This document shows positions 1 to 64,000 of a stretch of 64,000 bases of DNA, one piece after another. Every line of letters begins with the position of its first letter. Position 1 is the first letter of the stretch. The translations under genes were made by a program, and so were the position numbers. The notes beneath the pieces are model-generated. The model had not been told where the DNA came from and made no database searches. It worked only from the letters and a program-made list of their open reading frames with translations. The stretch covers positions 1 through 64,000 of the forward strand of contig NVWQ02000079.1 of assembly GCA_002733715.2 (NCBI GenBank), written 5' to 3'. This DNA comes from Methylophaga sp. GTDB lineage: Bacteria; Pseudomonadota; Gammaproteobacteria; Nitrosococcales; Methylophagaceae.

Positions 1-70
1 GTAACATTGAGATTAACTCAAGTCTCCAGGTACTGTTATTACACGTACCTCCTAAAAACACTTTAGTCAT
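1..70 (-). CDS. nucleoside 2-deoxyribosyltransferase-like protein, N-terminal fragment
   Basis: Only the first 23 codons are in the window; the gene runs off the left edge. The ATG at 68-70 follows an AAAGGA ribosome binding site. The start MTKVFLGGTCNNSTWR resembles the N-terminus of the nucleoside 2-deoxyribosyltransferase / YtoQ-like group, where a short beta strand leads into a GGT loop and an STWR segment that helps form the nucleotide pocket. Such enzymes cleave or exchange the N-glycosidic bond of nucleosides. The fold is related to SLOG and TIR domains. The family call rests on a short segment and is provisional. Confidence 0.55.
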   Translation of the reverse strand, partial: MTKVFLGGTCNNSTWRLELISML

Positions 71-144
71 AATATTTCCTTTAATTAAATTAATGATAGT
101 AACTCACCATAGTAATTCATTAGTCTTCATGGGTTCTAATAAAT

Positions 145-376
145 GTGGGTATCGAAACCTCACTTTATGCACCTACACTCTATCAACGATCAGGAGTCGA
201 ACCTGCTTACACCTTTTTGAATGATTAGGGAACTCTCCTAACTACGTACCCGTCGATACTACTATGCCTTTACGATCTAGAGTCATTCAATTCGCACTCA
301 TCTATAGAGAGTACTCTATCTTTTTGAGCAGCAAGGTAATTCTCCTTACAGTGCAGTCTAGAACCACGATACCCAC
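145..376 (-). ncRNA. long-range base-paired RNA candidate upstream of the left-edge gene
   Basis: This gene-free stretch is closed by a perfect 10-bp inverted repeat (145-154 with 367-376). Read on the minus strand it contains several local hairpins: a 6-bp stem ATAGAG/CTCTAT with loop TACT, an AAGG/CCTT stem with a 7-base loop, and the tRNA-like element at 181-258. No convincing reading frame fills it. The minus strand is chosen because the T-loop of the embedded tRNA-like element and both flanking genes read that way. It could be a processed leader, a remnant of a tRNA array, or a member of a large structured phage RNA class. The structure is my own pairing by eye, not a computed fold. Confidence 0.4.
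181..258 (-). ncRNA. tRNA-like element, no D-arm
   Basis: 78 nt. The ends pair over 8 bp (TATCGACG with CGTTGATA, one G-U). A T-arm is clear: CAGG, loop TTCGACT, CCTG. A 5-bp stem with a 7-base loop (TTAGG/CCTAA, loop AGAGTTC) lies where an anticodon arm would be, but the loop lacks U33 and no D-arm can be drawn. Two bases separate the T-arm from the acceptor strand, unlike a normal tRNA, and CCA is not encoded. It has tRNA ancestry but is unlikely to be a standard decoding tRNA. Confidence 0.4.
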
Positions 377-447
377 TTAGAGACATCACTCTATAGGCAT
401 TACTCAATTCGATCCATCAAAGCTTATCAGGATCTATATTCTAATTA

Positions 448-774
448 TTAAATAGTTGCCCAATCTACATCATCATCATCTGGATTAGGGCTTATAGACA
501 CGTCTCTAGTCATACCTAGACTGATGAGGACTTCTACAGCTTCCTTTGGAGTTCCATCAAAAGCTTCAACTCCTTCATACTCATTCATGAATTTTTCAGG
601 TAAGTCAACTTCATGTCCTTGGTCGTAATGACCACCATAATCTCGTTCATAATTAGTAGGTGTAATCCAGACCATTGTTTTTAATTGTTCAACATCCCAA
701 CCTTCACAAAAGGAGTATTCTTTGGGATCGATTGGTGTAATATATGTTGTATGGTCTTTAAACTGTTTTGTCAT
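448..774 (-). CDS. hypothetical early protein, 108 aa
   Basis: A hydrophilic, acidic protein ending in a run of aspartates (PNPDDDDVDWATI). The start has a GGAG ribosome binding site in the sequence TAATTAACGGAGAGTATA before ATG. I do not recognise a family. It stands alone between two tRNA-like RNA regions (145-376 and 801-1400), with no gene overlapping it, unlike the packed early genes to its right. Composition and initiation signal support a real gene. Confidence 0.75.
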   Translation of the reverse strand: MTKQFKDHTTYITPIDPKEYSFCEGWDVEQLKTMVWITPTNYERDYGGHYDQGHEVDLPEKFMNEYEGVEAFDGTPKEAVEVLISLGMTRDVSISPNPDDDDVDWATI

Positions 775-800
775 TATACTCTCCGTTAATTAAATTAGGT

Positions 801-941
801 TGCCTGTAGAGGGGATTCGAACCCCCGTCATACGACATTGCAATGGCATATGACTTCTTCCTTTTATAATCTGAACTTTGTATATACCGATCTAGGGACA
901 AATTTAAGATTATAACTGCTCTACCATTGAGCTATACAGGC
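801..941 (-). ncRNA. tRNA-like element with giant anticodon-side hairpin and long variable arm
   Basis: The 5' end is canonical: acceptor GCCTGTA, TA, then D-arm GCTC-AATGGTA-GAGC. The 3' end has a T-arm (GGGGG, loop TTCGAAT, CCCCT) and acceptor TACAGGC pairing over 7 bp, with A as discriminator and no encoded CCA. In place of the 17-nt anticodon arm is a hairpin of 52 nt (864-915), about 17 paired positions with a 16-base loop. A second 28-nt hairpin (827-854) sits where a class II variable arm would be. One extra C separates the T-arm from the acceptor. An insertion into a tRNA, or a tRNA-shaped RNA with another job, would both explain this. Confidence 0.5.
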
Positions 942-947
942 ATAATT

Positions 948-1080
948 TGGCGGTGAATGAGGAATCGAACCCCTTTGCGGATGATCAACCACCGCAGCCT
1001 ACTAACCATACTTCACATGTGAGATATTTATTCCGTTAATTAGATGGCTTCTGTATCTAGTCTGTTGCAAGGCATTCACC
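948..1080 (-). ncRNA. tRNA-like element with encoded CCA and an 80-nt central arm
   Basis: The ends pair as GGTGAAT with ATTCACC, followed by G and an encoded CCA (948-950). The T-arm has loop TTCGATT on a 4-bp stem (GGGG/CCTC). Next to it is a hairpin TGCGG/CCGCA with an 11-base loop. The rest, about 80 nt, can fold into one arm closed by GCCT/AGGC and ACTA/TAGT, with a TAGAT/ATCTA hairpin inside. No D-arm or normal anticodon arm is visible. The encoded CCA argues that the 3' end is, or was, handled as a tRNA. Confidence 0.45.
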
Positions 1081-1090
1081 ATATTGTTTA

Positions 1091-1238
1091 TTAGATATGT
1101 CAACTTAACGATCTAACCGACACACGTTAAGTCCCATAAAGGTATGTCCTTCCGATTACACGATACTCCCCTAGTCTTAATAGGATCAAAGCATTCAACA
1201 ATGGGTCTACGCTTCCCATGTACAATAGACATATCTAA
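1091..1238 (-). ncRNA. structured RNA between two tRNA-like elements
   Basis: An 11-bp perfect inverted repeat (1091-1101 with 1228-1238) encloses about 126 nt with no reading frame. Inside are an 8-bp hairpin ACTTAACG/CGTTAAGT (1103-1132), a 5-bp hairpin ATGGG/CCCAT near 1202-1219, and a TCCTA/TAGGG stem with a 7-base loop. It lies directly between the tRNA-like elements at 948-1080 and 1242-1315. The strand is assigned from these neighbours. I looked for group I intron core elements; a GACTA-containing segment exists but the matching partner is not evident. Confidence 0.35.
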
Positions 1239-1241
1239 CCT

Positions 1242-1315
1242 TGGCTGGACTGGTAGGGATCGAACCTACGACATTCTGATTTGGCACTACGGGTAGGACT
1301 CGAACCTACAGTCCA
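1242..1315 (-). pseudogene. tRNA-like element built from two tRNA 3' halves (one Trp-like)
   Basis: 74 nt, the length of a tRNA with CCA. A perfect 7-bp acceptor (TGGACTG/CAGTCCA), G73, encoded CCA and a 5-bp T-arm (GTAGG, loop TTCGATC, CCTAC) are present. Upstream, where a D-arm should be, lies a second complete T-arm (GTAGG, loop TTCGAGT, CCTAC) followed by CCGTAGTGCCA, which looks like the 3' end of another tRNA. Its CCA coincides with what would be the CCA anticodon of a Trp tRNA 3' half. No anticodon stem forms. A deletion joining two tRNAs at CCA is the simplest reading. Confidence 0.45.
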
Positions 1316-1322
1316 ATAATAG

Positions 1323-1400
1323 TGGTTGCGGAGGAGGGATTTGAACCCCCGACCTTCTGGTTATGAGCCAGATGAGCTGTCCAGACTGCTCCACTCCGCG
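1323..1400 (-). tRNA. tRNA-fMet (CAT), initiator type
   Basis: 78 nt including encoded CCA. The cloverleaf is complete: acceptor CGCGGAG/CTCCGCA with the C1-A72 mismatch typical of bacterial initiator tRNA, D-arm GAGC/GCTC, anticodon arm TCTGG-CTCATAA-CCAGA with anticodon CAT, and T-arm with loop TTCAAAT. The sequence closely follows the E. coli fMet tRNA, including the AGGTC variable loop. It is the only fully canonical tRNA I find in the window and lies upstream of the tRNA-like elements in the direction of transcription. Confidence 0.97.
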
Positions 1401-1472
1401 ACATGAACAGTTTATCAATATGTTCAGATTGTCTAATAAACGAGCCTTCGGCAGAAGTCTTGATTGTTTATT

Positions 1473-1490
1473 AAAACCAGGTAAACCTGG
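1473..1490 (-). terminator. rho-independent terminator
   Basis: On the minus strand CCAGG-TTTA-CCTGG is followed by TTTT. It sits 15 bases past the stop codon of the gene at 1505-1684 and before the fMet tRNA, so it separates mRNA from the tRNA transcript. Confidence 0.6.
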
Positions 1491-1504
1491 ATTACTTATT
1501 TACA

Positions 1505-1684
1505 CTAATCTTGGTGAGTTTCAAGGATTAAAATAAATTGCTTTAATTGTTTCTTACTTAACTCAATAGTTTCTGAACCAGATAAACTACTTATTTCAAT
1601 AACAGTTTTTGTATCTTGTATTTTTTTACATATACTTATTTGATGACTTTCATTATCATCATTTGAAAAATATATTGTAGACAT
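1505..1684 (-). CDS. small hypothetical protein, 59 aa
   Basis: The start ATG at 1682-1684 follows an AAGGAAAG ribosome binding site. The product begins MSTIYFSNDDNESHQISI and is predicted to alternate short beta strands with a C-terminal helix (ELSKKQLKQFILILETHQD). No family is recognised. A terminator follows directly. Too short for many gene callers, but the initiation site and codon use match the neighbours. Confidence 0.65.
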   Translation of the reverse strand: MSTIYFSNDDNESHQISICKKIQDTKTVIEISSLSGSETIELSKKQLKQFILILETHQD

Positions 1685-1711
1685 TAGACTTTCCTTATTA
1701 TTATCTTATTA

Positions 1712-1780
1712 GGATACATTGCGTCTGAGTACGAATCAAACATATCGCTTTGTATTTAGGATAAATGACCCAATGTACCC
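1712..1780 (-). ncRNA. minimal tRNA-like stem: acceptor plus T-arm
   Basis: This lies in the gene-free stretch 1685-1990. Minus-strand ends pair over 10 bp (GGGTACATTG with CAATGTATCC, one G-U). Close to the 3' side is a T-arm-like hairpin, GTTTGA, loop TTCGTAC, TCAGAC (1723-1741). The remaining 29 nt show no clear structure. A further inverted repeat ACATCACT/AGTGATGT lies at 1799-1842. I see no protein gene in 1685-1990. Confidence 0.3.
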
Positions 1781-1990
1781 AAATAAAATAATAAATTTAC
1801 ATCACTCTGCATAAAGGTAAAAGCTTCAAATCCCAGTGATGTATTAATATAACTTTTATGTTTGGCCTACTTGTTCTCTAATTTGTTGAATATTGGTTTA
1901 AACAATGAAAGCACACCCACCTTTCTATGATAATATAATCATTCTTGTTAAAGAAGACTTTCTCCATATTGCTGCTCTGCTACGAGAGAC

Positions 1991-2443
1991 TTACAACAAT
2001 CTTGATATTACAGCACATAAAACACCAAAACAAAAAGTTATAATGGTATATTTTTTAATTAAATTGTTTGCTTCTTCTTTAAATACTGAACCAATATGAG
2101 TTATATGATCAGCTTGGTTCAATTCATTAGATCTTTTAAGCATATCAAGATCTCTATGTAGTGTTGTAACTGTAGCTGAAATAACTTCAGCTCGTTCTTC
2201 TAACTTAGTTATATAAGCTTTATTCTTATTATTAGATTTATTATGATTAATTCTTGAATCAGCAAGAGCATCATTTATAGCTTTTTCATTGATAACGCTT
2301 GTATCAAATAACTCTTGTTTAATGTCTTTAATTTCTTTTTTAAGAGAACGAATAATATTACTGTTAATACCATCAATCTTAAGTTTCTCAGCAGTAAGGG
2401 TATCATATGAAATTTGAAGTTCAGCTTTTGTTTGTTTTTTCAT
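1991..2443 (-). CDS. coiled-coil protein with C-terminal membrane anchor, 150 aa
   Basis: Residues about 1-125 are charged and strongly helical with heptad-like spacing of leucine and isoleucine (EKLKIDGINSNIIRSLKKEI and following), suggesting a coiled coil. The last 20 residues (TIITFCFGVLCAVISRLL) form one hydrophobic segment, so the protein is probably tail-anchored in the inner membrane facing the cytoplasm. No family is recognised. It begins a run of small membrane-protein genes (1991-3340) likely co-transcribed. Confidence 0.75.
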   Translation of the reverse strand: MKKQTKAELQISYDTLTAEKLKIDGINSNIIRSLKKEIKDIKQELFDTSVINEKAINDALADSRINHNKSNNKNKAYITKLEERAEVISATVTTLHRDLDMLKRSNELNQADHITHIGSVFKEEANNLIKKYTIITFCFGVLCAVISRLL

Positions 2444-2472
2444 TTTAAACTCTTTTCAATTTAAAGTGTTAT

Positions 2473-2619
2473 TTACCAGGATATATAATCAGAAGTTAAA
2501 CCAAGTACTAATGTAAAAAATACGATATTACCTATTAATATACCTCGAATAATAATATTATTCGAATCCCTAAGTAGTAATAAATTTAATATTATTATGA
2601 AACTTAAGAATATATTCAT
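2473..2619 (-). CDS. small membrane protein, 48 aa
   Basis: ATG at 2617-2619 follows AAAGG with suitable spacing, directly after the stop of the gene at 2621-2845. The product, starting MNIFLSFIIILNLLLL, has two hydrophobic segments separated by a short charged turn (RDSNNIIIR), so two membrane passes are likely. No family is recognised. Its position in a chain of membrane-protein genes supports it. Confidence 0.6.
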   Translation of the reverse strand: MNIFLSFIIILNLLLLRDSNNIIIRGILIGNIVFFTLVLGLTSDYISW

Positions 2620-2620
2620 T

Positions 2621-2845
2621 TTAACTTACCTTTAGTTGTAATAGATACCATTCATAGAATAAATAACTATCCCATTTTATCAGAATAATAATTAAAGATA
2701 TCCAAGTAGATATTGCACAAAAAAGAAATATAACAGCTACAAGATAGTGATCTTTGTTATTTGAAATGCTTTCAGTTATTATAATTATACCAACTATTAG
2801 GGTACAAATTAACATGATAGAAAACATAAAAAGTAAAGCTTTCAT
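2621..2845 (-). CDS. small membrane protein, 74 aa
   Basis: Two long hydrophobic helices (about residues 3-24 and 34-57) flank a short polar turn (ESISNNKDHY). The stop abuts the next gene and the start overlaps the HNH gene by four bases (ATGA type), indicating translational coupling. No family is recognised; an inner-membrane location is inferred from hydropathy. Confidence 0.7.
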   Translation of the reverse strand: MKALLFMFSIMLICTLIVGIIIITESISNNKDHYLVAVIFLFCAISTWISLIIILIKWDSYLFYEWYLLQLKVS

Positions 2846-3180
2846 CTTCGTTTTATCCTTCTTTTTTGGTTCTCCTTATGAGAAACCAATTCTAAATGAT
2901 CGGGATTGCAACAAAGCCTATTACAGCATGTATGATCTACTTGTTTATTTTGAGGTATGTATCCAAAGAAATGTACAAAGATTACTCTGTGTACTGCACT
3001 AGTAGCACCTGAAATGGATATTCGTCCATAACCACCACCTCTACCGTCACCTGACGTAGCTCCTTGCCAATTCCAACAATTAGTTATTGGATCAATAAAT
3101 ATATTTCCAAGGATTCTTTTAAGGATATTATCCTTACGTTCAGATGAAACAGTGAGGGTAGATGAATTAAATCTTTTCAT
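2842..3180 (-). CDS. HNH endonuclease, 112 aa
   Basis: The C-terminal half carries the zinc-binding HNH_3 pattern: AVHRVIFVHFFGYIP, then VDHTCCNRLCCNPDHLELVS, with the DH of the first motif, the C-C pairs holding zinc and the N-P-DH of the second. These are free-standing homing-type nucleases common in phages. It overlaps the gene before it (3167-3340) by 14 bases and the gene after it by 4, so it sits inside an operon of small membrane proteins and is probably a mobile insertion at a gene border. Confidence 0.85.
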   Translation of the reverse strand: MKRFNSSTLTVSSERKDNILKRILGNIFIDPITNCWNWQGATSGDGRGGGYGRISISGATSAVHRVIFVHFFGYIPQNKQVDHTCCNRLCCNPDHLELVSHKENQKRRIKRR

Positions 3181-3340
3181 TTTTCTTATTTATAAAATAA
3201 AATATTGAATCGATTAAATATATAAAAACTACTATTTCAGTAGCCATACCAAATGATTGCGATAACGTCACATAAGAAGTTAAAGCAGAAGCAGTTGCTA
3301 ACATGTAGCAACCACCAATTTTTAATATATGTTTCCACAT
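3167..3340 (-). CDS. small membrane protein, 57 aa
   Basis: I choose the start MWKHILKIGG just after the stop of the upstream gene (3342). A longer reading would overlap that gene by over 60 bases and lacks a better ribosome binding site. Two hydrophobic segments (about 8-26 and 33-50) and a lysine-rich C-terminus (NKKNEKI) suggest two membrane passes. No family is recognised. Confidence 0.55.
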   Translation of the reverse strand: MWKHILKIGGCYMLATASALTSYVTLSQSFGMATEIVVFIYLIDSIFYFINKKNEKI

Positions 3341-3341
3341 A

Positions 3342-4217
3342 CTATTTATAACGCTGCTTAATTTCTTTTGCAGCACGAACAATAGATTTTGTAATTTCTT
3401 TACGAGCAATTTTACCTGCTTTATCTTTAGATAAATACTCTTTATTTAAATAGATAGCGGCCTGCATTGAAACTGTTTCGCGATCCCAAAAGTAATTTTG
3501 TAATTGAACTTTATAAACATGTGTTGGTTCAACGAATTCGTAGAGGGCTTTACCTTTAGTATCAACAGCATCATTAGCATCTTTATCATTGAATTTAACC
3601 ATCGTTAAATTATCAAAATCACGATCAATATCGTGCATAGCATCTGAACCAAGACCTGATACAGATAGGAAACATTTACTGTCACCACTGGATACGTTAG
3701 AGGCAGCAGTATATAGATCATCACCATATACAACAGATGTAGTTTTGTAACCAGCATCTTCAAGAACTAGATTTGCCCATGTTACAGCACCACCTGACTC
3801 TTCACTAATAAGGTCTAGGAAGGCGTTTTCATCACCTTCAATATCAGTTACATTTTCAACACCAGATTCAGTAGAACAAATCAAATGAACAAATTCTTTA
3901 TGGGCTTGGCCCAAACGAATATAATTAGATGCTTCACTTTTACGTGTACTACGTAAAATACTAAAAGCATCTGGTTGTGCAATAACAATGGCACATTCAC
4001 CATTAGCAGAAGCTTCAAAGTTAGCCATAGAACCACCAAGGTCAAAAACATTTTCACCTTTAATAGTTTTATATCGCTTTAATATTTCTTTGCCAAGATC
4101 AGCATATGTACCGTCCTCAGCACCAGAACATACATTATATTTTGGAATATCGGCTAAAGCTATTGAACCAGATAATGCGAATGTACAGATTATAATTAAT
4201 TGGTAGATTTTTTTCAT
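3342..4217 (-). CDS. exported periplasmic solute-binding-like protein (TAXI-like), 291 aa
   Basis: The start at 4217 (MKKIYQLIIICTFALSGS) has an AAGGAAA ribosome binding site and gives a textbook signal peptide: KK, a hydrophobic core, and ALA just before D23 as the likely cleavage site. No lipobox is seen. The mature part starts DIPKYNVCSGAEDGTYADLG, like TAXI-type TRAP transporter binding proteins, which open with a glycine-rich ligand loop and have two alpha/beta lobes. Four cysteines could form disulfides in the periplasm. A phage-coded exported binding protein is unusual; it might sequester a nutrient or signal, or act on the host envelope. Confidence 0.7.
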   Translation of the reverse strand: MKKIYQLIIICTFALSGSIALADIPKYNVCSGAEDGTYADLGKEILKRYKTIKGENVFDLGGSMANFEASANGECAIVIAQPDAFSILRSTRKSEASNYIRLGQAHKEFVHLICSTESGVENVTDIEGDENAFLDLISEESGGAVTWANLVLEDAGYKTTSVVYGDDLYTAASNVSSGDSKCFLSVSGLGSDAMHDIDRDFDNLTMVKFNDKDANDAVDTKGKALYEFVEPTHVYKVQLQNYFWDRETVSMQAAIYLNKEYLSKDKAGKIARKEITKSIVRAAKEIKQRYK

Positions 4218-4265
4218 GATAATTTCCTTGTTTTCATTAAATTTAAAACAAACCAAAAAACAAAA

Positions 4266-4436
4266 TCAAAAGTTTATGAGTATTTTATAACCAACCTCAT
4301 ACTTCAAGAAGGTAGCAGCAGCCATCTTGTAAGATGGGTTATCAGTTTTACCTAAAAATTCTAAACCAGTGTCAGTAGACTTCTCTGTGTATACTTGAAC
4401 CGTTTTAGTTGATCTATTTACATAATAATATTTCAA
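4266..4436 (-). CDS. small hypothetical protein with TTG start, 56 aa
   Basis: An AGGAGA ribosome binding site lies 5 bases before TTG at 4434-4436 and no ATG is available nearby. The product (MKYYYVNRSTKTVQVYTEKS at the start) is basic and rich in tyrosine, ends in KYEVGYKILINF, and keeps an open frame of 56 codons. It is the first gene after the terminator at 4458-4485. No family is recognised. Confidence 0.55.
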   Translation of the reverse strand: MKYYYVNRSTKTVQVYTEKSTDTGLEFLGKTDNPSYKMAAATFLKYEVGYKILINF

Positions 4437-4457
4437 GACAATCTCCTATAAAAAAAA

Positions 4458-4485
4458 TACCCCCATTCCGTTAGGAATGAGGGTA
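4458..4485 (-). terminator. rho-independent terminator
   Basis: Minus-strand stem TACCCTCATTCC / GGAATGGGGGTA (12 bp, one G-U pair) with loop TAAC, followed by a run of eight T. It ends the transcript of the RNAP region directly after the gene at 4494-5261. Confidence 0.9.
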
Positions 4486-4493
4486 AGTGATAT

Positions 4494-5261
4494 TTACATA
4501 TTAGCGTAATATTCATTTATTTTAGAAACTGAATTTTCATGATTAGGTAATGTATTCATTACATATTCAGGTGGATAAAACATATCATTTAATGAACCAG
4601 GAGTAAGAGTAATAATATTACCAGCATCGGTAATAGCAAGGAAACCAGCTCCAGTGTTTGTATCATAAATTACTTCAAATATCACAGCATTACCTGTTTT
4701 ATTTCCATCACGAGTAATTAATTGACTCATAACTTCAATACGATTAGATGTAGATTTACGTTGAATATGTGAAGGTAATGGTTCTTCAATTGGTTCATTG
4801 TCTTGACCAAACACTTTTTCAAGAATTGGTGATAATAAATCTTCTAATTGTGATTTTATTGAAGAGGGTATTTCAATTTTTTCAATAGTAGACTCATCAT
4901 CTTTCATCATACCCTTAATAGCGGATTCAATTGAATTTTTAAGTTCTTTAGGTAATTCAGTTTCATCACCTTTTGCTTTCATATAAGATTTACGGCCAGC
5001 TTCAAATATTGCTAACATTTGATTTACTGACTTTATATCATTAAATTTACTTGACTCAAGAACATACATTAACGATTGCATATCTTCAATAAGTACACCC
5101 CGTTTCTCTGCTGCTTTTATGACCTTATCTGTAAGGGTATTAGCATCATTTAAATTTAACCGATCAGGATTAATACCACCTGCATTACGGTTATCATTAC
5201 AACCTTCACAATCACATGTATCGGTTAAATGATCAGTTATAAATTTCTTAATATTTTTCAT
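4494..5261 (-). CDS. hypothetical protein, 255 aa, downstream of RNAP2
   Basis: The start MKNIKKFITD is chosen because AAAGGA lies six bases before it; an upstream ATG is closer to the preceding gene and lacks such a site. Near the N-terminus is a cysteine cluster (TCDCEGCNDNRNAGG) that may bind a metal. The middle is acidic and helical, and the C-terminal 90 residues (RIEVMSQLITRDGNKTGN onward) look like a beta-rich domain. It is the last gene before a strong terminator in the RNAP1/RNAP2 operon. No family is recognised. Confidence 0.75.
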   Translation of the reverse strand: MKNIKKFITDHLTDTCDCEGCNDNRNAGGINPDRLNLNDANTLTDKVIKAAEKRGVLIEDMQSLMYVLESSKFNDIKSVNQMLAIFEAGRKSYMKAKGDETELPKELKNSIESAIKGMMKDDESTIEKIEIPSSIKSQLEDLLSPILEKVFGQDNEPIEEPLPSHIQRKSTSNRIEVMSQLITRDGNKTGNAVIFEVIYDTNTGAGFLAITDAGNIITLTPGSLNDMFYPPEYVMNTLPNHENSVSKINEYYANM

Positions 5262-5271
5262 ATCTATTCCT

Positions 5272-6462
5272 TTAAGATAGTGCATATTCTGAGTTCAATA
5301 TATCTTTTGATATATCACCCATTTTAGTTACGGTAAGTATTTTACCTTTTATTTGAGAAGCAATAAAGCTTAACAAATTCGAACCAGCAATTTCAGACAT
5401 AATCTGAATATACTGTTTACGTATATCATTACCATAAGCAGGTAATACTCTAAAGCAATCATGGATTGAGATTACTTGAAAAGGTTTATTGGGCATACTT
5501 TGAATCAAGATACCAATAACCACTGAGTTTACTAAACCCATATTCTTTTCGTCAAGATAGTCAAATATTCTTGCAGATAACATCCCACTATTTTTATAGT
5601 GACCCCATAATTTTATGACCATTTTATCTTTTTTACGAGTATCAGATTTACCTTTCATATTTAGTAAACTAATAATATAAGTAATCTGCTCTTTACTAAA
5701 ATCACATCTACGTGTGATCTCTCTTACAACGTATCCATCAACACTATGTGTAATATTAGCTGGAAGAGATAAACCTTCTTTACTACCTACATTCACAGAA
5801 GTAGTAACCTCAACTGGTTCATCTAAGAACTGAACGAAGTGATCTTCTTTACCCATCACTTTTACATGAACATGGAAATTATCAGACATAACCCAATCAT
5901 GTGATAAAGCATATGGATTCCATAACTCTTTTAATGCTTTATTTAATTCCCATGCACCAGGAATTTTCTCTTCCATTATTTGATAGAATGCAGCTAATAG
6001 TTCACCTTCACCAAATACTTGTATAGGTACTTTAGTAGATCCATATAGGCTTGTCATAATAGCCCGCTTAAGGTCTTTACGCTCAATCTTGGCATTACCT
6101 CCTGTAAGTAGACAAAGATCTTTGTAGAGGCTTGTATAAGCATCTTCCCTTGAACCAGTATCAATGAGATTACATCTCAATGCTGATAACTTACACCCAA
6201 TTAAGCAAGCTAGGATTTGTAGTCCTGATGTTGTTGCATCAAATGATACAGGATAACCAGAAGGTATAGCTTCAAGAGCATCTTTATACGCTTGTACTCC
6301 TGCAAAATACAAAGCAGGTTCTTCTGCTGAAGATATTAGTTTATCTAAATCTTCTTCATGTTTAGCAAACCAATCAAGACGTGTTTCCCACGTCTCTTTA
6401 TCAAGACCATAATTGCTTGCTACATCTATTTTTATATATTCAAGTGCTGTAAATTCTTTCAT
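5272..6462 (-). CDS. N4-type RNA polymerase subunit RNAP2, 396 aa
   Basis: Carries the catalytic half of a T7-like single-subunit RNA polymerase. Motif A is FDATTSGLQ (Asp at about 75), motif B is KRAIMTSLYGST (about 131-142), and motif C is SIHDCFRV (His-Asp at about 332). The length is close to the N4 RNAP2 subunit. In N4 it pairs with RNAP1 to form the heterodimeric enzyme that transcribes middle genes, here the block at 46-64 kb. It is separated from RNAP1 by one small gene (6487-6696), so the three are co-transcribed. Confidence 0.93.
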   Translation of the reverse strand: MKEFTALEYIKIDVASNYGLDKETWETRLDWFAKHEEDLDKLISSAEEPALYFAGVQAYKDALEAIPSGYPVSFDATTSGLQILACLIGCKLSALRCNLIDTGSREDAYTSLYKDLCLLTGGNAKIERKDLKRAIMTSLYGSTKVPIQVFGEGELLAAFYQIMEEKIPGAWELNKALKELWNPYALSHDWVMSDNFHVHVKVMGKEDHFVQFLDEPVEVTTSVNVGSKEGLSLPANITHSVDGYVVREITRRCDFSKEQITYIISLLNMKGKSDTRKKDKMVIKLWGHYKNSGMLSARIFDYLDEKNMGLVNSVVIGILIQSMPNKPFQVISIHDCFRVLPAYGNDIRKQYIQIMSEIAGSNLLSFIASQIKGKILTVTKMGDISKDILNSEYALS

Positions 6463-6486
6463 AATACTTCTGCCTTATATTATTGT

Positions 6487-6696
6487 TTAATCTATCAATT
6501 CTTTCATACACATATAGCCTGTGAATCTCTTCGTAGCTTTATGTGTTTTTACATTTGTCTTAATTACAGTACATAATGCTGGTTTTCCATGACCGACACG
6601 TACCAATAAATCACCTTCTTGAAATCTCTGGGTGTCACCAAAGAAGTCATAGTTCATTTTACTTCCATGAAAATTAACTCTAAAAGCTGTTTTCAT
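6487..6696 (-). CDS. small protein between RNAP1 and RNAP2, 69 aa
   Basis: The frame overlaps the end of the RNAP1 gene by four bases (ATGA), so it is translationally coupled to it. The product starts MKTAFRVNFHGSKMNYDFFG and has a beta-rich pattern with RFQEGDLLVRVGHGKPALC, reminiscent of a small SH3-like barrel; that is only a guess from strand spacing. No family is recognised. The position suggests a role with, or an insertion between, the polymerase subunits. Confidence 0.7.
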   Translation of the reverse strand: MKTAFRVNFHGSKMNYDFFGDTQRFQEGDLLVRVGHGKPALCTVIKTNVKTHKATKRFTGYMCMKELID

Positions 6697-7508
6697 ACAA
6701 TTAACTCTTTATTAGCAAATTCAATTGTAGCTTTAGCGTAATCATTACCTTGTGGATTACAGTGATATGCTTGATTATATACTCTTCCACGTTTGTCATA
6801 TTTATTCGTGAGGAAGAATCTATTAGCAAATACATTCAAATGATCATAGATCTCTTTCACTGATCTATTAAATTTCTGAAAAGCTTTAGTTCTTTTCGAG
6901 AAGTCTTGAACAGTTTCAGTGGGTTTCTTCTTATCGAGATTAGCCCACTTATTTTTTACCATATTTGCAGTGAGATTATTAATAGAATACTCAATTTTAT
7001 TTACACGATTGAGGTGATCAAGACAGATGTCATCTTCTGTATGATTATTCTTTAAGATCAATGAACCAGTTTTAGAAAGTTCAGAGAAATACCCTGTTTC
7101 AGTATTTTTAGTAACTTTACCTGGTTCAACCAGTAATGGTAAAGGGTATTGATATATCTCTAATTCATGTGCTAATGAATCAGGTATGTCATGACGTAGA
7201 ATACACACACCACTGGTCATTGAATAGTCCACTACATTAGCATTGATAGCCACTAGAAGCATGTCAGCACATTCTTGCATAGTATCAAAGTGTTTATGTA
7301 GAATGCCTACCAGCACGCTTACAGCGGCTCTTTTATGTATCACCATTTGAACCATGAGTGATATACCGAATTTCACATCAATTTCATTATGTTCAAAATG
7401 ATAAATCACACCATCTGTAGATGCAAAGTGTTCATATATACGTGGTACTAATTGGTTCTTATTATATAATTCTTCAAACGCTATTTGAGCTTCATGGTCA
7501 GCTATCAT
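6693..7508 (-). CDS. N4-type RNA polymerase subunit RNAP1, 271 aa
   Basis: This is the N-terminal half of a split T7-like RNA polymerase. Near its end it has KYDKRGRVYNQAYHCNPQGN, which contains the DxRGR form of the conserved TxxGR motif and the NPQG segment found before motif A in this family. The length matches N4 RNAP1 (about 270 residues). The remaining motifs A, B and C are in RNAP2 at 5272-6462, as expected for the two-subunit N4 enzyme. Confidence 0.92.
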   Translation of the reverse strand: MIADHEAQIAFEELYNKNQLVPRIYEHFASTDGVIYHFEHNEIDVKFGISLMVQMVIHKRAAVSVLVGILHKHFDTMQECADMLLVAINANVVDYSMTSGVCILRHDIPDSLAHELEIYQYPLPLLVEPGKVTKNTETGYFSELSKTGSLILKNNHTEDDICLDHLNRVNKIEYSINNLTANMVKNKWANLDKKKPTETVQDFSKRTKAFQKFNRSVKEIYDHLNVFANRFFLTNKYDKRGRVYNQAYHCNPQGNDYAKATIEFANKELIV

Positions 7509-7509
7509 A

Positions 7510-7701
7510 TTATTTATCCTCTAATAAGTTACTTATTTTAATATTGTTTGATGTTTTAGTTGTTTTATTAATATCCGTAAAAGGAATATGATTTGATCTT
7601 TGTTTACGTTTCCATCTAGATAATGAAGCATAGCTTTTAAATTTACGGGGTATAATTTTACCCGAATCTAAATTAACTAACCAAGCTTTGATTTGTGTCA
7701 T
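7510..7701 (-). CDS. small early protein with common C-terminal tail, 63 aa
   Basis: A basic protein (KAWLVNLDSGKIIPRKFKSY near the start) ending in KISNLLEDK, the tail shared by about a dozen genes here. The tail codons CTTGAGGATAA also provide the GAGG ribosome binding site for RNAP1, whose ATG follows the stop by one base, so RNAP1 translation is probably coupled to this gene. The VNLDSGKI core resembles the frameshifted gene at 9541-9707. Function unknown. Confidence 0.75.
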   Translation of the reverse strand: MTQIKAWLVNLDSGKIIPRKFKSYASLSRWKRKQRSNHIPFTDINKTTKTSNNIKISNLLEDK

Positions 7702-7932
7702 TTACTTATCCTCTAAAAAGTTTAATATTTTTGTTTGTTCTTTAGTTTCTTGTTCTTCAGTAAATACATAAATATTAGGATTATTTAATAATCTTAGAAC
7801 TTGATGAACAGTACCGTATTCTATTTGCCAAGAATATTTCATCCCAGCATATTGCCTTTTAATTACAAAGAAGTCGTAATTACTAAATGGGTCTAAATGA
7901 TTCATATCATCCATACAGGTGATATTACTCAT
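7702..7932 (-). CDS. small early protein with common C-terminal tail, 76 aa
   Basis: Begins MSNITCMDDMNHLDPFSNYD, has a conserved-looking YSWQIEYGTVHQVLRLLNN segment and ends in KILNFLEDK. The codons of FLEDK contain AGAGGATAA, the ribosome binding site of the gene at 7510-7701, which begins at the next base after the stop. The start overlaps the macro-domain gene by four bases. Function unknown. Confidence 0.75.
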   Translation of the reverse strand: MSNITCMDDMNHLDPFSNYDFFVIKRQYAGMKYSWQIEYGTVHQVLRLLNNPNIYVFTEEQETKEQTKILNFLEDK

Positions 7933-8294
7933 ACCCAGTAATTACGATTAGGAAGTATCTTTATCCATTCTGGATCGAACCAGCAATTATTAGGTGCATT
8001 TTCAAATAGTGGTGCTATCTGTTCTTTGGTAAATCCAGCTAAACCACAACCAACCTGTGTTACTTTAAAATCAAATGTTGGTTTAGATATTGCATATCTA
8101 ATGAACTTATCAATATGTGTTATAATTACTTCTAAAGGCATGTGAGCTATATTTATACCTTTTGTGGGTAGAGCGTAGGAAGTACCTGATAGACCTTCTC
8201 CTTGGCCCCATGATGCACCTTTATTAGCAAATGCATATTCTGCTGCACCTGCTCCATGAATTCCACTTAAATTTGAACCGAATACGAATATCAT
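7929..8294 (-). CDS. macro-domain-like protein, 121 aa
   Basis: Starts MIFVFGSNLSGIHGAGAAEY, the phage macro-like pattern (FGSNLxGxHGxGAA) whose loops in macrodomains hold ADP-ribose. A second motif, VGCGLAGFTKEQIAPLF (about 85-101), corresponds to the phosphate-binding loop and C-terminal helix of this group. Such proteins bind or hydrolyse ADP-ribose derivatives; the exact reaction of this branch is not established here. It is flanked by two small tail-bearing genes and lies close to a SLOG-like gene, suggesting a link to nucleotide-signal or NAD-based defence. Confidence 0.75.
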   Translation of the reverse strand: MIFVFGSNLSGIHGAGAAEYAFANKGASWGQGEGLSGTSYALPTKGINIAHMPLEVIITHIDKFIRYAISKPTFDFKVTQVGCGLAGFTKEQIAPLFENAPNNCWFDPEWIKILPNRNYWV

Positions 8295-8495
8295 TTATCT
8301 CTCCTTTAAAAATACGTCTATTTTTATTTGATCTCTTGCTTTTTCAGCAAAGTATCTTGATATAAATAAGCTGTAACCATCTGCTGCTAAATAACTATGC
8401 TTTACAGTTACATAGTAAATAACACCTGTTGATTCTTCTAATTGATAGCCAAATTCATGATCATCATGATTAGTTATCTCACCAGACATACTCAT
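8295..8495 (-). CDS. small early protein with common C-terminal tail, 66 aa
   Basis: Ends in QIKIDVFLKER, a variant of the common tail; the codons AAAGGAGAG also serve as a ribosome binding site for the macro gene that starts one base after the stop. The body (HDDHEFGYQLEESTGVIYYV, then YFAEKARDQ) shares a RYFAxKxR-type segment with the 120-aa protein at 8987-9349 (SRYFAMKYRKS), so the two are probably paralogues. Function unknown. Confidence 0.7.
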   Translation of the reverse strand: MSMSGEITNHDDHEFGYQLEESTGVIYYVTVKHSYLAADGYSLFISRYFAEKARDQIKIDVFLKER

Positions 8496-8986
8496 GGTAA
8501 GTGGCTATTTATCAATTCCTGCATCTCAAGAATTGGTGTATTACCAAAATTATAAATAGGAATATTAAAGTTCTTAGCAATACGTAAAGACATACCAGTA
8601 CCCCCAGTAACCTTACCATTAGCTGTGTAACAAACAACAAATTCACTAGGTGTATTCAAATCTTCACCTAACAATTGATAAGCATTACGAGCCATTAATT
8701 TCTTAACAGCAAAGGATAGATTATCCCAGTTAGGATGAAAGTCTTTAGCTAAACTTAAAGCAGTAGAACCCACATTGTGTAACACACTCTGGCTCTTGTT
8801 ATAGCCCTGCCAAGGTAGATATATATCTTTTAGAGTAGCACCTTCTTCAAATGCAGTATCAGCTCCTGATGCACCTCCTGAACGAAGTGTATAACCTTCA
8901 TCAGATAATGCTTCAGCAACCTGGGTCATATACACCATTATTGAATGATCTGTATCTCTTGCACCAATACCTGTATAATATTTCAT
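8492..8986 (-). CDS. SLOG-like (DprA/LOG-type Rossmann) protein, 164 aa
   Basis: The N-terminus YYTGIGARDT and the motif LRSGGASGADTAFEEGA (about 34-50) match the SLOG superfamily, in which a GGxxGxxxxxxxGA turn binds nucleotide ligands such as NAD- or ADP-ribose-derived molecules. A later segment TGGTGMSLRIAKNFNIPIYN fits the C-terminal part of the same fold. Family members act as sensors in nucleotide-signal defence or as phage-coded counterparts. The substrate cannot be read from sequence. It overlaps the downstream small gene by four bases. Confidence 0.72.
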   Translation of the reverse strand: MKYYTGIGARDTDHSIMVYMTQVAEALSDEGYTLRSGGASGADTAFEEGATLKDIYLPWQGYNKSQSVLHNVGSTALSLAKDFHPNWDNLSFAVKKLMARNAYQLLGEDLNTPSEFVVCYTANGKVTGGTGMSLRIAKNFNIPIYNFGNTPILEMQELINSHLP

Positions 8987-9349
8987 CTATTTATCCTTTA
9001 AAAAGTTATCTAATTTAATTTGTTTTGAACGTTTAATAGCTAAATTCTTTAATAAATAGAGAGCTAATCTATCTGAATAAATTGTACCAATATATCTATC
9101 GTATTTACCTGTTTCTAGGTCTACACACCATAGTCTTATCCCACTCATATATTTTGATTTACGGTATTTCATTGCAAAATACCTTGAAGTAAAGAAACCT
9201 AATGAACTAGATAATGCTATTTCAAAATCCCATTTACTGTACACAGTAAACTTGATTATTTTAAATCCTGTAAAATGCCAATTTTGTAAAGTATATAAAG
9301 TCATTCCTTTATAATCAGACCATTCAACTACATGCTTTAATTCAGGCAT
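8987..9349 (-). CDS. early protein with common C-terminal tail, 120 aa
   Basis: About twice the size of its relatives. It contains SRYFAMKYRKSKYMSGIRLW, resembling the 66-aa gene at 8295-8495, and a second similar block RLALYLLKNLAIKRS, so it may be a fusion or internal duplication. It ends QIKLDNFLKDK; TTTAAAGGATAAATAG ATG serves as tail, stop and ribosome binding site for the SLOG-like gene. Function unknown. Confidence 0.75.
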   Translation of the reverse strand: MPELKHVVEWSDYKGMTLYTLQNWHFTGFKIIKFTVYSKWDFEIALSSSLGFFTSRYFAMKYRKSKYMSGIRLWCVDLETGKYDRYIGTIYSDRLALYLLKNLAIKRSKQIKLDNFLKDK

Positions 9350-9541
9350 CTATTTATCCTTTAAGAAATGATTAACTCTTAATGAGTTTGATATTTCAAT
9401 TGCTTCTTCGTGTTCGGTATATAATATTTTATTTGGATAATATAAGAAATTGAATTTATTAATCTCTTTTGGATTATCAAAATTGCATTCTACAATCTCA
9501 CCTGTTTTCATATCAACAGACCATTGTTGTTCTAGTGACAT
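9350..9541 (-). CDS. small early protein with common C-terminal tail, 63 aa
   Basis: Starts MSLEQQWSVDMKTGEIVECN and has a short body with a VDMKTGEI strand-turn also seen in relatives (VNLDSGKI at 7510-7701, VDLETGKY at 8987-9349). It ends LRVNHFLKDK, again with AAAGGATAA just before the next start. The shared strand-turn motif suggests these genes are one divergent family, not unrelated bodies with a borrowed tail. Function unknown. Confidence 0.72.
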   Translation of the reverse strand: MSLEQQWSVDMKTGEIVECNFDNPKEINKFNFLYYPNKILYTEHEEAIEISNSLRVNHFLKDK

Positions 9542-9707
9542 CAGTTATCCTTCAAGAATTTCTCAATACGTTGTACTCTTCTAGCTCTGTGAGCTTGGTT
9601 AGCTGACGTGTAACCAGTACGAAAGTTAGGATATTTATGTGGTGATTCAATAGTAGATATTTTACCAGATATATCTAGAATGTGTATCTTCTGTGAATTT
9701 TTATGCA
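9541..9707 (-). pseudogene. frameshifted member of the tail family
   Basis: From ATG at 9705-9707 the frame reads MHKNSQKIHILDISGK, then is lost at a run of three A (9660-9662) and ends after 50 residues. Restoring one base moves into a frame that reads ISTIESPHKYPNFRTGYTSA and ends RIEKFLKDN, the common family tail, just before the next gene. The joined product (about 55 aa) fits its neighbours, including the DxSGKI turn. Either a genuine one-base deletion in a short A run or a sequencing error. Confidence 0.7.
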
Positions 9708-9709
9708 TA

Positions 9710-9928
9710 TCAATTATCTTTCAAGAATTCATCAATTTTTAAACTACGTACGTATTTACGCGCTTGTTTCATGTTATTAAAACATTTAACTACATACCCA
9801 TCATTTAACTCTGCTTTTAATGAATTTGTATTTTCACAATGAGCATGTAACTTCCTTGGTTCAATGCTTATACTTCCATCATATTCTACCCAATAACCCA
9901 TGATCTCATTAGTATATGGTTTTTTCAT
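9710..9928 (-). CDS. small early protein with common C-terminal tail, 72 aa
   Basis: I choose ATG at 9928 (MKKPYTNEIMGYWVEYDGSI); AGGTGA lies five bases upstream, and the GTG nine bases earlier is inside that site. The body contains GYWVEYDGSIS and CFNNMKQARKYVRSLKIDEF, and it ends FLKDN. The end of this gene carries GAAAGATAA before the frameshifted gene at 9541-9707. Function unknown. The gene follows a transcription terminator (10022-10054) after a gap of about 90 bases. Confidence 0.7.
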   Translation of the reverse strand: MKKPYTNEIMGYWVEYDGSISIEPRKLHAHCENTNSLKAELNDGYVVKCFNNMKQARKYVRSLKIDEFLKDN

Positions 9929-10021
9929 TAAAATCACCTGTTCTTCTTAAGGGTGTCTTTGGTAAAAACACCTTGCTTTTGAACTTTTTGTTTGCAGGTT
10001 CGATACTATCAAGTTGAACTA

Positions 10022-10054
10022 AAAATGGACTAAATACCGAAGCATTTAGTCCAT
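10022..10054 (-). terminator. rho-independent terminator
   Basis: Minus strand: 11-bp perfect stem ATGGACTAAAT/ATTTAGTCCAT, 8-base loop GCTTCGGT, then TTTTT. It lies five bases past the stop codon of the gene at 10060-10461 and would end the transcript that begins at the hairpin promoter near 10505. Confidence 0.92.
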
Positions 10055-10059
10055 AATTT

Positions 10060-10461
10060 TTAGCCAAATTTAACGTTTTGAAGTACATCAGAAACAAGTG
10101 CTTCATTAACTTCAGTTGTAGTGCCACCAACTTTATGTAATTGTAGTTCAAGACCACTAATTACAGTGTTGTCACCAGCTTCTAATTTTTCAAATGCTTC
10201 TTGCAGTTTATTGATCAAAAAGTTGCGATTGGTATTAATAAGCTGCATCTTTTCAGATGACTTAGAACTGATTTTGGATAGTACTTGCACATCCAAAGGA
10301 ATACCTTTTGGAAGTGATACAAATACTACTTCTTTTTCACCAAGTTCATTTTTAAATTCAATATTGAAACCAATATTTAACCAACCAGTTGCTTGTGGTG
10401 CATCACCATTTGCAGTTGATTTATTAGTTGTTTGTTCTGTTTTATCAAAGATAAGAGCCAT
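10060..10461 (-). CDS. hypothetical early protein, 133 aa
   Basis: The start MALIFDKTEQ is preceded by AAGGAA; the ATG eight codons earlier has no such site. The sequence starts with a polar linker (TNKSTANGDAPQATG), then a beta-rich segment (WLNIGFNIEFKNELGEKEVV) and a helical C-terminus. It forms a single-gene unit with its own virion-RNAP-type promoter upstream and a strong terminator downstream, so it is probably highly expressed early. No family is recognised. Confidence 0.8.
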   Translation of the reverse strand: MALIFDKTEQTTNKSTANGDAPQATGWLNIGFNIEFKNELGEKEVVFVSLPKGIPLDVQVLSKISSKSSEKMQLINTNRNFLINKLQEAFEKLEAGDNTVISGLELQLHKVGGTTTEVNEALVSDVLQNVKFG

Positions 10462-10504
10462 GATATAAGTTCCTTGTTTAATCATGTTAAAAGTGGGATT
10501 ATTC

Positions 10505-10522
10505 CCTAACTGCCGAAGGCAG
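10505..10522 (-). promoter_or_regulatory. virion RNA polymerase hairpin promoter
   Basis: On the plus (template) strand TTCC-CTAA is followed by a 5-bp hairpin CTGCC-GAA-GGCAG (10510-10522). This matches the N4 early promoter design: a stem of 5-7 bp, a 3-base purine loop centred at -11, and initiation opposite CC. By that rule +1 is C10505 and the RNA starts GGAAU, running left. The hairpin also encodes the last residues of the 60-aa gene at 10506-10688. It drives the gene at 10060-10461. Confidence 0.8.
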
Positions 10523-10688
10523 ATCTGAGTTTATTACGGATATATGTGCGAGCGACATAAGTATCAAAACACACCGAAAAAAGAAAACAAAATCCTATTC
10601 CGAATGTTATCCATAATAGTGGTGAACCAGGATAAATTACTGATCCCCAATATAAAATTAAGGTTATTACTCCAAATACTACAGACAT
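10506..10688 (-). CDS. small membrane protein, 60 aa
   Basis: Two hydrophobic helices (about 3-20 and 24-44) with a short PGSP turn, and a basic C-terminus (RTYIRNKLRSAFGS). The start follows AGGAACTCCT. The final codons overlap the early promoter hairpin at 10510-10522, so the coding end and promoter are superimposed. No family is recognised. Confidence 0.75.
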   Translation of the reverse strand: MSVVFGVITLILYWGSVIYPGSPLLWITFGIGFCFLFSVCFDTYVARTYIRNKLRSAFGS

Positions 10689-10701
10689 AGGAGTTCCTTC
10701 A

Positions 10702-10878
10702 TTAAGTTAATTCATTTGATGTTCTAAGGATAGAATCACCATTATCATCACGTATGATGTAGTAGGTTATTTCTTGTGCTTTATCCACTTGATATGAAAA
10801 CACAACACCTGTTTGAGTATTACCATTTTCATCAATCCATGTAGCAGTATCACCTGCCTCTAAGTTATTGTTGTTCAT
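10702..10878 (-). CDS. small hypothetical protein, 58 aa
   Basis: The frame opens at ATG 10876-10878, overlapping the last 14 bases of the NADAR gene, and reads MNNNNLEAGDTATWIDENGN onward, a small predicted beta barrel (TGVVFSYQVDKAQEITYYII). The upstream gene end supplies an AGAGGAAA site. No family is recognised. Its overlap with the NADAR gene suggests co-translation. Confidence 0.65.
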   Translation of the reverse strand: MNNNNLEAGDTATWIDENGNTQTGVVFSYQVDKAQEITYYIIRDDNGDSILRTSNELT

Positions 10879-11317
10879 TACGTATTTCCTCTCTTATTGT
10901 CATTAATATTTTACCAAGATGGTTCAGTCCTTCACCTGTCTTTAAACAGATTCCCCAGAACTTATCACCCCACCAATTACCTTCTTCAATAACCATATTG
11001 CCAGTATCCAAAAGCTTCTGTCGAAGCTCAGGATCACTAAACTTAATTTCAAGCAGGGTGTGCATCACAGATAGTTTAATATCTTCCCAGTTATCACGTA
11101 TAGATACTTTACGGCCCATACGTTTAGCTTGACCAGGAGTCATACTAGTAGGTACTAAGAATAAATTACGTTGAATTAATTGAGTGGTCTTCATTGCTTG
11201 AAATGCATGTTCACTTGTAGGGTACACAGCATTAACCAATACTGGATCTTTTATATCTACATACCAGAAGTTACTTAACCAACTGTATTCACCTTTAAAT
11301 TCAGAAATTTTATTCAT
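10865..11317 (-). CDS. NADAR-domain protein (YbiA-like), possible anti-DarT factor, 150 aa
   Basis: Full-length NADAR domain: FKGEYSWLSNFWYVD (7-21), YPTSEHAFQAMKTTQ (32-46), RDNWEDIKLSVMHTLLEIKF, and GNWWGDKFWGICL (about 112-124). These are the conserved blocks of the NAD- and ADP-ribose-associated family, which cleaves N-glycosidic or ADP-ribosyl bonds; some members remove ADP-ribose from DNA guanine. In RB69-type phages a NADAR protein (AdfN) blocks the DarT toxin of DarTG. The same role here is an inference. It overlaps its neighbours on both sides and belongs to an early operon. Confidence 0.85.
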   Translation of the reverse strand: MNKISEFKGEYSWLSNFWYVDIKDPVLVNAVYPTSEHAFQAMKTTQLIQRNLFLVPTSMTPGQAKRMGRKVSIRDNWEDIKLSVMHTLLEIKFSDPELRQKLLDTGNMVIEEGNWWGDKFWGICLKTGEGLNHLGKILMTIREEIRNEQQ

Positions 11318-11556
11318 CTATTTTGTTCCTTTGGTTTAAATTTATTAAAGAAATACGTATTAAATAAATTTACTAATATGTCTTTTGAAATATCTTTATT
11401 TGTTGTAGATTCAACGAAATCTTCTACACAAAGTTCACTAATTGAAGTGTCCTTAAAGTATTGTTTAAAATCATCAATTAAATTTATTTCATCTACGTAA
11501 TTAAGGTAAGTCTTTTCACGTATTAACTTACTTAAACCCATTTCAATATCTTGCAT
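11314..11556 (-). CDS. hypothetical early protein, 80 aa
   Basis: A helical, acidic protein (TYLNYVDEINLIDDFKQYFK) that overlaps the NADAR start by four bases. The end, NTYFFNKFKPKEQNR, has AAAGGAACAAAATAG ATG, the ribosome binding site of the NADAR gene. No family is recognised. The coupling suggests joint expression with NADAR. Confidence 0.7.
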   Translation of the reverse strand: MQDIEMGLSKLIREKTYLNYVDEINLIDDFKQYFKDTSISELCVEDFVESTTNKDISKDILVNLFNTYFFNKFKPKEQNR

Positions 11557-11868
11557 TTATCTATCCTCTATAAATCTTATTAAATTACATTCATTTTTTA
11601 CTACTTCTTTAGAAGTACCAAATACGAATTCTGATAACCTACCTACATGCATTAAAGTTTTATGTATTGCTAAAATATGTGAGTCTATTTTCATCAATAC
11701 TGGTTCATTACTTGACTTAAGATTCCCAACCCATACATACTTATTTAAGTATATCTCTAATCTTTCGTTTACAATTAGATAAGCTTTATATTTACATAAA
11801 CTTACGATTAATAAAGCTATTATTAAGGCAATTAAATTACTACCTATTGCTAGATATAGTTGTGTCAT
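11557..11868 (-). CDS. membrane-anchored early protein with common tail, 103 aa
   Basis: Residues about 3-24 (LYLAIGSNLIALIIALLIVS) are one membrane helix, followed by a basic cytoplasmic domain. It ends NLIRFIEDR, a variant of the common tail; AGAGGATAG in those codons is the ribosome binding site of the next gene. This is the only tail-bearing member with a clear membrane helix. Function unknown. Confidence 0.7.
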   Translation of the reverse strand: MTQLYLAIGSNLIALIIALLIVSLCKYKAYLIVNERLEIYLNKYVWVGNLKSSNEPVLMKIDSHILAIHKTLMHVGRLSEFVFGTSKEVVKNECNLIRFIEDR

Positions 11869-11992
11869 ACTTTTTAGCCTCCAGTTTAGTTCTATGAGTT
11901 AGTTCATAGCTACAGATCATTCTCTGTAACCAATTAACTTTCTTCCCATAACCATAAGCCATGAGAAGTCTTTTACGATAAGCTTTAAACAT
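11840..11992 (-). CDS. small basic protein, 50 aa
   Basis: ATG at 11990-11992 overlaps the end of the upstream gene; the frame reads MFKAYRKRLLMAYGYGKKVN and continues 29 bases into the following membrane-protein gene. The product is strongly basic. It carries the GGAGG used by the next start. The long overlap lowers confidence, but it fills a gap of 116 bases in an otherwise packed operon. Confidence 0.45.
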   Translation of the reverse strand: MFKAYRKRLLMAYGYGKKVNWLQRMICSYELTHRTKLEAKKYDTTISSNR

Positions 11993-12404
11993 TAATTACA
12001 CTCCATTTATCAGTAAAGCTAATTTGGATGTAAGGCATACCACCAGGCATTGCTGACCAATATTTACGAGGTAAACAATACTTAATGTAACCAGCAGATA
12101 TACCTAAAGCTACAAGTTCCATAGCATTATGTTGTTCACCCCATTGATGACCATGCTTATCAAAAGGTAAATTCATGAAAGTATCACCTTCACCGCCATT
12201 AGGATGCTGATCTGATCTCATGAAGAACTTTTCATTAAGTTCAAGAAGTAACTCTTTGATTTCAGTTTTATATTTAGTTACATCAAGGGGTATATAATCA
12301 CCTTTTATTAGTTCAACTAAACGAGGATCACCCATTTTAATATCTTCATCTTCAATGAAGCAAGACATCAATAAATCATTTATATCTTTAGCTATTAGTT
12401 TCAT
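11985..12404 (-). CDS. hypothetical early protein, 139 aa
   Basis: Mixed helical N-terminus (MKLIAKDINDLLMSCFIEDE) and a C-terminal half with HGHQWGEQHNAMELVALGIS and PGGMPYIQISF. The ribosome binding site AAAGGATAA lies in the tail codons of the 57-aa gene just upstream. Histidine-rich segments could bind metal but the spacing matches no pattern I know. No family is recognised. Confidence 0.75.
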   Translation of the reverse strand: MKLIAKDINDLLMSCFIEDEDIKMGDPRLVELIKGDYIPLDVTKYKTEIKELLLELNEKFFMRSDQHPNGGEGDTFMNLPFDKHGHQWGEQHNAMELVALGISAGYIKYCLPRKYWSAMPGGMPYIQISFTDKWSVINV

Positions 12405-12578
12405 CTAATTATCCTTTATGAATAGTTTAATTTTACGTTCTTCTTCACGTACTTTAGTTACATAATCATCCAATCTTTTATTGATTGTACGAGTAACTAT
12501 TTCAAGAGAACGAGATACTTTATTCAGAGGAATTGAATGAGCTTTATCAACCCAATCAATTACTTCTTGATCAGTCAT
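12405..12578 (-). CDS. small helical protein with common tail, 57 aa
   Basis: Starts MTDQEVIDWVDKAHSIPLNK at ATG 12576-12578, overlapping the upstream gene by four bases. It is predicted to be all helix with many charges (TKVREEERKIK) and ends KLFIKDN, a variant of the common tail, with AAAGGATAATTAG ATG leading into the next gene. It is the most divergent body carrying this tail. Function unknown. Confidence 0.65.
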   Translation of the reverse strand: MTDQEVIDWVDKAHSIPLNKVSRSLEIVTRTINKRLDDYVTKVREEERKIKLFIKDN

Positions 12579-12835
12579 AGACCTTCTACGACTTCTTTGA
12601 GCTTATCAATATCAGCCCAATACCAAGTCTTAGGTCTTCCATCATCATGCCTGAATGTTTCTAATTCATCTTGAGAGTAAGCTACAGCGGCTGCTGTAAA
12701 CATACCATTATCAACTAAGCATACTGCATAGTGAATTTCATCTGTGAATAATACAGGTGCATACATCATAGGTATTCCATGAATGTTTAACCATGCTTCT
12801 TTACTCATATCTTTTGGATTGATATAGTATCCCAT
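12575..12835 (-). CDS. hypothetical early protein, 86 aa
   Basis: Starts MGYYINPKDMSKEAWLNIHG and ends VVEGL; contains aromatic residues and a WYWADIDKL segment. The pattern (FTDEIHYAVCLVDNGMFTAA) resembles small conserved phage proteins of unknown role. Its stop overlaps the next start (ATGA). Function unknown. Confidence 0.75.
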   Translation of the reverse strand: MGYYINPKDMSKEAWLNIHGIPMMYAPVLFTDEIHYAVCLVDNGMFTAAAVAYSQDELETFRHDDGRPKTWYWADIDKLKEVVEGL

Positions 12836-12839
12836 TATT

Positions 12840-13067
12840 TTATTCTCCTTTAACTAAGTTAGATCCATTTATTAAAACATGACGATAACTACCATCATCT
12901 TGATATACAGTTAATTCAAACCATACTGATTGGTCATTCAGTTCGTGAACACCAACAGCATTAAAAGATTCACCTTTCCAAACCCTGTTTAGAGGATCAT
13001 CCACTTTTAAACGCATTACTGTTCCTATGATTAAGTTATTATGGCAGTGAGATGGCTTTATTGACAT
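12840..13067 (-). CDS. hypothetical early protein, 75 aa
   Basis: Starts MSIKPSHCHNNLIIGTVMRL after AGGAAATAAAAACA. The body is predicted to be a small beta barrel (RLKVDDPLNRVWKGESFNAV, then VWFELTVYQDDGSYRHVLI). It ends LVKGE, with AAAGGAGAA before the next gene. No family is recognised. Confidence 0.75.
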   Translation of the reverse strand: MSIKPSHCHNNLIIGTVMRLKVDDPLNRVWKGESFNAVGVHELNDQSVWFELTVYQDDGSYRHVLINGSNLVKGE

Positions 13068-13123
13068 TGTTTTTATTTCCTAATGTTGAACTAGTAGGTA
13101 ATACCAATTCTTGTTGTTTGTAC

Positions 13124-13243
13124 TTATTGGTTCGTGTCTTTAAGACTTGATTTAGAGGTAGATTGAGCAGATCTAAACCAGTTAAGTAAGTTGGTGATTG
13201 CATAGTATACTTGTACGTGTGAATCTTGTTGTGATTTAGCCAT
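13124..13243 (-). CDS. small hypothetical protein, 39 aa
   Basis: ATG at 13241-13243 has AAGGAAC seven bases upstream; the frame reads MAKSQQDSHVQVYYAITNLL and ends KSSLKDTNQ. A longer frame (13039-13263) in another register covers the same bases but lacks a good ribosome binding site and has an odd composition, so I prefer this one. It would be the first gene of the early transcript starting near 13450. Confidence 0.5.
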   Translation of the reverse strand: MAKSQQDSHVQVYYAITNLLNWFRSAQSTSKSSLKDTNQ

Positions 13244-13263
13244 AGTTTGTTCCTTAAGCTCAC

Positions 13264-13446
13264 AGGGAGCTTTGTGTTTGAGTTTGGTAATTGGTGTAGT
13301 GATTTAGTTTTAAGGCTGTGTACAGGGTTGAGAGAGAGTTTATGAGTAGTTGTGTAATTTTTAGTTGTTAAAGTATTTACACTTAATTGATCACATTATT
13401 AGTACAATCCCTTATATACATATTTGAAGAATATCGGACTGGTTCC
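13264..13446 (-). promoter_or_regulatory. long untranslated leader of the 13.2 kb gene block
   Basis: The stretch 13264-13506 holds no convincing gene. Its right end has the hairpin at 13447-13459 and the next terminator. The rest is low in open frames and includes GT-rich runs (for example GTGTAATTTTTAGTTG on the plus strand). I see no further defined element in it. Confidence 0.3.
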
Positions 13447-13459
13447 CATCCGAAGGATG
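13447..13459 (-). promoter_or_regulatory. possible virion RNA polymerase hairpin promoter
   Basis: The plus strand has a perfect 5-bp stem with purine loop, CATCC-GAA-GGATG, placed between a terminator (13507-13525) and the start of the next minus-strand gene block. The hairpin fits the N4 design, but the CC initiation site is not at the expected distance (TTCC directly abuts the stem), so it is weaker than those at 10505 and 13860. Confidence 0.45.
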
Positions 13460-13506
13460 ATATATCCCTTCTTATCTTAACAATCTGTAATATCTTATTA
13501 GTTTCT

Positions 13507-13525
13507 AAAGGAGGCGTGAGCCTCC
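13507..13525 (-). terminator. rho-independent terminator
   Basis: Minus strand GGAGGC-TCAC-GCCTCC (6 GC-rich bp) followed by TTT. It lies 9 bases past the stop of the gene at 13535-13834 and ends that single-gene transcript. Confidence 0.75.
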
Positions 13526-13534
13526 AATAGATGT

Positions 13535-13834
13535 TTATGATTTTAGTAGTAATGCTAAGTCTGGGTTATTTTCGAGGAATGCTATATGTTCTAGCTCTCT
13601 CTCTTGTGCGTCTATAAGACGGTTACGTATACCACGTTGCTCTGCTGCAATGAGTTGACGTTCTTGTTCTTCTTTAGAGCCGATGACCTCTGCTCTTAGT
13701 AATGATGCCTTATGTGAGGCTACCTCTACTACTATATTGAGTGCGTCTGCACTACCTGATACTGTGTTTGTTGCTACGCCTACAACCTGTGCTACTGATG
13801 TGAATACGTTGCCTGTTAGTTTCCAAATGTTCAT
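13535..13834 (-). CDS. hypothetical early protein, 99 aa, single-gene unit
   Basis: The start MNIWKLTGNV has GGAGAA six bases upstream; the ATG four codons earlier lies inside that site. The first third is apolar and alanine/valine rich (VFTSVAQVVGVATNTVSGSA); the rest is a long charged helix (SKEEQERQLIAAEQRGIRNR). GC content and codon choice are higher than in neighbours, suggesting a separate origin or strong expression. It has its own hairpin promoter (13860) and terminator (13507-13525), so it is likely among the first and most abundant early proteins. No family is recognised. Confidence 0.8.
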   Translation of the reverse strand: MNIWKLTGNVFTSVAQVVGVATNTVSGSADALNIVVEVASHKASLLRAEVIGSKEEQERQLIAAEQRGIRNRLIDAQERELEHIAFLENNPDLALLLKS

Positions 13835-13859
13835 GATGTTCTCCATGTTAGGTTAATTC

Positions 13860-13877
13860 CAACACTGCCGAAGGCAG
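13860..13877 (-). promoter_or_regulatory. virion RNA polymerase hairpin promoter
   Basis: Plus (template) strand ATTCC-AACA-CTGCC-GAA-GGCAG: a 5-bp stem with loop GAA at 13865-13877, then four bases, then CC at 13859-13860. Spacing is exactly that of the N4 P2 promoter (CC, four bases, 5-bp stem, 3-base loop with purine at -11). Predicted +1 is C13860 with RNA starting GGAAU. The 13-base hairpin is identical to the one at 10510-10522, and both are preceded by ATTCC. Confidence 0.85.
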
Positions 13878-13977
13878 GAACCAGGTGTAATGATGGGGTG
13901 GGTCAGTACAGTGTAAATAAAGATGATGGGGGGGGTGTTTTATCTGTTGGTGTTCAGTAGGTGTAACCCCTACAATA

Positions 13978-14070
13978 AGACTTCTGTATCAAAAAAATTG
14001 AATTAAAAAATTATTTTACAATCAGACTTCTGTATTAAAATTTCTGAATTTGTAAAAAAAAAATTAGAAT
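13978..14070. repeat. 46-bp direct repeat in a gene-free A/T and G-run stretch
   Basis: AGACTTCTGTAT occurs at 13978-13989 and 14024-14035, each followed by an A-rich stretch with TGAATT. The two units differ by several substitutions. Together with a run of eight G just before (around 13928-13935) and a GTAGG/CCTAC inverted repeat, they fill the 13878-14076 gap, where I see no gene. Confidence 0.5.
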
Positions 14071-14076
14071 ATCGGA

Positions 14077-14313
14077 TTAATTATCTGCTAAAAAAGTTAA
14101 TATATTTTCATTATCTTTGTATGCTTTATCTAAGTGTTTTTTAAATAATTTAGCTTTTTTTATGTTTAAGAATACGTTATTTTCTGCTTTTTCTAACTGA
14201 TCAAATAAGGTTTTTTGCTGTAAGTGGTTTTTCATATTATTGTTTGTGATTATAGAGACTTTATGAGGCCATTCTACTTTTACTAAATGTACTGGATACA
14301 TAGATTTTATCAT
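14077..14313 (-). CDS. small early protein with tail variant, 78 aa
   Basis: Starts MIKSMYPVHLVKVEWPHKVS, then a lysine-rich helical body (FDQLEKAENNVFLNIKKAKL) and ends NILTFLADN, resembling the common tail. No gene follows directly, and the tail codons (TTTTTAGCAGATAA) do not make a good ribosome binding site, so here the tail is kept without that DNA function. Function unknown. Confidence 0.7.
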   Translation of the reverse strand: MIKSMYPVHLVKVEWPHKVSIITNNNMKNHLQQKTLFDQLEKAENNVFLNIKKAKLFKKHLDKAYKDNENILTFLADN

Positions 14314-14514
14314 TTAATTATCTTTCAGGAATTTGTTTATTTTTATGTAATCATGGCATTCGTTGTAGGATGAGAAATAAGGGAATGCAGATAAAGTTAT
14401 ATTATCTAATTTTTTGTTAAATTTATGTCTATATACTAACCCCTTACTATTGTAATATATAGGTCTATTGTTTCGGGCTGAACCATATAAATCTATTCTA
14501 TTATTGAATCTCAT
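14314..14514 (-). CDS. small early protein with common tail, 66 aa
   Basis: I place the start at MRFNNRIDLYGSARNNRPIY (14514). A longer frame to 14673 has a proline/serine-rich N-terminus unlike the family, no ribosome binding site, and crosses a CGC-GAA-GCG hairpin. The body has GLVYRHKFNKKLDNITLSAF and YFSSYNECHDYIKINKFLKDN-type ending, with the tail codons giving the next ribosome binding site (GAAAGATAATTAA ATG). Function unknown. Confidence 0.65.
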   Translation of the reverse strand: MRFNNRIDLYGSARNNRPIYYNSKGLVYRHKFNKKLDNITLSAFPYFSSYNECHDYIKINKFLKDN

Positions 14515-14681
14515 GTGAAGGAAACCTTTATGTGTGCCGCGAAGCGCTTGAGGAGCTATGGCTTGAAAGTGCGACGACATATGGTTTATAGATTTATAAA
14601 CGGATTTATCACAATTTAGTGGAGGGGAGGAGGTTCGAGGCGAATTATACAAATCTGAAGAGGGGTGTGTCAAATGCTAAT

Positions 14682-14751
14682 TTTGCATAGGTCATGCAAA
14701 TTATGCATCATGTTTAAAATGCATAGGGTATGCAAAATATACATAGGCTAT
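14682..14751. repeat. three near-palindromic CATAGG repeats between early genes
   Basis: TTTGCATAGGTCATGCAAA (14682-14700), TGCATAGGGTATGCA (14720-14734) and ACATAGGCTAT (14741-14751) share a GCATAGG(N)TATGC layout. The first can form a 7-bp stem with a 5-base loop, the second a 6-bp stem with loop GGG. They lie just past the stop of the gene at 14748-14978. Possible protein-binding operators or weak hairpin promoters; the CC start signal of the virion-RNAP promoters is absent. Confidence 0.55.
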
Positions 14752-14978
14752 CTATCTTCAAGAAATTTAGTTATTTTATGTTGTTTTATATGTTCTTTTG
14801 CTTCTATGATGGTTGTGTAAGTTGTATTTTTATATACATGATTAAGTGTCTTACCCAATTCAGGTTGAGAATAACCTATAGTTACTTTGTAAAAAGTGTT
14901 ATTATTAATAACTACATAAAGGATACGAATACCCTCAAGATACAGTTTTTGTAATTGTTGGAAGGTAGATATTTTCAT
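14748..14978 (-). CDS. small early protein with common tail, 76 aa
   Basis: Starts MKISTFQQLQKLYLEGIRIL; body with VVINNNTFYKVTIGYSQPEL and a helix before the end HKITKFLEDR. It is followed by the palindromic repeats and not by a close gene, so the tail has no ribosome-binding duty here. The layout (short strand, FYKV, then a YTTIIEAKEHI helix) is shared with the next two genes, which are probably paralogues. Confidence 0.72.
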   Translation of the reverse strand: MKISTFQQLQKLYLEGIRILYVVINNNTFYKVTIGYSQPELGKTLNHVYKNTTYTTIIEAKEHIKQHKITKFLEDR

Positions 14979-15208
14979 TACTTATTCTTTAGAAATTGAG
15001 TTATATGTAATTGATCAAGGATATCTTGTGCTTCATGGTAATTAGTGTAGACATCGTATATGAAGAAATTTAAATTCTCATTATCACATATATTTGTTTT
15101 ACTTGTAACAATGAATTCCGTTACAAATTCTTGATGAATATCCCTAACACCAAATAAAATTTTACCTAAGAGTTCATCAGGCAATTCTTTTAAAGTTTCA
15201 ATTTTCAT
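14978..15208 (-). CDS. small early protein with common tail, 76 aa
   Basis: Starts MKIETLKELPDELLGKILFG; the YTNYHEAQDILDQLHITQFL region near the end parallels YTTIIEAKEHIKQHKITKFL in the previous gene and FTTLNEAHQEINLQKLLEHK in the next, clear evidence of paralogy. It ends FLKNK, with AAAGAATAAGTA ATG forming the next start. Function unknown. Confidence 0.75.
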   Translation of the reverse strand: MKIETLKELPDELLGKILFGVRDIHQEFVTEFIVTSKTNICDNENLNFFIYDVYTNYHEAQDILDQLHITQFLKNK

Positions 15209-15420
15209 TTGTGTTCCAATAATTTTTGTAAATTAATTTCTTGATGTGCTTCATTTAATGTTGTGAAGTTAGCGAATTCAAAAGTATCAGGAATCATATT
15301 ATTTAATTGTCTTTTTGTAGGTGCAATATATGAGACTATTTGATTTGTATTACTTACATAAAAAATTACCTCACCATAAAGTTTATATTTAATAATATCA
15401 TTACTACAAGTAACTTCCAT
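15205..15420 (-). CDS. small early protein with tail variant, 71 aa
   Basis: First gene of the leftward early region, next to the divergent late genes. Starts MEVTCSNDIIKYKLYGEVIF, shares the helix FTTLNEAHQEINLQKLLEHK with its two neighbours, and its stop overlaps the next start by four bases. Function unknown. Confidence 0.72.
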   Translation of the reverse strand: MEVTCSNDIIKYKLYGEVIFYVSNTNQIVSYIAPTKRQLNNMIPDTFEFANFTTLNEAHQEINLQKLLEHK

Positions 15421-15525
15421 ATAACTTATCCTGGTTCAAGAATTAAACACCAAAACAAAAAAATGTTGTGTTTCTAGATATTTATATGTAATGATTAAAA
15501 GTAATTTTAATCAAAAGGTTCTAAC
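15421..15525. promoter_or_regulatory. divergent early/late intergenic region
   Basis: 105 bp separate the leftward early genes from the rightward late genes, so promoters in both directions are expected here. The plus strand holds an A-rich run, AACAC/GTGTT inverted repeat and ATTAAAA/TTTTAAT symmetry just before the late ribosome binding site (AAAAGGTT). I do not see a clear sigma-70 -35/-10 pair or a GAA-loop hairpin. Confidence 0.4.
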
Positions 15526-16206
15526 ATGCTTTCATTAAAAGATGTTCTTAGTACATTACCACCTTCAATGAAGGGGAATATATCACAGCAATTGGTTGAT
15601 GATTTAAATAATGTTTCTGCTGATCCTATGGTTGCAGATAATATTAAAGATAATTTTTTAAGTTATACGAATGTGATGCTCCAAGGTAAGTGGAATATTA
15701 ACCAATATCTTGATGCTATTAAATATGTGTCATATAAGGTTATGGGCCAGAGTAATCAGAGATCCTATGCACTTACGTTTCCTGCTAGGTATCAAAGATT
15801 AAAAACTAAAGGTTGTACTGAAAAAGAGATATCTTCTTTTGTATCTGCTTATAATACAAATAAGTTAGTGAACTTAATTGTTGAACAATCTGTTATTCCT
15901 TCATGGTTATTGAACCAAGCTGTTTATCAAGACGCTATCAATGTTCAAGTGGATTTGATGAATACATCAGGTTCTGATAAAGTTAGATCAGATGCAGCAA
16001 ACAGTTTGTTGACACATCTTAAAAGACCAGAAGCTAAAGAGATTAATCTTAATATTGGTGCTTCTGATAATTCAGGAATGAATGAATTAAAAGACACAAT
16101 ATTTGAGTTAGCAAGACAACAACAAAAAATTATTGAAGCAGGAATTATGACTACTAAAGAGGTAGCTCATCAAAAAATTATAGAACATAAGGCTGAACCA
16201 GAATGA
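15526..16206 (+). CDS. N4 gp69-like protein, probable small terminase subunit, 226 aa
   Basis: First late gene, overlapping the large terminase gene by four bases. The size and position match N4 gp69, which precedes the terminase in this family. The sequence is mostly helical (MLSLKDVLSTLPPSMKGNIS at the start, then a basic YALTFPARYQRLKTKGC segment) and has a glutamine-rich C-terminal helix, compatible with a DNA-recognition terminase subunit. The functional call comes from synteny, not from a recognised motif. Confidence 0.75.
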   Translation: MLSLKDVLSTLPPSMKGNISQQLVDDLNNVSADPMVADNIKDNFLSYTNVMLQGKWNINQYLDAIKYVSYKVMGQSNQRSYALTFPARYQRLKTKGCTEKEISSFVSAYNTNKLVNLIVEQSVIPSWLLNQAVYQDAINVQVDLMNTSGSDKVRSDAANSLLTHLKRPEAKEINLNIGASDNSGMNELKDTIFELARQQQKIIEAGIMTTKEVAHQKIIEHKAEPE

Positions 16207-17810
16207 ATGTCGATGAATTAGAGTTAGCTGAGAATTTGTATCCTACTGTTGATGAGTGGCTGGATATGGTTGATTATGACTCATTGAATGAAGGTAGTTA
16301 TGTTCCTTCTGAGTTTGCACTTTCATTTGTTAATTTTATTAAGTTGGTTAATGGTAGTGAGGGTGAATCAGATAAAACACCTGTTGTTCATTTAAAGATG
16401 CTTGATAAGATTGCAGGTAAGAAACAAAGAATAGCTAATCTATGTGCAAGGGGTATGGCAAAAACAACACTTATGTTTGAATACTTAGTACTGTATTTAG
16501 CTGTGTTTGGTGAAATACCTGGATTTGGTAAATTAGATAGTATGCTATATGTTTCTGACTCTATGGATAATGGTGTTAAATCAGCACGTAAAAATATTGA
16601 ATTCAGATATTATCAATCTGAGTGGCTACAGGAATGGATACCTGAAATTAATTTTACAGATGCCAGATTAGATTTTAAAAATAAGGATGGTAAAGTATTT
16701 GCTGCTAGAATGTTTGGAGCCAAAACAGGTATTCGTGGTGTTAAGATCTTTGGTAAAAGACCGAAATTAGTTGTATTGGATGATCTCATTTCAGATGATG
16801 ATGCTAAGTCCCCCGCATCAATGGATAGGATTAGGGACACTGTTTATAAAGGAATTGATCATGCTCTTGATCCTAAAAAGCGGAAGATTATATTTAATGG
16901 TACTCCTTTTGGTAAAAATGATATCCTCTACGCAGCAGTGGAAAGTGGTGCATGGGATGTTAGTGTATGGCCTGTTTGCGAACACTTTCCCTGTGAAAAG
17001 AAAGATTTTAAAGGGGCTTGGGAAGATAGGTTCACTTATGAGTTTATCAAGAAACAGTATGATGATGCTGTCCTTACAGGAACGTTGGCTGCTTTCAATC
17101 AAGAGTTGATGCTTCGTATTTCATCCTCTGAAGAACGTTTAGTTCAAGATGACGATATTAGGTGGTATTCACGCAAGAGCCTACTCCATAATAGGGGTAG
17201 GTTCAATTTTTATATAACTACCGATTTCGCTACTTCTGATAAACAAACAGCAGATTTTTCAGTTATTAGTGTTTGGGCATATAATTCTAACGGTGATTTA
17301 TTTTGGGTAGATGGTGTTTGTAAGAAGCAAACAATGGATAAATCTATCAATGACTTATTTAGACTGGTTCAAGAATATTCACCTCAAAGTGTAGGTATCG
17401 AAGTTACAGGTCAACAAGGTGCATTTATCAATTGGATTCAAGAACAGCAGATGGAAAGAAATATTTGGTTTTCTTTTGCTCAACAAAATGGTAAGGCTGG
17501 TATTAGACCAACACAGAATAAACTGACACGATTCAATCAGATTGTTCCTTGGTTCAAATCTGGTAAGATGTACTTCCCTAGTGAGATGAAAGAAACTTTG
17601 ATTTTAAATGAGTTTATGTCAGAACTTTCATTGGCTACAATCAATGGTTTAAAGGGCAAGGATGACTGTCTTGATACTATGAGTATGTTGTATAGTATGA
17701 TTCTATGGAAGCCTTCTGAGGAGACTATTATGACCTCTCAGAAAGATGGTATTTTTGATATTGATGATTTAGAAGATGATGAGTTTAATTTATCATCTTA
17801 TATTGTTTAA
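16203..17810 (+). CDS. terminase large subunit (N4 gp68-like), 535 aa
   Basis: Packaging ATPase-nuclease. The Walker A-like loop is CARGMAKTTL (about 81-90), Walker B is LVVLDDLI (about 188-195), and the C-terminal RNase H-like nuclease has ITTDFATSD (about 337) and DDCLDTMSM (about 486) as acidic residues. Length and arrangement match the N4 enzyme. It docks on the portal (25272-27452) and moves DNA into the procapsid. Confidence 0.93.
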   Translation: MNVDELELAENLYPTVDEWLDMVDYDSLNEGSYVPSEFALSFVNFIKLVNGSEGESDKTPVVHLKMLDKIAGKKQRIANLCARGMAKTTLMFEYLVLYLAVFGEIPGFGKLDSMLYVSDSMDNGVKSARKNIEFRYYQSEWLQEWIPEINFTDARLDFKNKDGKVFAARMFGAKTGIRGVKIFGKRPKLVVLDDLISDDDAKSPASMDRIRDTVYKGIDHALDPKKRKIIFNGTPFGKNDILYAAVESGAWDVSVWPVCEHFPCEKKDFKGAWEDRFTYEFIKKQYDDAVLTGTLAAFNQELMLRISSSEERLVQDDDIRWYSRKSLLHNRGRFNFYITTDFATSDKQTADFSVISVWAYNSNGDLFWVDGVCKKQTMDKSINDLFRLVQEYSPQSVGIEVTGQQGAFINWIQEQQMERNIWFSFAQQNGKAGIRPTQNKLTRFNQIVPWFKSGKMYFPSEMKETLILNEFMSELSLATINGLKGKDDCLDTMSMLYSMILWKPSEETIMTSQKDGIFDIDDLEDDEFNLSSYIV

Positions 17811-17828
17811 ATGAATGAGGTTAATTAG

Positions 17829-18530
17829 ATGAAATTAAGTGATCTTTTAGAAAGGTTAGCATTAGGTGAGCTAAGTAATTTAGCTCTTGTGAACCAAGAT
17901 AGTCCAGCAGAGATTAATGTGAGTGATCATTTGAAAGTAATCTCTTATGCAAATCAAGCGTTGACAAATTTATTTACTAAATTTATATTGTCTGAGAAAG
18001 AGATCTTAGTAAATACTTATGATCCTGAGACTATGTATTATCTTCGCCCTGAATATGCAAGAAGTAGTGATAGTTCACAAGATGTAAAGTATCTAGATGA
18101 TTCTGGTGATATAAAATTTACTGGTGGTGTCATTAAGATATTAGATGTTTATGGTCAATATGGCCAACCTTTATATATAAATGATATAGATGAACATAGC
18201 TCTTTATTTACCCCACAGTTTGATTGTTTACAAATTACGTCAATAGATTTTGGTACTGTGTTTTCTGTAATATACCAAGCACAACATAGTAAGTTATCTG
18301 TAGATAATTTAGATATTGTTATTGATATACCTGTTTATTTTGAAGAAGCTATTCAAGCTTATATTGCTTCAAAAGTATTGGGTCATATGAATGGTAAAGA
18401 GAATACTGGTAAATCGCAAGAATATATGAATAGGTATGAAATGATTTGTGCTAATGCAGCAGAAAAAGACACAGCAAGAACTAGTATAGTTTCATCAAAT
18501 ATGAAACTTATTCAGAGAGGATTCGTATAA
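17829..18530 (+). CDS. N4 gp67-like structural protein, 233 aa
   Basis: Follows the terminase after 18 bases and corresponds in order and size to N4 gp67, a virion protein near the head-tail junction. The sequence has a helical N-terminus (MKLSDLLERLALGELSNLAL), a beta-rich middle and a helical C-terminus (EEAIQAYIASKVLGHMNGKE), a layout seen in head-tail connector proteins. Its exact place in the tail is inferred. Confidence 0.7.
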   Translation: MKLSDLLERLALGELSNLALVNQDSPAEINVSDHLKVISYANQALTNLFTKFILSEKEILVNTYDPETMYYLRPEYARSSDSSQDVKYLDDSGDIKFTGGVIKILDVYGQYGQPLYINDIDEHSSLFTPQFDCLQITSIDFGTVFSVIYQAQHSKLSVDNLDIVIDIPVYFEEAIQAYIASKVLGHMNGKENTGKSQEYMNRYEMICANAAEKDTARTSIVSSNMKLIQRGFV

Positions 18531-19141
18531 TGCGTCCAAGTACAGGTTTGATAAACAGTCCAACCTCAATGGTTGATTACAAAATACAGAAAATGTATGA
18601 TCTACTTGAAAATGTAGCGACATTACAGACGATTGTTGAAACATTATATGGTGCAGATCCTACACTTTTAAATGATTTAGTTGCAAATATTGAATTTTTA
18701 AAAGATACCACTAATCTTGATGCATACCAACTTGTATTTACTCAATTACAGCAATTCCCTATAGACCTATTAGCTGTACGTGACGGTGCAATTGTAGCTG
18801 TAAATGATGCAGCCCAAGCAAAAATTGTTGAGGGTATTGTAAATATAAATGCTGCTGTTGCAAGTGCAGCAGCTATTGTGGCGACCAGTTTGAACACACT
18901 TACAACTGCATCGGCAATTGGATTGGTTCAAATTGATACGGCAAAAGGAATAGCTATAGATGCTATTGATGCTGTATCTTTAGAAGTTACAAATGCACGA
19001 GATTTTGTATTAGACGTACAAAATAGTATAATTTATTTGTCTGCACTTTCACCAGCAAATGTGGTTATACCCTGGATGTTAATATTATCTGAAATTAATG
19101 TAATTAAAGCTAGAATCCTAATCGAAGGAGGATCTTACTAA
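18530..19141 (+). CDS. tail/appendage protein, 203 aa
   Basis: Start overlaps the upstream stop by one base. The N-terminus MRPSTGLINSPTSMVDYKIQ probably attaches to the tail. The C-terminal half is rich in alanine, valine and isoleucine in a repeating helical pattern (AQAKIVEGIVNINAAVASAA), like a trimeric coiled coil. It lies in the place of N4 tail-appendage genes. Confidence 0.65.
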   Translation: MRPSTGLINSPTSMVDYKIQKMYDLLENVATLQTIVETLYGADPTLLNDLVANIEFLKDTTNLDAYQLVFTQLQQFPIDLLAVRDGAIVAVNDAAQAKIVEGIVNINAAVASAAAIVATSLNTLTTASAIGLVQIDTAKGIAIDAIDAVSLEVTNARDFVLDVQNSIIYLSALSPANVVIPWMLILSEINVIKARILIEGGSY

Positions 19142-20082
19142 TGACTATAGTTGACCTAACCACAGAAATTGAGCAATTGGTTATTGATGTAAATACCGCA
19201 GTTACAGCATTGAATGCAGTTCCTGCTGCTGTTGTTGTATCCACAAATGCTCTTACAGCGCAGGTTACTGCTGCTATTGCAACCATACCTACATCAGGCG
19301 AAGTTGATACTCTTATAGCCACATCTATTGATGCTGCTGTTGATGTTAAAATTGATTTACAAGATGTAATAATCCAAAATCAAATTACAACATTAGAGAC
19401 TAATTTAACTGCTTTAATTAGTACAGAAGGTGGTGTTCAAACTAGTGATTTAACAGCATTAGGTGTTTCAGTTAATAATACTATTGTTTCAGGTGATCTT
19501 TCCCAGAAAGCTTATACAGATGCTGAGGTTGTTACACTTAATTTAACCATATCTACGGTAAGTACAGCAGCCACAGCAGCGGGTACAGCAGCAAGTGCTG
19601 CAACTGTAGCAGCAAATCAAGCTACTGCCGCTGTAGCAGCAATTAATTCACCAGCACCTAAATCAGGATTTAGAGTTTTAAAAACTACACAGCAAATTCT
19701 TGCTGCTAATCCAGGTTCTCCTGTTGATACTAAAATTGATTATGATACTGAAATATTTGATATTAATGATGATTATAATCTAGCAAGTAATACTTTTACA
19801 GCAAGTCAAGCTGGATTACATTATTTTCATCATGTTGTGCGTGATGATAACGCAACTGGTCATGCCCGTGGTGCTGAAATTTATCATAACGGTGTTTCAG
19901 TTATACGTAGTATAACTGGTAATTATCAGAGTATTGATTATGAAACACATAGTGTTTCAATTGTACTTCAACTAGATATAGGTGATACTGTTGAACCATA
20001 TTTTTGGGTTAATACTGCTGGTAATGCAAGCCAGATTGAGTATAACGCTAAAGAAACTCAATTTATGGGTTACGCAATATAA
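19141..20082 (+). CDS. tail fibre protein with C1q-like tip, 313 aa
   Basis: Residues about 1-175 are an Ala/Thr/Val-rich coiled-coil shaft (for example TAASAATVAANQATAAVAAI). Residues about 180-313 look like a C1q/TNF-type jelly roll: FRVLKTTQQILAAN, FDINDDYNLASNTFTASQAG, LHYFHHVVRD, then AEIYHNGVSVIRS and VEPYFWVNTAG. Such tips bind cell-surface glycans or proteins, so this is a candidate host-recognition protein. It overlaps the start of the upstream gene by one base. Confidence 0.7.
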   Translation: MTIVDLTTEIEQLVIDVNTAVTALNAVPAAVVVSTNALTAQVTAAIATIPTSGEVDTLIATSIDAAVDVKIDLQDVIIQNQITTLETNLTALISTEGGVQTSDLTALGVSVNNTIVSGDLSQKAYTDAEVVTLNLTISTVSTAATAAGTAASAATVAANQATAAVAAINSPAPKSGFRVLKTTQQILAANPGSPVDTKIDYDTEIFDINDDYNLASNTFTASQAGLHYFHHVVRDDNATGHARGAEIYHNGVSVIRSITGNYQSIDYETHSVSIVLQLDIGDTVEPYFWVNTAGNASQIEYNAKETQFMGYAI

Positions 20083-20103
20083 CTTAACTAAGGGAAAATA
20101 CAC

Positions 20104-20757
20104 ATGTTACCATATAGTGAGATAGTGCCTGATGGTACGGTTTGGATTGAAATACCCAGTATAACGGCTAATATTTCTTTAGCTAATTTACATGTAGATA
20201 ATTTAATTCAATATTTTGTAGGGGCTGCTGAACCAACTGGAGGTGATACATTAATTATCCTTAATGTATTGACTACCCATACTGGTGTAGCAATTGCATA
20301 CAACGAGAAATTATTTATTAGAGCGCCAGTTGGTGCTTCAAATATTGTTATTACTTTAGCTGATATCTATCGATTAACAACTCACGAAGATTTTAGTAAA
20401 ATTGACGCATTACACTTAGTTGCTGCTGCTGCTCTTACTGCTGCACAGAAAGCTAATGATAAATATGCAGACATTGATGCGGATATCGCTTTAACCAATG
20501 GTTATGCAAACCAAGCAGAAGCTGATAAAGATACAATTATTGCTTACCTTACTCAGTTAGGTAATGTTGCAGAAGCAGATGTTATTACTAATACAGCAGC
20601 AATTGCTACAAATGCTGTTAATATTGCTGCTATGACAACTACTCTATCTGATGCTATAGATGCATTGGTTATATCTTTAAGTGCTAGTATTGCTGCTGAT
20701 GTTTCTGTATCTTTGAGTAAAATTAACGGTGCTTCTTATTACATGTCTCAACAATAA
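20104..20757 (+). CDS. tail/appendage protein, 217 aa
   Basis: The N-terminal 95 residues are beta-rich (VWIEIPSITANISLANLHVD, then APVGASNIVITLADIYRLTT), like the head-binding domain of a short tail fibre. The rest is an alanine-rich helical shaft ending in GASYYMSQQ. It stands in a series of short appendage genes and may form one part of a multi-chain fibre. No closer family is recognised. Confidence 0.6.
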   Translation: MLPYSEIVPDGTVWIEIPSITANISLANLHVDNLIQYFVGAAEPTGGDTLIILNVLTTHTGVAIAYNEKLFIRAPVGASNIVITLADIYRLTTHEDFSKIDALHLVAAAALTAAQKANDKYADIDADIALTNGYANQAEADKDTIIAYLTQLGNVAEADVITNTAAIATNAVNIAAMTTTLSDAIDALVISLSASIAADVSVSLSKINGASYYMSQQ

Positions 20758-20772
20758 TTTAAGGAAAATATA

Positions 20773-21525
20773 ATGTCTACAAATCGAAGTTTTATGGCTG
20801 GAACTGCTCTTAAAGTTTTAGCTCATGCTCAAGAAAAAACAGTTATTAATCTTAGTTTTTTAAACCAGGATCCTGCTGTAGATGCGACTTTAACAGTTCG
20901 AAGAATTCTTGCAGAAAATGTTGGAGTTAATAGTGTTGATATTACTACTGCTGGTACTGACTATATTACAATACCTAGTGTAGTTTTTGACGCACCTACT
21001 AGTGGTACAACAGCTTTAGGTACAGCAATTATAGGTATAACATCTATTACTTCTTATGATACTGCTGGTACAGGTTATGTTGTAAGTGATGTAGTCACTT
21101 TAGGTTCTGGTGGAACACTAACTGTAACATCTATAGATGGCTCTGGAGGTATTACAGGAGCTGATATAACCACTCCTGGTACATATTCTGCTTATCCAGC
21201 ACAACCTATAGCAATTACAGGTGGAACAGGTGCTGGTGGTGAAATCTCAGTTAAATTTAAATTAATTGATGTATCAATGACAGAAAAAGGTAATGGTTAT
21301 AAAGCCAGTATACCTAATGTTGTCATTGATGGTGTTGCTACAGGTACTGTTGTTATGGGCGGTACTTACGAAGATTATCAACGAATTGAAAATTCAACTG
21401 TATTAGTTTCAAAATTAGGTAGTTTAGAACTTACTGCTATTGTTCTTGAAATTGGTGATTTGATTGGTGTTATGTCTAATAAAGAAACAATCAGTTGTAA
21501 TTCTTATGGTATTGCTGCTCAATAA
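20773..21525 (+). CDS. tail structural protein with repeated beta turns, 250 aa
   Basis: After MSTNRSFMAGTALKVLAHAQ come several Gly/Thr-rich repeats (SVDITTAGTDYITIPSVVFD, ITSYDTAGTGYVVSDVVTLG, ITGADITTPGTYSAYPAQPI) with the pattern TxGTxY, a beta-solenoid or beta-sandwich repeat seen in phage adhesins. The C-terminus (EDYQRIENSTVLVSKLGSLE) is more globular. Role as a baseplate or adhesin part is inferred from position. Confidence 0.6.
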   Translation: MSTNRSFMAGTALKVLAHAQEKTVINLSFLNQDPAVDATLTVRRILAENVGVNSVDITTAGTDYITIPSVVFDAPTSGTTALGTAIIGITSITSYDTAGTGYVVSDVVTLGSGGTLTVTSIDGSGGITGADITTPGTYSAYPAQPIAITGGTGAGGEISVKFKLIDVSMTEKGNGYKASIPNVVIDGVATGTVVMGGTYEDYQRIENSTVLVSKLGSLELTAIVLEIGDLIGVMSNKETISCNSYGIAAQ

Positions 21526-21549
21526 TTTAATTAAATAAAGGAATATAAA

Positions 21550-22725
21550 ATGAGAAATTTAATTGGTGCTGCTGCTGTAAGTACTGGAAATAAAACAGGT
21601 CGATATAATAAAGTTGATATGTTTCATGTAGCTGGTACATTTGATTGGGTTAAACCTGAAAATCTTGATCCTGATACACCTATTACTGTTCGTGTATGGG
21701 GTGCGGGTGGTGCAGGTGGATGTTATAGTAGTGTTGGTAATTCATTTGGTGGTGGTGCTGGTGGTCTTTCTATTAAAGAAATAAGTTTTGAAGATTTACT
21801 TGCTACAACTGTTATGGCTTTAGGTCTTGGTGCTAAAACACATAATGGCCGTGGTGGTACAACTTCTTTTGGAACACATAATTCTGCAACTGGAGGTAAC
21901 TCTGGTTTTTATAACACTCAAAATGAATCAGGCGGTACTAGACCAATTAGCGATATTGGGGGTTCTGCTAATTACTATGGTCAAGGTGGTATTGGTATTG
22001 GTGGTGATACTAATCGTAGAGGTGGTTGGGGTGGTTTTGGCTCTACTTCACCAACTAGTGGTTATGGTGGTGGTGGTGCTTCTGCACCACATCCTGATGG
22101 TCACTTAGATGGTTTTCATGGTGGTCGTACATCATCTTATGGCGGTGGTGGTGGCGCTTCTATTGCATACAATGGAGGTCAGAATACTATTTCTTATGAT
22201 GGTCAAGGTGGTGCTGGTACTGCTGGCCCAGCAAGTATTGGTGGTCAGCAGAACACGTATGGTACGTCTGTTGGTGGTGGTGGTACTGGTATTTTAGGTG
22301 CTGGTGGTAAAGGTGGTGCAATTAGTAATTATAGTAATGCTATGGTATCTATAGATACTGCGGAAAGTGGTCAGGGTACTCTAATATTGGAACCTAACTA
22401 TATACTATTTGGTGGTGGTGGTGGTGGAGGTGGCTGTATGAATTCCCAATCTTCTGAAACAGGTAGAGCTACAGCAGGTAATGGTGGCCCAGGAGCAGGT
22501 GGTGGTGGTGCAGGTGGGAAAGCATCTTCTACTGCTGGTGGTCTTAATCATGCTGGCAATGGTGGTATGTTAGGTGGTGGTGGTGGTGCAAATCAATATT
22601 CTTATCCAGGTCATGGAGGTAATGCTGCTGGTGGTGGTGGTACTGGTTATGATAAAGGCCCTGAATATGGTAATGGTTGGGGTGGTGATGGTCTCATCAT
22701 TATTCAGTATAATCTAATTTATTAA
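21550..22725 (+). CDS. glycine-rich tail tip protein, 391 aa
   Basis: The N-terminal 90 residues (FHVAGTFDWVKPENLDPDTP and following) resemble the glycine-rich-region tail protein domain often found at fibre tips. From about residue 55 on, the chain is dominated by GGG and GGxGG repeats, suggesting a polyglycine sandwich. In other phages such domains bind receptors and vary rapidly. The repeats give a GGT-rich DNA stretch that could recombine. It precedes a small acidic protein gene and a terminator. Confidence 0.7.
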   Translation: MRNLIGAAAVSTGNKTGRYNKVDMFHVAGTFDWVKPENLDPDTPITVRVWGAGGAGGCYSSVGNSFGGGAGGLSIKEISFEDLLATTVMALGLGAKTHNGRGGTTSFGTHNSATGGNSGFYNTQNESGGTRPISDIGGSANYYGQGGIGIGGDTNRRGGWGGFGSTSPTSGYGGGGASAPHPDGHLDGFHGGRTSSYGGGGGASIAYNGGQNTISYDGQGGAGTAGPASIGGQQNTYGTSVGGGGTGILGAGGKGGAISNYSNAMVSIDTAESGQGTLILEPNYILFGGGGGGGGCMNSQSSETGRATAGNGGPGAGGGGAGGKASSTAGGLNHAGNGGMLGGGGGANQYSYPGHGGNAAGGGGTGYDKGPEYGNGWGGDGLIIIQYNLIY

Positions 22726-22735
22726 GGAAAATATT

Positions 22736-22954
22736 ATGTCTAAAAATTTACATGCAAGAGTTTTAAATAACTTAGTTTTAGAAATATTTGAAGGTGATGT
22801 ACATAAAGCATTTCATCCATTTATTGCATCTCAATTTATTGAAGTACCTGATGATACTGAAGTTGGTATGGTTAAAGATAGTGATAATGAATATGTTATG
22901 TTAGCTATTGAAGAACCTGTTATTCCTGAACCTATTGAAGAAGAAGAAGTTTAA
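22736..22954 (+). CDS. small acidic tail-associated protein, 72 aa
   Basis: Starts MSKNLHARVLNNLVLEIFEG after AAGGAAAA; body FHPFIASQFIEVPDDTEVGM and a very acidic C-terminus (EEPVIPEPIEEEEV). This resembles short proteins placed just after fibre genes in podoviruses, sometimes assembly aids. Last gene of the tail block before a terminator. Confidence 0.65.
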   Translation: MSKNLHARVLNNLVLEIFEGDVHKAFHPFIASQFIEVPDDTEVGMVKDSDNEYVMLAIEEPVIPEPIEEEEV

Positions 22955-22962
22955 TAAAAAAG

Positions 22963-22993
22963 TAGGGATAATTTTAAATTAAGATTATCCCTA
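22963..22993 (+). terminator. rho-independent terminator
   Basis: 10-bp stem TAGGGATAAT/ATTATCCCTA with an 11-base A/T loop, followed by TCAATTTTATT. Separates the tail genes from the lysis cassette. Confidence 0.85.
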
Positions 22994-23015
22994 TCAATTT
23001 TATTAAACTTTTATT

Positions 23016-23045
23016 TTGACTATTTTAAATCTATATGATTAATCT
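23016..23045 (+). promoter_or_regulatory. possible sigma-70-like promoter for the lysis/head genes
   Basis: TTGACT and TAATCT are separated by 18 bases, just after the terminator at 22963-22993 and 34 bases before the next start codon. N4 late genes use the host polymerase. In such AT-rich DNA this match could be chance. Confidence 0.3.
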
Positions 23046-23078
23046 AAAAGTTAATGTTAAATTAAAATAAGGTAATGT

Positions 23079-23339
23079 ATGGAAGATTTTCTCTCTAAAT
23101 TCTTAACACCACAAAATGCAGTAGGAACTATTGCTGGTAGTGTTTTGACTTACTGGTTAATTGCTAAAGGGTGGTTACCTACAAAAAAACAAGCAGAGCT
23201 TGAGGTTTTACTTGCTACAGAAATAAGTAAAAGACAGGAATTAGAAAGACGAATTAGCTCTTTAGAGAAAGATCTTGAACCTTTCAAAGCGTGGGCTGAT
23301 AAATTAGCTGAAGAAGCTATGAATGGGAAAGAAATATAA
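23079..23339 (+). CDS. membrane-anchored coiled-coil protein of the lysis cassette, 86 aa
   Basis: One hydrophobic segment near the N-terminus (AVGTIAGSVLTYWLIAKGWL, about 14-33), then a charged coiled coil (EISKRQELERRISSLEKDLE). The layout is like an inner-membrane spanin or a DUF-type phage lysis protein. No family is certain. It begins the lysis cassette and its stop is one base before the start of the PAS gene. Confidence 0.65.
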   Translation: MEDFLSKFLTPQNAVGTIAGSVLTYWLIAKGWLPTKKQAELEVLLATEISKRQELERRISSLEKDLEPFKAWADKLAEEAMNGKEI

Positions 23340-23340
23340 T

Positions 23341-23706
23341 ATGCTTAATATGCGGTCTGTATCAGCAATAGTTGGTTTTATTAATTCAGAAGATTCTGGG
23401 TTAATTATTATTGATGCTAATAGTAATATTATATTCTTAACACGAAAAGCTTCTAAAATATTAGGTGGTAGTTATAATAAACTTATAGGAACTAATTTAA
23501 ATGAATATATTGGAGGTACTCAATCACACCCTCATAAACAAAATTTAAATAATCTAGTTCCAGAAAATGTAACACACTTTAAAAAACAAGGTGTAGTTAA
23601 AGCTAAAAATTTAGAGGGTAACTCAATCAACGTTAATGTATCAAAACGTAAACGCTTCAAAATTGGTTCTGAAATGTATTACAGTGCTATTATAGAAGCA
23701 GCATAA
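23341..23706 (+). CDS. single PAS-domain protein in the lysis cassette, 121 aa
   Basis: The start at 23341 has GGGAAAG nine bases upstream. Residues about 10-120 form one PAS domain: SGLIIIDANSNIIFLTRKAS, then LIGTNLNEYIGGTQ, and a C-terminal strand set KNLEGNSINVNVSKRKRFKI. The N-terminal part follows the PAS pattern of a beta strand, IIDANSNIIF, a helix with A-S-K-I-L-G, and a loop. There is no kinase or output domain. PAS domains bind small ligands or mediate dimers; here it may sense a signal that tunes lysis, but this is inference. Confidence 0.75.
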   Translation: MLNMRSVSAIVGFINSEDSGLIIIDANSNIIFLTRKASKILGGSYNKLIGTNLNEYIGGTQSHPHKQNLNNLVPENVTHFKKQGVVKAKNLEGNSINVNVSKRKRFKIGSEMYYSAIIEAA

Positions 23707-23717
23707 GGATAGTTAAA

Positions 23718-24677
23718 ATGAACCATATAGGTACAGGGAAACGGTTAAACTCATCAGATATAGGTAAGGCAGCAAAAACACTTGGTGTTGATACAGCAGT
23801 CTTATTAGCCTTCCTGGAGGTAGAGTCAGCAGGTAAAGGATTTACCAGTTTGAACCAGGTAAAAATATTACCAGAGGCACACATATTCTATAGATATCTT
23901 CCTCAAAATCTTAAAGCTCAAGCTATTAAAATAGGTATTGCTTTAAAGAAATGGATTCCAGGAAATTATCGTTTCAATAAATATAAACGTTTCCAACGTA
24001 TGATTGATTTCAATGAGCAAGCTGCATACACATCTGTATCATATGGTCTTGGTCAAATTATGGGATTTAATCATAAAGCTGCGGGCCATAGAACAGCAAA
24101 AGAAATGTATTTAGCTGCTCAACAAGGTGAGTATGAACAGCTTATTCAATTGGTAAATCTAATGAAATCTTGGGGTTTAAATAAAACTCTTGTAAATAAG
24201 GACTTTACAAATCCACTGTCATGGTATCCAGCAGCTAAGCGTTACAACGGTTCTGGATTTAAAAAGAATGGTTATGCTAAGAAATTAGCAAGAGCTTACA
24301 AGAAGCACATATCTAAATCAAACAACCTTGGACATGATATTAGCTACCATGTAAGCACACTTCTTAAACTTGGTTCAAAAGGCGAAGCCGTACGTAATTT
24401 ACAGTTGGATTTACAAGAACTTGGTTATATATTTGTTCATGGTATTGATGGTAGATTCGGTGTAGAAACAGATAATCATCTAAGAAATTATCAAGAAAAT
24501 TCTGAATTAAAAGTAGACGGTTATGCTGGAGATAAAACAATTGCTGCAATTAAAAAAGATGTAGCTGAATTATCTGCTAATAAACTACCTACTAATAAAA
24601 CATTAAATAACCAATTAAATTGGTTAGAGCTTATTACTCTACTTATTAAATCTATTATGAAAGTATTTTTCAAATGA
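23718..24677 (+). CDS. endolysin: N-acetylmuramidase plus peptidoglycan-binding domain, 319 aa
   Basis: Residues about 10-195 match the N-acetylmuramidase family of N4 gp61: AFLEVESAGKGF (about 31-42, with the catalytic glutamate), LPEAHIFYRYL, YTSVSYGLGQIMGFNHKAAG and YPAAKRYNGSGFKKNGYAKK. Residues about 214-280 are a PG_binding_1 domain (LLKLGSKGEAVRNLQLDLQE, DGRFGVETDNHLRNYQ). A hydrophobic C-terminus (LELITLLIKSIMKVFF) may attach to the membrane. It cuts glycan strands of the host wall at lysis and overlaps the holin gene by four bases. Confidence 0.9.
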   Translation: MNHIGTGKRLNSSDIGKAAKTLGVDTAVLLAFLEVESAGKGFTSLNQVKILPEAHIFYRYLPQNLKAQAIKIGIALKKWIPGNYRFNKYKRFQRMIDFNEQAAYTSVSYGLGQIMGFNHKAAGHRTAKEMYLAAQQGEYEQLIQLVNLMKSWGLNKTLVNKDFTNPLSWYPAAKRYNGSGFKKNGYAKKLARAYKKHISKSNNLGHDISYHVSTLLKLGSKGEAVRNLQLDLQELGYIFVHGIDGRFGVETDNHLRNYQENSELKVDGYAGDKTIAAIKKDVAELSANKLPTNKTLNNQLNWLELITLLIKSIMKVFFK

Positions 24678-24874
24678 AAAAATGGTATCAATCTAAAACA
24701 ATGTGGTTTAACACATTAGCTCAAGTAGTTACTATACTTACAGTAGTATTACAATATTTAGACCAATTAGGTTTAACAGATGCACAAACTGCTGTTCTTG
24801 CAATTACTTTTAATATCATAGTTACTGTTGGTAATCAGATATTACGTAAGGTAACTAAAACAGGATTAATTTAA
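24674..24874 (+). CDS. small holin-like membrane protein, 66 aa
   Basis: Starts MKKWYQSKTMWFNTLAQVVT and has two hydrophobic helices (about 10-31 and 37-57) with a basic C-terminus (RKVTKTGLI). Similar short proteins beginning with a KSKTMWFN-type segment act as phage holins. It overlaps the endolysin stop by four bases and the next gene by one, fitting a lysis operon. Confidence 0.75.
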   Translation: MKKWYQSKTMWFNTLAQVVTILTVVLQYLDQLGLTDAQTAVLAITFNIIVTVGNQILRKVTKTGLI

Positions 24875-25254
24875 TGTTTGGCTGGATTATTAAGTTTATA
24901 ACAGGAGGAGGTTTATCTGGTATTGCAGGTGAACTTCGTCAAGCTCATAAAGATAAATTAGATGCTGCAAATGATACGGATCGTATAGCAGCAGAAGTTA
25001 CCATAGTTCAGCTACAAGTACGCCAAAGAGCTATGGTAGAAGGTAAATGGACTTGGTTACCAAAATTAGTAAGAGGTCTTGTAGTAGCCCCATTTATATT
25101 GTTTATATGGAAAGTTATTGTATGGGATAATTTATTACAATTGGGTGCTACAGATCCTATGTCTGAACGTATGTATACTGTTATGAACCTATCTTTAACA
25201 TACTATTTCTTGAGTACTGTTACAGAAGGTGTTATTAGAAAATTTAAGAAATAA
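24874..25254 (+). CDS. 3TM-type holin-like protein, 126 aa
   Basis: Helical N-terminus HKDKLDAANDTDRIAAEVTI, followed by QVRQRAMVEGKWTWLPKLVR and two or three membrane helices (VVAPFILFIWKVIVWDNLL and YTVMNLSLTYYFLSTVTEGV). This order matches the holin family with a HxxKLxAANxxxRI signature, also found in gene transfer agents. It starts at the last base of the previous stop codon. With the 66-aa protein it could form a holin pair. Confidence 0.75.
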   Translation: MFGWIIKFITGGGLSGIAGELRQAHKDKLDAANDTDRIAAEVTIVQLQVRQRAMVEGKWTWLPKLVRGLVVAPFILFIWKVIVWDNLLQLGATDPMSERMYTVMNLSLTYYFLSTVTEGVIRKFKK

Positions 25255-25271
25255 GAATTTGTAAGGAATAT

Positions 25272-27452
25272 ATGATGGAAATGGCTCTTGCGGAAGTATC
25301 TGGTTTAACAGAATGGGAAAATGAACCCAGTGTAATGATATTACAAGAAGATCTTGCTGCATCTAAACCTGCCCATGATGTTCAAGTAGGTAAAATAAAT
25401 ACGTGGAATAATTTACGTAATATAACTGGTTCAGTTAAATTTAAAGCAAATAAAGGTAGGTCTGGTGTTCAACCTAAACTTATTCGTAAGCAAGCTGAAT
25501 GGAGGTATTCAGCATTATCTGAACCATTCTTAGGTACAACTAAATTATTTTCTGTTGAACCTAGAACATTTGAAGATAATAAAGCCTCTAAACAGAACCA
25601 GTTATTGTTGAATTGGCAGTTCAATACTAAAATCAATAAAGTCAATTTCATTGATGAGTATGTTAGAACTACTGTTGATGAAGGTACATCAATTGTTCGT
25701 GTGTCTTGGATCAGAGAAACAGAAATGCGTACTGTACAAGTACCTGTATTTCAATATCTAGAAGCAACACAACAAGAAGAAATAGACGCTCTTCAACAAG
25801 CCCTAGAATTATCTATAGAAAATCCTAATGAGTTTAAAAACTTACCTGAAGAAGCACAAGCTTCTGCTGAATATTTTAAAGAAACTGGTATTCCAAATGT
25901 AGCTCAAATTGCTGGTTATCAAGATACTCAAGAAGAATTTATTGTAAACAATCATCCAAGCTTAGATGTTATTGATCCTGCAAATGTTACGATTGATCCA
26001 TCATGTTTGAGTAAATATGAAGATGCACGATTTTTTATTGTTTCATCAGAAACATCTTACGGTGAACTTAAGAAAGATGGCCGTTATAAAAATCTTGAGA
26101 AAGTTATGTGGGAAAGTAATGCCCCATTATCTCAACCAGATCATGAAACAACAACACCTGACTCATTCAATTTTAAAGATAAAGCACGTAAACGTGTTGT
26201 GTCGTATGAGTATTGGGGTTGGTATGATATTAATAATGATGGCATTCTTAAAGCTATTGTAGCTACATGGATTGGTAATGTAATGATACGTATGGAAGAA
26301 AATCCATACCCTGACCAAAAACCACCATTTATTGTTACAACATATGCACCAGTTAAACGTTCAATATATGGTGAACCAGATGCTGAAATATTAGAAGATA
26401 ATCAAGCTATTCTTGGTGCTGTAACTCGTGGAACTATTGATCTGCTAGGTCGTTCTGCGAACTCTCAACAAGGCTTTGCTAAAGGTTTCATGGATATAAC
26501 CAATAGACGTAGATTTGATTCAGGACAAGATTATGAATATAATCCTGGTTCAGATCCACGCATCAGCGTGTTTCAACATAAATACCCAGAGATACCAAAT
26601 TCTGCCCTTACAATGATGGGTATGCAAAATCAGGAGGCCGAGGCACTGACAGGTGTTAAATCCTTCACAGGAGGTATCTCTGGTGATTCATATGGTGATG
26701 TAGCAACTGGTATTAAAGGTGCATTGGATGCTTCTGCGAAGCGTGAGATGAATATCTTACGTAGATTAGCAAAAGGTGTCCAAGATATTGGTACTAAAAT
26801 TGCATCAATGAATGCTGTATTTTTATCAGAAGAAGAAGTTGTTCGTGTAACGAACACAGAATATGTAGTTATACGCAGAGAAGATCTTAAGGGTAATTTT
26901 GATTTATTGATTGATATATCTACAGCAGAAGTAGATGAAACTAAATCTAATAATCTTGGGTTTATGTTACAGACTATTGGGCCAAATATGGATCCATCTA
27001 TGACTAAACTCATATTAGCAGAGATCGCTACTCTTAAGCGTATGCCTGAGTTAGCTCATAAGATTGAAAAGTATGAGCCTAAACCTGATCCACTACAAGA
27101 AAAGATTAAAGAATTAGAGGCTGCTAAACTTGAAGCGGAAGTTATGGAACTTCAATCTAAGATAGAATTGAATAAAGCTAAAGCTCAAGAAGCTTATTCT
27201 CAAGCTGCTCAAAATGGATTAGATTTGACAGAACAAGCAGATGGGACTAAACATGCAAGAGAGATTGAAAAACAATCTGGACAAGCAAAAGGAAATCAAA
27301 ACTTAGAAGTTACTAAAAGTATATTAAAATCTTTGAAGCCAGATGAGTCTAAACCGAACATTGAAGCTGCTGTTGGATTTAATCAATTATCTAAATTATT
27401 GGATAATGCAGATACTCAGAACTCTCCAAGTTATGGTAATTATGTAAACTAA
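25272..27452 (+). CDS. portal protein (N4 gp59-like), 726 aa
   Basis: Length, order and composition match the N4 portal. The chain has the typical portal crown of a helical C-terminus (about 600-726: EKIKELEAAKLEAEVMELQS, rich in E, K, A and Q). The central part contains YGEPDAEILEDNQAILGAVT and TGVKSFTGGISGDSYGDVAT, segments well kept in this family. It forms the dodecameric gate for DNA and for exit of the virion RNAP. Two adjacent ATG codons make the start ambiguous by one residue. Confidence 0.9.
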   Translation: MMEMALAEVSGLTEWENEPSVMILQEDLAASKPAHDVQVGKINTWNNLRNITGSVKFKANKGRSGVQPKLIRKQAEWRYSALSEPFLGTTKLFSVEPRTFEDNKASKQNQLLLNWQFNTKINKVNFIDEYVRTTVDEGTSIVRVSWIRETEMRTVQVPVFQYLEATQQEEIDALQQALELSIENPNEFKNLPEEAQASAEYFKETGIPNVAQIAGYQDTQEEFIVNNHPSLDVIDPANVTIDPSCLSKYEDARFFIVSSETSYGELKKDGRYKNLEKVMWESNAPLSQPDHETTTPDSFNFKDKARKRVVSYEYWGWYDINNDGILKAIVATWIGNVMIRMEENPYPDQKPPFIVTTYAPVKRSIYGEPDAEILEDNQAILGAVTRGTIDLLGRSANSQQGFAKGFMDITNRRRFDSGQDYEYNPGSDPRISVFQHKYPEIPNSALTMMGMQNQEAEALTGVKSFTGGISGDSYGDVATGIKGALDASAKREMNILRRLAKGVQDIGTKIASMNAVFLSEEEVVRVTNTEYVVIRREDLKGNFDLLIDISTAEVDETKSNNLGFMLQTIGPNMDPSMTKLILAEIATLKRMPELAHKIEKYEPKPDPLQEKIKELEAAKLEAEVMELQSKIELNKAKAQEAYSQAAQNGLDLTEQADGTKHAREIEKQSGQAKGNQNLEVTKSILKSLKPDESKPNIEAAVGFNQLSKLLDNADTQNSPSYGNYVN

Positions 27453-27465
27453 CGAGGAAACTTAA

Positions 27466-27819
27466 ATGTCTCAAAATGAAATAGAAGAAATTGAAGTATC
27501 AATTGAAGAAGCTAAACAAGTTGTTGCACGAGGTGATTTATTAAATAAACTTATCAATACTCCTGAATTTCAGGAACTTGTAGATAAGGGTTATTTTAAT
27601 GATGAAGCTATTAGACTCGTTAATCTATATAATGATCCTAGTGTTCCAGTAGATGCTCGCGCACTTGTTGCAAATGATCTTGGTGGTATTGGTGCTTTTA
27701 AAAGGTATCTTCGTGTTATTGGTATGATGGCTCAGACAGCTCAGAATGAAATTGATAGTCATAAGGCTAACTTGGAATATATTCAAGAAGAAATGTCACA
27801 AGAACATGGTGATGTATAA
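27466..27819 (+). CDS. N4 gp58-like protein, 117 aa
   Basis: An acidic helical protein (NEIEEIEVSIEEAKQVVARG) between portal and scaffold, in the N4 gp58 position. It starts after GAGGAAACTTAA and overlaps the scaffold start by one base. No motif gives its function; by position it is a head-assembly factor. Confidence 0.7.
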   Translation: MSQNEIEEIEVSIEEAKQVVARGDLLNKLINTPEFQELVDKGYFNDEAIRLVNLYNDPSVPVDARALVANDLGGIGAFKRYLRVIGMMAQTAQNEIDSHKANLEYIQEEMSQEHGDV

Positions 27820-29009
27820 TGTCTGAAATACTTAATGAAGCTGATGTACTCGCAATTTCTGATGAAGATTTTATGAAACTACCTCCTGAACCTGAGTATC
27901 AGGAAGAAATAGTTCCTGTAGTAGAGGATGAAACTCCTCCTGTAGATATTAATGCAGAGGAAATTTTACCTGAACCTGCTGAAGAATTAGTTGAAGGTGA
28001 AATTCCTCCTACTAACGATGATGATGAGGATAATTTTATTCCTTCATCTGAACCAGAAGGTGAGGAGTTTAATCCTAGTAATTTAAAAACAGAAGTAACT
28101 GAACCAGATAAGGAAAAAGTTACAGAGCCTGAAGTTGAACCAAAAACAGTTGAAGTAATTACACCTGGTTCAGAAATTAATTATGAAGAAGCTTATAAAC
28201 AGATTATGGCTCCCTTCAAAGCAAATGGAAAAGAAGTATCATTAGATAATCCAGAGCAAGTAATTCAACTTATGCAAATGGGTGCTAATTATACTAAGAA
28301 ATTACAAGCATTACAGCCATCACTTAAATTGGTTAAGATGCTTGAAAATAATGATTTACTTGACGAAGGAAAACTTTCTTATCTGATTGATCTTGATAAG
28401 AAGAAACCTGAAGCAATTAATCAACTAGTTAAAGACAGTAAAATAGATCCATTAGATCTAGATGTTACTGGTGATGCTAGTTACGAAGCAAGTGACCATA
28501 GTGTCTCTGATGTTGATATGAATTTTGATAGAGCAGTAAGTGAAGTAATTTCATCTGACTCTGGAAAAGCAGTATTAACAGAAATTGATTCTTCATGGGA
28601 TACAAAAAGTAAGGACATGATATTCAATGATCCTGATATTCTGCGATTTGTTGCTAAACAAAAACAACACGGTATCTTTGATGCTGTTGTTGCTGAAGTG
28701 GACAAACAAAGAATGTTGGGTAATCTCAATGATATGCCATACATCCGAGCTTATATCCAAGTAGGTCAAGAAATGGATAAGAATGGTGCTTTTAATAAAG
28801 TCACGACTCCAGCAACATCAGCTCTGAGTAAACGTGTTATTGAAACTAAAGTTGCTACTCGTAATAACATTGCTCCTGCTAGCAATGCACAAGTTAAAGC
28901 TGTTGCGCCTGTACGTACAGCTCCTAAGAAGATAAAACAGGAAATCAACCCTCTCAGTATGTCTGATGAGGATTTTATGAAAAATGATAAGATATCTCAG
29001 TATATCTAA
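27819..29009 (+). CDS. probable scaffolding protein (N4 gp57-like), 396 aa
   Basis: Directly upstream of the capsid gene. The first 120 residues are highly acidic and proline-rich (for example EEILPEPAEELVEGEIPPTN), then come helical segments and a basic C-terminal part (APVRTAPKKIKQEINP) ending SMSDEDFMKNDKISQYI. The sequence ISDEDFMKLP near the N-terminus is echoed by MSDEDFMKN at the C-terminus, a repeated short motif. A charged helical protein before the capsid gene with a basic C-terminus is typical of scaffolds. Confidence 0.8.
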   Translation: MSEILNEADVLAISDEDFMKLPPEPEYQEEIVPVVEDETPPVDINAEEILPEPAEELVEGEIPPTNDDDEDNFIPSSEPEGEEFNPSNLKTEVTEPDKEKVTEPEVEPKTVEVITPGSEINYEEAYKQIMAPFKANGKEVSLDNPEQVIQLMQMGANYTKKLQALQPSLKLVKMLENNDLLDEGKLSYLIDLDKKKPEAINQLVKDSKIDPLDLDVTGDASYEASDHSVSDVDMNFDRAVSEVISSDSGKAVLTEIDSSWDTKSKDMIFNDPDILRFVAKQKQHGIFDAVVAEVDKQRMLGNLNDMPYIRAYIQVGQEMDKNGAFNKVTTPATSALSKRVIETKVATRNNIAPASNAQVKAVAPVRTAPKKIKQEINPLSMSDEDFMKNDKISQYI

Positions 29010-29030
29010 TCATGTTTAAGGATTAAAATT

Positions 29031-30215
29031 ATGGCTGATCATCAGCAATATAATGCCCCTCCAGGTACAGCCTCAGATGTTGGGCCTCAAATGAATACAT
29101 TCTACTGGCACAAACGTGCCTTAGTAGAAGCAGCTAAAGAGCAGTTTTTCACTCCTCTTGCAGATACGATTACAATGCCTAAGCATTTTGGTAAAATGAT
29201 TAAAGTTTATCATTATATTCCTTTACTTGATGAACGTAACGTTAATGATCAAGGTCTTGATGCTGCTGGTGCAACCATCACTGATGGTAACTTGTATGGT
29301 TCAAGTAAAGACGTTGGTACAATTACTGGTAAACTACCTACACTGACTGAAAATGGTGGACGTGTTAACCGTGTTGGTTTCACACGTATTGAGCTTTCTG
29401 GTACAATTCAAAAATTTGGTATTTTCACTGAATTTACTCAAGAATCTTTTGACTTTGATTCAGATTCAGAATTGTATGGTCACTTGTCACGTGAACTTGT
29501 TACTGGTGCTACACAACTTACTGAAGCGGTGCTTCAGAAAGATCTTTTAGCTGGTGCTGGTGTAATTGTATATTCAGGTGCTGCTACTTCTCAGGTGACT
29601 GTTACAGGTGCTGGTGCTACACCTTCTGTAGTTGATTATGACGATCTTATGCGTCTATCAATTACACTTGATGAAAATCGTACACCTAAACAAACGAAGG
29701 TCATTAATGGCTCTCGTATGATTGATACACGTACTATTAGTTCAGGTCGTGTGATGTTTATTGGTTCAGAGCTTCAAATGCTTTTGAATAAAATGGTTGA
29801 TTCATTTGGTGACAAAGCATTCATTCCAGTTCATCAATATGGTGATGCTGGTACGATCATGAATGGTGAGATCGGTATGATTGATCAGTTCCGTATCATT
29901 GTTGTTCCTGAAATGCTTCATTGGGCAGGTGAAGGTGCTGCTGAAGGTACTAATCCTGGTTATCGTGCTACTGGTGGTAATTATGATGTATATCCAATGC
30001 TTGTTGTTGGTGACAAATCATTTACTACAATTGGTTTCCAAACTGATGGTAAAACTGTTAAGTTTAAAATCACTACTAAGATGCCTGGTAAAGCTGTAGC
30101 AGATCGTAATGATCCGTTTGGTGAAACTGGTTTCAGTTCAATCAAATGGTACTATGGTACAATGATCTTGCGTTCTGAACGTTTGGCTCTTATCAAAACA
30201 GTTGCTCCACAGTAA
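29031..30215 (+). CDS. major capsid protein (N4 gp56-like), 394 aa
   Basis: Length and position match the N4 capsid protein, an HK97-fold protein. It starts [20 protein letters not shown] after AAGGATTAAAATT, with blocks such as [20 protein letters not shown] and [20 protein letters not shown], characteristic of this capsid group. It is followed by a strong terminator, allowing high-level expression. Codon use is the most biased of the window, with GGT, GCT and CGT favoured, fitting an abundant protein. Confidence 0.93.
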
Positions 30216-30228
30216 TTGTAACAACACT

Positions 30229-30265
30229 GAGGGAGGGTTAATATCCTCCCTCTTAAATTTTATTT
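30229..30265 (+). terminator. rho-independent terminator after capsid gene
   Basis: 8-bp GC-rich stem GAGGGAGG/CCTCCCTC (30229-30236, 30245-30252) with loop GTTAATAT, followed by TTAAATTTTATTT. Likely limits read-through so that capsid mRNA is in excess. Confidence 0.9.
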
Positions 30266-30281
30266 AAATAAGGAAATTCAA

Positions 30282-30845
30282 ATGTCTGATATAGATAATA
30301 ATGAACAAGTCCAAGAAGTAGACCAACTCACTGTTCTTAAAGCTCGTGCTTCAACAATGGGTATTACATTCTCTGGAAATATTGGTATTGATAAGCTTCG
30401 TGCTAAAATTGAAGAAGCACAAAAACCATCAGAAGAAAAAGTAGCTGCTGTTACTAATACACTAACTAAAGATCAAGCTCTACGAGCTAGTTTAAAGAAA
30501 GAACAGACTGCTCTAGTACGTGTACGTATTGCTAACCTGAACCCTCTTAAACGTGACTTAAAAGGCGAATTTATTTCAGTTGGTAATAAGTATATTGGTA
30601 CGATCCGTAAATTCATTCCATTTGGTGAAGAAACAGATCAAGGATATCATATTGAAAAAATTCTTCTTACTGAATTAAAAAGTCGTAAATTCCAATCAAT
30701 TTCTACTTCTACTAAAGGTGGTAAGATTAAGATTGACAATCGCATGGTTCCTGAATTTTCAATTGAAGTTCTTGAACCTTTAACAAAAGAACAGTTACTT
30801 GAATTGAAAACAACTCAAGGTGCTGCTGAACGTTTTGAAAGTTAA
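30282..30845 (+). CDS. N4 gp55-like protein, 187 aa
   Basis: The N-terminus (LTVLKARASTMGITFSGNIG, then DKLRAKIEEA) looks like a small SAP/HeH-type helical module. The rest is beta-rich with basic patches (ALVRVRIANLNPLKRDLKGE). In N4 order it corresponds to gp55. Possibly a DNA-binding or capsid-associated protein; the HeH suggestion is by pattern only. Confidence 0.65.
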   Translation: MSDIDNNEQVQEVDQLTVLKARASTMGITFSGNIGIDKLRAKIEEAQKPSEEKVAAVTNTLTKDQALRASLKKEQTALVRVRIANLNPLKRDLKGEFISVGNKYIGTIRKFIPFGEETDQGYHIEKILLTELKSRKFQSISTSTKGGKIKIDNRMVPEFSIEVLEPLTKEQLLELKTTQGAAERFES

Positions 30846-30849
30846 TTAA

Positions 30850-31722
30850 ATGCCTAATACAACATCATGCGGATCAGATATTCTAGCACTAGAGTTGGCA
30901 ACTAATTTAGATAATACAATAGGTAATAATTTACCTATTGTTGATCTAGCTAGTGCTACATTTTTACTTCCAACTACACTTTATCCTGCTGTTAATAGTT
31001 TAAATATTAGCGACTTAACCGATAAAACTGTTGATGGTAATGGTTCATTTGATGTTGTAATGGCGTCTATTCATAATCATTTAGATGCCGAATTTAGAGC
31101 AAATCGTATTACTGGTGAACAGTATACGAAAGCTTATATTGAACTTACTGTTGCTGCATTAAGTACAGCAAATCAATTTATTCTTGAAAAAGATAATAGC
31201 TATTGGCAATCAGTTATAGCTCAGAACCAGGCTAAGAAAGCTGAAATTGAGGCTGTAGTAGCTGCGGTACAGTTAGAGACCTATAAGGCTCAAATGATAA
31301 CTGCACGTTATCAACTCGAAGCTATGAAATCTGATGCTGCTTTAAATAAACTTAAGTTAGCAAGTGAAGATGCTAAATTCTGTCATGTTAAAACTCAAAC
31401 AGAATTAGGACAAAAACAAATAATACAAATTGAAGCTCAAACTGTTTTGGTTCAAGAACAACTTGAATCTCAACGTGCGCAAACAAGAGATACACATCTT
31501 GATGGATCACCAATATTAGGAAATCTAGGTAAACAAAAAGATTTGTATGGTCAACAAATTAAATCATATCAAGCAGATACAGAATACAAAACAGCTAAAA
31601 TGTATTTGGATGCATGGATTACACAAAAAACTTTAGACGATGGTTTAGCTGCTCCTACAGAACTTCAAAATTCTACTATAAATAGTGTGATGTCTGCTAT
31701 GAGAACTAATAATGGATTATAA
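30850..31722 (+). CDS. N4 gp54-like internal virion protein, 290 aa
   Basis: Helical throughout with many alanine and glutamine residues (AKKAEIEAVVAAVQLETYKA). In N4 the product at this place is a minor virion protein near the portal. The sequence VMASIHNHLDAEFRANRITG is a distinctive block. It starts four bases after the previous stop. Confidence 0.7.
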   Translation: MPNTTSCGSDILALELATNLDNTIGNNLPIVDLASATFLLPTTLYPAVNSLNISDLTDKTVDGNGSFDVVMASIHNHLDAEFRANRITGEQYTKAYIELTVAALSTANQFILEKDNSYWQSVIAQNQAKKAEIEAVVAAVQLETYKAQMITARYQLEAMKSDAALNKLKLASEDAKFCHVKTQTELGQKQIIQIEAQTVLVQEQLESQRAQTRDTHLDGSPILGNLGKQKDLYGQQIKSYQADTEYKTAKMYLDAWITQKTLDDGLAAPTELQNSTINSVMSAMRTNNGL

Positions 31723-31724
31723 TA

Positions 31725-33764
31725 ATGGGTACAACAATTGCAGTATCATCTGTCGTATATCCATTATTTGGTGAAGATAACGATATTAATTATACTAAAT
31801 CTGTTATTTTAGGTTTTCAAATAAGTGGTAATACCCATAAAAAATATCTTGGTGAAACATTAGTTAAGGCTCAACTTAATGGCCCAACAATGGATCAACG
31901 TAGGTATTTTAATTGGGCCAAAAAGAATTATGAATTAGGTCTTCCGAAGAGTTCATCTAATACTCAGGTCATTCAAGATACGTCCTCAATACAATTAATA
32001 CTTCCTGGTTCAAATCCTGTAATTGATAGCTCTGTAATTACTCATGCTGATATTATTTATTGGGCAGAGCAGTATATACTTATAAATCAACCATCAGAAT
32101 ACAACACTAATTGGACTGCTGACTACATTGGTACAAATGTAATTATACAATTTGTAAGTGGATCTACTGTATCTTTTATACCCCAAGATTTTGATAAAAC
32201 AGCTAACTATGTTGTGACTTATTATCATGCTGGTTCAAATAACTTTGTATTTATATATAAGTTTGGTTCAGGTAATACAGATATAGATAGTATTCTATAT
32301 ATATCCGAAGATTATGAGCCAGAATATTTTCCATTTATTCCTTTACGTTTAGATAATAAATCTATATCTGATCCTGCGTTTGCACAGGATATTTATCCTG
32401 ATTGTGTAAAAGCTTTTAAAAAAGCTACTAACAGTGATCTTGAAGATATTTTAGAAAAAATAGAAGAGAATGATAATATAGCTGATATTGATTATGCTTT
32501 TATGATCAGTGGTATTCATGCAGGTACTTCTGATAAATCAGGTAAATTATATATATATAATTATTTAAAAAATATAAGTTTAAAACAACAAACCCAGGGA
32601 TTGATATATGATAATTGGGTATCTGCTGGTTCAGTGCCTTTAGATATACCTGTAAAAACAACAATTAGAATTCAATCAATAAACTCAGATATAGATAATT
32701 ATGATATTTCAATTTCTTGGTTAAATATTCATGAATCATTTCATACAGGTTTAGGTAAAGTAGATGCTAAAACAGGAGATTTGTGGTGGGAAAGTGTAGC
32801 AGGATTTGTTACAGAATTTTATTTATTTAAACAGGTAAGTTCTACAAAATATACTAAACTTAGAATTACTAATTTGAGTATGCATAATTATGTTTATAAG
32901 GCTAACACAGTTTACTCTACATTGGGTAATGCAATAGATGGATCAGAAGAAGGTGAAGGGTTTATATTTCCTTTACATTATCCAACTATAAAAAAATTAC
33001 CGTTAACACATGCAAATCAAATTGTTTCAATCTCGTCAATGATTGTTTTTAATACATATCAAATTCATAAACAAAAGTGGTATGAATCATTCTGGTTCAA
33101 ACTATTTGTATTTGTAGCAGCTATTGCTATCTCAGTTCTTACAGGAGGTGTAGGAGCAAGCACTGTAGGCTTACTTGGTACAAATATAGCAGTAGGTAGT
33201 GCATTGGGTTTAACAGGTACTGTAGCAGTGATTATAGGAGCAGTTGTTAATGCTGCTGCTGCAATTATATTAACATCATTAATTCAAGCAGGCGCAATAG
33301 CATTATTTGGTGATAAATTAGGATCAATAATTGGTACAATTGTTGGTTTTATGGCAATACAGGTAGGCATGAGTTTTGCTCAATCTGGGTTTACATCAGT
33401 AAACTGGGGAAATATGTTACGTGCAGAAAACTTATTGAAACTAACACAAGTAAGTGTTAATGCTTATTCTAAGTGGTTAAATGCAGATACCCAAGAAATA
33501 AAATTGCAGGGTATCAAATCTAAAGAAGAATATGATGTAGAAATGGAAGAGATCCAAGATCTAACTTCTGAGTTGATTGGTAACAGTATGTTAATAGATC
33601 CAATTACATTTACAAATTCATCTAATAATGATAATTTTATACAAGAACCAGTTGATTTATTTCTTCGAAGAACCTTATTAACTGGTAGTGAAATTGTAGA
33701 GTTAAGTCAAAATATGATCTCAGATTTTGCTGAAATTACATTAGAATTACCAAAATTAACTTAA
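31725..33764 (+). CDS. N4 gp53-like virion protein with hydrophobic region, 679 aa
   Basis: Residues about 1-440 are mixed alpha/beta with many tyrosines. Residues about 455-560 form a long apolar stretch (FKLFVFVAAIAISVLTGGVG, VGSALGLTGTVAVIIGAVVN, IIGTIVGFMAIQVGMSFAQS) with repeated small residues, as in proteins that enter or line a membrane channel. By analogy with T7 core proteins it might help pass the DNA and RNAP through the envelope. Position matches N4 gp53. Confidence 0.7.
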   Translation: MGTTIAVSSVVYPLFGEDNDINYTKSVILGFQISGNTHKKYLGETLVKAQLNGPTMDQRRYFNWAKKNYELGLPKSSSNTQVIQDTSSIQLILPGSNPVIDSSVITHADIIYWAEQYILINQPSEYNTNWTADYIGTNVIIQFVSGSTVSFIPQDFDKTANYVVTYYHAGSNNFVFIYKFGSGNTDIDSILYISEDYEPEYFPFIPLRLDNKSISDPAFAQDIYPDCVKAFKKATNSDLEDILEKIEENDNIADIDYAFMISGIHAGTSDKSGKLYIYNYLKNISLKQQTQGLIYDNWVSAGSVPLDIPVKTTIRIQSINSDIDNYDISISWLNIHESFHTGLGKVDAKTGDLWWESVAGFVTEFYLFKQVSSTKYTKLRITNLSMHNYVYKANTVYSTLGNAIDGSEEGEGFIFPLHYPTIKKLPLTHANQIVSISSMIVFNTYQIHKQKWYESFWFKLFVFVAAIAISVLTGGVGASTVGLLGTNIAVGSALGLTGTVAVIIGAVVNAAAAIILTSLIQAGAIALFGDKLGSIIGTIVGFMAIQVGMSFAQSGFTSVNWGNMLRAENLLKLTQVSVNAYSKWLNADTQEIKLQGIKSKEEYDVEMEEIQDLTSELIGNSMLIDPITFTNSSNNDNFIQEPVDLFLRRTLLTGSEIVELSQNMISDFAEITLELPKLT

Positions 33765-33774
33765 AGGAATTAAT

Positions 33775-34227
33775 ATGTATCCCAACACAAATGGTTTTCA
33801 GCCAATTATCCCACAAAATCAAATATCTGAAAATATGTTACAGGGATTGGATTCAAATCAATCTCAATTACATGACATGGATTTTGGTTATGGTATGGAT
33901 CAATATGGTGGTAACCAACCTCAACAACAAGGTGGTACTAATTACTTTGGTCAAAATGGTAGCGGTGGAGGAGGTGGTTTAAATCTTTCTGGTCTACAAG
34001 CTATATCCAGTATGATTGGTACAATTGGTGGGTTATTTAATTCATTCCAAGCTAATAAATTAGCGAAAGAAACATTTCAATTTAAAAAAGATGCTTATGG
34101 TACTAATCTTAAAAATAGTACACAACAGTATAATACAACACTAGAAGATAGAATTCGTTCACGTTATGTAACTGAAGGTAGAGCATCAGGTGAAGCTGAT
34201 CAATATCTTAAAAATCATAATCTATAA
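33775..34227 (+). CDS. N4 gp52-like virion protein, 150 aa
   Basis: N-terminal half rich in Asn, Gln and Gly (MDQYGGNQPQQQGGTNYFGQ), then a short apolar glycine segment (GLQAISSMIGTIGGLFNSFQ) and a charged C-terminus. Low complexity and order match N4 gp52, a minor head protein. The role is inferred from place only. Confidence 0.65.
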   Translation: MYPNTNGFQPIIPQNQISENMLQGLDSNQSQLHDMDFGYGMDQYGGNQPQQQGGTNYFGQNGSGGGGGLNLSGLQAISSMIGTIGGLFNSFQANKLAKETFQFKKDAYGTNLKNSTQQYNTTLEDRIRSRYVTEGRASGEADQYLKNHNL

Positions 34228-34238
34228 GGATTAAATTA

Positions 34239-36080
34239 ATGGTCGTACCTCGTTGGCAGAACATAGCTGCACCTAATTTTGGAGATGTATCTTCTCTTTT
34301 ATCTAATGCTTCTAGTAGTTGGAATAGAGCTTTTGATCGTGCTGATAAAGGTTTTAATAGTTTTCGTAAATCTAATCAAGAAGAGAAAAGTAATGCCGTT
34401 ATAGCTGATCTTGCTCGTGTTGGTTCAGAAGGTGATATTGAAGGTTTTCTTAGTAACCTCAATATTAACTCAGCAGATATGACACCCGAACTTGCTCAGT
34501 CTATAGCTAATATTCGGGGTACTGCTCAAGGATATGACACTAATAGATTGAACCAAGGTGGTATATCTGCACGAACTAATGCTACACGTAATAGAGACTC
34601 GCGTGATCAAACGAGTTTTTCTCGTGGTATTCATAGAGAGAATTCTCAATCAGATTTACTTCTTGCAGGTCTTGCTCCTGAATCATTAGTAGGTTCAGAG
34701 AGTGGTGGTAATTTTAAAGCTAAAAATAATGCTACTGGTTCTTCTGGTCGTAAAGGTCATTTTGGAAGAGTTCAATTTGGTAAAGATAGATTTGATGAAG
34801 CTATAAGAGCAGGTGCAATTCCTCGTGGTATGTCTCCTGAACAATTCCTTAACAATCCAGCAGTTCAACGTGATGCTGAAGCATGGCATTTTGGTGATAT
34901 AGGTAAACGTATTGATGAAAAAAATCTTATGCGTTATGAGGGTAAAGTTATTAATGGTACGCCTATGACTCGTGACGGTATGATTGCTGTTGCTCATTTG
35001 GGTGGATTTGGTGGATTACAAAAATATTTATCTTCTAATGGTAATTATAATCCTACAGATGGACATACTCGTTTATCTGATTATGCTAAACAACATGCAG
35101 GATCATCAACTGTTAATCGTCCAAATACACCACCTCAACAAAGTGGTTTTAACACTGCTGTGAGACGTGTTCTTGAAAATGGTGGGTTACTTTCACCAGC
35201 AGATGTTACTGCTGTTCGTGATGCTACTATAGGAGCAGATAACAAACAACGTGCTGCTGATGATTTAAGTAGATCCCGTGATCAAGTTTTTGAACAAAAT
35301 CAGTATAAATTTAGTAAAAATTCCCAACGTGATGAACAAGTTGAGATTGGTAGAAATAGTGCTTCTGGTTATATTGCTGATAGTATTGATGCAGATCAAG
35401 CTACACGTAAAATTCAAAATTCTGATATGTCTCCTGAAGCTAAAGCTGAAGCTTTGAACCAGGTAAATTCATATTCATTTGATGCTCCAGAAGGTACTGG
35501 TTATTCTCTTGAAGAGTTGGGACTTAAAGGTTTTGGTGGTATTGAGCAAGATATTTCAGAACAGATTGCTACTCATGAACGTGATCTTTCAAAAGATGTG
35601 GGTGTACGGTTGGCTTCTGTAGCTAGTTCATCTGATGATAAATATACAGTCCTGCAAGGTCTGTACTCTGATAGTAAGCTAGAACCTGCTCAAATATCTT
35701 CAGCATATGAATCTATTGAAATTGATTTAAAAGAAGCTGGTATCAATACTACACCAGCAGAAATTGTTCAATTAATGAAAGAATCAATTAGTGATGATAA
35801 TTGGTTTGGTGGGTTATTTGGTTCTGATTTTGAAGCAGATAAAAAGAAAGCAGTTAGATTAGCAAAAGATTATCTTACAGAAGATGGTAGAAAAGCTACT
35901 ACTAATATAGCTAATAAATCTAACTCTGCAATACAAAACCTTAACCGTATTAAAACTAGATTTGATAAAGTTAAACAAAATCTAACTAATGGACATTACA
36001 GAGGTAAAAGTTTAGAAAGACAACAAAAATTATATAAGAAACTATATAATGAATTATTAGCATTAGCTGATAATAGGTAA
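34239..36080 (+). CDS. internal virion protein with lysozyme-like domain (N4 gp51-like), 613 aa
   Basis: Residues about 145-285 look like a lytic transglycosylase/lysozyme fold: LVGSESGGNFKAKN (catalytic-type Glu at the S-E-S-G-G motif), SGRKGHFGRVQFGKDRFDEA, EQFLNNPAVQRDAEAWHF and AVAHLGGFGGLQKYL. The rest is helical (long charged C-terminal coil ending YKKLYNELLALADNR). Such virion enzymes open the peptidoglycan when DNA is injected. Upstream neighbour of the virion RNAP, likely ejected with it. Confidence 0.78.
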   Translation: MVVPRWQNIAAPNFGDVSSLLSNASSSWNRAFDRADKGFNSFRKSNQEEKSNAVIADLARVGSEGDIEGFLSNLNINSADMTPELAQSIANIRGTAQGYDTNRLNQGGISARTNATRNRDSRDQTSFSRGIHRENSQSDLLLAGLAPESLVGSESGGNFKAKNNATGSSGRKGHFGRVQFGKDRFDEAIRAGAIPRGMSPEQFLNNPAVQRDAEAWHFGDIGKRIDEKNLMRYEGKVINGTPMTRDGMIAVAHLGGFGGLQKYLSSNGNYNPTDGHTRLSDYAKQHAGSSTVNRPNTPPQQSGFNTAVRRVLENGGLLSPADVTAVRDATIGADNKQRAADDLSRSRDQVFEQNQYKFSKNSQRDEQVEIGRNSASGYIADSIDADQATRKIQNSDMSPEAKAEALNQVNSYSFDAPEGTGYSLEELGLKGFGGIEQDISEQIATHERDLSKDVGVRLASVASSSDDKYTVLQGLYSDSKLEPAQISSAYESIEIDLKEAGINTTPAEIVQLMKESISDDNWFGGLFGSDFEADKKKAVRLAKDYLTEDGRKATTNIANKSNSAIQNLNRIKTRFDKVKQNLTNGHYRGKSLERQQKLYKKLYNELLALADNR

Positions 36081-36128
36081 AATCAACAATAACAAGCTTT
36101 ACAAAATATAGTATTTTAAATACATTAT

Positions 36129-36168
36129 AGAACCAGAGACACAAACAGTTTCTGGTTCTTTTTTTTTT
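36129..36168 (+). terminator. rho-independent terminator before the virion RNAP gene
   Basis: 9-bp stem AGAACCAGA/TCTGGTTCT with a 13-base loop, followed by ten or more T. The stem arms carry the abundant GAACCA/TGGTTC motif. It would reduce transcription into the RNAP gene. Confidence 0.9.
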
Positions 36169-36186
36169 TATAAGGATAATTATCTT

Positions 36187-39100
36187 ATGCCATCTAATAA
36201 TTTCTCAACAACAATGGCTGATTTTAACGCATTACTAGAAGCTTATGATGCACCTGTTCAAACTGTTGAAAGAAGTGTTACTGATCATGAAGCAATGAAT
36301 AATCTATTAGATATACCAGAAGAATTAGCAGCAAGTATTCATGCAGATACTGATTTAAGTAAGACCACTGAAGCACAAGATATAGGTGGTTTAAGTCATT
36401 TACAGTTTATACGTAAATATGGTGAAGAAACTGCTAATAGACGTTTTGAAGTTAATAAATCTATTATCACTTTTAATGATAAAATTAATAGTGATCGTAC
36501 AAATACTCAAATAGCCACTGATGCAGGACTTGATGTAACAGCAGGTGTTACTGGTACAGTAGGTTCAACAGCTTCATTGATTGCTGGTGGTCTTGAATAT
36601 GCTAATGATAAAATATTTACAGCACCAATGGGTGCATTAGCTGACATGCTTGGTTTTGATGATCTTGCAAAAGATCTCAAGGAAGATGCTAATAATTCTG
36701 TTCTTGGCCCAGCATTAGCACAGGGATCTACTAGAATAACTGAAGCTGTTAAGAGTTATCGTTCTGATGAAATAAATGATCAAACAGAAGCAGCAGCAGT
36801 AATTCGTAAAGTCAAGAAAGATGATAGACAAACAAAATATAATAAATCTATATCGAATGGTGACTCATCTTTTGTAGCAGGTTTGTCACAAATTGGTGGT
36901 GATATTTTTGATGAGTTAAATACGTTAATAGATAATCCAGCTCAAGCTGGATCAGTTGCAGCAGAAGGTATAGGTTCTCTTGTTGCATTTGGTACAGCAG
37001 GTAAGTTTTTTAAAGCAGGTGTTACAGCAACTATTGCTGCTACTGAGGGTGGTGGTGCTTATGTGCAAGCTGCTACTGAAGTCATGGAAATGACTGAAGA
37101 AGAATTAACTGCTACATCTAAAGAGTATGTTAAACTTCGCTCTGATGGTATGGCTCATAGAGATGCTAAGTCAACTATAGCAAATAATGCTGGTATGACT
37201 TCTGCATCTATTGCAGCACCAACTGCTGCATTGATATCTAAAGTTCCTGGACTTTCTGAATTTGAAAATAAAATTCTTAAAGGTACGCCTATCAAAAATG
37301 CAGTTACTTCAATTGCAGGCGAGACTGTTGAAGAAGCAGCTCAAGGAGCTGTTAGTCAAATAGCTTCTAATATTGGTGTTCAAACTACAGCTAAACCTGA
37401 TAAACAAATAACTAAAGATTTAGGTGAAACCATTGCACAAGGTGCTGTTGGTGGTCTAGGTACTGCTGGTATTGTTCAATCCCCTGCTGTTGCAAAACAA
37501 GTAGTTAAAACTGTTGCCAAACCTATTTCTAAAAGTGTTGATAACCGTGTAGAAAAGGTTAAACAAAATCGAGATGATAAATCACCTACAGGTAATAAAG
37601 CTACTGAAGCTGCTGTAGAAGCTACAAATGTTTCGTCTAAAGTAGATGATATTAATTTTAAGGATATTTCTACCGATCCTGAAAACACATTTGATGATAA
37701 AACTAAGCAAGTAATTGAAACTAATGATACAGCAGTTGAACCCAGCCGTATTAGTAAGTTTGTATCTATTGCTAAAGCTTTAGCTTCAAAAGATAGTCCT
37801 CTATCAGCAGATGAAAAACAAAAAGTTAATTTACATCTTGTTAGTGAAAAAGCTATATTTGAATCTTTTGTTAAACAACCTTTACCAGATCATATTGAAA
37901 AACTAGATGATACTGATCCTGTTAAAGTTGATGCAATTGCGGTCAAAGAAAATATTAAGACAGTTTTAAATAGTGATATTCTTAAAGTTGATACTGATAT
38001 TAAGATTGATAGTTCTAAGTTTGATACCCAGGATGTAGTAAAACAAGCTACTCATTTTCCTGGTTCAGTTGATATTAATCAAGTTAATAAAGCTATTACA
38101 GACTTAAACCAAAAAAACAAAACTACAGGTGAAGATCATTCTGTAGCTATTACTGTTTTGCAAGCAGCGTATGATCTTGCAACTCTAAAGAAGAAAGTAA
38201 TTGAAGATACTGAACCAGTTAATGATAAACAAACTGGGGTTGTTGGTAAATCTCAAGCTGATGTGGATCAAGAAGTATTATTTACTGGTAAAAATTTCAC
38301 CGATAAAAAAGGTGAAGTTTATCATGCTCGTGGATTAGAAGAATATGTCCGTGATATTAATGTAGCTATTCAAACAGAGGATTTTACTGATGCACAAATT
38401 ATCATTGAAGAATTAGCTGATTTCTCAAAGAATTATACCAATAAAATAAATGCGTATAATGAGTCAATCAATGCTGATGGTAAATTTGTTACATATGATT
38501 CATACACACCCTTTGGATTATTAGAAGCTACAGAACCTAATGCAGAGAAAGCCTTTGTAATTCAAGGAAATGAGAACTCAGTTAAACTGGCTCAGAATGC
38601 AATGAGTAATGCTCACGCAGTAACTAATTTATATAATAAAATGTTATTTACTCATAAGAATTCTCTTACTGGTTCAGAATTAAGTGTTCCTGTTTTAGAT
38701 GATAAGATTTCATTACCAGAAGCGGAGCAGATTGATTTACCTTTAAATACACCACAGCCTGTTAAAACTACCCCTACAGAGCCAACAATCAAAAAAACAG
38801 AACCAAGTAAGGAAATTATAGAAGAAGCTCCTGAACAGACTAAAATCACAGTTAATAATGATCGATTTAATAAAGCTTACACAATCAATCCTGATAAATC
38901 TGTATTGGTTGGATATACTGAACCTTATGAGCAGCTCAAAGGCAGTTTGACCCTCGGTCAAAGTGCGCCTGCTGCGGCTAAAGTAATAAACTTTATTGAT
39001 TACATTGTCCCTAAATTACACGATAAATTGAATAAACGGTTATCTAAAGTTAAGTATGCTAAAGGAAAACAAGAGAGTGTTTTAGATAAATTAAATGAAG

Positions 39101-42100
39101 GAATTATTTTACCTGATGTTCCTAGATTTACAGCTCTTCATGTTATTGATCAAGATACGAACCAGTATGATAAAAGACTTATTGAACAAGCTGGTTTAGC
39201 TGCTGTTGATTGGATACTAACGTCACCTCCTCGCTCTGGTAAATCTCCAGAAGAGGTGGCTAAAGAATTTAATATTCAGGGTCAAGTTCCTGATGAGCTA
39301 ATAACTGCTGCTAATTTTGGTATTAAAGTTACTCGTGCTAAAGAAGATCTTGGACGTAAAATTGCTAAATATTGGGGTGTTGATATTAATGATGTTTCTC
39401 AGACAGATACCATAGGTATTGCTGAAGGTGTAGCTGCTGAAATATTAAGTGTTATGAGTGGTAATACTTCTAGTCATCCCCTTGAAACTAAAACATTTAA
39501 TTATACTGTAGATGGTAAACCTAGAGCTATAAATGTAATTAGAAGTAATCAAACACAAGAAGATAGATTAATTATAGGTAAAGATGCTGACCTAATTAAT
39601 AGAACCGTATTGGGTGAGAAAGCTAATTACTATTCTATTGGAGAAAAAATAGAAACACTACCTAATAAACATAGAAAAGATAAAGAAGTAAAAACTTCTG
39701 ATCAACAAAAACAATCAGCTAAGTTTGCTCAAGATACTGAGTATCATTTAGATACAGATATGTTTGATATGGTTAATAGATTAGGTAAATCAGTTGTTCT
39801 TAAATTATTAGGTACTCGTGATTTAGATGATAATACTTTAAATGAGGTTCATAAACAATCTCTTAAAGGTCAAGCAATCTCATTCTTATCTGGATGGGAT
39901 AGTGCTATGGAAATTGCTGGTGCGCTTGATACTCATGCTACAGAAAATAAATTAGACATAGGGGAAGTATCTGTATATTTCCCCTTTAATTTCTCTTCTG
40001 CAAATAGGCTTACAGCAGGTGGTGGTCAAAACCCTCAATCTAATAAATTGGTTCGTGCATTATTATCTTCAATTCAAACTGAAATGGATCTTACTAATTC
40101 ACAAGAAATGAATCAGTTTATGAAAGCTGTTGTTCAAAACCTTGATGTAAGTGATGTGAAGATTGATAAGCTAACTGATGACCAATTATTTGTTAAATTT
40201 TATGAATTATTAGATGAATTTAATGGAGCTATTGTTCCAATGAGTGAATGGTATGATAGACAACAATCTCTTGAGGATCATCAAGAGATGACCTCTAAAG
40301 AGGTTGATACTATTATTGCTGTTTTGGGTACAGATGTGCCTATAGAGCGTCTACATGCTCTTAATGCATTGGCAAAATATAACTATGCATTGAACCATGA
40401 TGGGTTAGCTACATTTAAAAATTCATTACCTATTGAGCTTGATGGTAAGTCAGACGGCCCAATCAATTTCATTATGCATATGGCTACTGGTTTATTTACA
40501 AATGACTGGGCAGATATAATGCAGAAAGGTGGTATGTATCTTGGTAATACTATAAATTCATTTAATGATTTTTCACAAAATAGCCCTATGGATTTGTATG
40601 AACATGTTGGTGCTATTTTCAAAAATAAAATAGGTATATTACACACAGATCTTCAAGATGAATTTCCTCAAGGTGTCACACAGTTATCTTCATTAATTTC
40701 TTTAATGGATAAATTTGCTGATATTGAAATTACTTCTGATGAAATTATTATTGGACGTAAAACATTAAAGAACCCAGTTACAATTATTGTATATGGTGCT
40801 TCAATGAAAGGTATTGTGAACCAAGTAAGTAATACATTGTTGGATACTATATATGAAAATATGTCAGAAAATGATCCTTTAATTACTGATGAATTTATGG
40901 ATCAACATTTTAAAAATGTATTTGGTACTTCAATTAGTAAATTTAAAGGTAAATGGATTTCTTCAAATATTCAAACAACAGTACCTAATGTTAAAGATCG
41001 TATAAACTTTAAGTTTTCTAAAGAAAATATAGAAAATTTTGAGAAGAATATTAGACATCTCATTGCTACCCCAATGATGGAAGCAATTACAATTATCATG
41101 CAAGAACCATTACAAATTACAAATGATATTAATGTATTGGCTCAAATTAATTCAATTATTCAAATTGATATGTTTAATCAAGCTCATGAGACTAAACTAA
41201 AAGAACAACGTGGATCTAAGATTGGTAAATATCAAGCATTATCTAAGAAAGATTATGATGAATTATTTGCTGATATAGCTCAGTTTAATAATATAATTGA
41301 ATTCTCAGATCAGACTATTAACTCTGGTATTGCTAAGAGTAGTGAAACACATCATACGTTATCAGATTCATTAGATGAAAAACTTACTGGTGGTGCTTCT
41401 CTACCTGTACCCACTGGAGCAGGTGTACGTTCTTTATCACGTATTATTCAATCAATTGGTGATGCATTAATGATTGATAAAATCAATTTACATCCAGATA
41501 TTAAACAAAATATTACGCAGATATTTGATGGTATCAACGTACCACCTAATCTTCTTCAAGAATATAGTAATGCTATGAACCAAGTGGTTCTAGATAACTG
41601 GTTAACAGAAAATCCTGTCAAAGTGATTGCTGATAGTTTTGCAGCTAATCATCAAATTGATGTGATGGATAGATTGTCTTCTGAAGCTAAAAAAGATCTG
41701 TTTAAATTACTAGGTATTAAAACTATAAATGAAGTTAAAAATAAGGTGAGAACTAAAGTATTTGCATTACACAAAGCAGGTAACTCTATTCAAGCTCGTA
41801 AAAATACACTTAAGCAATATAATATCACCACAGATCATCTTACTGGTTCAGGTCAAGGTTATGTTCAAGAAGGTAAAGATTTTGTTTCTATAGATGAAAT
41901 GAATGAAACTTATAATGCTGAACATGTAAAACTTGTTGAACAATCTCAAAATATTATTGAACCTGAAAATACAGATTTTGTAAGAGCTTTATCTGAAGAA
42001 GGTATCATATCTAAAGGTGGTGTAATCAATGTATCTCCTGCTGAAGTCCTACGTGTACTTAAACGTCAAAAGACTAAGTTAGACAAAAGAACACAACAAT

Positions 42101-45100
42101 TATTGAGAACTTTTGGTGATAAACTAATTACAGATTTTGATATTATTATTGGTTCAAAAGAACAGTTAATTTCGGAATATGGACTAGATGAAAATTCTAA
42201 TGGTAATATGTCTCTTGAGAAGAAGAGAATATTAATTGCTAACGGATCAGTGGAAACAGTCTTACATGAGTTGATTCATAGTGCGACAGCACAATTGATC
42301 CATGATTATTATAACAATCCTCAGAGCCTCTCTAAAGAGTATATAGACGCTATTCAAAGATTAGAAGAATTGATGAATGTCACTCGTTTAGGTGATTATA
42401 AGTTTAATTCTAAAGGTAAACAAGATGCTATGGAAGCTATGCTTTCAGAAGTTAATAGTGCTTTAGCATTAGAATCTAATGACGGTAAGTATATTGCGTT
42501 GAATGAATTTATTGCTTGGTCTTTAACTAATCAGAAAATAACTGATGTGGGTATACGTACTCGTATTCCTCAAATTATTCATAGTATAACACAGAAGGTC
42601 GTCAGAGAGCTTTCTAAATTGTTTGGTATCAAAGCAAGTGTTGGTCGTGACATGTTCTCTAACGTGTTATTTAATGCTGTAATTCTTGCATCTGAACCAA
42701 GTCAAATAAGTGATACACCAACTCTCAATCAAATATTTATGAAAGCTACAAATAAAGATCAACGTAAGGATGATCTAGCTCAAGCATTTAATACTAAAAT
42801 TGCTCAATATGTCTCTAAAGAAGGTAAATATTCTGAACATAAAGATGCAGTTAAAATTGCTGAAAGAAATGTTAATATATTTATATCTTCTGGTTTTAAT
42901 ATGGATATCCAGAGTAAACAATTATTTAAATCTATGCAGGTAGCAATGGCTACTGAAATGGAATTTGATAAACTTGCTCTATCTCGTGTTGATACTCTTT
43001 ATAAAGAAATTATGAAAGATCTTCATCCAGATGATTTTACTGATGGTACTCAAATTTATTCTCAAGCTGTAGATAAATACGATGCACTTGTTGGTAATAA
43101 TGGTTTACAGATAGATGCTTATGATAGAACAACATTACTAAGTTCATTTTTAGCATTGTCACAAGTTGATGATGGATTTAGAAAAATATTAGAAGATAAA
43201 GTTCTTAAAAAATCTATCGATATTAAATATGGTTCATTGAATGAAACTCTTGAAACAACAGCAACTTCGTTGATGGATGCACTATCTGTAACAGTTACAA
43301 AAGAAGGATTAGGTAATAGAAATACTAAACAAGCACTTGATAAACTAAGTGTTATGTTATCAGCAATTGAAGATGATAAACAAAATTGGTTAGAAGGTCT
43401 TGCGTCTAAAATACAAGATGGTGCTGACGATAAAGTATCTCAGTTTATGAATAATGCTGGTAATAAGTTAGGTGATTTAGCAGATGAATGGGTTAATCAA
43501 TCTAATAGTAACTCTACTAAATCTGCTGGTACAGTTGCTCAATTTATATCTGCTGCTTTAAGTAAGAATAGAGCTAAAACATCTATTCCTGTTGCAATGA
43601 CTATGATTGATCAAATGAATATACCTCTTACTATGGCTGAAGTTATTTCAGAAGCGGTAGGTAGAACTGATGAAAATAAAGCTATTGTTGATATGGTATC
43701 AAAAGTAAGAACTTTTGTTTCTGCTCTTCGTCAGGTTTATAGAGATGATTTACCAAAGTTTTTTATAAGTAAATTTAATAAAATATTATCAGATAAACAA
43801 TGGTCACATATATATCACGCAATTGGTAGAACAGATTTAGCTGCAATATTCACTGGCAATAATACTGCTGATGTAACAAGGATTTTATCTAATCAAAATA
43901 ATCTTACAAAAGAAATAAATAAAGTTGAGGCCCAGCTTAAAAGTATTTCTGGTAAGTATCATTCCTATTATTTAGACAAATCTAAACAGCTTGCTAAATT
44001 CATGAATACAGGTATTGCAGGTCATAATTTATTGCGTAATGCTGATGCTGTATCACACCTATTAAATGAAGGTGTCAATGTTAAAAACATGAATAAAAAT
44101 ACAGTTCAAATTCTTGATAGTCTTATATCTTTATATGCTTTAGATACTTTGAACCAAGATATGAAAGATAGCTTATTTACACTGGTTCAAAGCGAAACTG
44201 ATGGTATCATATCTATTATGAGGTATTCTCAAGAACTTCGTAAAGAAGAGTTTAACAAATCATCTGACAATATTGCTGTATTCAACGGTTATAAAGGATT
44301 CATCCCTAATGAAAAGCAGGATGGTGTAAACCTTGTTGTTGTAGATGATGCAATCAGGGGAGTTGAATTACTTGCTCAAGGTTATATCCGTAAAGGTGAT
44401 TATATAGGTTCTGGTATTGAGACAGGTAAATTTGGTTATTACTACTCATCTGTTGCAGGTAAAAATACCTATACACAGGGTGCAATGCAGACTGTTCAAA
44501 GAGCATATAATGGTATTGATCCTAGAACTGGTAAAACAGTCACAGGTAATACTGCTGGTATCATTACAGGTACTGATGCTAAGAAAATTAATGCTCGTTA
44601 TAAACACAAAAAACAAGCAATACGTAATGAAAGTTTAATACCAGTATTTGATAAAAATGGGGAAGTGTTTGGTTATGAAAGAACAATGAACCCAGAGATT
44701 TTACAATCTTTAAATAAAAATACTCATCTAGGTGAAATGCTTGGTGCATGGAAAGGTAGACAGAAAGAGGAAGAAGTCTCTCAAGCTTTTAATACAGTTC
44801 ATGTAAATAATATTTATGATATTTGGAAAAAAGATAGTTCTCTTGAAAAGAATGCGTATATCAATATTGCTACATCCAAAGATCCTGTTTATGCGGATAC
44901 TTGGAATGTAATCCCACCAGAAACTAAAGAATATATTGAAAGTAAATTTGGTAAAGATACTTTTATGGTTCGTAAAACAATGGTTAATAATGCGTTGGGT
45001 TATCGTAATGCAGGTATTGCTGATGCTTGGTCTAATGACTCGCGTATGAACCAGAAAACTAAAGATTTGATTGTTAAAACATCTACATTCTTTATGGGTG

Positions 45101-46029
45101 ATAAAGCATTTCAATATTTAGTTACTGGAGAGAAAGGTATTCAAACAGCCGTTTCGTTTGCGAAACAAAATATTGTTATTAAATCTGTTGTTGTTCCTGC
45201 AATGAATAGTATGTCAAATGTACTTCAATTAATGACACGTGGTGTTCCAATTACACAAATTTATAAAAGTTTTAGATCAAATCTTGGTGAGATTAATCAA
45301 CATTTACGTAATGTAAATAGACGTGTTAGAGCTGAAGCTGAATTACTAACTGTTCAACAAGATCCTATTAGAAAAAGGAAGTTAGAGATTGAACTTAAAG
45401 CTTTAGATGATTCTGATAAAAGAATGTTTATATATCCTCTCATAGAAGCGGGTGAATTCAGTACCATATCTGAAGGACTCACAGAGATTGATGAGGCGCT
45501 TACAACAGGTAAATGGGTAGACTGGGTAGAAGGACAAGTTAATAGGCTTCCAGACGGCTTAAAAACAGTTGGTAAGAATGCTATAATTGCTCGTGATACT
45601 GCATTATATAAAGGATTATCTAGAGCTGTTCAATATGGGGATTTTTTAGCTAAAGCCGCTTTGTATGAACATTCTGTTAAACAGGGTATGGTTAAAGAAG
45701 AAGCAATGGGTTTGATTTCTGAGGAGTTTGTTAATTTTGATCTACCACCTGGGAGAGTACGCTCATATACAGAAGCGATGGGAATAACCTGGTTTTGGAA
45801 TTTCAAAATTAGATCTATGAAAGTCGCAATGAGGATGATGAGAGATAATCCAGTAAGAGCTTTAATTCTTTCTACTGGTTCACCTATCATGCCAGACTTT
45901 GGAGCTGGTACACCGATATCTGATAACTTCTTATCAGTAACAGTGGATGGTAGATTAGGTTATTCTACAGGTTGGGGTATGCTATGGAGTTCAATAGGAT
46001 TGAATCCTTGGGTTAACTTAATGAATTAA
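36187..46029 (+). CDS. virion-packaged RNA polymerase (N4 gp50-like), 3280 aa
   Basis: Giant single protein with a T7-like polymerase in the middle (about 1000-1900). Seen motifs: a TxxGR counterpart SSANRLTAGGGQNPQSNKL (about 1272-1290), motif A ELDGKSDGPINFI (about 1416-1428), motif B RKTLKNPVTIIVYGASMKG (about 1523-1541), and a probable motif C IFDGINV (about 1779). The enzyme is carried in the capsid, injected, and transcribes early genes from hairpin promoters. Downstream, about 2022-2028, is VLHELIHSA, a zinc metallopeptidase HExxH motif, with NEFIAW near 2106. The N-terminal and C-terminal regions are helical and probably serve packaging and ejection. Confidence 0.95.
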   Translation: MPSNNFSTTMADFNALLEAYDAPVQTVERSVTDHEAMNNLLDIPEELAASIHADTDLSKTTEAQDIGGLSHLQFIRKYGEETANRRFEVNKSIITFNDKINSDRTNTQIATDAGLDVTAGVTGTVGSTASLIAGGLEYANDKIFTAPMGALADMLGFDDLAKDLKEDANNSVLGPALAQGSTRITEAVKSYRSDEINDQTEAAAVIRKVKKDDRQTKYNKSISNGDSSFVAGLSQIGGDIFDELNTLIDNPAQAGSVAAEGIGSLVAFGTAGKFFKAGVTATIAATEGGGAYVQAATEVMEMTEEELTATSKEYVKLRSDGMAHRDAKSTIANNAGMTSASIAAPTAALISKVPGLSEFENKILKGTPIKNAVTSIAGETVEEAAQGAVSQIASNIGVQTTAKPDKQITKDLGETIAQGAVGGLGTAGIVQSPAVAKQVVKTVAKPISKSVDNRVEKVKQNRDDKSPTGNKATEAAVEATNVSSKVDDINFKDISTDPENTFDDKTKQVIETNDTAVEPSRISKFVSIAKALASKDSPLSADEKQKVNLHLVSEKAIFESFVKQPLPDHIEKLDDTDPVKVDAIAVKENIKTVLNSDILKVDTDIKIDSSKFDTQDVVKQATHFPGSVDINQVNKAITDLNQKNKTTGEDHSVAITVLQAAYDLATLKKKVIEDTEPVNDKQTGVVGKSQADVDQEVLFTGKNFTDKKGEVYHARGLEEYVRDINVAIQTEDFTDAQIIIEELADFSKNYTNKINAYNESINADGKFVTYDSYTPFGLLEATEPNAEKAFVIQGNENSVKLAQNAMSNAHAVTNLYNKMLFTHKNSLTGSELSVPVLDDKISLPEAEQIDLPLNTPQPVKTTPTEPTIKKTEPSKEIIEEAPEQTKITVNNDRFNKAYTINPDKSVLVGYTEPYEQLKGSLTLGQSAPAAAKVINFIDYIVPKLHDKLNKRLSKVKYAKGKQESVLDKLNEGIILPDVPRFTALHVIDQDTNQYDKRLIEQAGLAAVDWILTSPPRSGKSPEEVAKEFNIQGQVPDELITAANFGIKVTRAKEDLGRKIAKYWGVDINDVSQTDTIGIAEGVAAEILSVMSGNTSSHPLETKTFNYTVDGKPRAINVIRSNQTQEDRLIIGKDADLINRTVLGEKANYYSIGEKIETLPNKHRKDKEVKTSDQQKQSAKFAQDTEYHLDTDMFDMVNRLGKSVVLKLLGTRDLDDNTLNEVHKQSLKGQAISFLSGWDSAMEIAGALDTHATENKLDIGEVSVYFPFNFSSANRLTAGGGQNPQSNKLVRALLSSIQTEMDLTNSQEMNQFMKAVVQNLDVSDVKIDKLTDDQLFVKFYELLDEFNGAIVPMSEWYDRQQSLEDHQEMTSKEVDTIIAVLGTDVPIERLHALNALAKYNYALNHDGLATFKNSLPIELDGKSDGPINFIMHMATGLFTNDWADIMQKGGMYLGNTINSFNDFSQNSPMDLYEHVGAIFKNKIGILHTDLQDEFPQGVTQLSSLISLMDKFADIEITSDEIIIGRKTLKNPVTIIVYGASMKGIVNQVSNTLLDTIYENMSENDPLITDEFMDQHFKNVFGTSISKFKGKWISSNIQTTVPNVKDRINFKFSKENIENFEKNIRHLIATPMMEAITIIMQEPLQITNDINVLAQINSIIQIDMFNQAHETKLKEQRGSKIGKYQALSKKDYDELFADIAQFNNIIEFSDQTINSGIAKSSETHHTLSDSLDEKLTGGASLPVPTGAGVRSLSRIIQSIGDALMIDKINLHPDIKQNITQIFDGINVPPNLLQEYSNAMNQVVLDNWLTENPVKVIADSFAANHQIDVMDRLSSEAKKDLFKLLGIKTINEVKNKVRTKVFALHKAGNSIQARKNTLKQYNITTDHLTGSGQGYVQEGKDFVSIDEMNETYNAEHVKLVEQSQNIIEPENTDFVRALSEEGIISKGGVINVSPAEVLRVLKRQKTKLDKRTQQLLRTFGDKLITDFDIIIGSKEQLISEYGLDENSNGNMSLEKKRILIANGSVETVLHELIHSATAQLIHDYYNNPQSLSKEYIDAIQRLEELMNVTRLGDYKFNSKGKQDAMEAMLSEVNSALALESNDGKYIALNEFIAWSLTNQKITDVGIRTRIPQIIHSITQKVVRELSKLFGIKASVGRDMFSNVLFNAVILASEPSQISDTPTLNQIFMKATNKDQRKDDLAQAFNTKIAQYVSKEGKYSEHKDAVKIAERNVNIFISSGFNMDIQSKQLFKSMQVAMATEMEFDKLALSRVDTLYKEIMKDLHPDDFTDGTQIYSQAVDKYDALVGNNGLQIDAYDRTTLLSSFLALSQVDDGFRKILEDKVLKKSIDIKYGSLNETLETTATSLMDALSVTVTKEGLGNRNTKQALDKLSVMLSAIEDDKQNWLEGLASKIQDGADDKVSQFMNNAGNKLGDLADEWVNQSNSNSTKSAGTVAQFISAALSKNRAKTSIPVAMTMIDQMNIPLTMAEVISEAVGRTDENKAIVDMVSKVRTFVSALRQVYRDDLPKFFISKFNKILSDKQWSHIYHAIGRTDLAAIFTGNNTADVTRILSNQNNLTKEINKVEAQLKSISGKYHSYYLDKSKQLAKFMNTGIAGHNLLRNADAVSHLLNEGVNVKNMNKNTVQILDSLISLYALDTLNQDMKDSLFTLVQSETDGIISIMRYSQELRKEEFNKSSDNIAVFNGYKGFIPNEKQDGVNLVVVDDAIRGVELLAQGYIRKGDYIGSGIETGKFGYYYSSVAGKNTYTQGAMQTVQRAYNGIDPRTGKTVTGNTAGIITGTDAKKINARYKHKKQAIRNESLIPVFDKNGEVFGYERTMNPEILQSLNKNTHLGEMLGAWKGRQKEEEVSQAFNTVHVNNIYDIWKKDSSLEKNAYINIATSKDPVYADTWNVIPPETKEYIESKFGKDTFMVRKTMVNNALGYRNAGIADAWSNDSRMNQKTKDLIVKTSTFFMGDKAFQYLVTGEKGIQTAVSFAKQNIVIKSVVVPAMNSMSNVLQLMTRGVPITQIYKSFRSNLGEINQHLRNVNRRVRAEAELLTVQQDPIRKRKLEIELKALDDSDKRMFIYPLIEAGEFSTISEGLTEIDEALTTGKWVDWVEGQVNRLPDGLKTVGKNAIIARDTALYKGLSRAVQYGDFLAKAALYEHSVKQGMVKEEAMGLISEEFVNFDLPPGRVRSYTEAMGITWFWNFKIRSMKVAMRMMRDNPVRALILSTGSPIMPDFGAGTPISDNFLSVTVDGRLGYSTGWGMLWSSIGLNPWVNLMN

Positions 46030-46032
46030 ATG

Positions 46033-46512
46033 TTAAGGTAAATTTGTTGATATTGCGTAGTGGGGGCGATTGTGGGATGAACCCACGTACTTTTTTCTAG
46101 GTTTACCTATTACATTATTACGTTCATAAGAGCGTAAATCACCTAGACGTTCTAATAAGTTAGAACCCTCAAAATATGATCTTGCTTCAGGACTATTAAT
46201 AATTATATCGATAGCCTGATCAAGACTTTCAATACCTGTAAGTAATGCAGGAATGAACATATTATTTTCAGAAAAATCTTTCTGAACACAATTATCAGAA
46301 GCAATCCAACAATCATTACTATAATAGACATACAATTTAATCCCATGTCGTGAATCACCATCATCATGTGATGGTGCATCTAATAATTGAGATACAGACA
46401 TAAACTCTATACGTTGACTAGCATCATCTCTAGCTGCTGCCCAAAATGCCCAGATAGATTTTTTGTCTGGTGATAGTATTGGTGTACCAAATGATGTAAA
46501 TATTCTATCCAT
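46033..46512 (-). CDS. hypothetical protein, 159 aa, convergent with the RNAP gene
   Basis: Starts MDRIFTSFGTPILSPDKKSI after AGGATAACTCA. No transmembrane segment; the middle reads GIKLYVYYSNDCWIASDNCV and the C-terminus is basic (VIGKPRKKYVGSSHNRPHYA). Only three bases separate its stop from that of the RNAP gene. It lies downstream of a terminator, so it may have its own promoter or depend on read-through. No family is recognised. Confidence 0.7.
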   Translation of the reverse strand: MDRIFTSFGTPILSPDKKSIWAFWAAARDDASQRIEFMSVSQLLDAPSHDDGDSRHGIKLYVYYSNDCWIASDNCVQKDFSENNMFIPALLTGIESLDQAIDIIINSPEARSYFEGSNLLERLGDLRSYERNNVIGKPRKKYVGSSHNRPHYAISTNLP

Positions 46513-46530
46513 TGAGTTATCCTAAAAAAT

Positions 46531-46558
46531 AACCCTCTACAAATTAATGTAGAGGGTT
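46531..46558 (-). terminator. rho-independent terminator of the middle transcript
   Basis: 11-bp perfect stem AACCCTCTACA/TGTAGAGGGTT with a 6-base loop. On the minus strand it is followed by ATTTTTTA; the plus strand also has a TTTT, so it may work both ways, halting late read-through from the RNAP gene. Confidence 0.85.
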
Positions 46559-46583
46559 TTATGTTGAATGTTGTCAAGGAACA

Positions 46584-46769
46584 TCATTCTTCATCTGGTT
46601 TATCAAAATCTGTTACAGATATTTTATATAAAATATAAAAGACACCAAAAACCAAAACAGGAATAACGAGTGCTGTACCAACGGCAATAATTGTACCAAT
46701 AGAAGTAATCGCTATACCAAATATAATGAAAGAAATGACACTATAAAATAATGCCTTTAATTTTTTCAT
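46584..46769 (-). CDS. small membrane protein, 61 aa
   Basis: Two adjacent hydrophobic helices (about 8-27 and 28-50), with a lysine-rich N-terminus (MKKLKALFYS) and an acidic C-terminus (DFDKPDEE). It is coupled to the upstream gene by a one-base overlap of stop and start. No family is recognised. Confidence 0.7.
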   Translation of the reverse strand: MKKLKALFYSVISFIIFGIAITSIGTIIAVGTALVIPVLVFGVFYILYKISVTDFDKPDEE

Positions 46770-47497
46770 TAATTAATATCACCAAAGATACTATTATTAG
46801 CCATACCACCTTCTTTTGCAGTTGCTTCTGCAAGATCATTGGTAGTAACAATTTCAGGTGATGTTTTTTCTTCTGTTTCTGGCTCACCAGAAGGTGTATC
46901 AGAGTCGGTTGGTACAAACTCAGCTTCACCTTTATTACGGATCGTCAAAGTAGCTGTATGACCATTTTCTTTACGACCAGCTTTAAAATCAATATCAATT
47001 TCTTGATCATCATGAATTTTAATTTGCTTACGAACGTAAGTTTTTATTGCATCGAAGATTTCCTCTTCATTGAGGGTAATTTGCATATCTTCATTTTCCT
47101 TTTCTATAGGGAGTTCATCGGTTGGTGTTATGATAATTTCAACACGAGGGTTTTCTTTATCTATTTCACCAAATCTATATAATATTTCTGGTAGAAACGT
47201 ATAGTCATCATCAGGTAATTTACCCCCAGAAACTAACGCATCTGAGAAAAATTTATCAACGATAGAGCAAACATTTGCTATATCAAATAATCTCTTAGTT
47301 TTGGGGTAAACAATATAAGTTAGATTTATTTTACTAAATCTAGGAAGAAGTTTTATTTGATCTTTTACCAATTCTTTAAAACCAATCTTTACATCACTTA
47401 AGACATGAAAATGTGCATTTCTATAATTGTTTAGATTGAAATAAAACCTCTTCTTTTTACTTAATTGTATAAATAATGGTGCAGTTATTACATACAC
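46769..47497 (-). CDS. RusA-like endonuclease, N4 gp44 position, 242 aa
   Basis: Residues about 35-125 follow the RusA Holliday-junction resolvase layout: INLTYIVYPKTKRLFDIANV, then SIVDKFFSDALVSGGKLPDD and DDYTFLPEILYRFGEI. Conserved features are the Asp of FDIANV, the Asp of DKFFSDAL and the DDD pair, which bind Mg in RusA. The last third is acidic and disordered (SGEPETEEKTSPEI). It would resolve branched DNA before packaging. It overlaps the SSB gene by one base. Confidence 0.72.
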   Translation of the reverse strand: MYVITAPLFIQLSKKKRFYFNLNNYRNAHFHVLSDVKIGFKELVKDQIKLLPRFSKINLTYIVYPKTKRLFDIANVCSIVDKFFSDALVSGGKLPDDDYTFLPEILYRFGEIDKENPRVEIIITPTDELPIEKENEDMQITLNEEEIFDAIKTYVRKQIKIHDDQEIDIDFKAGRKENGHTATLTIRNKGEAEFVPTDSDTPSGEPETEEKTSPEIVTTNDLAEATAKEGGMANNSIFGDIN

Positions 47498-48207
47498 TAT
47501 TTATCAAATAACGACTTTTTAGGTGTACCTGCTGAAGCACCACCTGGCTTACCAGATTTACCTTCAGCACCTTTAGCTTTATTTAAGGTATTACCAGTGT
47601 GTTTCTTATCCCATTTGACAATGAATTCACCTTCAGTAATATCACCAGCTTTAGCTTCAGATACAGTCATATGGTTCACAGGATGAAAAACACCGTTTAC
47701 AGCATTTTCTTCACGAGTTTCGCCTGAGTTAATATAACCACCATCACCTTTAATTTGCTTATCTACAATTTGACGAAGAATACCAAGTTGAATTTCTTTA
47801 CCAATAAGACCTACAAGTACATCAGCAGATGTTGGTATAGCTTTTTTAGCTTCAGAATTATAAATACTGACCATTTTTTCTTCAGTCTTCTGAGACTTAA
47901 GTTCTGTACCTGTGGTAACAAGACAAATATTATTTACATGAGTAAATGAAGGTAATGGTATTTTAGATTTACCATCTTTACCACCCATATAGTGAAAGCC
48001 TTTAGTTTTACCAGATACAACCCAAAAGGTTTCACGGAAATCTGTACCATTCAAATCAACATGAATTGTTATTGATTTTGAACCAGAATCAGATGAACCA
48101 GCGTAGGCCATTGTAATTTTACCAGTATAGAGGGCAGAATCTACAAGATAACCACCAAGGCTATCTTTTTGTTCTTCCATACCAGAGGAGTCTACATCAT
48201 TAAACAT
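47497..48207 (-). CDS. single-stranded DNA-binding protein (N4 gp45-like), 236 aa
   Basis: Matches N4 SSB in place and design: a beta-rich N-terminal domain (VDSALYTGKITMAYAGSSDS, then ITIHVDLNGTDFRETFWVVS) and a low-complexity Gly/Ser/Lys tail ending ASAGTPKKSLFDK. In N4 the SSB is required for replication and recombination and activates late transcription by the host RNA polymerase through its C-terminus. Here the short basic-acidic end (KKSLFDK) may have that role. Confidence 0.85.
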   Translation of the reverse strand: MFNDVDSSGMEEQKDSLGGYLVDSALYTGKITMAYAGSSDSGSKSITIHVDLNGTDFRETFWVVSGKTKGFHYMGGKDGKSKIPLPSFTHVNNICLVTTGTELKSQKTEEKMVSIYNSEAKKAIPTSADVLVGLIGKEIQLGILRQIVDKQIKGDGGYINSGETREENAVNGVFHPVNHMTVSEAKAGDITEGEFIVKWDKKHTGNTLNKAKGAEGKSGKPGGASAGTPKKSLFDK

Positions 48208-48224
48208 AATTTATTTCCTTTATT

Positions 48225-48950
48225 TTATGTGTAATATTCTCTCAAATGATTTAATAACAATTGAGCATCATTATCCATATAAGTCTGTTTTTGAGTAAAC
48301 ATTCCAATAGGACTTCTTATTCTTTCATTCTTAGTTAACTTTGTTAACTGAGTTTGAAATACATGCTTATAACCAAGATCATTATCACGATCAGTAATAT
48401 TAAGCATATCGTTTGCATACGGTTCAAGATCCGTAAGTAGCATTTTTTTAGTAGAAACTACTGTTGAATAGTAAGCTTCTAATCCATTTGATTTAAGTGA
48501 TCCCTTAACAGGAACAACTGTTTTCATTTCCATAGATGCTTCGTCTAAATCAGATCTAGTATGAGCTAAGAAAATTACTGATTTATCACTAGCAGCAACA
48601 TATTCTTGCATGAGACGTTTATAATATTGAGCATATTGACTCCATCCCTGCATAGTATCTACCGCACCAATAATATATTGTGTTTCAAACATATCCATTA
48701 AAAATGTAAGAGTATCAATAACTATTGTATGTACATCTTTATTTTCAAAAGCTACATCAAAAGCTTCATATACTTGATACGGATCAGTTACAGTTAAATT
48801 CTGAAACTTGTTTTTAAATGGTAATCTCTTACCAGATTCACATCCTAAATACATAACACCTTCTGGTTCACGTAAGTTCATTAAACTTACTGATTTACCT
48901 GATGCAGATTCACCAGAGATCAGGATTAATTGATCATTTTGTTTAGACAT
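48225..48950 (-). CDS. RecA-fold ATPase (Sak4-like), 241 aa
   Basis: Single ATPase domain: Walker A SGESASGKSVSLM (about 13-25), a GCESGKRLPF segment, Walker B VHTIVIDTLTFLM (about 78-90), and VIFLAHTRSDLDE (sensor-like). The set resembles Sak4-type phage recombinases, which load on ssDNA with the help of the SSB. It lies next to the SSB gene, supporting a recombination or replication role. Confidence 0.82.
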   Translation of the reverse strand: MSKQNDQLILISGESASGKSVSLMNLREPEGVMYLGCESGKRLPFKNKFQNLTVTDPYQVYEAFDVAFENKDVHTIVIDTLTFLMDMFETQYIIGAVDTMQGWSQYAQYYKRLMQEYVAASDKSVIFLAHTRSDLDEASMEMKTVVPVKGSLKSNGLEAYYSTVVSTKKMLLTDLEPYANDMLNITDRDNDLGYKHVFQTQLTKLTKNERIRSPIGMFTQKQTYMDNDAQLLLNHLREYYT

Positions 48951-48960
48951 AATATTTCCT

Positions 48961-51111
48961 TTAGTCGTATTTTTTGGCTACAGTAACCATAATTGTACTC
49001 TCTAATTCAATACGAGATAGTTTCTCAGCTAACTTAGCATTGAAAGAAAATACCTTTTCTTTAACTTCATCATAATTCATACCAGTTTCTTGAAGTTGTA
49101 ATGCAAATTTAATCATTTGATTATTACGATTTCCATTTGCAATTCTTTGAGCAAACCATCTTTCTAAATTATCAAGAGATTGTAGTTTCTTCATACTCTC
49201 ATTGTGCGTAGCATTCTTAGATGTCCGAGGTATAAACGGAAGAGCGTTTAATAATTTATCTCCTTGGTTCAAGAAATATGTACCTTGAGGATATGTCTCC
49301 CATTTCTTAGCTCGTTGATTAGCAGATTCATCAGTTTTAAATGGAAGCCATTCCATTATATTATTCATAAATTCTTTGTAATCTTTATCATCTAATTTAA
49401 GATTATAATTAATAGGTAATATCAATCTAAATCTGTTATTTTCTTCTGTGTGTCTTTTAGTAGTATAAGTCATAAATTTATACTCTTTGAGAAGCTCATG
49501 TACGGTGTCTAGAGAGACTTCACCATCAACATCTATAACCACTAGGTTAAAACCAGGAATCACGTTATCGTTGCTTCTGTGTTCATCTAAGAAGGTATGG
49601 TTTGTCCAATGTAATACATCAGTTGAACCAGTATGAGTCATCTTATGTAGTTGATCAAATGGTGCTAACTGAGGTGAGTAATTATAAGCGAATTCGTTAG
49701 AATAAGCTAGTGACATTTTATTTAAATCAGTTTCTTTTAAAGATTCTCCAGTGAAGAATTCAATACCATCAACAAAGGTAGTTTTAATAACAATATGTTC
49801 TTTATAACCCCAAGCTTTAGCAAGAGACATAAGCTCATTTCTTGCACCTGTACCTGATTTATAAAAAGGTAAATTCTCAAGTAAATCAGCATGAGTTAAT
49901 TCACCATCAGTAGCAGCGATGTATTTAGCTAATTTAGTATATGTTTTTTCTCTAGTAAGTAGCTTCTGAAAAGCTTCACCAGATTCTTCTACTAATTTAA
50001 TTGCATGATATAAATTAGTTTCAGTAATTGTTATATCTTCATCTACAAATGATAATGCACCAGCTAATTTAAGGACTTTATAATACCTATGAGCAAGCTC
50101 AGCTTTACGTATTTCTTCATGTTCAGGAATGAGCTTAGTTTTAGCCTCACAGTTAATTTTATATTCCATCAGGATTATACCTTCAGGTCTATTCATTATA
50201 CTTTTCCAACCGAATTTAGATATATCTGCTAAACTAGTAAAATGTTTAGTCCACTTATCAATGATAGCTTTGTTCTGAGGCTTAGATAAATTGTCATATA
50301 TCTCTTCTGGAGTTAATCCATCATACATACTTTCCTGGTTCCCCCAGGCAAATATACATCTACGAGCAAAACCAGTATCTAAGAAAGAAAAGAATTGATC
50401 TTCAGTTGGCCCACCATCTAATAATTTAGAGGGAGTACCAAATAAGAGTATGTTAGCGGGAGTCTTACCATCAAGCTCTTCACTACGTATATTCTCAGCA
50501 GTATTCTTAGTGATCTTTTGCTTTACAAAACCTTGATCATACAACTCTAAAAAGATATTTAATATCTCTACTGAGCTTAAGAGATTTGAACCAATCTCAT
50601 CAATTTGTAAAGACAATGCACCACAATCAGCTAATAAAGCTTTATGTCTTAATTGTTTAAGTGCAGCAGCAGTACCACTATCAAATGTAAATGCAAATAC
50701 CCCAGCATTACGATATTCAATATCTAGTTTAGAACGCTCTTCATCTTCAGTTGTACCATTCTTAGCAGAACGTTGAAGAGCAAGTTTAGTTAGATTTTCT
50801 TCAGATTTAATCTCTAAAGTGTTATCTAAAAATCTATTTTTAAACCCCTTAATCAACTCAGATTCAATAAGGTTAACTGAGTAACCTTTACCAAATCCAG
50901 ATGTAGCAAGAGCTAAAGCATACAGGTTGACAGGGACTTCACCCCTGTCCTGTGTCACAATTACAGCTCTCATTGATGAAGCCATCTTTGCTAAAAAGAA
51001 AGCTATCTCTATTCGAAAGAAACTCCGATCAGCATTACCTGTCTTATCACAAAGAATATTAACTAATTCTTCGATAGCAGGATGATGATCTACAGTGTTT
51101 AAATCACGCAT
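48961..51111 (-). CDS. N4 gp42-like replication protein with ATPase and primase-like parts, 716 aa
   Basis: Residues about 60-330 form a P-loop module: LATSGFGKGYSVNLIESELI, then ALSLQIDEIGSNLLSSVEIL (Walker B-like) and FLDTGFARRCIFAWG, similar to DUF3987-type helicases. Residues about 515-640 resemble an archaeo-eukaryotic primase: FNLVVIDVDGEVSL (DxD), TYTTKRHTEENNRFRLILPI (H and R positions). Thus helicase and primase parts may be fused. The order is compatible with N4 gp42, which is needed for DNA replication. It overlaps the next gene by eight bases. Confidence 0.75.
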   Translation of the reverse strand: MRDLNTVDHHPAIEELVNILCDKTGNADRSFFRIEIAFFLAKMASSMRAVIVTQDRGEVPVNLYALALATSGFGKGYSVNLIESELIKGFKNRFLDNTLEIKSEENLTKLALQRSAKNGTTEDEERSKLDIEYRNAGVFAFTFDSGTAAALKQLRHKALLADCGALSLQIDEIGSNLLSSVEILNIFLELYDQGFVKQKITKNTAENIRSEELDGKTPANILLFGTPSKLLDGGPTEDQFFSFLDTGFARRCIFAWGNQESMYDGLTPEEIYDNLSKPQNKAIIDKWTKHFTSLADISKFGWKSIMNRPEGIILMEYKINCEAKTKLIPEHEEIRKAELAHRYYKVLKLAGALSFVDEDITITETNLYHAIKLVEESGEAFQKLLTREKTYTKLAKYIAATDGELTHADLLENLPFYKSGTGARNELMSLAKAWGYKEHIVIKTTFVDGIEFFTGESLKETDLNKMSLAYSNEFAYNYSPQLAPFDQLHKMTHTGSTDVLHWTNHTFLDEHRSNDNVIPGFNLVVIDVDGEVSLDTVHELLKEYKFMTYTTKRHTEENNRFRLILPINYNLKLDDKDYKEFMNNIMEWLPFKTDESANQRAKKWETYPQGTYFLNQGDKLLNALPFIPRTSKNATHNESMKKLQSLDNLERWFAQRIANGNRNNQMIKFALQLQETGMNYDEVKEKVFSFNAKLAEKLSRIELESTIMVTVAKKYD

Positions 51112-52087
51112 GGTTTAGGTCATCTTTCTGGGAACATATCTCATATGCACCACAATAAGCACATGCACGTACTACTCCTGGAAAGGTTACAACAACACCC
51201 TTACCTTTAGTAGCAGACCATGCATTTGCATCAGCTAAGTTATCAAAATTCTTTGATGATCTAGCACCTAGAACTTTAGCTTTAGCAGCGTCAGAGAAAT
51301 ATTTATATTTAGGATCAGAACGCCATAATTCTTTATCAGTACAATATAGTATATCTGGTTCATCTAACTTTGCATTAGCACGAATAGTCCTGATACGTGT
51401 TCTCATCCAAGTTTCTGTTTCTTGGATAGACATTAATTGAATAGGATATTCTACAATACGTTCACTAGGATATTTAGGATTCTGTTTTGAATCTGCTTTA
51501 GACCAATCAGTAAAGATCATTTGAATCATTAATGTATCAGAAGTTACCTTATCCTGGTTCAACCAACGGTATATAGATCCTTGAATCTTAAAATCTTCAT
51601 CCTTCGTACCATTGATATATCCCCATACTGACATGGTTTTAGTATCATTTAATTGACCATGTACAATCTGATCATATTTACCTGATATGGTGACACCATC
51701 AATTTCTTTAAAAGAACGTTGTTCTAAATAAATGGGTATATCACCTTCTTCTACAGATTCAGGATTAATCTTGATAGAATTGATTACCTTCTCAGGATAA
51801 CCTAATCTACGCATAGCCTTTACATAACCACCTGTCCAAGCGTTTTCTATGGAATCATGCATCGCAGTACCAAAACGTGAAGCAATGAGGTCTGTAACGT
51901 CTAATTCAGCTTCTTTATCAGAAGTAGGAATACGTCTTGTTAGAATAATTTGACGTGGGGATTTCATTAGGGAGGTAACGGATATTACATCTTTACCTGA
52001 ATGCTTCTCAGCACCACTACTATATTCATCATGGGCTAGCCATACAGCCATTGCTAAGCTAATACCCGTATTATTGGTAATAGTCAT
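51104..52087 (-). CDS. PD-(D/E)XK exonuclease (N4 gp43-like), Fe-S type, 327 aa
   Basis: Cas4/AddB-like nuclease signs: TAMHDSIENAW (motif I His), ISGKYDQIVHG with the catalytic Asp, DTKTMSVWG (DTK of the ExK motif), and a C-terminal cysteine cluster CAYCGAYEICSQ (about 311-322) for an iron-sulphur centre. Exonucleases of this type resect DNA for recombination or degrade host DNA. Place and size match N4 gp43. Confidence 0.82.
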   Translation of the reverse strand: MTITNNTGISLAMAVWLAHDEYSSGAEKHSGKDVISVTSLMKSPRQIILTRRIPTSDKEAELDVTDLIASRFGTAMHDSIENAWTGGYVKAMRRLGYPEKVINSIKINPESVEEGDIPIYLEQRSFKEIDGVTISGKYDQIVHGQLNDTKTMSVWGYINGTKDEDFKIQGSIYRWLNQDKVTSDTLMIQMIFTDWSKADSKQNPKYPSERIVEYPIQLMSIQETETWMRTRIRTIRANAKLDEPDILYCTDKELWRSDPKYKYFSDAAKAKVLGARSSKNFDNLADANAWSATKGKGVVVTFPGVVRACAYCGAYEICSQKDDLNHA

Positions 52088-52088
52088 A

Positions 52089-52352
52089 TCAACCCTCGTT
52101 AAATTCTTTATCAGTCATAAGACCTAAATATGAAATACTGTTAAAACAGATTTCTTTTAATTCATCAGGTTGAATATTTAATTGATCATATGCTTGTTGA
52201 GTTACTGCAATAGTAACTTCCTCAAGAACAGGCTTACATATATTTTTTTTAGGTCGAACAATCATAAAATTAATATTACGTTGTTTTACAGTTTCATCTT
52301 TACGTTTATAATAAACAGTTAACGCAGCAATACTGTAGTGATTTCTTTCCAT
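52089..52352 (-). CDS. hypothetical protein next to DNA polymerase, 87 aa
   Basis: Starts MERNHYSIAALTVYYKRKDE; basic with beta strands (RNINFMIVRPKKNICKPVLE) and a helical end. It overlaps the polymerase gene by one base and sits between exonuclease and polymerase, in a place where N4-like phages carry small unknown genes. No family is recognised. Confidence 0.7.
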   Translation of the reverse strand: MERNHYSIAALTVYYKRKDETVKQRNINFMIVRPKKNICKPVLEEVTIAVTQQAYDQLNIQPDELKEICFNSISYLGLMTDKEFNEG

Positions 52353-54913
52353 TATATTTTCCTATGGTTTCGACAAAGAGTTAAGACTTCATCTTCTGTT
52401 GCATTATTAGGTATTTCTAATTCTTCATTCCAACTGGGATTGAATATAGATAACTCACCACCAAGTTTTACTTGATCATGGTAAATTTCAGGATTATCTT
52501 GCCATTTAACTGCATTAACAAGATGCTCATTTAAATACATTATGTGGTCAATGTCATCTTTTATTAAGAAATATTGAGCATCATGTATATGCGCACAAGG
52601 TTTAATAGATAATCTAAATTTACTTTTACGAACACCCTTCATAAATTCTGAACCAGCTCGGGTATTTAATAAACCCCAACTCTGTCCTAAAGCATTACCA
52701 GCAGTTCTGCCTTCAGCAGCAGCTTCATAAGGAGTACTAGAATTACCAAGAATTACTTGTTCAAGTAATGGTGTTCTTAATCTCAATCCAAAGGCTACTG
52801 TTACATAACCATCAATTGCAGCTTGAGTTATTTTATCAGCTACCCATTCGTCAGAAACGCTATACATTTCATGATAACTTTTTTCAATTTCTTTTGCTAA
52901 AATTTCAGTAAAACCGCAGTTTTTAATTAGCGTAGCGTAAGTACCACCATATGTAAGTGCAAAAGTTGGTGCTTTAGATTTACCACGTAAATCTTTATAT
53001 TTTTTAGATATAGAATTAATACTAGATATTGAATTTGGATCAATGTCAGGCATCTTATCTGTAAAATAAGCATATGCTCTTAAACAATGACCATCATAAC
53101 CATCAGTATAAACTTTAAGTTTCATAGGGTCATTAGTTGTAAGTGCGGATATTCTATCTTCTAATGAGGAGAAATCTAATCCAACCAATAACCAACCATT
53201 AGGAGCAATAAAACACATCTTAATTTGTTTAGCCCACTTACTTGAAGCAGGTAAATTTTGCATATTAGGATTATTAGAACTCAGTCTACCAGACTTGGTT
53301 CCACCTAAATTGAAATTACCAAATACATAATACCAACCATCTTCACACATTGGAGCTTTCAAAAAAGCAGGAATGAACGCAGTAAGAATTTTATCAACAT
53401 TCTTATAATCAATTAACTGATTTAGAAAATCTATAATAGATTGATCTTTAGTATGATTAATTAATTTTTCAAGAACATCTTTACCAGTGGCTTCAGCTTT
53501 AGTATCTGTATATTCAAGAACTGGGAGATTCATGAATTCCTTACCAAATAACAACCTTTGTAATTGAATTGCACTATTAGGGTTGAAGGCTTCTTTAGCA
53601 TTCTCAATTACTTCTATTTTAGTTTTTAATTTACGATTTCTTTTAGCAACCCATTGTTGATTCATCTCATCAACTAAAGCAGCTATATACTGATTTTTAA
53701 GCATACTAGAGACAGCTTTATCAGAATCTGACTGCATTACTACTTGAAGGGCTAATACCTTCTCACGGCTTATAGGAAGCCCTGTGAGTTGCATTTGAAT
53801 TATGTCAACTATTGCTTCTTTGAATAATACTTCATAAATATCTAACTGCTGATCGGCAACCATAGTTTTATGGTGTTTTTCAAACACGAACCAGGTAGAC
53901 ATAGAATCAACTAAATTATATTCTAAAAGTTCTTCAAGAGGTATTTTAGTAATATCTTTAATATCTTCAACTGCATAGTTACCAGCAAATTCTTGAGCTT
54001 GATCTTTCAAACCTAATTTATTACCAGCACAAGAGTTTGTAGCCAAATAAGAAATAAGTTTGGTACATTCCCAATTTTTAAGCATGACTTCTAAACCAGT
54101 TAATAAACCCGCAGTATCTAACATCCCATCCATAAATAACTGATAGACAAGAATGTAAACATCAAAGGAAATATTATGCCAAATCATTTTTCTTTTAAAT
54201 GCTATAAAAAACTCTTTTAAATAGGATCTAATTAACTCAGGATCATCACCCCCATAATCTATAGGGAATGCAATACCTTCATGTTTATTCCAACAGAAGG
54301 ATATTGTACCAATACCAGAATCATAATGCTTGAGACCATAACCTTCAATATCAGCAGTTAAATCACAATCCATTTCAAGAAGTTTAATTAACCATACTTT
54401 AATTTCAGCAGCAGTCTTAGGATAAGCTGCAAACTTAATGATATCCTTACCTGGTTCACGGTACGTCCCAGCACGAAAAGATCGAAGAGCCTTAGTACCC
54501 TGGTCGATTTTCTTAGTTACCTTCTCAGGGTCATAAAACAGACTACCTGTTGATGGTACGTATATCACTTTAAAATCGTATTTTTTATAAGCACAGTCCA
54601 AAACATAACCACATGAAGGATCAATTTTAGTGACTTTAGCAAGAGTTTTGAAATACTCACCATCCGCAACTAATAAATATTTAACACCAAGCTCTTCTAG
54701 CATTGGTAATAAATCATCTAAATATTCTTTTTGAGCTTTTACAGGGGTTCGTTTATTTTCTTTATGTAGGGTATAAGCAATAATATTTTCTTGCTCTTGA
54801 ACCAGGTTAGGTGAAATGTAATATCTATCAATTTCAATAGCGTTTAATTTACTTGTGAGAATGCATATCCCATATGAAGATTTTTCTTCTTTACCAAATG
54901 TTAAATATCTCAT
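52352..54913 (-). CDS. DNA polymerase, family A with 3'-5' exonuclease (N4 gp39-like), 853 aa
   Basis: Exonuclease motifs: DLTADIEGYGLKHY (Exo I, about 182-195), IWHNISFDVYIL (Exo II, about 243-254) and EYNLVDSMS (Exo III, about 332-340). Polymerase motifs: KSGRLSSNNPNMQNLP, motif A VGLDFSSLEDRI (about 579-590), motif B KAPTFALTYGGTY (about 646-658), motif C HIHDAQYFL (about 772). All catalytic residues are in place. The length matches the N4 polymerase. It copies the phage genome with the SSB and helicase coded nearby. Confidence 0.95.
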   Translation of the reverse strand: MRYLTFGKEEKSSYGICILTSKLNAIEIDRYYISPNLVQEQENIIAYTLHKENKRTPVKAQKEYLDDLLPMLEELGVKYLLVADGEYFKTLAKVTKIDPSCGYVLDCAYKKYDFKVIYVPSTGSLFYDPEKVTKKIDQGTKALRSFRAGTYREPGKDIIKFAAYPKTAAEIKVWLIKLLEMDCDLTADIEGYGLKHYDSGIGTISFCWNKHEGIAFPIDYGGDDPELIRSYLKEFFIAFKRKMIWHNISFDVYILVYQLFMDGMLDTAGLLTGLEVMLKNWECTKLISYLATNSCAGNKLGLKDQAQEFAGNYAVEDIKDITKIPLEELLEYNLVDSMSTWFVFEKHHKTMVADQQLDIYEVLFKEAIVDIIQMQLTGLPISREKVLALQVVMQSDSDKAVSSMLKNQYIAALVDEMNQQWVAKRNRKLKTKIEVIENAKEAFNPNSAIQLQRLLFGKEFMNLPVLEYTDTKAEATGKDVLEKLINHTKDQSIIDFLNQLIDYKNVDKILTAFIPAFLKAPMCEDGWYYVFGNFNLGGTKSGRLSSNNPNMQNLPASSKWAKQIKMCFIAPNGWLLVGLDFSSLEDRISALTTNDPMKLKVYTDGYDGHCLRAYAYFTDKMPDIDPNSISSINSISKKYKDLRGKSKAPTFALTYGGTYATLIKNCGFTEILAKEIEKSYHEMYSVSDEWVADKITQAAIDGYVTVAFGLRLRTPLLEQVILGNSSTPYEAAAEGRTAGNALGQSWGLLNTRAGSEFMKGVRKSKFRLSIKPCAHIHDAQYFLIKDDIDHIMYLNEHLVNAVKWQDNPEIYHDQVKLGGELSIFNPSWNEELEIPNNATEDEVLTLCRNHRKI

Positions 54914-55449
54914 TAGCCCACCAAATTGTTAACCTCGTATTTCCTTATAATTTCTAGAATACGATCAAAATATTTTAATTTTTTATCTGTAGGATTTCTC
55001 ATGAACCCTTTAGGTTTTGTACGTTTTAAATCTTGTAAGAAATTAGGAGCTACACGCATAACCTCAATAGGGAAGAAATTCACAATATCAATTATATCTT
55101 TTACACCTTGTAAACATAAACCACATAACTGGATTAATTCTTGTTTATCACACTCTGTTTCATCTTCATCTGTTTTACAAAAAGACATTTGTCTTTCTAA
55201 ATCAAGATGAATAACAGGAGTTATATCATACCTATTTCTTAACATGCTTGTGTGAATATACAGTTTATCAAAATAATAAAAAGCATTATTAGAACTGCTA
55301 TTTAAATTGTTATTTTTATCAATCAAAATATCAATAGCATCTTGTTGTCGTTTATATTGTTTAGCTAAAAAACCCTCTATAATATATTTAGTTACTTCAG
55401 CTACAGACATTTCTTTGCTAGGATGTGTATTTCCAAGGTAATTCACCAT
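54913..55449 (-). CDS. hypothetical replication-region protein, 178 aa
   Basis: I choose MVNYLGNTHPSKEMSVAEVT (55449) with AAAGG ten bases upstream, overlapping the helicase by 32 bases. A longer frame to 55488 and a shorter one (MSVAEVT, 55410) are possible. Cysteine-bearing helix ELIQLCGLCLQGVKDIIDIV and a basic end (KRTKPKGFMRNPTDKKLKYF). It overlaps the polymerase start by one base. No family is recognised. Confidence 0.65.
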   Translation of the reverse strand: MVNYLGNTHPSKEMSVAEVTKYIIEGFLAKQYKRQQDAIDILIDKNNNLNSSSNNAFYYFDKLYIHTSMLRNRYDITPVIHLDLERQMSFCKTDEDETECDKQELIQLCGLCLQGVKDIIDIVNFFPIEVMRVAPNFLQDLKRTKPKGFMRNPTDKKLKYFDRILEIIRKYEVNNLVG

Positions 55450-56701
55450 ATAAATATATCCTTTCAGATGGTCTTGATACGCCCACATATAACATACGAG
55501 CTACTGTATCAGCTTCATAACATTCACCAATATTACCTAAATCTAATATCACAGAAGTATATGTGCTACCTTGTGCTTTATGTACAGTAGCGGCATCTTT
55601 AGGGCGTAGATCAGCAAAATTGTTTTTCAGATAAAAATAGTTAGACCAGTCTTTCTTTTTACCAAAATATTTAATTAACTTATTAAAAGAAGACATGTCT
55701 ACAGGAATTTTAAGTTCAATTTCTTCTTCGTAATCTGTCAATACTGTGAGGTTATAAACATGAAGAGTAATACCAGAATCATTAGAATCTAAGTCTATTA
55801 CACTAGTACTTGGTTCAACAGAAATTACTTCTACACGCTGCTCTGGATGCATATGAATTCTACCCATTGCTATAGCGGAATTATTAATAAGATGCTCACC
55901 AACAATTAACCGTTTAGGTAGTTGACGTAGATTACGTATATATTCGTTATACTGGTTCACACGATCATTCGTGAAACAAAGAATCCGAGAATTTACACTT
56001 AAATTTCTATATTGTGTTTGGAGGAGGTGTTGTAACTGGCTATCATCTAAGTAATCAATCACACCAGGGACTGCTACTATAGGTTTAAATATACCTGTTT
56101 GGACTGTTTCACGTAATTGTGAACATATGTTGATCAGTGCTGGTTTTTCAGCATTTCTCATAGATTGATCTAAATAGATCGTAGGTATATTAGAATTATA
56201 TACAGGACTGTTAGTATCACTGATTGGAGCCAATTGATCAGCATCACCTATATAAATAATTTTACATGTATTATCTAAACTTTCTAAAATAATATTATGT
56301 AATTCTGTATCAGCCATAGAAGCTTCATCTATAAATAAAATCAGATTGGAATGTATTTTCCATTTCTGTGTTTTTTTGAGATAAGACTTCCCTGCACTGA
56401 AATCATTTTTCACTTGTAAACCAAGAAAAGAATGAATTGTTGTAGCGACTTTACTTGTTACCTTACTCAAAACTTCTGCTGCTTTATTAGTCGTAGCACA
56501 CAGTTGAATTTCGTAAGGTACACAAGGCATATCATACATAAAACAAGCATCTTTATAACGCTTCATTAATGTATCTGTAATAAATTTCATTAAGTAGGTT
56601 TTACCCGTTCCAGGAAAACCTGAAATGTTAAATTCTTTTGTGTCTGTCATCAGAAATTGAAAAACTTCCTCTACAGCTTCTTGTTGTTTTGTGTTTAACA
56701 T
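55418..56701 (-). CDS. SF1B helicase, RecD/Dda-like (N4 gp37-like), 427 aa
   Basis: Walker A FNISGFPGTGKTYLM (about 24-38), motif Ia CATTNKAAEVLSKV, motif II LILFIDEASMAD, motif III IIYIGDADQLAPISD, motif V/VI KDAATVHKAQGSTYTSVILD and ARMLYVGVSRPSERIYLYG. This is the Dda/RecD2 class that unwinds DNA 5' to 3'. It lies next to the polymerase, as in N4, where the gp37 helicase supports replication. Confidence 0.9.
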   Translation of the reverse strand: MLNTKQQEAVEEVFQFLMTDTKEFNISGFPGTGKTYLMKFITDTLMKRYKDACFMYDMPCVPYEIQLCATTNKAAEVLSKVTSKVATTIHSFLGLQVKNDFSAGKSYLKKTQKWKIHSNLILFIDEASMADTELHNIILESLDNTCKIIYIGDADQLAPISDTNSPVYNSNIPTIYLDQSMRNAEKPALINICSQLRETVQTGIFKPIVAVPGVIDYLDDSQLQHLLQTQYRNLSVNSRILCFTNDRVNQYNEYIRNLRQLPKRLIVGEHLINNSAIAMGRIHMHPEQRVEVISVEPSTSVIDLDSNDSGITLHVYNLTVLTDYEEEIELKIPVDMSSFNKLIKYFGKKKDWSNYFYLKNNFADLRPKDAATVHKAQGSTYTSVILDLGNIGECYEADTVARMLYVGVSRPSERIYLYGELPWKYTS

Positions 56702-56714
56702 TTATAACTTAACC

Positions 56715-58073
56715 TTATTTAAATTTAGCAACCCAGCGACCCAATGTACGAGTCGATGTATTGCATTTTTTAGCAATATTTGCTTTAACCATATTACCTT
56801 CACGAACCAATTTTATAGCCAAAATTTGATCATCAGTCATCTCAGAAGATTTACTGGTTTTTGGTTTACTTTTGATTGCTTTCACGATTTTAGTACGAGA
56901 CTTCTTCAAAGTTTTCTTTTCAGAAATAACTTTACGTACATCTTTTGGAGTCACAGGGTCAATTACAGTATCTGGATCATCATCTAATGCAACAGCAGGT
57001 TTAAGCTCTTCAATTGGTTTAGGGACAGTTTCGTGAGCTTTTTTAGTGGGTGTCATTACTGTTTTACCACCATAATTTTCATTAATTACCACTTCGTTTG
57101 TAATATCAATGTGGTTACCAGCAATAACTTGTGCTAATAATTCAGCACTTTCTTTATCAGAAGTCATAGGTTTATTATTACGTAATAATCTACGAGCTTC
57201 ATCATTTAATTCTGCAATGATATGGTAGGCACATACACGCATTTTATTAGGTTCACTGTACGGTACTGCAATAACGTCTTCAGGAGCAATCTTACATAAA
57301 ACCATAGCTGAACCAGAGAAACCACTTAGATAACCTCTACGAGCTATATGAAGCCCTACAGAGCATTCTTGTCTACGACTTTGATCAACAAGATGAGCTG
57401 CCATACTAACACGAGAACCAACATATTGGATTACATTACCAGAATGACAATCACTAAAGCTTTTACCATCTTCATAATTTAAAACTTTATAAGCAATAAT
57501 TGAACCATCATCAGCAATTGGTAAATCACCTTTAGACATAAAATTCAATAGTTCTTGCACTGTATGTTCACGCTCATCTACCATTTTAGACATACGAGTT
57601 AAGAACTTTTGCATACCAAAGGCATCATTTTTAGCATCATGTTGAATATGGGGGGTTAATACCTCAATACCAGGAATCACAGTTTCATCATTCACTACAG
57701 CAACAATAGTTTCATCTTCAGATAAATCTAGAATTTCATCAACTTTAGTTGCTACCCGTTTAAGAGCTTTCACACTTATCTTTACTGGTTCAATCGTTGT
57801 CTCAGTAGTATTAGGTTTAAACATACTTTTAGCTGCTCTGAAGAATCTAATAAATCCTTTAGATTTCTTTTCAATTATAGCATGCGGATTAGGTAGAGGC
57901 CCCGATAACGTGACTTCAGCTAAATCACCTGCATCAATCACAGGAGCAATATCACGAAGAATATCTTTTGTTTCTTGTAAATTCGTCTTCATCGTTTTGG
58001 TTGTACCATTTTGAAGATACAATGTAGCTGTATCAGCAGATACAGAAAACGATACTACAATTAATGTTTTCAT
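56715..58073 (-). CDS. rIIB-like protein, 452 aa
   Basis: Central blocks ERREHTVQ-like VDEREHTVQELLNFMSKGDL, PIADDGSIIAYKVLNYEDGK, SRVSMAAHLVDQSRRQECSV and GLHIARRGYLSGFSGSAMVL define the rIIB family. The C-terminal 35 residues (KLVREGNMVKANIAKKCNTS and onward) form a helix-turn-helix, suggesting DNA or regulator binding. In T4, rIIA and rIIB counter RexAB exclusion and affect lysis. Directly followed, in transcription order after rIIA, with a 10-base gap. Confidence 0.88.
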   Translation of the reverse strand: MKTLIVVSFSVSADTATLYLQNGTTKTMKTNLQETKDILRDIAPVIDAGDLAEVTLSGPLPNPHAIIEKKSKGFIRFFRAAKSMFKPNTTETTIEPVKISVKALKRVATKVDEILDLSEDETIVAVVNDETVIPGIEVLTPHIQHDAKNDAFGMQKFLTRMSKMVDEREHTVQELLNFMSKGDLPIADDGSIIAYKVLNYEDGKSFSDCHSGNVIQYVGSRVSMAAHLVDQSRRQECSVGLHIARRGYLSGFSGSAMVLCKIAPEDVIAVPYSEPNKMRVCAYHIIAELNDEARRLLRNNKPMTSDKESAELLAQVIAGNHIDITNEVVINENYGGKTVMTPTKKAHETVPKPIEELKPAVALDDDPDTVIDPVTPKDVRKVISEKKTLKKSRTKIVKAIKSKPKTSKSSEMTDDQILAIKLVREGNMVKANIAKKCNTSTRTLGRWVAKFK

Positions 58074-58083
58074 AATTTTTCTT

Positions 58084-60333
58084 TCATTTGATTGTTTGTA
58101 TTAAGATCTTTATTCTCTTTTTTTGGATATTGGTTTTTAGGTCTAAACGATCAACTATATATTCTAAATCGAACACACTTAATAAATCCAAATTAGAAAG
58201 ATTATTGAAAAGATAAAACTCATCTCTATGTTTATTTAGATAATCTTTTATATCTATAATAATTTGATTATATAATTTATAAGAGAAATTATCTGAATAC
58301 ATTTTATAGAAATATATTAAACGCTTATCTTTAGTTTTTTTGAATTTAATTAGTTTAGCTAACTCTGTACTTTTATTAGCTATAGTTAATAGTTCACCCA
58401 AAGCACCTGTAGGTTTTGAATCACCCTGTTGGAAATGATATTTAGCAAACTTCCTCGTTCTTGCATAACTAAGTAACCAATTAGTTAAAGCAGTTTTACC
58501 ATCTATATAACCTAATTTAATTAATTTATCATATGTAATTTTAGAAGCTACAACACAAGCATTAGGAAATAATTTAGAAATATAAGTTAAGTCTTCATAA
58601 GCAAATCCTTCAAGACCTGATTCATCATTAGCTTGAATAAATACTTCAGCTTTAACTGTTGTACGTTGAGCAGTATTTTCTTGAAAATTACCATATATAT
58701 AACTACCTGAAGATGATAGACAATCAGATAATTTTAACATTCCTTTTTGTCTAGGAACTTTCTTTACATAATTCCTAGTAGACTGTGTAACTTTATGTGT
58801 AGCATCTATATAGTCTAGACCAGACGCAGCTAACTTAGCAACAATACGTTCTGCATCACCTTTTTTACGGGGGCAGATAATAGCAAATGCTGCATTATTA
58901 TAACCAATCGCATCTTTACGAGTTTCTTCAATAGCAATTTTAATTGATTTAGTTACTACAATACTGTTGAAATTACACGATCTAAGGTACTCACTAGTAA
59001 TTCGTTTTAAAGGATTACTTTGATTTATATGTTCTGCATACCTTAAATATTGTTTATCTGTACCCAACATATTTTCTAATTCTTTTAGAACTAGACATCC
59101 CCATTCTGTTTTAAGAGTAGGTCTAGAACAAACAGCATTATGAAAATTAGTTTCTAATTTATTATAGAAATCTATATTTATAGGATCAGCTAATTTCAAA
59201 TGTTCTAATTTTTTATCTGCTATATTTATTAGTTTTAAATTAGGATACTCTTGCTTTACACAATGCATGTGTTGAATAATAGATTCGATACCATCAGGTA
59301 TAAAATCTTTTTCATAATAACTAAATTCTAACCCTCTTTGGATTGCGACATATAATTCTCTTTTAGTTTTATTTTCATAATTTAAATAAAATAAATTATT
59401 TATTAAAGTTGATTGAAAATTTACATTTACACTTATAAAATTATCTAATAATTTAGTGATTGTATCAATACAAATTGGAACCAGAGATAATGATTCTCGG
59501 CTGGGTGTAACAGCAATAGTATTTGGTTTAGTGTTAAAAATAATAGAACTACCCCAAGGAATTAATTTAATAATTTCGTCATAGTTATCTGCATAACTTG
59601 AATCTCTAGGAACTGGATATAATACTGCACCATATCTGATACATATTTTATCATCATGAATATCAAATTTTTCGGTTAAAGTCACATCATCAGTAGCTTT
59701 GTCAAGACCTAATGTATCAAGGATCTTACCATTTAATTCAACATTCATATCACCAAAATAAGCAATACGTTTGATCAACTGAATGAATTTATATTTATCA
59801 TCAGTATTCAAAGGAATCGTAACAGTGATACCTGTACTATCTGTAGGTACTTCTACGATAGTTCTAATGTCAGGTCTGTTACCTGTCTCAATAGAACCTT
59901 TCGATAGATTATACACAGACTTGGTTCCAGCGAAGCATGAAGCTACTGTAAAATAATCAGCATAAGCAAATGGAGCTTTTGAACCTAAACCAAAACCACC
60001 AGTGAGGTTTGTATCACTTTTCTTTGTTGAATCACCATATATACAATAAATTGGTACAATATTTTCAGGGGAAATGCCTGTACCAAAATCTTGAAATATC
60101 ATTTGATTATCTTCAACAGTGACTTTCACTGGTGTATCTTTAATATTGGATGCTATGTGAGCATCCCAAGAATTACATAGAACCTCTCGTACAACTGCTA
60201 GAGGCTTGTCAGTATAAATTCCTTCCGATAGCATCGAAAAGAACTCAGCATTGTCTGAGAGACCAAATGATTGAACATTTGAACCACCCACAACAACATG
60301 TGAATCCTTATTTGTAAGAGAAGTAACTTCCAT
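58084..60333 (-). CDS. rIIA-like GHKL ATPase, 749 aa
   Basis: N-terminal GHKL ATPase: AVVREVLCNSWDAHIAS (motif N, about 44-60), MIFQDFGTGISPENI (motif G1), and GGFGLGSKAPFAYADYF (lid and G2). Further blocks are those of T4 rIIA. The C-terminal 500 residues are helical and less well known. It acts with rIIB, probably at the membrane, against host exclusion systems. The pair being near the replication genes is seen in several large marine podoviruses and myoviruses. Confidence 0.88.
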   Translation of the reverse strand: MEVTSLTNKDSHVVVGGSNVQSFGLSDNAEFFSMLSEGIYTDKPLAVVREVLCNSWDAHIASNIKDTPVKVTVEDNQMIFQDFGTGISPENIVPIYCIYGDSTKKSDTNLTGGFGLGSKAPFAYADYFTVASCFAGTKSVYNLSKGSIETGNRPDIRTIVEVPTDSTGITVTIPLNTDDKYKFIQLIKRIAYFGDMNVELNGKILDTLGLDKATDDVTLTEKFDIHDDKICIRYGAVLYPVPRDSSYADNYDEIIKLIPWGSSIIFNTKPNTIAVTPSRESLSLVPICIDTITKLLDNFISVNVNFQSTLINNLFYLNYENKTKRELYVAIQRGLEFSYYEKDFIPDGIESIIQHMHCVKQEYPNLKLINIADKKLEHLKLADPINIDFYNKLETNFHNAVCSRPTLKTEWGCLVLKELENMLGTDKQYLRYAEHINQSNPLKRITSEYLRSCNFNSIVVTKSIKIAIEETRKDAIGYNNAAFAIICPRKKGDAERIVAKLAASGLDYIDATHKVTQSTRNYVKKVPRQKGMLKLSDCLSSSGSYIYGNFQENTAQRTTVKAEVFIQANDESGLEGFAYEDLTYISKLFPNACVVASKITYDKLIKLGYIDGKTALTNWLLSYARTRKFAKYHFQQGDSKPTGALGELLTIANKSTELAKLIKFKKTKDKRLIYFYKMYSDNFSYKLYNQIIIDIKDYLNKHRDEFYLFNNLSNLDLLSVFDLEYIVDRLDLKTNIQKKRIKILIQTIK

Positions 60334-60335
60334 GA

Positions 60336-60737
60336 CTATAGAGCCTCAATTTCAGCTAAGATTTCTTCACGAGAAAGATTATCCATAGCTTCATTATTTT
60401 TACGATCAAGAGTCTCAATCAATTTAGTTTTACGTACTGCTTTAGCTTTAGAAGCTTGACGTACACTTGCTTCATCAACTTTTACAGAAATAATGTGACG
60501 CACAACATCTAGCTTTGCTAGATGCTCTTTAGCATCTTTCGCATTACTGTTTGCTGTAGGTACAAACGAAGTTTTAGTTGCTTCTTGCAATGCAGTATTG
60601 CAAGCAATAGCAATATCATTTAGATTTGCTGATTTAGAGCTTGTAAGGGGAAGATCCCATAATTGTTCGGTAGTCAGAAACCCAACTGCTGAAGCAAAAA
60701 TTAATTTATTACGGGAAGCATATTCAAAAATATTCAT
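60336..60737 (-). CDS. hypothetical protein upstream of rIIA, 133 aa
   Basis: Starts MNIFEYASRNKLIFASAVGF; helical with many lysines and alanines (VDEASVRQASKAKAVRKTKL). Two bases separate it from rIIA. The first line LIFASAVGFLTTEQLWDLPL resembles the start of small proteins that precede MoxR/vWA genes in N4-like phages, but I cannot confirm this. Function unknown. Confidence 0.7.
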   Translation of the reverse strand: MNIFEYASRNKLIFASAVGFLTTEQLWDLPLTSSKSANLNDIAIACNTALQEATKTSFVPTANSNAKDAKEHLAKLDVVRHIISVKVDEASVRQASKAKAVRKTKLIETLDRKNNEAMDNLSREEILAEIEAL

Positions 60738-60747
60738 TATATTTTCC

Positions 60748-62727
60748 TTAAAATTTTACGTTATAAACTTTACCATCTACAGACAGCAATATATCACTAG
60801 AATTAGTAGAACTAATTCCAATACCACTTAGTTGATTAGGTGAATTAGGACACATAGTTTTTGAACCAAGAATTTCAAACGTCTTTCTATGAGGTTCTAA
60901 TTCAGAACGTAAGAATTCATTATAAATTCCACGTACTTTATTTGGATTTATGCAATTTTCTAACATGAAGAATACATGCTTATTACCAACACTATTTCCT
61001 ACCCAATGATTAGGACTCAACATCATCATTGATACTTCAACAAAACCTTCAGTGTTTAAACCCCAAATTTCTTTAGGAGTTGTTCCACCTTCGATACCAT
61101 TAGAAGGGGTAATTTTATGGATTGAACCATTACGCATAGTAATACATAAATACTCTTTTTTACCTGTTACAGCTTTAGCATATGAATAGTGTTGAATAGA
61201 TCCATTATTTTCAATTTCTAACGTGAAACCAAAATCTTTATTTTCACGTTTATGATATTGTTTAATTTCAACAATATAATTACCATCAATAGGATTATTC
61301 CAAGATACATTTTCGACAGCTTGACGTGAACCACGGTCACCGACATTCATATCAACATCTAAGAAACCACCTTTATGCCCATGATAAATATGTGCGCCAT
61401 TTGGCATATATACGTGAATATCTAGATCATCATAGTTGAACCAGGATAAAGAAACACGGAACTTTGCACTTACATTCCCACCAGCAGCTTTAACACGTTG
61501 TTTGATAGATGAATCTGCAATGTCACCATTGTAAGACCAAGCATAATTATTATCCCATTTGAATAGCTTCTTACTATCACCTGTTGGAGCTGTAAGACTT
61601 ACAAGATTACTTTCTAATTTATTCTCCAAGAATAATTTAATAGACTTTGAGTTAGGAACAATCTTTTCAATGAAATCAGTAGAACTAATATTCACAGCCT
61701 TGGTTCTATCTGGTTCTTTTACTGCGATACTACCCATCAAAGAATTAAGTAAAGGGTCTTTCATATGTAACTGTGTATGTGAATCAGCAAACAATACATC
61801 ATTAACTGAAATATCACTAGCAACAGCGAATCGTCTATCGAGGGCATCACGAAGATTTAACTCTTCAATAGTTTCCATTGCTTTAGTAACCATACCAGGT
61901 GTAATAAGAGCCGTAGGACGCTTATAATTCTGAGGAGCTACTTTGGCCTCAAAACTCTTAACAGAGGCCTCCACGGACTTCCCTGTAGAGATATCAGATA
62001 TAAGAGTACCCAATACACTATTACGAAAACGACAAGCAGTATCTGTTGCTGTTTGCCAAACATATTGTTCTCTAAACTTATCATTATCAAGGGCATTATA
62101 TTTAAGATATAATTTACGGAAATTAATCAATCCCTGAAGATGTTCTTCACCACGATAAATAGATTTACATTCAATAAGTTCTTGAACTTCATTCATTGCT
62201 TCGATTGTAAATTCATTTAATGCACGAGCATATACCTGAACAGTAGTTTCAAATTTACCTTTTTCAGTACCAGCATTAACAGTATTATGTTTACCTATTA
62301 CATCACCATAAAAGTGATTATAATTAACAGTTGTACCATCTTTACCTAAACCAATAGTAATTTCATTACCAAATGTTCTTTCCTTGGTTCGGAAAATTGA
62401 TTTAATTTTAGCAGATTTAACATATTCAGACATTGCAAATGCAACAACGTCATAGGGATGTTCAAGTTCATTAAAACAATCCCAGACAGATGTTAAAACA
62501 CCATTATTGATTGTCACCAATGTACCAATATTTTTAATAAAATTGCGGCAACAAGAACAATTATGAACTGTTTTTGTAACGTATTGTGGATCAGTTCCAA
62601 GAGGAAAAGATTTAAGATATTCTTGAAAGAATAAACCTGTGTCTATATCCATTACATACAGTTCTTGTGTATTCATAGAATTATATTGTTTATGGACTAA
62701 TTTTGAAAATTTAGTGAAATCACTCAT
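60748..62727 (-). CDS. large hypothetical protein with YfaP-like beta domain, 659 aa
   Basis: Near the N-terminus a CSCCRNFI cluster with two preceding histidines could hold a metal. The middle (about 60-390) is helical and of no known family. Residues about 415-530 form a beta-sandwich of the DUF2135/YfaP kind: FRVSLSWFNYDDLDIHVYMP, HIYHGHKGGFLDVDMNVGDR, WNNPIDGNYIVEIKQYHKRE. The D-L-D-I-H-V strand is typical. In bacteria this domain occurs with vWA proteins, and N4-like phages have a vWA/AAA pair in this genome part, so this may be a functional counterpart. It overlaps the next gene by eight bases. Confidence 0.75.
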   Translation of the reverse strand: MSDFTKFSKLVHKQYNSMNTQELYVMDIDTGLFFQEYLKSFPLGTDPQYVTKTVHNCSCCRNFIKNIGTLVTINNGVLTSVWDCFNELEHPYDVVAFAMSEYVKSAKIKSIFRTKERTFGNEITIGLGKDGTTVNYNHFYGDVIGKHNTVNAGTEKGKFETTVQVYARALNEFTIEAMNEVQELIECKSIYRGEEHLQGLINFRKLYLKYNALDNDKFREQYVWQTATDTACRFRNSVLGTLISDISTGKSVEASVKSFEAKVAPQNYKRPTALITPGMVTKAMETIEELNLRDALDRRFAVASDISVNDVLFADSHTQLHMKDPLLNSLMGSIAVKEPDRTKAVNISSTDFIEKIVPNSKSIKLFLENKLESNLVSLTAPTGDSKKLFKWDNNYAWSYNGDIADSSIKQRVKAAGGNVSAKFRVSLSWFNYDDLDIHVYMPNGAHIYHGHKGGFLDVDMNVGDRGSRQAVENVSWNNPIDGNYIVEIKQYHKRENKDFGFTLEIENNGSIQHYSYAKAVTGKKEYLCITMRNGSIHKITPSNGIEGGTTPKEIWGLNTEGFVEVSMMMLSPNHWVGNSVGNKHVFFMLENCINPNKVRGIYNEFLRSELEPHRKTFEILGSKTMCPNSPNQLSGIGISSTNSSDILLSVDGKVYNVKF

Positions 62728-62974
62728 TTTTTTCTCCTAATTTTTTAAAATAAATAATAGCTTCTTTTTCTGTCATTTTTAAATTATCAGAAAGTAAATT
62801 ACCAACCATAATCATACAGAAAACGAAGATGATTATATCTACAGGCCAACTTTGCCATAAGGTATAATTAAGATGGAAACCAACTCCCATAGACAACATA
62901 AAAATTATATTTGATAAAATTCTTGTTATATTGGAGTTGGTTGTAACCAAAATTCTTTTATTAGAAGTTTTCAT
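62720..62974 (-). CDS. small membrane protein, 84 aa
   Basis: Hydrophobic stretches at about 10-27 (TRILSNIIFMLSMGVGFHL) and 45-62 (DIIIFVFCMIMVGNLL) suggest two passes; the C-terminus is charged (MTEKEAIIYFKKLGEKNE). It overlaps the genes on both sides, so it is part of the NAMPT operon. No family is recognised. Confidence 0.7.
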   Translation of the reverse strand: MKTSNKRILVTTNSNITRILSNIIFMLSMGVGFHLNYTLWQSWPVDIIIFVFCMIMVGNLLSDNLKMTEKEAIIYFKKLGEKNE

Positions 62975-64000
62975 TTAGACGTGCCCGAATTGTGTTTAAT
63001 GAAGTTTCATTAATGATTTGTCCATCATAAAAACGCGTTATTAATTCAGTATTAAGTACATCTTCTTCTGATTGATTATCGAACATGGTGTATTCACCGT
63101 GAACCTTACGAACAGCAATTAAACCTTTAGCAGATGTTTTTTTAATATCTGTTTTAGGAGCTTTCATAAAATTTCTACGTTCACCCTCAACTACACCAGA
63201 TGTAGCTTTCATAGCGAAACCAAAAGTATCACGAGTGTTAAATTGATAAGTAAAAGCACCAATACCAAATACAATGTTTGAAGCTGCAAAACCAGCATGA
63301 CTTAATTTATATAAAATTTCAGATGCACGTTCTAGAGTGATTGAATCACCATAGATAAGGCCAATATGTTCATCAAGAACTTTGAAACCAGCATCATTAA
63401 TTGTACCACCGAACTCTTTCCATAAAAGTTCAATAGCACCATAAAATTCTGGTGTGTTTGCTTTGGCTTTACGATTGCCACAAATAATATCTACAGGATC
63501 ACCACTATCAGGACGAATAACTAATTTACCGTTACGAGCCATAATATCTGATTTGATTTCAGGAAGTAATTCAGTAAGAACACCCCAGAAATCCCGTGTA
63601 TCAGAAACGATAGATACAATACCTTCAGGGTACACATCATTGATTAGACGTAGGTAAGTGTCTTTTTCACCTAATTCTTCACCCATACACATTACAGCGT
63701 GTTCTGTGGCAGGTACAGATGCACCAACTAACTCTTTATCAGAATCAGCATTATAGTATAATTCTAACATATCAATCGCAGGAATAGTGTCTGTACCAGC
63801 AAATGAAATTAAGTGAGCTGCACCAGACATTGCAGCATCGTGTAAACCACTCATACCACGCATAGAGAAGTCGTGGCATTGGAACTTAATACCTTCGGTA
63901 CTTGAACCAGTAGCAGCAGCATATTCTTCCATTAAACGTCTATATTCATATGCTACAGTAGCATTAGTAATTGGTTTCCAAAGAAGAGCAGATAAAGCAG
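62961..64000 (-). CDS. nicotinamide phosphoribosyltransferase (NAMPT), 5'-truncated by window edge
   Basis: The frame stays open to the right edge (ALSALLWKPITNATVAYEYR before the first internal Met at 63932), so about the first quarter is missing. Visible active-site blocks are CHDFSMRGMSG, FAGTDTIPAIDML, PATEHAVMCMGEE, IVSDTRDFWG and LVIRPDSGDPVDI, with the catalytic-type His of the HAVM loop and the Asp of PDSGDP. NAMPT joins nicotinamide and PRPP to NMN. In phages it can restore NAD after depletion by host defences or support deoxynucleotide synthesis. It is the first gene seen of the right operon. Confidence 0.92.
   Translation of the reverse strand, partial: ALSALLWKPITNATVAYEYRRLMEEYAAATGSSTEGIKFQCHDFSMRGMSGLHDAAMSGAAHLISFAGTDTIPAIDMLELYYNADSDKELVGASVPATEHAVMCMGEELGEKDTYLRLINDVYPEGIVSIVSDTRDFWGVLTELLPEIKSDIMARNGKLVIRPDSGDPVDIICGNRKAKANTPEFYGAIELLWKEFGGTINDAGFKVLDEHIGLIYGDSITLERASEILYKLSHAGFAASNIVFGIGAFTYQFNTRDTFGFAMKATSGVVEGERRNFMKAPKTDIKKTSAKGLIAVRKVHGEYTMFDNQSEEDVLNTELITRFYDGQIINETSLNTIRARLNENF

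Follow-up and report, generated by a model that had tools for sequence, protein, structure and literature searches.

The window, by which we mean the whole 64-kb stretch of DNA analysed, holds the early region of an N4-like (Schitoviridae) phage, and all features described here lie on its reverse strand. Membership of the family is indicated by the RNAP1/RNAP2 pair that adjoins the early cluster and is homologous to N4 gp15/gp16: RNAP1 (6693..7508, 271 aa) aligns to known RNAP1s, and RNAP2 (5272..6462, 396 aa) is 54% identical to that of Rhizobium phage RHph_Y2_6 and 49% identical to that of N4. Neither polymerase bears the C-terminal tail that is the subject of this report, nor do the early genes matching phrog_2072 (7929..8294; E 1.5e-46) and the DprA-like phrog_768 (8492..8986; E 3.9e-55) or encoding a NADAR domain (10865..11317; E 6.6e-25).

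Fourteen early genes, named here by their lower coordinate, end exactly in a nine-residue tail of the form K-I-x-x-F-L-K/E-D followed, in all 14, by a last residue K, N or R. With coordinates that include the stop codon, the tails are KISNLLEDK (7510..7539; gene 7510-7701, 63 aa), KILNFLEDK (7702..7731; gene 7702-7932, 76 aa), KIDVFLKER (8295..8324; gene 8295-8495, 66 aa), KLDNFLKDK (8987..9016; gene 8987-9349, 120 aa), RVNHFLKDK (9350..9379; gene 9350-9541, 63 aa), RIEKFLKDN (9541..9570; gene 9541-9708, 55 aa), KIDEFLKDN (9710..9739; gene 9710-9937, 75 aa), NLIRFIEDR (11557..11586; gene 11557-11868, 103 aa), KIKLFIKDN (12405..12434; gene 12405-12578, 57 aa), NILTFLADN (14077..14106; gene 14077-14313, 78 aa), KINKFLKDN (14314..14343; gene 14314-14673, 119 aa), KITKFLEDR (14748..14777; gene 14748-14978, 76 aa), HITQFLKNK (14978..15007; gene 14978-15208, 76 aa) and NLQKLLEHK (15205..15234; gene 15205-15420, 71 aa). 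A preliminary description had named twelve of these genes together with two "looser" ones (14077 and 15205), and every one is found as an ORF with the tail described; the tail is not wholly uniform, the first position, K/R in the consensus it gave ([K/R]IxxFL[K/E]D[K/N/R]), being N in 11557, 14077 and 15205 and H in 14978. Among the bodies, that of 7510 is weakly similar to those of 9350 (E 0.003) and 8987 (E 0.004), and the product of 11557 has an N-terminal hydrophobic segment (mean hydropathy 2.6).

Against their own nine-residue profile the 14 tails score 16.0-24.9 bits, in-sample values from a profile built on the same tails, with the match always falling on the last nine residues; the best non-tail ORF among the 87 picked in the window reaches 4.4 bits. 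When 27 greedily picked ORFs were compared pairwise, 55 pairs of C-termini scored at BLOSUM62 >= 20, whereas 60 residue shuffles gave 2.2 on average and never more than 7; no pair of N-termini reached that score (1.4 in shuffles). For 55 ORFs outside the early region there was no excess (5 C-terminal pairs versus 5.6 in shuffles).

Tail codons and the next ribosome binding site

For twelve of the tail genes the following gene starts within 10 nt, with an overlap of 4 nt in the case of 15205. At nine of these junctions the codon for the K/E residue is AAG or GAG, the usage of which is about 20%, and at eight (7510, 7702, 8295, 8987, 9350, 9541, 11557 and 12405) the tail codons form an AGGA-type Shine-Dalgarno (SD) sequence. 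The other four carry a weaker one, namely AAAGAA in 14978 (an AAG codon, without AGGA), AAAGAT in 14314 and 9710 (both with an AAA codon) and TTGGA in 15205; 14748, which has no close follower, uses GAA. The proposal that the LKD/LED codons contain AAAGGA or GAGGA thus applies to eight of the 14 named genes. The codons of K-I-x-x-F, which precede the SD, vary. Over 11 loci, the mean SD energy beats random synonymous recoding in ten; in one contig, L109, the median junction does no better than its own synonymous recodings (percentile 0.58). That tail codons often serve also as the SD site for the next gene is supported. Cluster K mycobacteriophages possess start-associated sequences, a repeated conserved DNA element with ribosome-binding function that precedes many gene starts of one phage. 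The window tails resemble these as a repeated ribosome-binding element within one phage, the difference being that there the DNA is conserved and here it is the peptide, with variable codons.

Phage-specific tails in other Schitoviridae

The main new result, beyond the window, is that other Schitoviridae, including phCDa, Littlefix, pVa5, VBP47 and uncultivated contigs, carry a shared tail of their own on small unannotated proteins. The versions are alike around a loose core, Phi-[KRQ]-[IMLAT]-x-x-[LF]-[LMV], phages having been compared by eye and with self-written regular expressions; a motif with the spacing Phi-[KRQ]-Phi-x-x-[LF]-L is common to many proteins per phage, its correspondence between phages being judged by eye. 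As in the window, a shared C-terminal motif is visible in Shizishanvirus phCDa, Littlefixvirus and the Pseudomonas-type contigs L128, L130 and L141, where, unlike the window's, it reads V/L-P-x-x-V-K/R-M-A-x-L-L (P-E-V-V-K/R-M-A-x-L-L in phCDa) and sits on proteins annotated hypothetical. The Vibrio phages pVa5, 1.026.O and VBP47 and Pseudoalteromonas phage pYD6-A likewise have many small early proteins with one C-terminal motif and, on average, an SD embedded in the tail codons, but their tail is ELKLxxLLE or YIKMxxLLGE (E-L-K-L-x-x-L-L-E in pVa5), and some tailed proteins of pVa5 sit beyond the early region. Five proteins of 1.026.O terminate in a relaxed version of the window tail, for example EELKMEDLLEDKS. 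In pVa5 the core, sought by regular expression, occurs in 24 of 64 hypothetical proteins and in none of the 40 named ones (Fisher 1.5e-6; naming counted by hand, with coding sequences cut by a stretch end or in two pieces left out or read in another stretch). After the core come 0 to about 10 extra residues, and the terminal residues differ between phages. A gene annotated as an ATP-dependent protease adjoins the early region in pVa5 and VBP47.

In the window and in 11 other phages, the latter chosen for high scores, there are 9-89 C-terminal pairs each, with shuffle maxima of 3-9 (60 shuffles); in the comparison phages N4, RHph_Y2_6 and Arace01 such pairs do not exceed their own shuffles. Across 84 partly redundant loci collected by RNAP1 homology (relatives being the best 80 of 122), 438 C-terminal pairs were counted versus 74 expected, and 146 N-terminal pairs versus 85. 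A second collection of 84 gene sets, from RNAP2-derived contigs (the best 80 of 324 relatives, with L096 excluded from the gene tables), named phages and the window, gave 159 versus 61 and 86 versus 65, respectively; 55 of the 159 come from the window, so most other sets in this sample show little or nothing. Orthologues made an initial background, drawn from other loci, too strict. Clusters in L129, L164, L139, L138, L037 and L174, which resemble low-complexity noise or spurious ORFs, were not used.

Predicted folds and database searches

An AF2 model of a tailed protein from contig L140 (pLDDT 89.9, pTM 0.80) is a small alpha/beta domain in which the tail forms the last helix (residues 76-85); the predicted fold of this VP-type small-domain family, which includes phCDa proteins, is beta-beta-alpha-beta-beta-beta-alpha, again with the tail as last helix. 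The model's BFVD matches, only one of which reaches E <= 0.001, include phCDa proteins at ranks 1, 2 and 9 (TM 0.68-0.78 for ranks 1 and 2), phi176 at rank 3 and ZC08 at rank 14, with other or unnamed viruses at ranks 4-8 and 10-13. The predicted fold of small early proteins from phCDa, phi176 (Litunavirus) and Zicotriavirus ZC08, all Schitoviridae, thus matches that of the L140 member, and annotated tailed proteins of phCDa have the lengths of the BFVD matches (79, 75 and 71 aa; matched by length only). A window member was modelled poorly (pLDDT 69, pTM 0.56; elements H-E-E-H-E-H), and in its fold search nothing reached E <= 0.001, the best 50 matches including no recognisable named Schitoviridae tailed protein. 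This tells against a firm assignment of the window members to the L140/phCDa fold, though they may share it. A PDB fold search returned no match at E <= 0.001, and a likeness to phage Dmd (VIA-align Z 3.2 over 46 residues, the top Z being only 4.1) was not relied on.

Sequence searches gave little. The window's early region had no DNA or protein match in the phages collection, the protein queries including nine of the 14 tailed proteins. In viral_contigs the tail pattern matched 12 contigs once each, eight times at an ORF end; none of the 12 had a second tail, and the matches were set aside as arising by chance or from unrelated families. A search there with RNAP2 alone found no relative; a scan of genome_contigs yielded two distant loci, and a comparison of RNAP2 with 95 genomes (its own included) one other, weak match. 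For ten tailed proteins of relatives, Pfam gave nothing above cut-offs and PHROG matched two, one from L128 (phrog_8597) and one from L145, both of unknown function; a PDB sequence search gave a single match, at chance level.

The tail as a proposed conserved helix

The preliminary description suggested that the peptide is conserved for itself, pointing to two genes that keep the tail without a close follower, and this is borne out: the next start lies 74 nt from 14748 and 230 nt from 14077. Among 108 tail genes in 11 loci, ten lack any start within -35..+40 nt yet still carry the tail (starts being those of a mechanical start finder, and one of the ten, L112:10551, lying near the end of the examined stretch), and no case was seen of a tail vanishing once the next gene has another ribosome binding site. 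At identical tail residues, codon identity is within 0.12 of the usage prediction in eight of nine loci, slightly above it in seven of the eight, and only L145 departs (0.65 versus 0.38), so that recent homogenisation has left little trace. Only three of five orthologue sets show significantly higher conservation in the tails than in the bodies, by unadjusted p values on non-independent residues and with one of six 1.026.O/1.097.O rows dropped from the pooled test because it is not a tail; in non-tail control genes the last 14 residues are also slightly better conserved than bodies (0.88 versus 0.81; 0.63 versus 0.56).

Selection on DNA only, with a ribosome-binding element repeated at junctions and the peptide a by-product, would account for the AAG/GAG preference and for the advantage over synonymous recoding, yet it is already contradicted, and we regard it as highly improbable: the residues are kept and the codons vary roughly as usage predicts, also in the part upstream of the SD; the peptide persists where no start is near; and in other phages the peptides differ with a similar hydrophobic spacing. 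The suggestion that the tail is a border module at which cassettes recombine draws on its position next to the start codon and on the rapid change of bodies between relatives, such that the tailed genes of phCDa and Littlefix have no reciprocal best BLAST match (E <= 1e-3). It went unsupported and appears very doubtful, since tail codon identity so near to usage means DNA too unlike to guide exchange, and in a relative's predicted domain the tail makes up the final helix and is not an add-on outside the fold.

A degradation signal that shortens the life of early proteins, also put forward earlier, would suit a shared hydrophobic element near the C-terminus and the protease gene annotated beside two early regions. 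An ssrA-like degron is read from the free C-terminus and has conserved nonpolar last residues; in the 14 window tails the last residue is instead always K, N or R, and in other phages the ends vary in residue and length beyond a motif that is kept a few residues further in, so that a tag of this kind is disfavoured and a degradation signal seems unlikely. Plain paralogy deserves more weight, though we think it less probable than the reading preferred below: the genes would be tandem duplicates of one small domain, with the tail a buried last helix kept for stability and no shared partner. The confident L140 fold, with its phCDa, phi176 and ZC08 matches, speaks for it, as do the weak similarities between window bodies and N-terminal pairs above shuffles in L140, phCDa and L166. 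Against it, different-looking proteins of one phage bear its common tail, by simple count, whether membrane-anchored (window 11557; pVa5 12160) or CxxC-rich (pVa5 7674, VBP47 11589, L099 4621), and among the steadiest positions of the listed tails, judged by eye, is a polar K/R within the helix.

We therefore favour, with a probability of roughly 0.55, a Schitoviridae family expanded by lineage, with variable bodies and a conserved C-terminal helix that acts as a shared contact surface. Such a family of fast-evolving small early proteins would have expanded separately in each lineage, with the helix as the conserved end and the remainder of each protein free to vary, and many members in one phage would carry almost identical helices, in which two hydrophobic turns come after a basic residue. 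The helix presumably binds something, most likely as a contact surface towards a phage-specific partner or between members, and the bodies may act on different targets, as effectors against the host; a docking motif is the putative function we favour for the tail. A bolder form, which we offer as speculation and consider rather improbable, is that one hub per phage, either viral or a host protein that is recognised phage-specifically, reads the common helix, the early proteins being interchangeable effector heads and the tail a private address code co-evolving with the hub.

Small early ORFans of lytic phages diverge beyond recognition and are hard to group, and a constant, phage-specific C-terminal helix groups up to 14-17 of them per early region. 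The tail marks these proteins as one set and could be used as bait for a common partner, and in it one coding stretch serves peptide and ribosome binding together.

The shared tail in the window phage

The window contig belongs to an N4-like phage, with an RNAP2 54% identical to that of RHph_Y2_6 and an alignable RNAP1. The early genes are read from the minus strand, downwards from 15420 as far as the polymerases, and a common nine-residue tail, of the [K/R]IxxFL[K/E]D[K/N/R] type, stands at the exact C-terminus of 14 of their products (55-120 aa), in agreement with the preliminary description. A profile made from these same 14 tails, so that its scores are in-sample, gives them 16.0-24.9 bits, with 4.4 for the next best among 87 picked ORFs. 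Within-genome end matches (BLOSUM62 score of at least 20) number 55 pairs at the C-terminus, where 60 residue shuffles average 2.2 and never exceed 7, and 0 at the N-terminus versus 1.4; the 55 ORFs lying elsewhere in the window show no C-terminal excess (5 versus 5.6).

At E ≤ 0.001, PHROGs matched one of the 14 tailed proteins (gene 14748, named by its lower coordinate; E 8.7e-4, a family of unknown function), whereas among six early genes without a tail that were scanned, four (7929, 8492, 10060, 11985) were strongly matched, and another gene lacking the tail, 10865-11317, encodes a NADAR domain, so that in the window the tail marks orphans and not genes of known families. This NADAR gene shares its early cluster with phrog_2072 and DprA-like genes. 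Elsewhere, the short spacer before the 14314 gene (14675-14745) has repeated ATGCAAA/TGCATA words, seen by eye, and could contain a promoter, and 3342-4256 encodes a 304-aa protein whose start looks like a signal peptide and which, judged by eye, is similar to periplasmic binding proteins, with no Pfam match at E ≤ 0.01.

Ribosome binding site and peptide

The tail had also been proposed to double as the ribosome binding site of the following gene, and it does so to a moderate extent. Of the 12 tailed genes whose follower starts at most 10 nt away, 9 have AAG or GAG as the K/E codon (usage 0.22 and 0.18; binomial P about 1e-4), and in 8 of the 12 it forms an AGGA-type site. Mean Shine-Dalgarno (SD) energy at the junctions is stronger than that of synonymous recodings in 10 of 11 loci, being equal in locus L166; since median percentiles span 0.09 to 0.58 across the other ten, the effect is moderate, and it is absent from the median of L109. 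The peptide is kept in 10 of 108 tailed genes with no nearby start (11 loci, mechanical start finder). At identical tail residues, codon agreement lies slightly above the usage prediction in the window (0.64 versus 0.56) and L140 (0.37 versus 0.31), stands at 0.28 versus 0.30 in L148, and stays within 0.12 of prediction in eight of nine loci. The peptide, as had been surmised, is the conserved object, with the SD fitted into it; the cassette border suggested at the tail DNA lacks DNA support, given this near-usage agreement. The exception is L145 (0.65 versus 0.38), where positions 1-4135 of a 73,420 bp contig hold a tandem array of about 20 small genes, many of whose products end in a DEWxxxWDxxExxV-type sequence, and where codons that are alike too, unlike at other loci, suggest recent duplication.

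Tails in other Schitoviridae

No close relative of the window appeared in the phage collection, viral contigs (single RNAP2 query) or genome contigs, and no ORF in 173 further gene sets (88 + 85, among the matches listed) has precisely the window's tail. A weak RNAP2-like match with one stop occurs in a genome of the host assembly's order (G057:C1:1567929-1568799; L015, L016). A looser window-type tail ends five proteins in Vibrio phage 1.026.O, as well as a few in 1.097.O, pVa5 and VBP47, and many relatives have a version of their own: IKMDILLGAT-like in small genes of L099 (best RNAP2 match, among the best 80 of 324), VPDVVKLAVMLE, PPEIIKLVHMLG and VPEIVRMAALMRD in phCDa, LPPVLQMMQLVGAA and IPDHIKMMKLIGAI in Littlefix, ELKLIMLLES and LKMIHLMEK in pVa5, and VPNEFKTQLLLLGAL in L153. 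L157 and L178 also have shared endings, NPKRIELLNWLI and KYYRLMNLV, which may represent additional versions of this habit.

In 12 phages that we picked as positive, window included, there are more pairs than in any of the 60 shuffles; this does not hold for three comparison phages. The 84 RNAP1-derived loci, which include near-duplicates, give 438 C-terminal pairs versus 74 expected and 146 N-terminal versus 85 (among the matches listed); the other 84 gene sets (RNAP2-derived contigs, named phages, window) give 159 C-terminal pairs versus 61, the window contributing one third. Across Schitoviridae the trait occurs patchily. In pVa5, the phage's tail core is present in 24 of 64 hypothetical versus 0 of 40 named proteins (names counted by hand), among them the products of two small genes that lie between those for the terminase subunits (record 768-1013 and 1006-1275; L193); tailing therefore extends beyond early genes.

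The RNAP1s of phCDa and Littlefix are 61.5% identical; their tailed genes yield no reciprocal BLAST partners at E ≤ 1e-3, a threshold at which four non-tailed genes do. Pooled orthologue identity is higher in tail than in body for L140/phCDa (0.53 versus 0.39), 1.026.O/1.097.O (0.91 versus 0.72) and 1.026.O/pVa5 (0.60 versus 0.48), each significant, unadjusted, and not significantly so for Littlefix/98PfluR60PP (0.91 versus 0.87) and VBP47/PJN101 (0.77 versus 0.75). Because the ends of control genes are slightly better conserved as well, these rates argue moderately for a more slowly changing tail.

A probable conserved C-terminal helix

Modelled by AF2 together with 25 relatives, an L140 member gives a confident structure (pLDDT 89.9, pTM 0.80) that places two strands, a helix and three strands before the tail, itself a helix (76-85). 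A PDB fold search with it found no match at E ≤ 0.001; in BFVD, phCDa proteins rank 1, 2 and 9 (E 9.9e-4, 5.3e-3 and 0.14; TM 0.68-0.78 for the first two), phi176 third (TM about 0.5) and ZC08 fourteenth, all three phages being Schitoviridae, with other or unnamed viruses in between. The window member's model is weak (pLDDT 69), with a terminal helix (57-75) that includes most of the tail, and its fold search was uninformative (no match at E ≤ 0.001). By simple sequence count, some tailed proteins look unlike the others: window 11557 and pVa5 12160 have a hydrophobic segment, and pVa5 7674, VBP47 11589 and L099 4621 have CxxC pairs.

By title and abstract, no recognisable description of shared tails was found in the open PMC literature, subscription papers and preprints lying outside this scope, among the matches listed (e.g., best 20 of 706, best 15 of 1,349). 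In PMC10654107, PMC5746245, PMC9525291, PMC7650795 and PMC7845610, the term "paralog" is absent and the one passage with "C-terminal" deals with toxin modules. These negative results do not prove novelty.

The terminal residues of the tails vary, which speaks against the degradation tag also proposed earlier, in the form of a C-terminal degron. These small proteins are best explained as a lineage-expanded family in which the C-terminal helix is conserved, and the K/R held steady inside that helix, together with the helix's occurrence on unlike-looking bodies, suggests that the tail may be a shared surface and not merely buried core.
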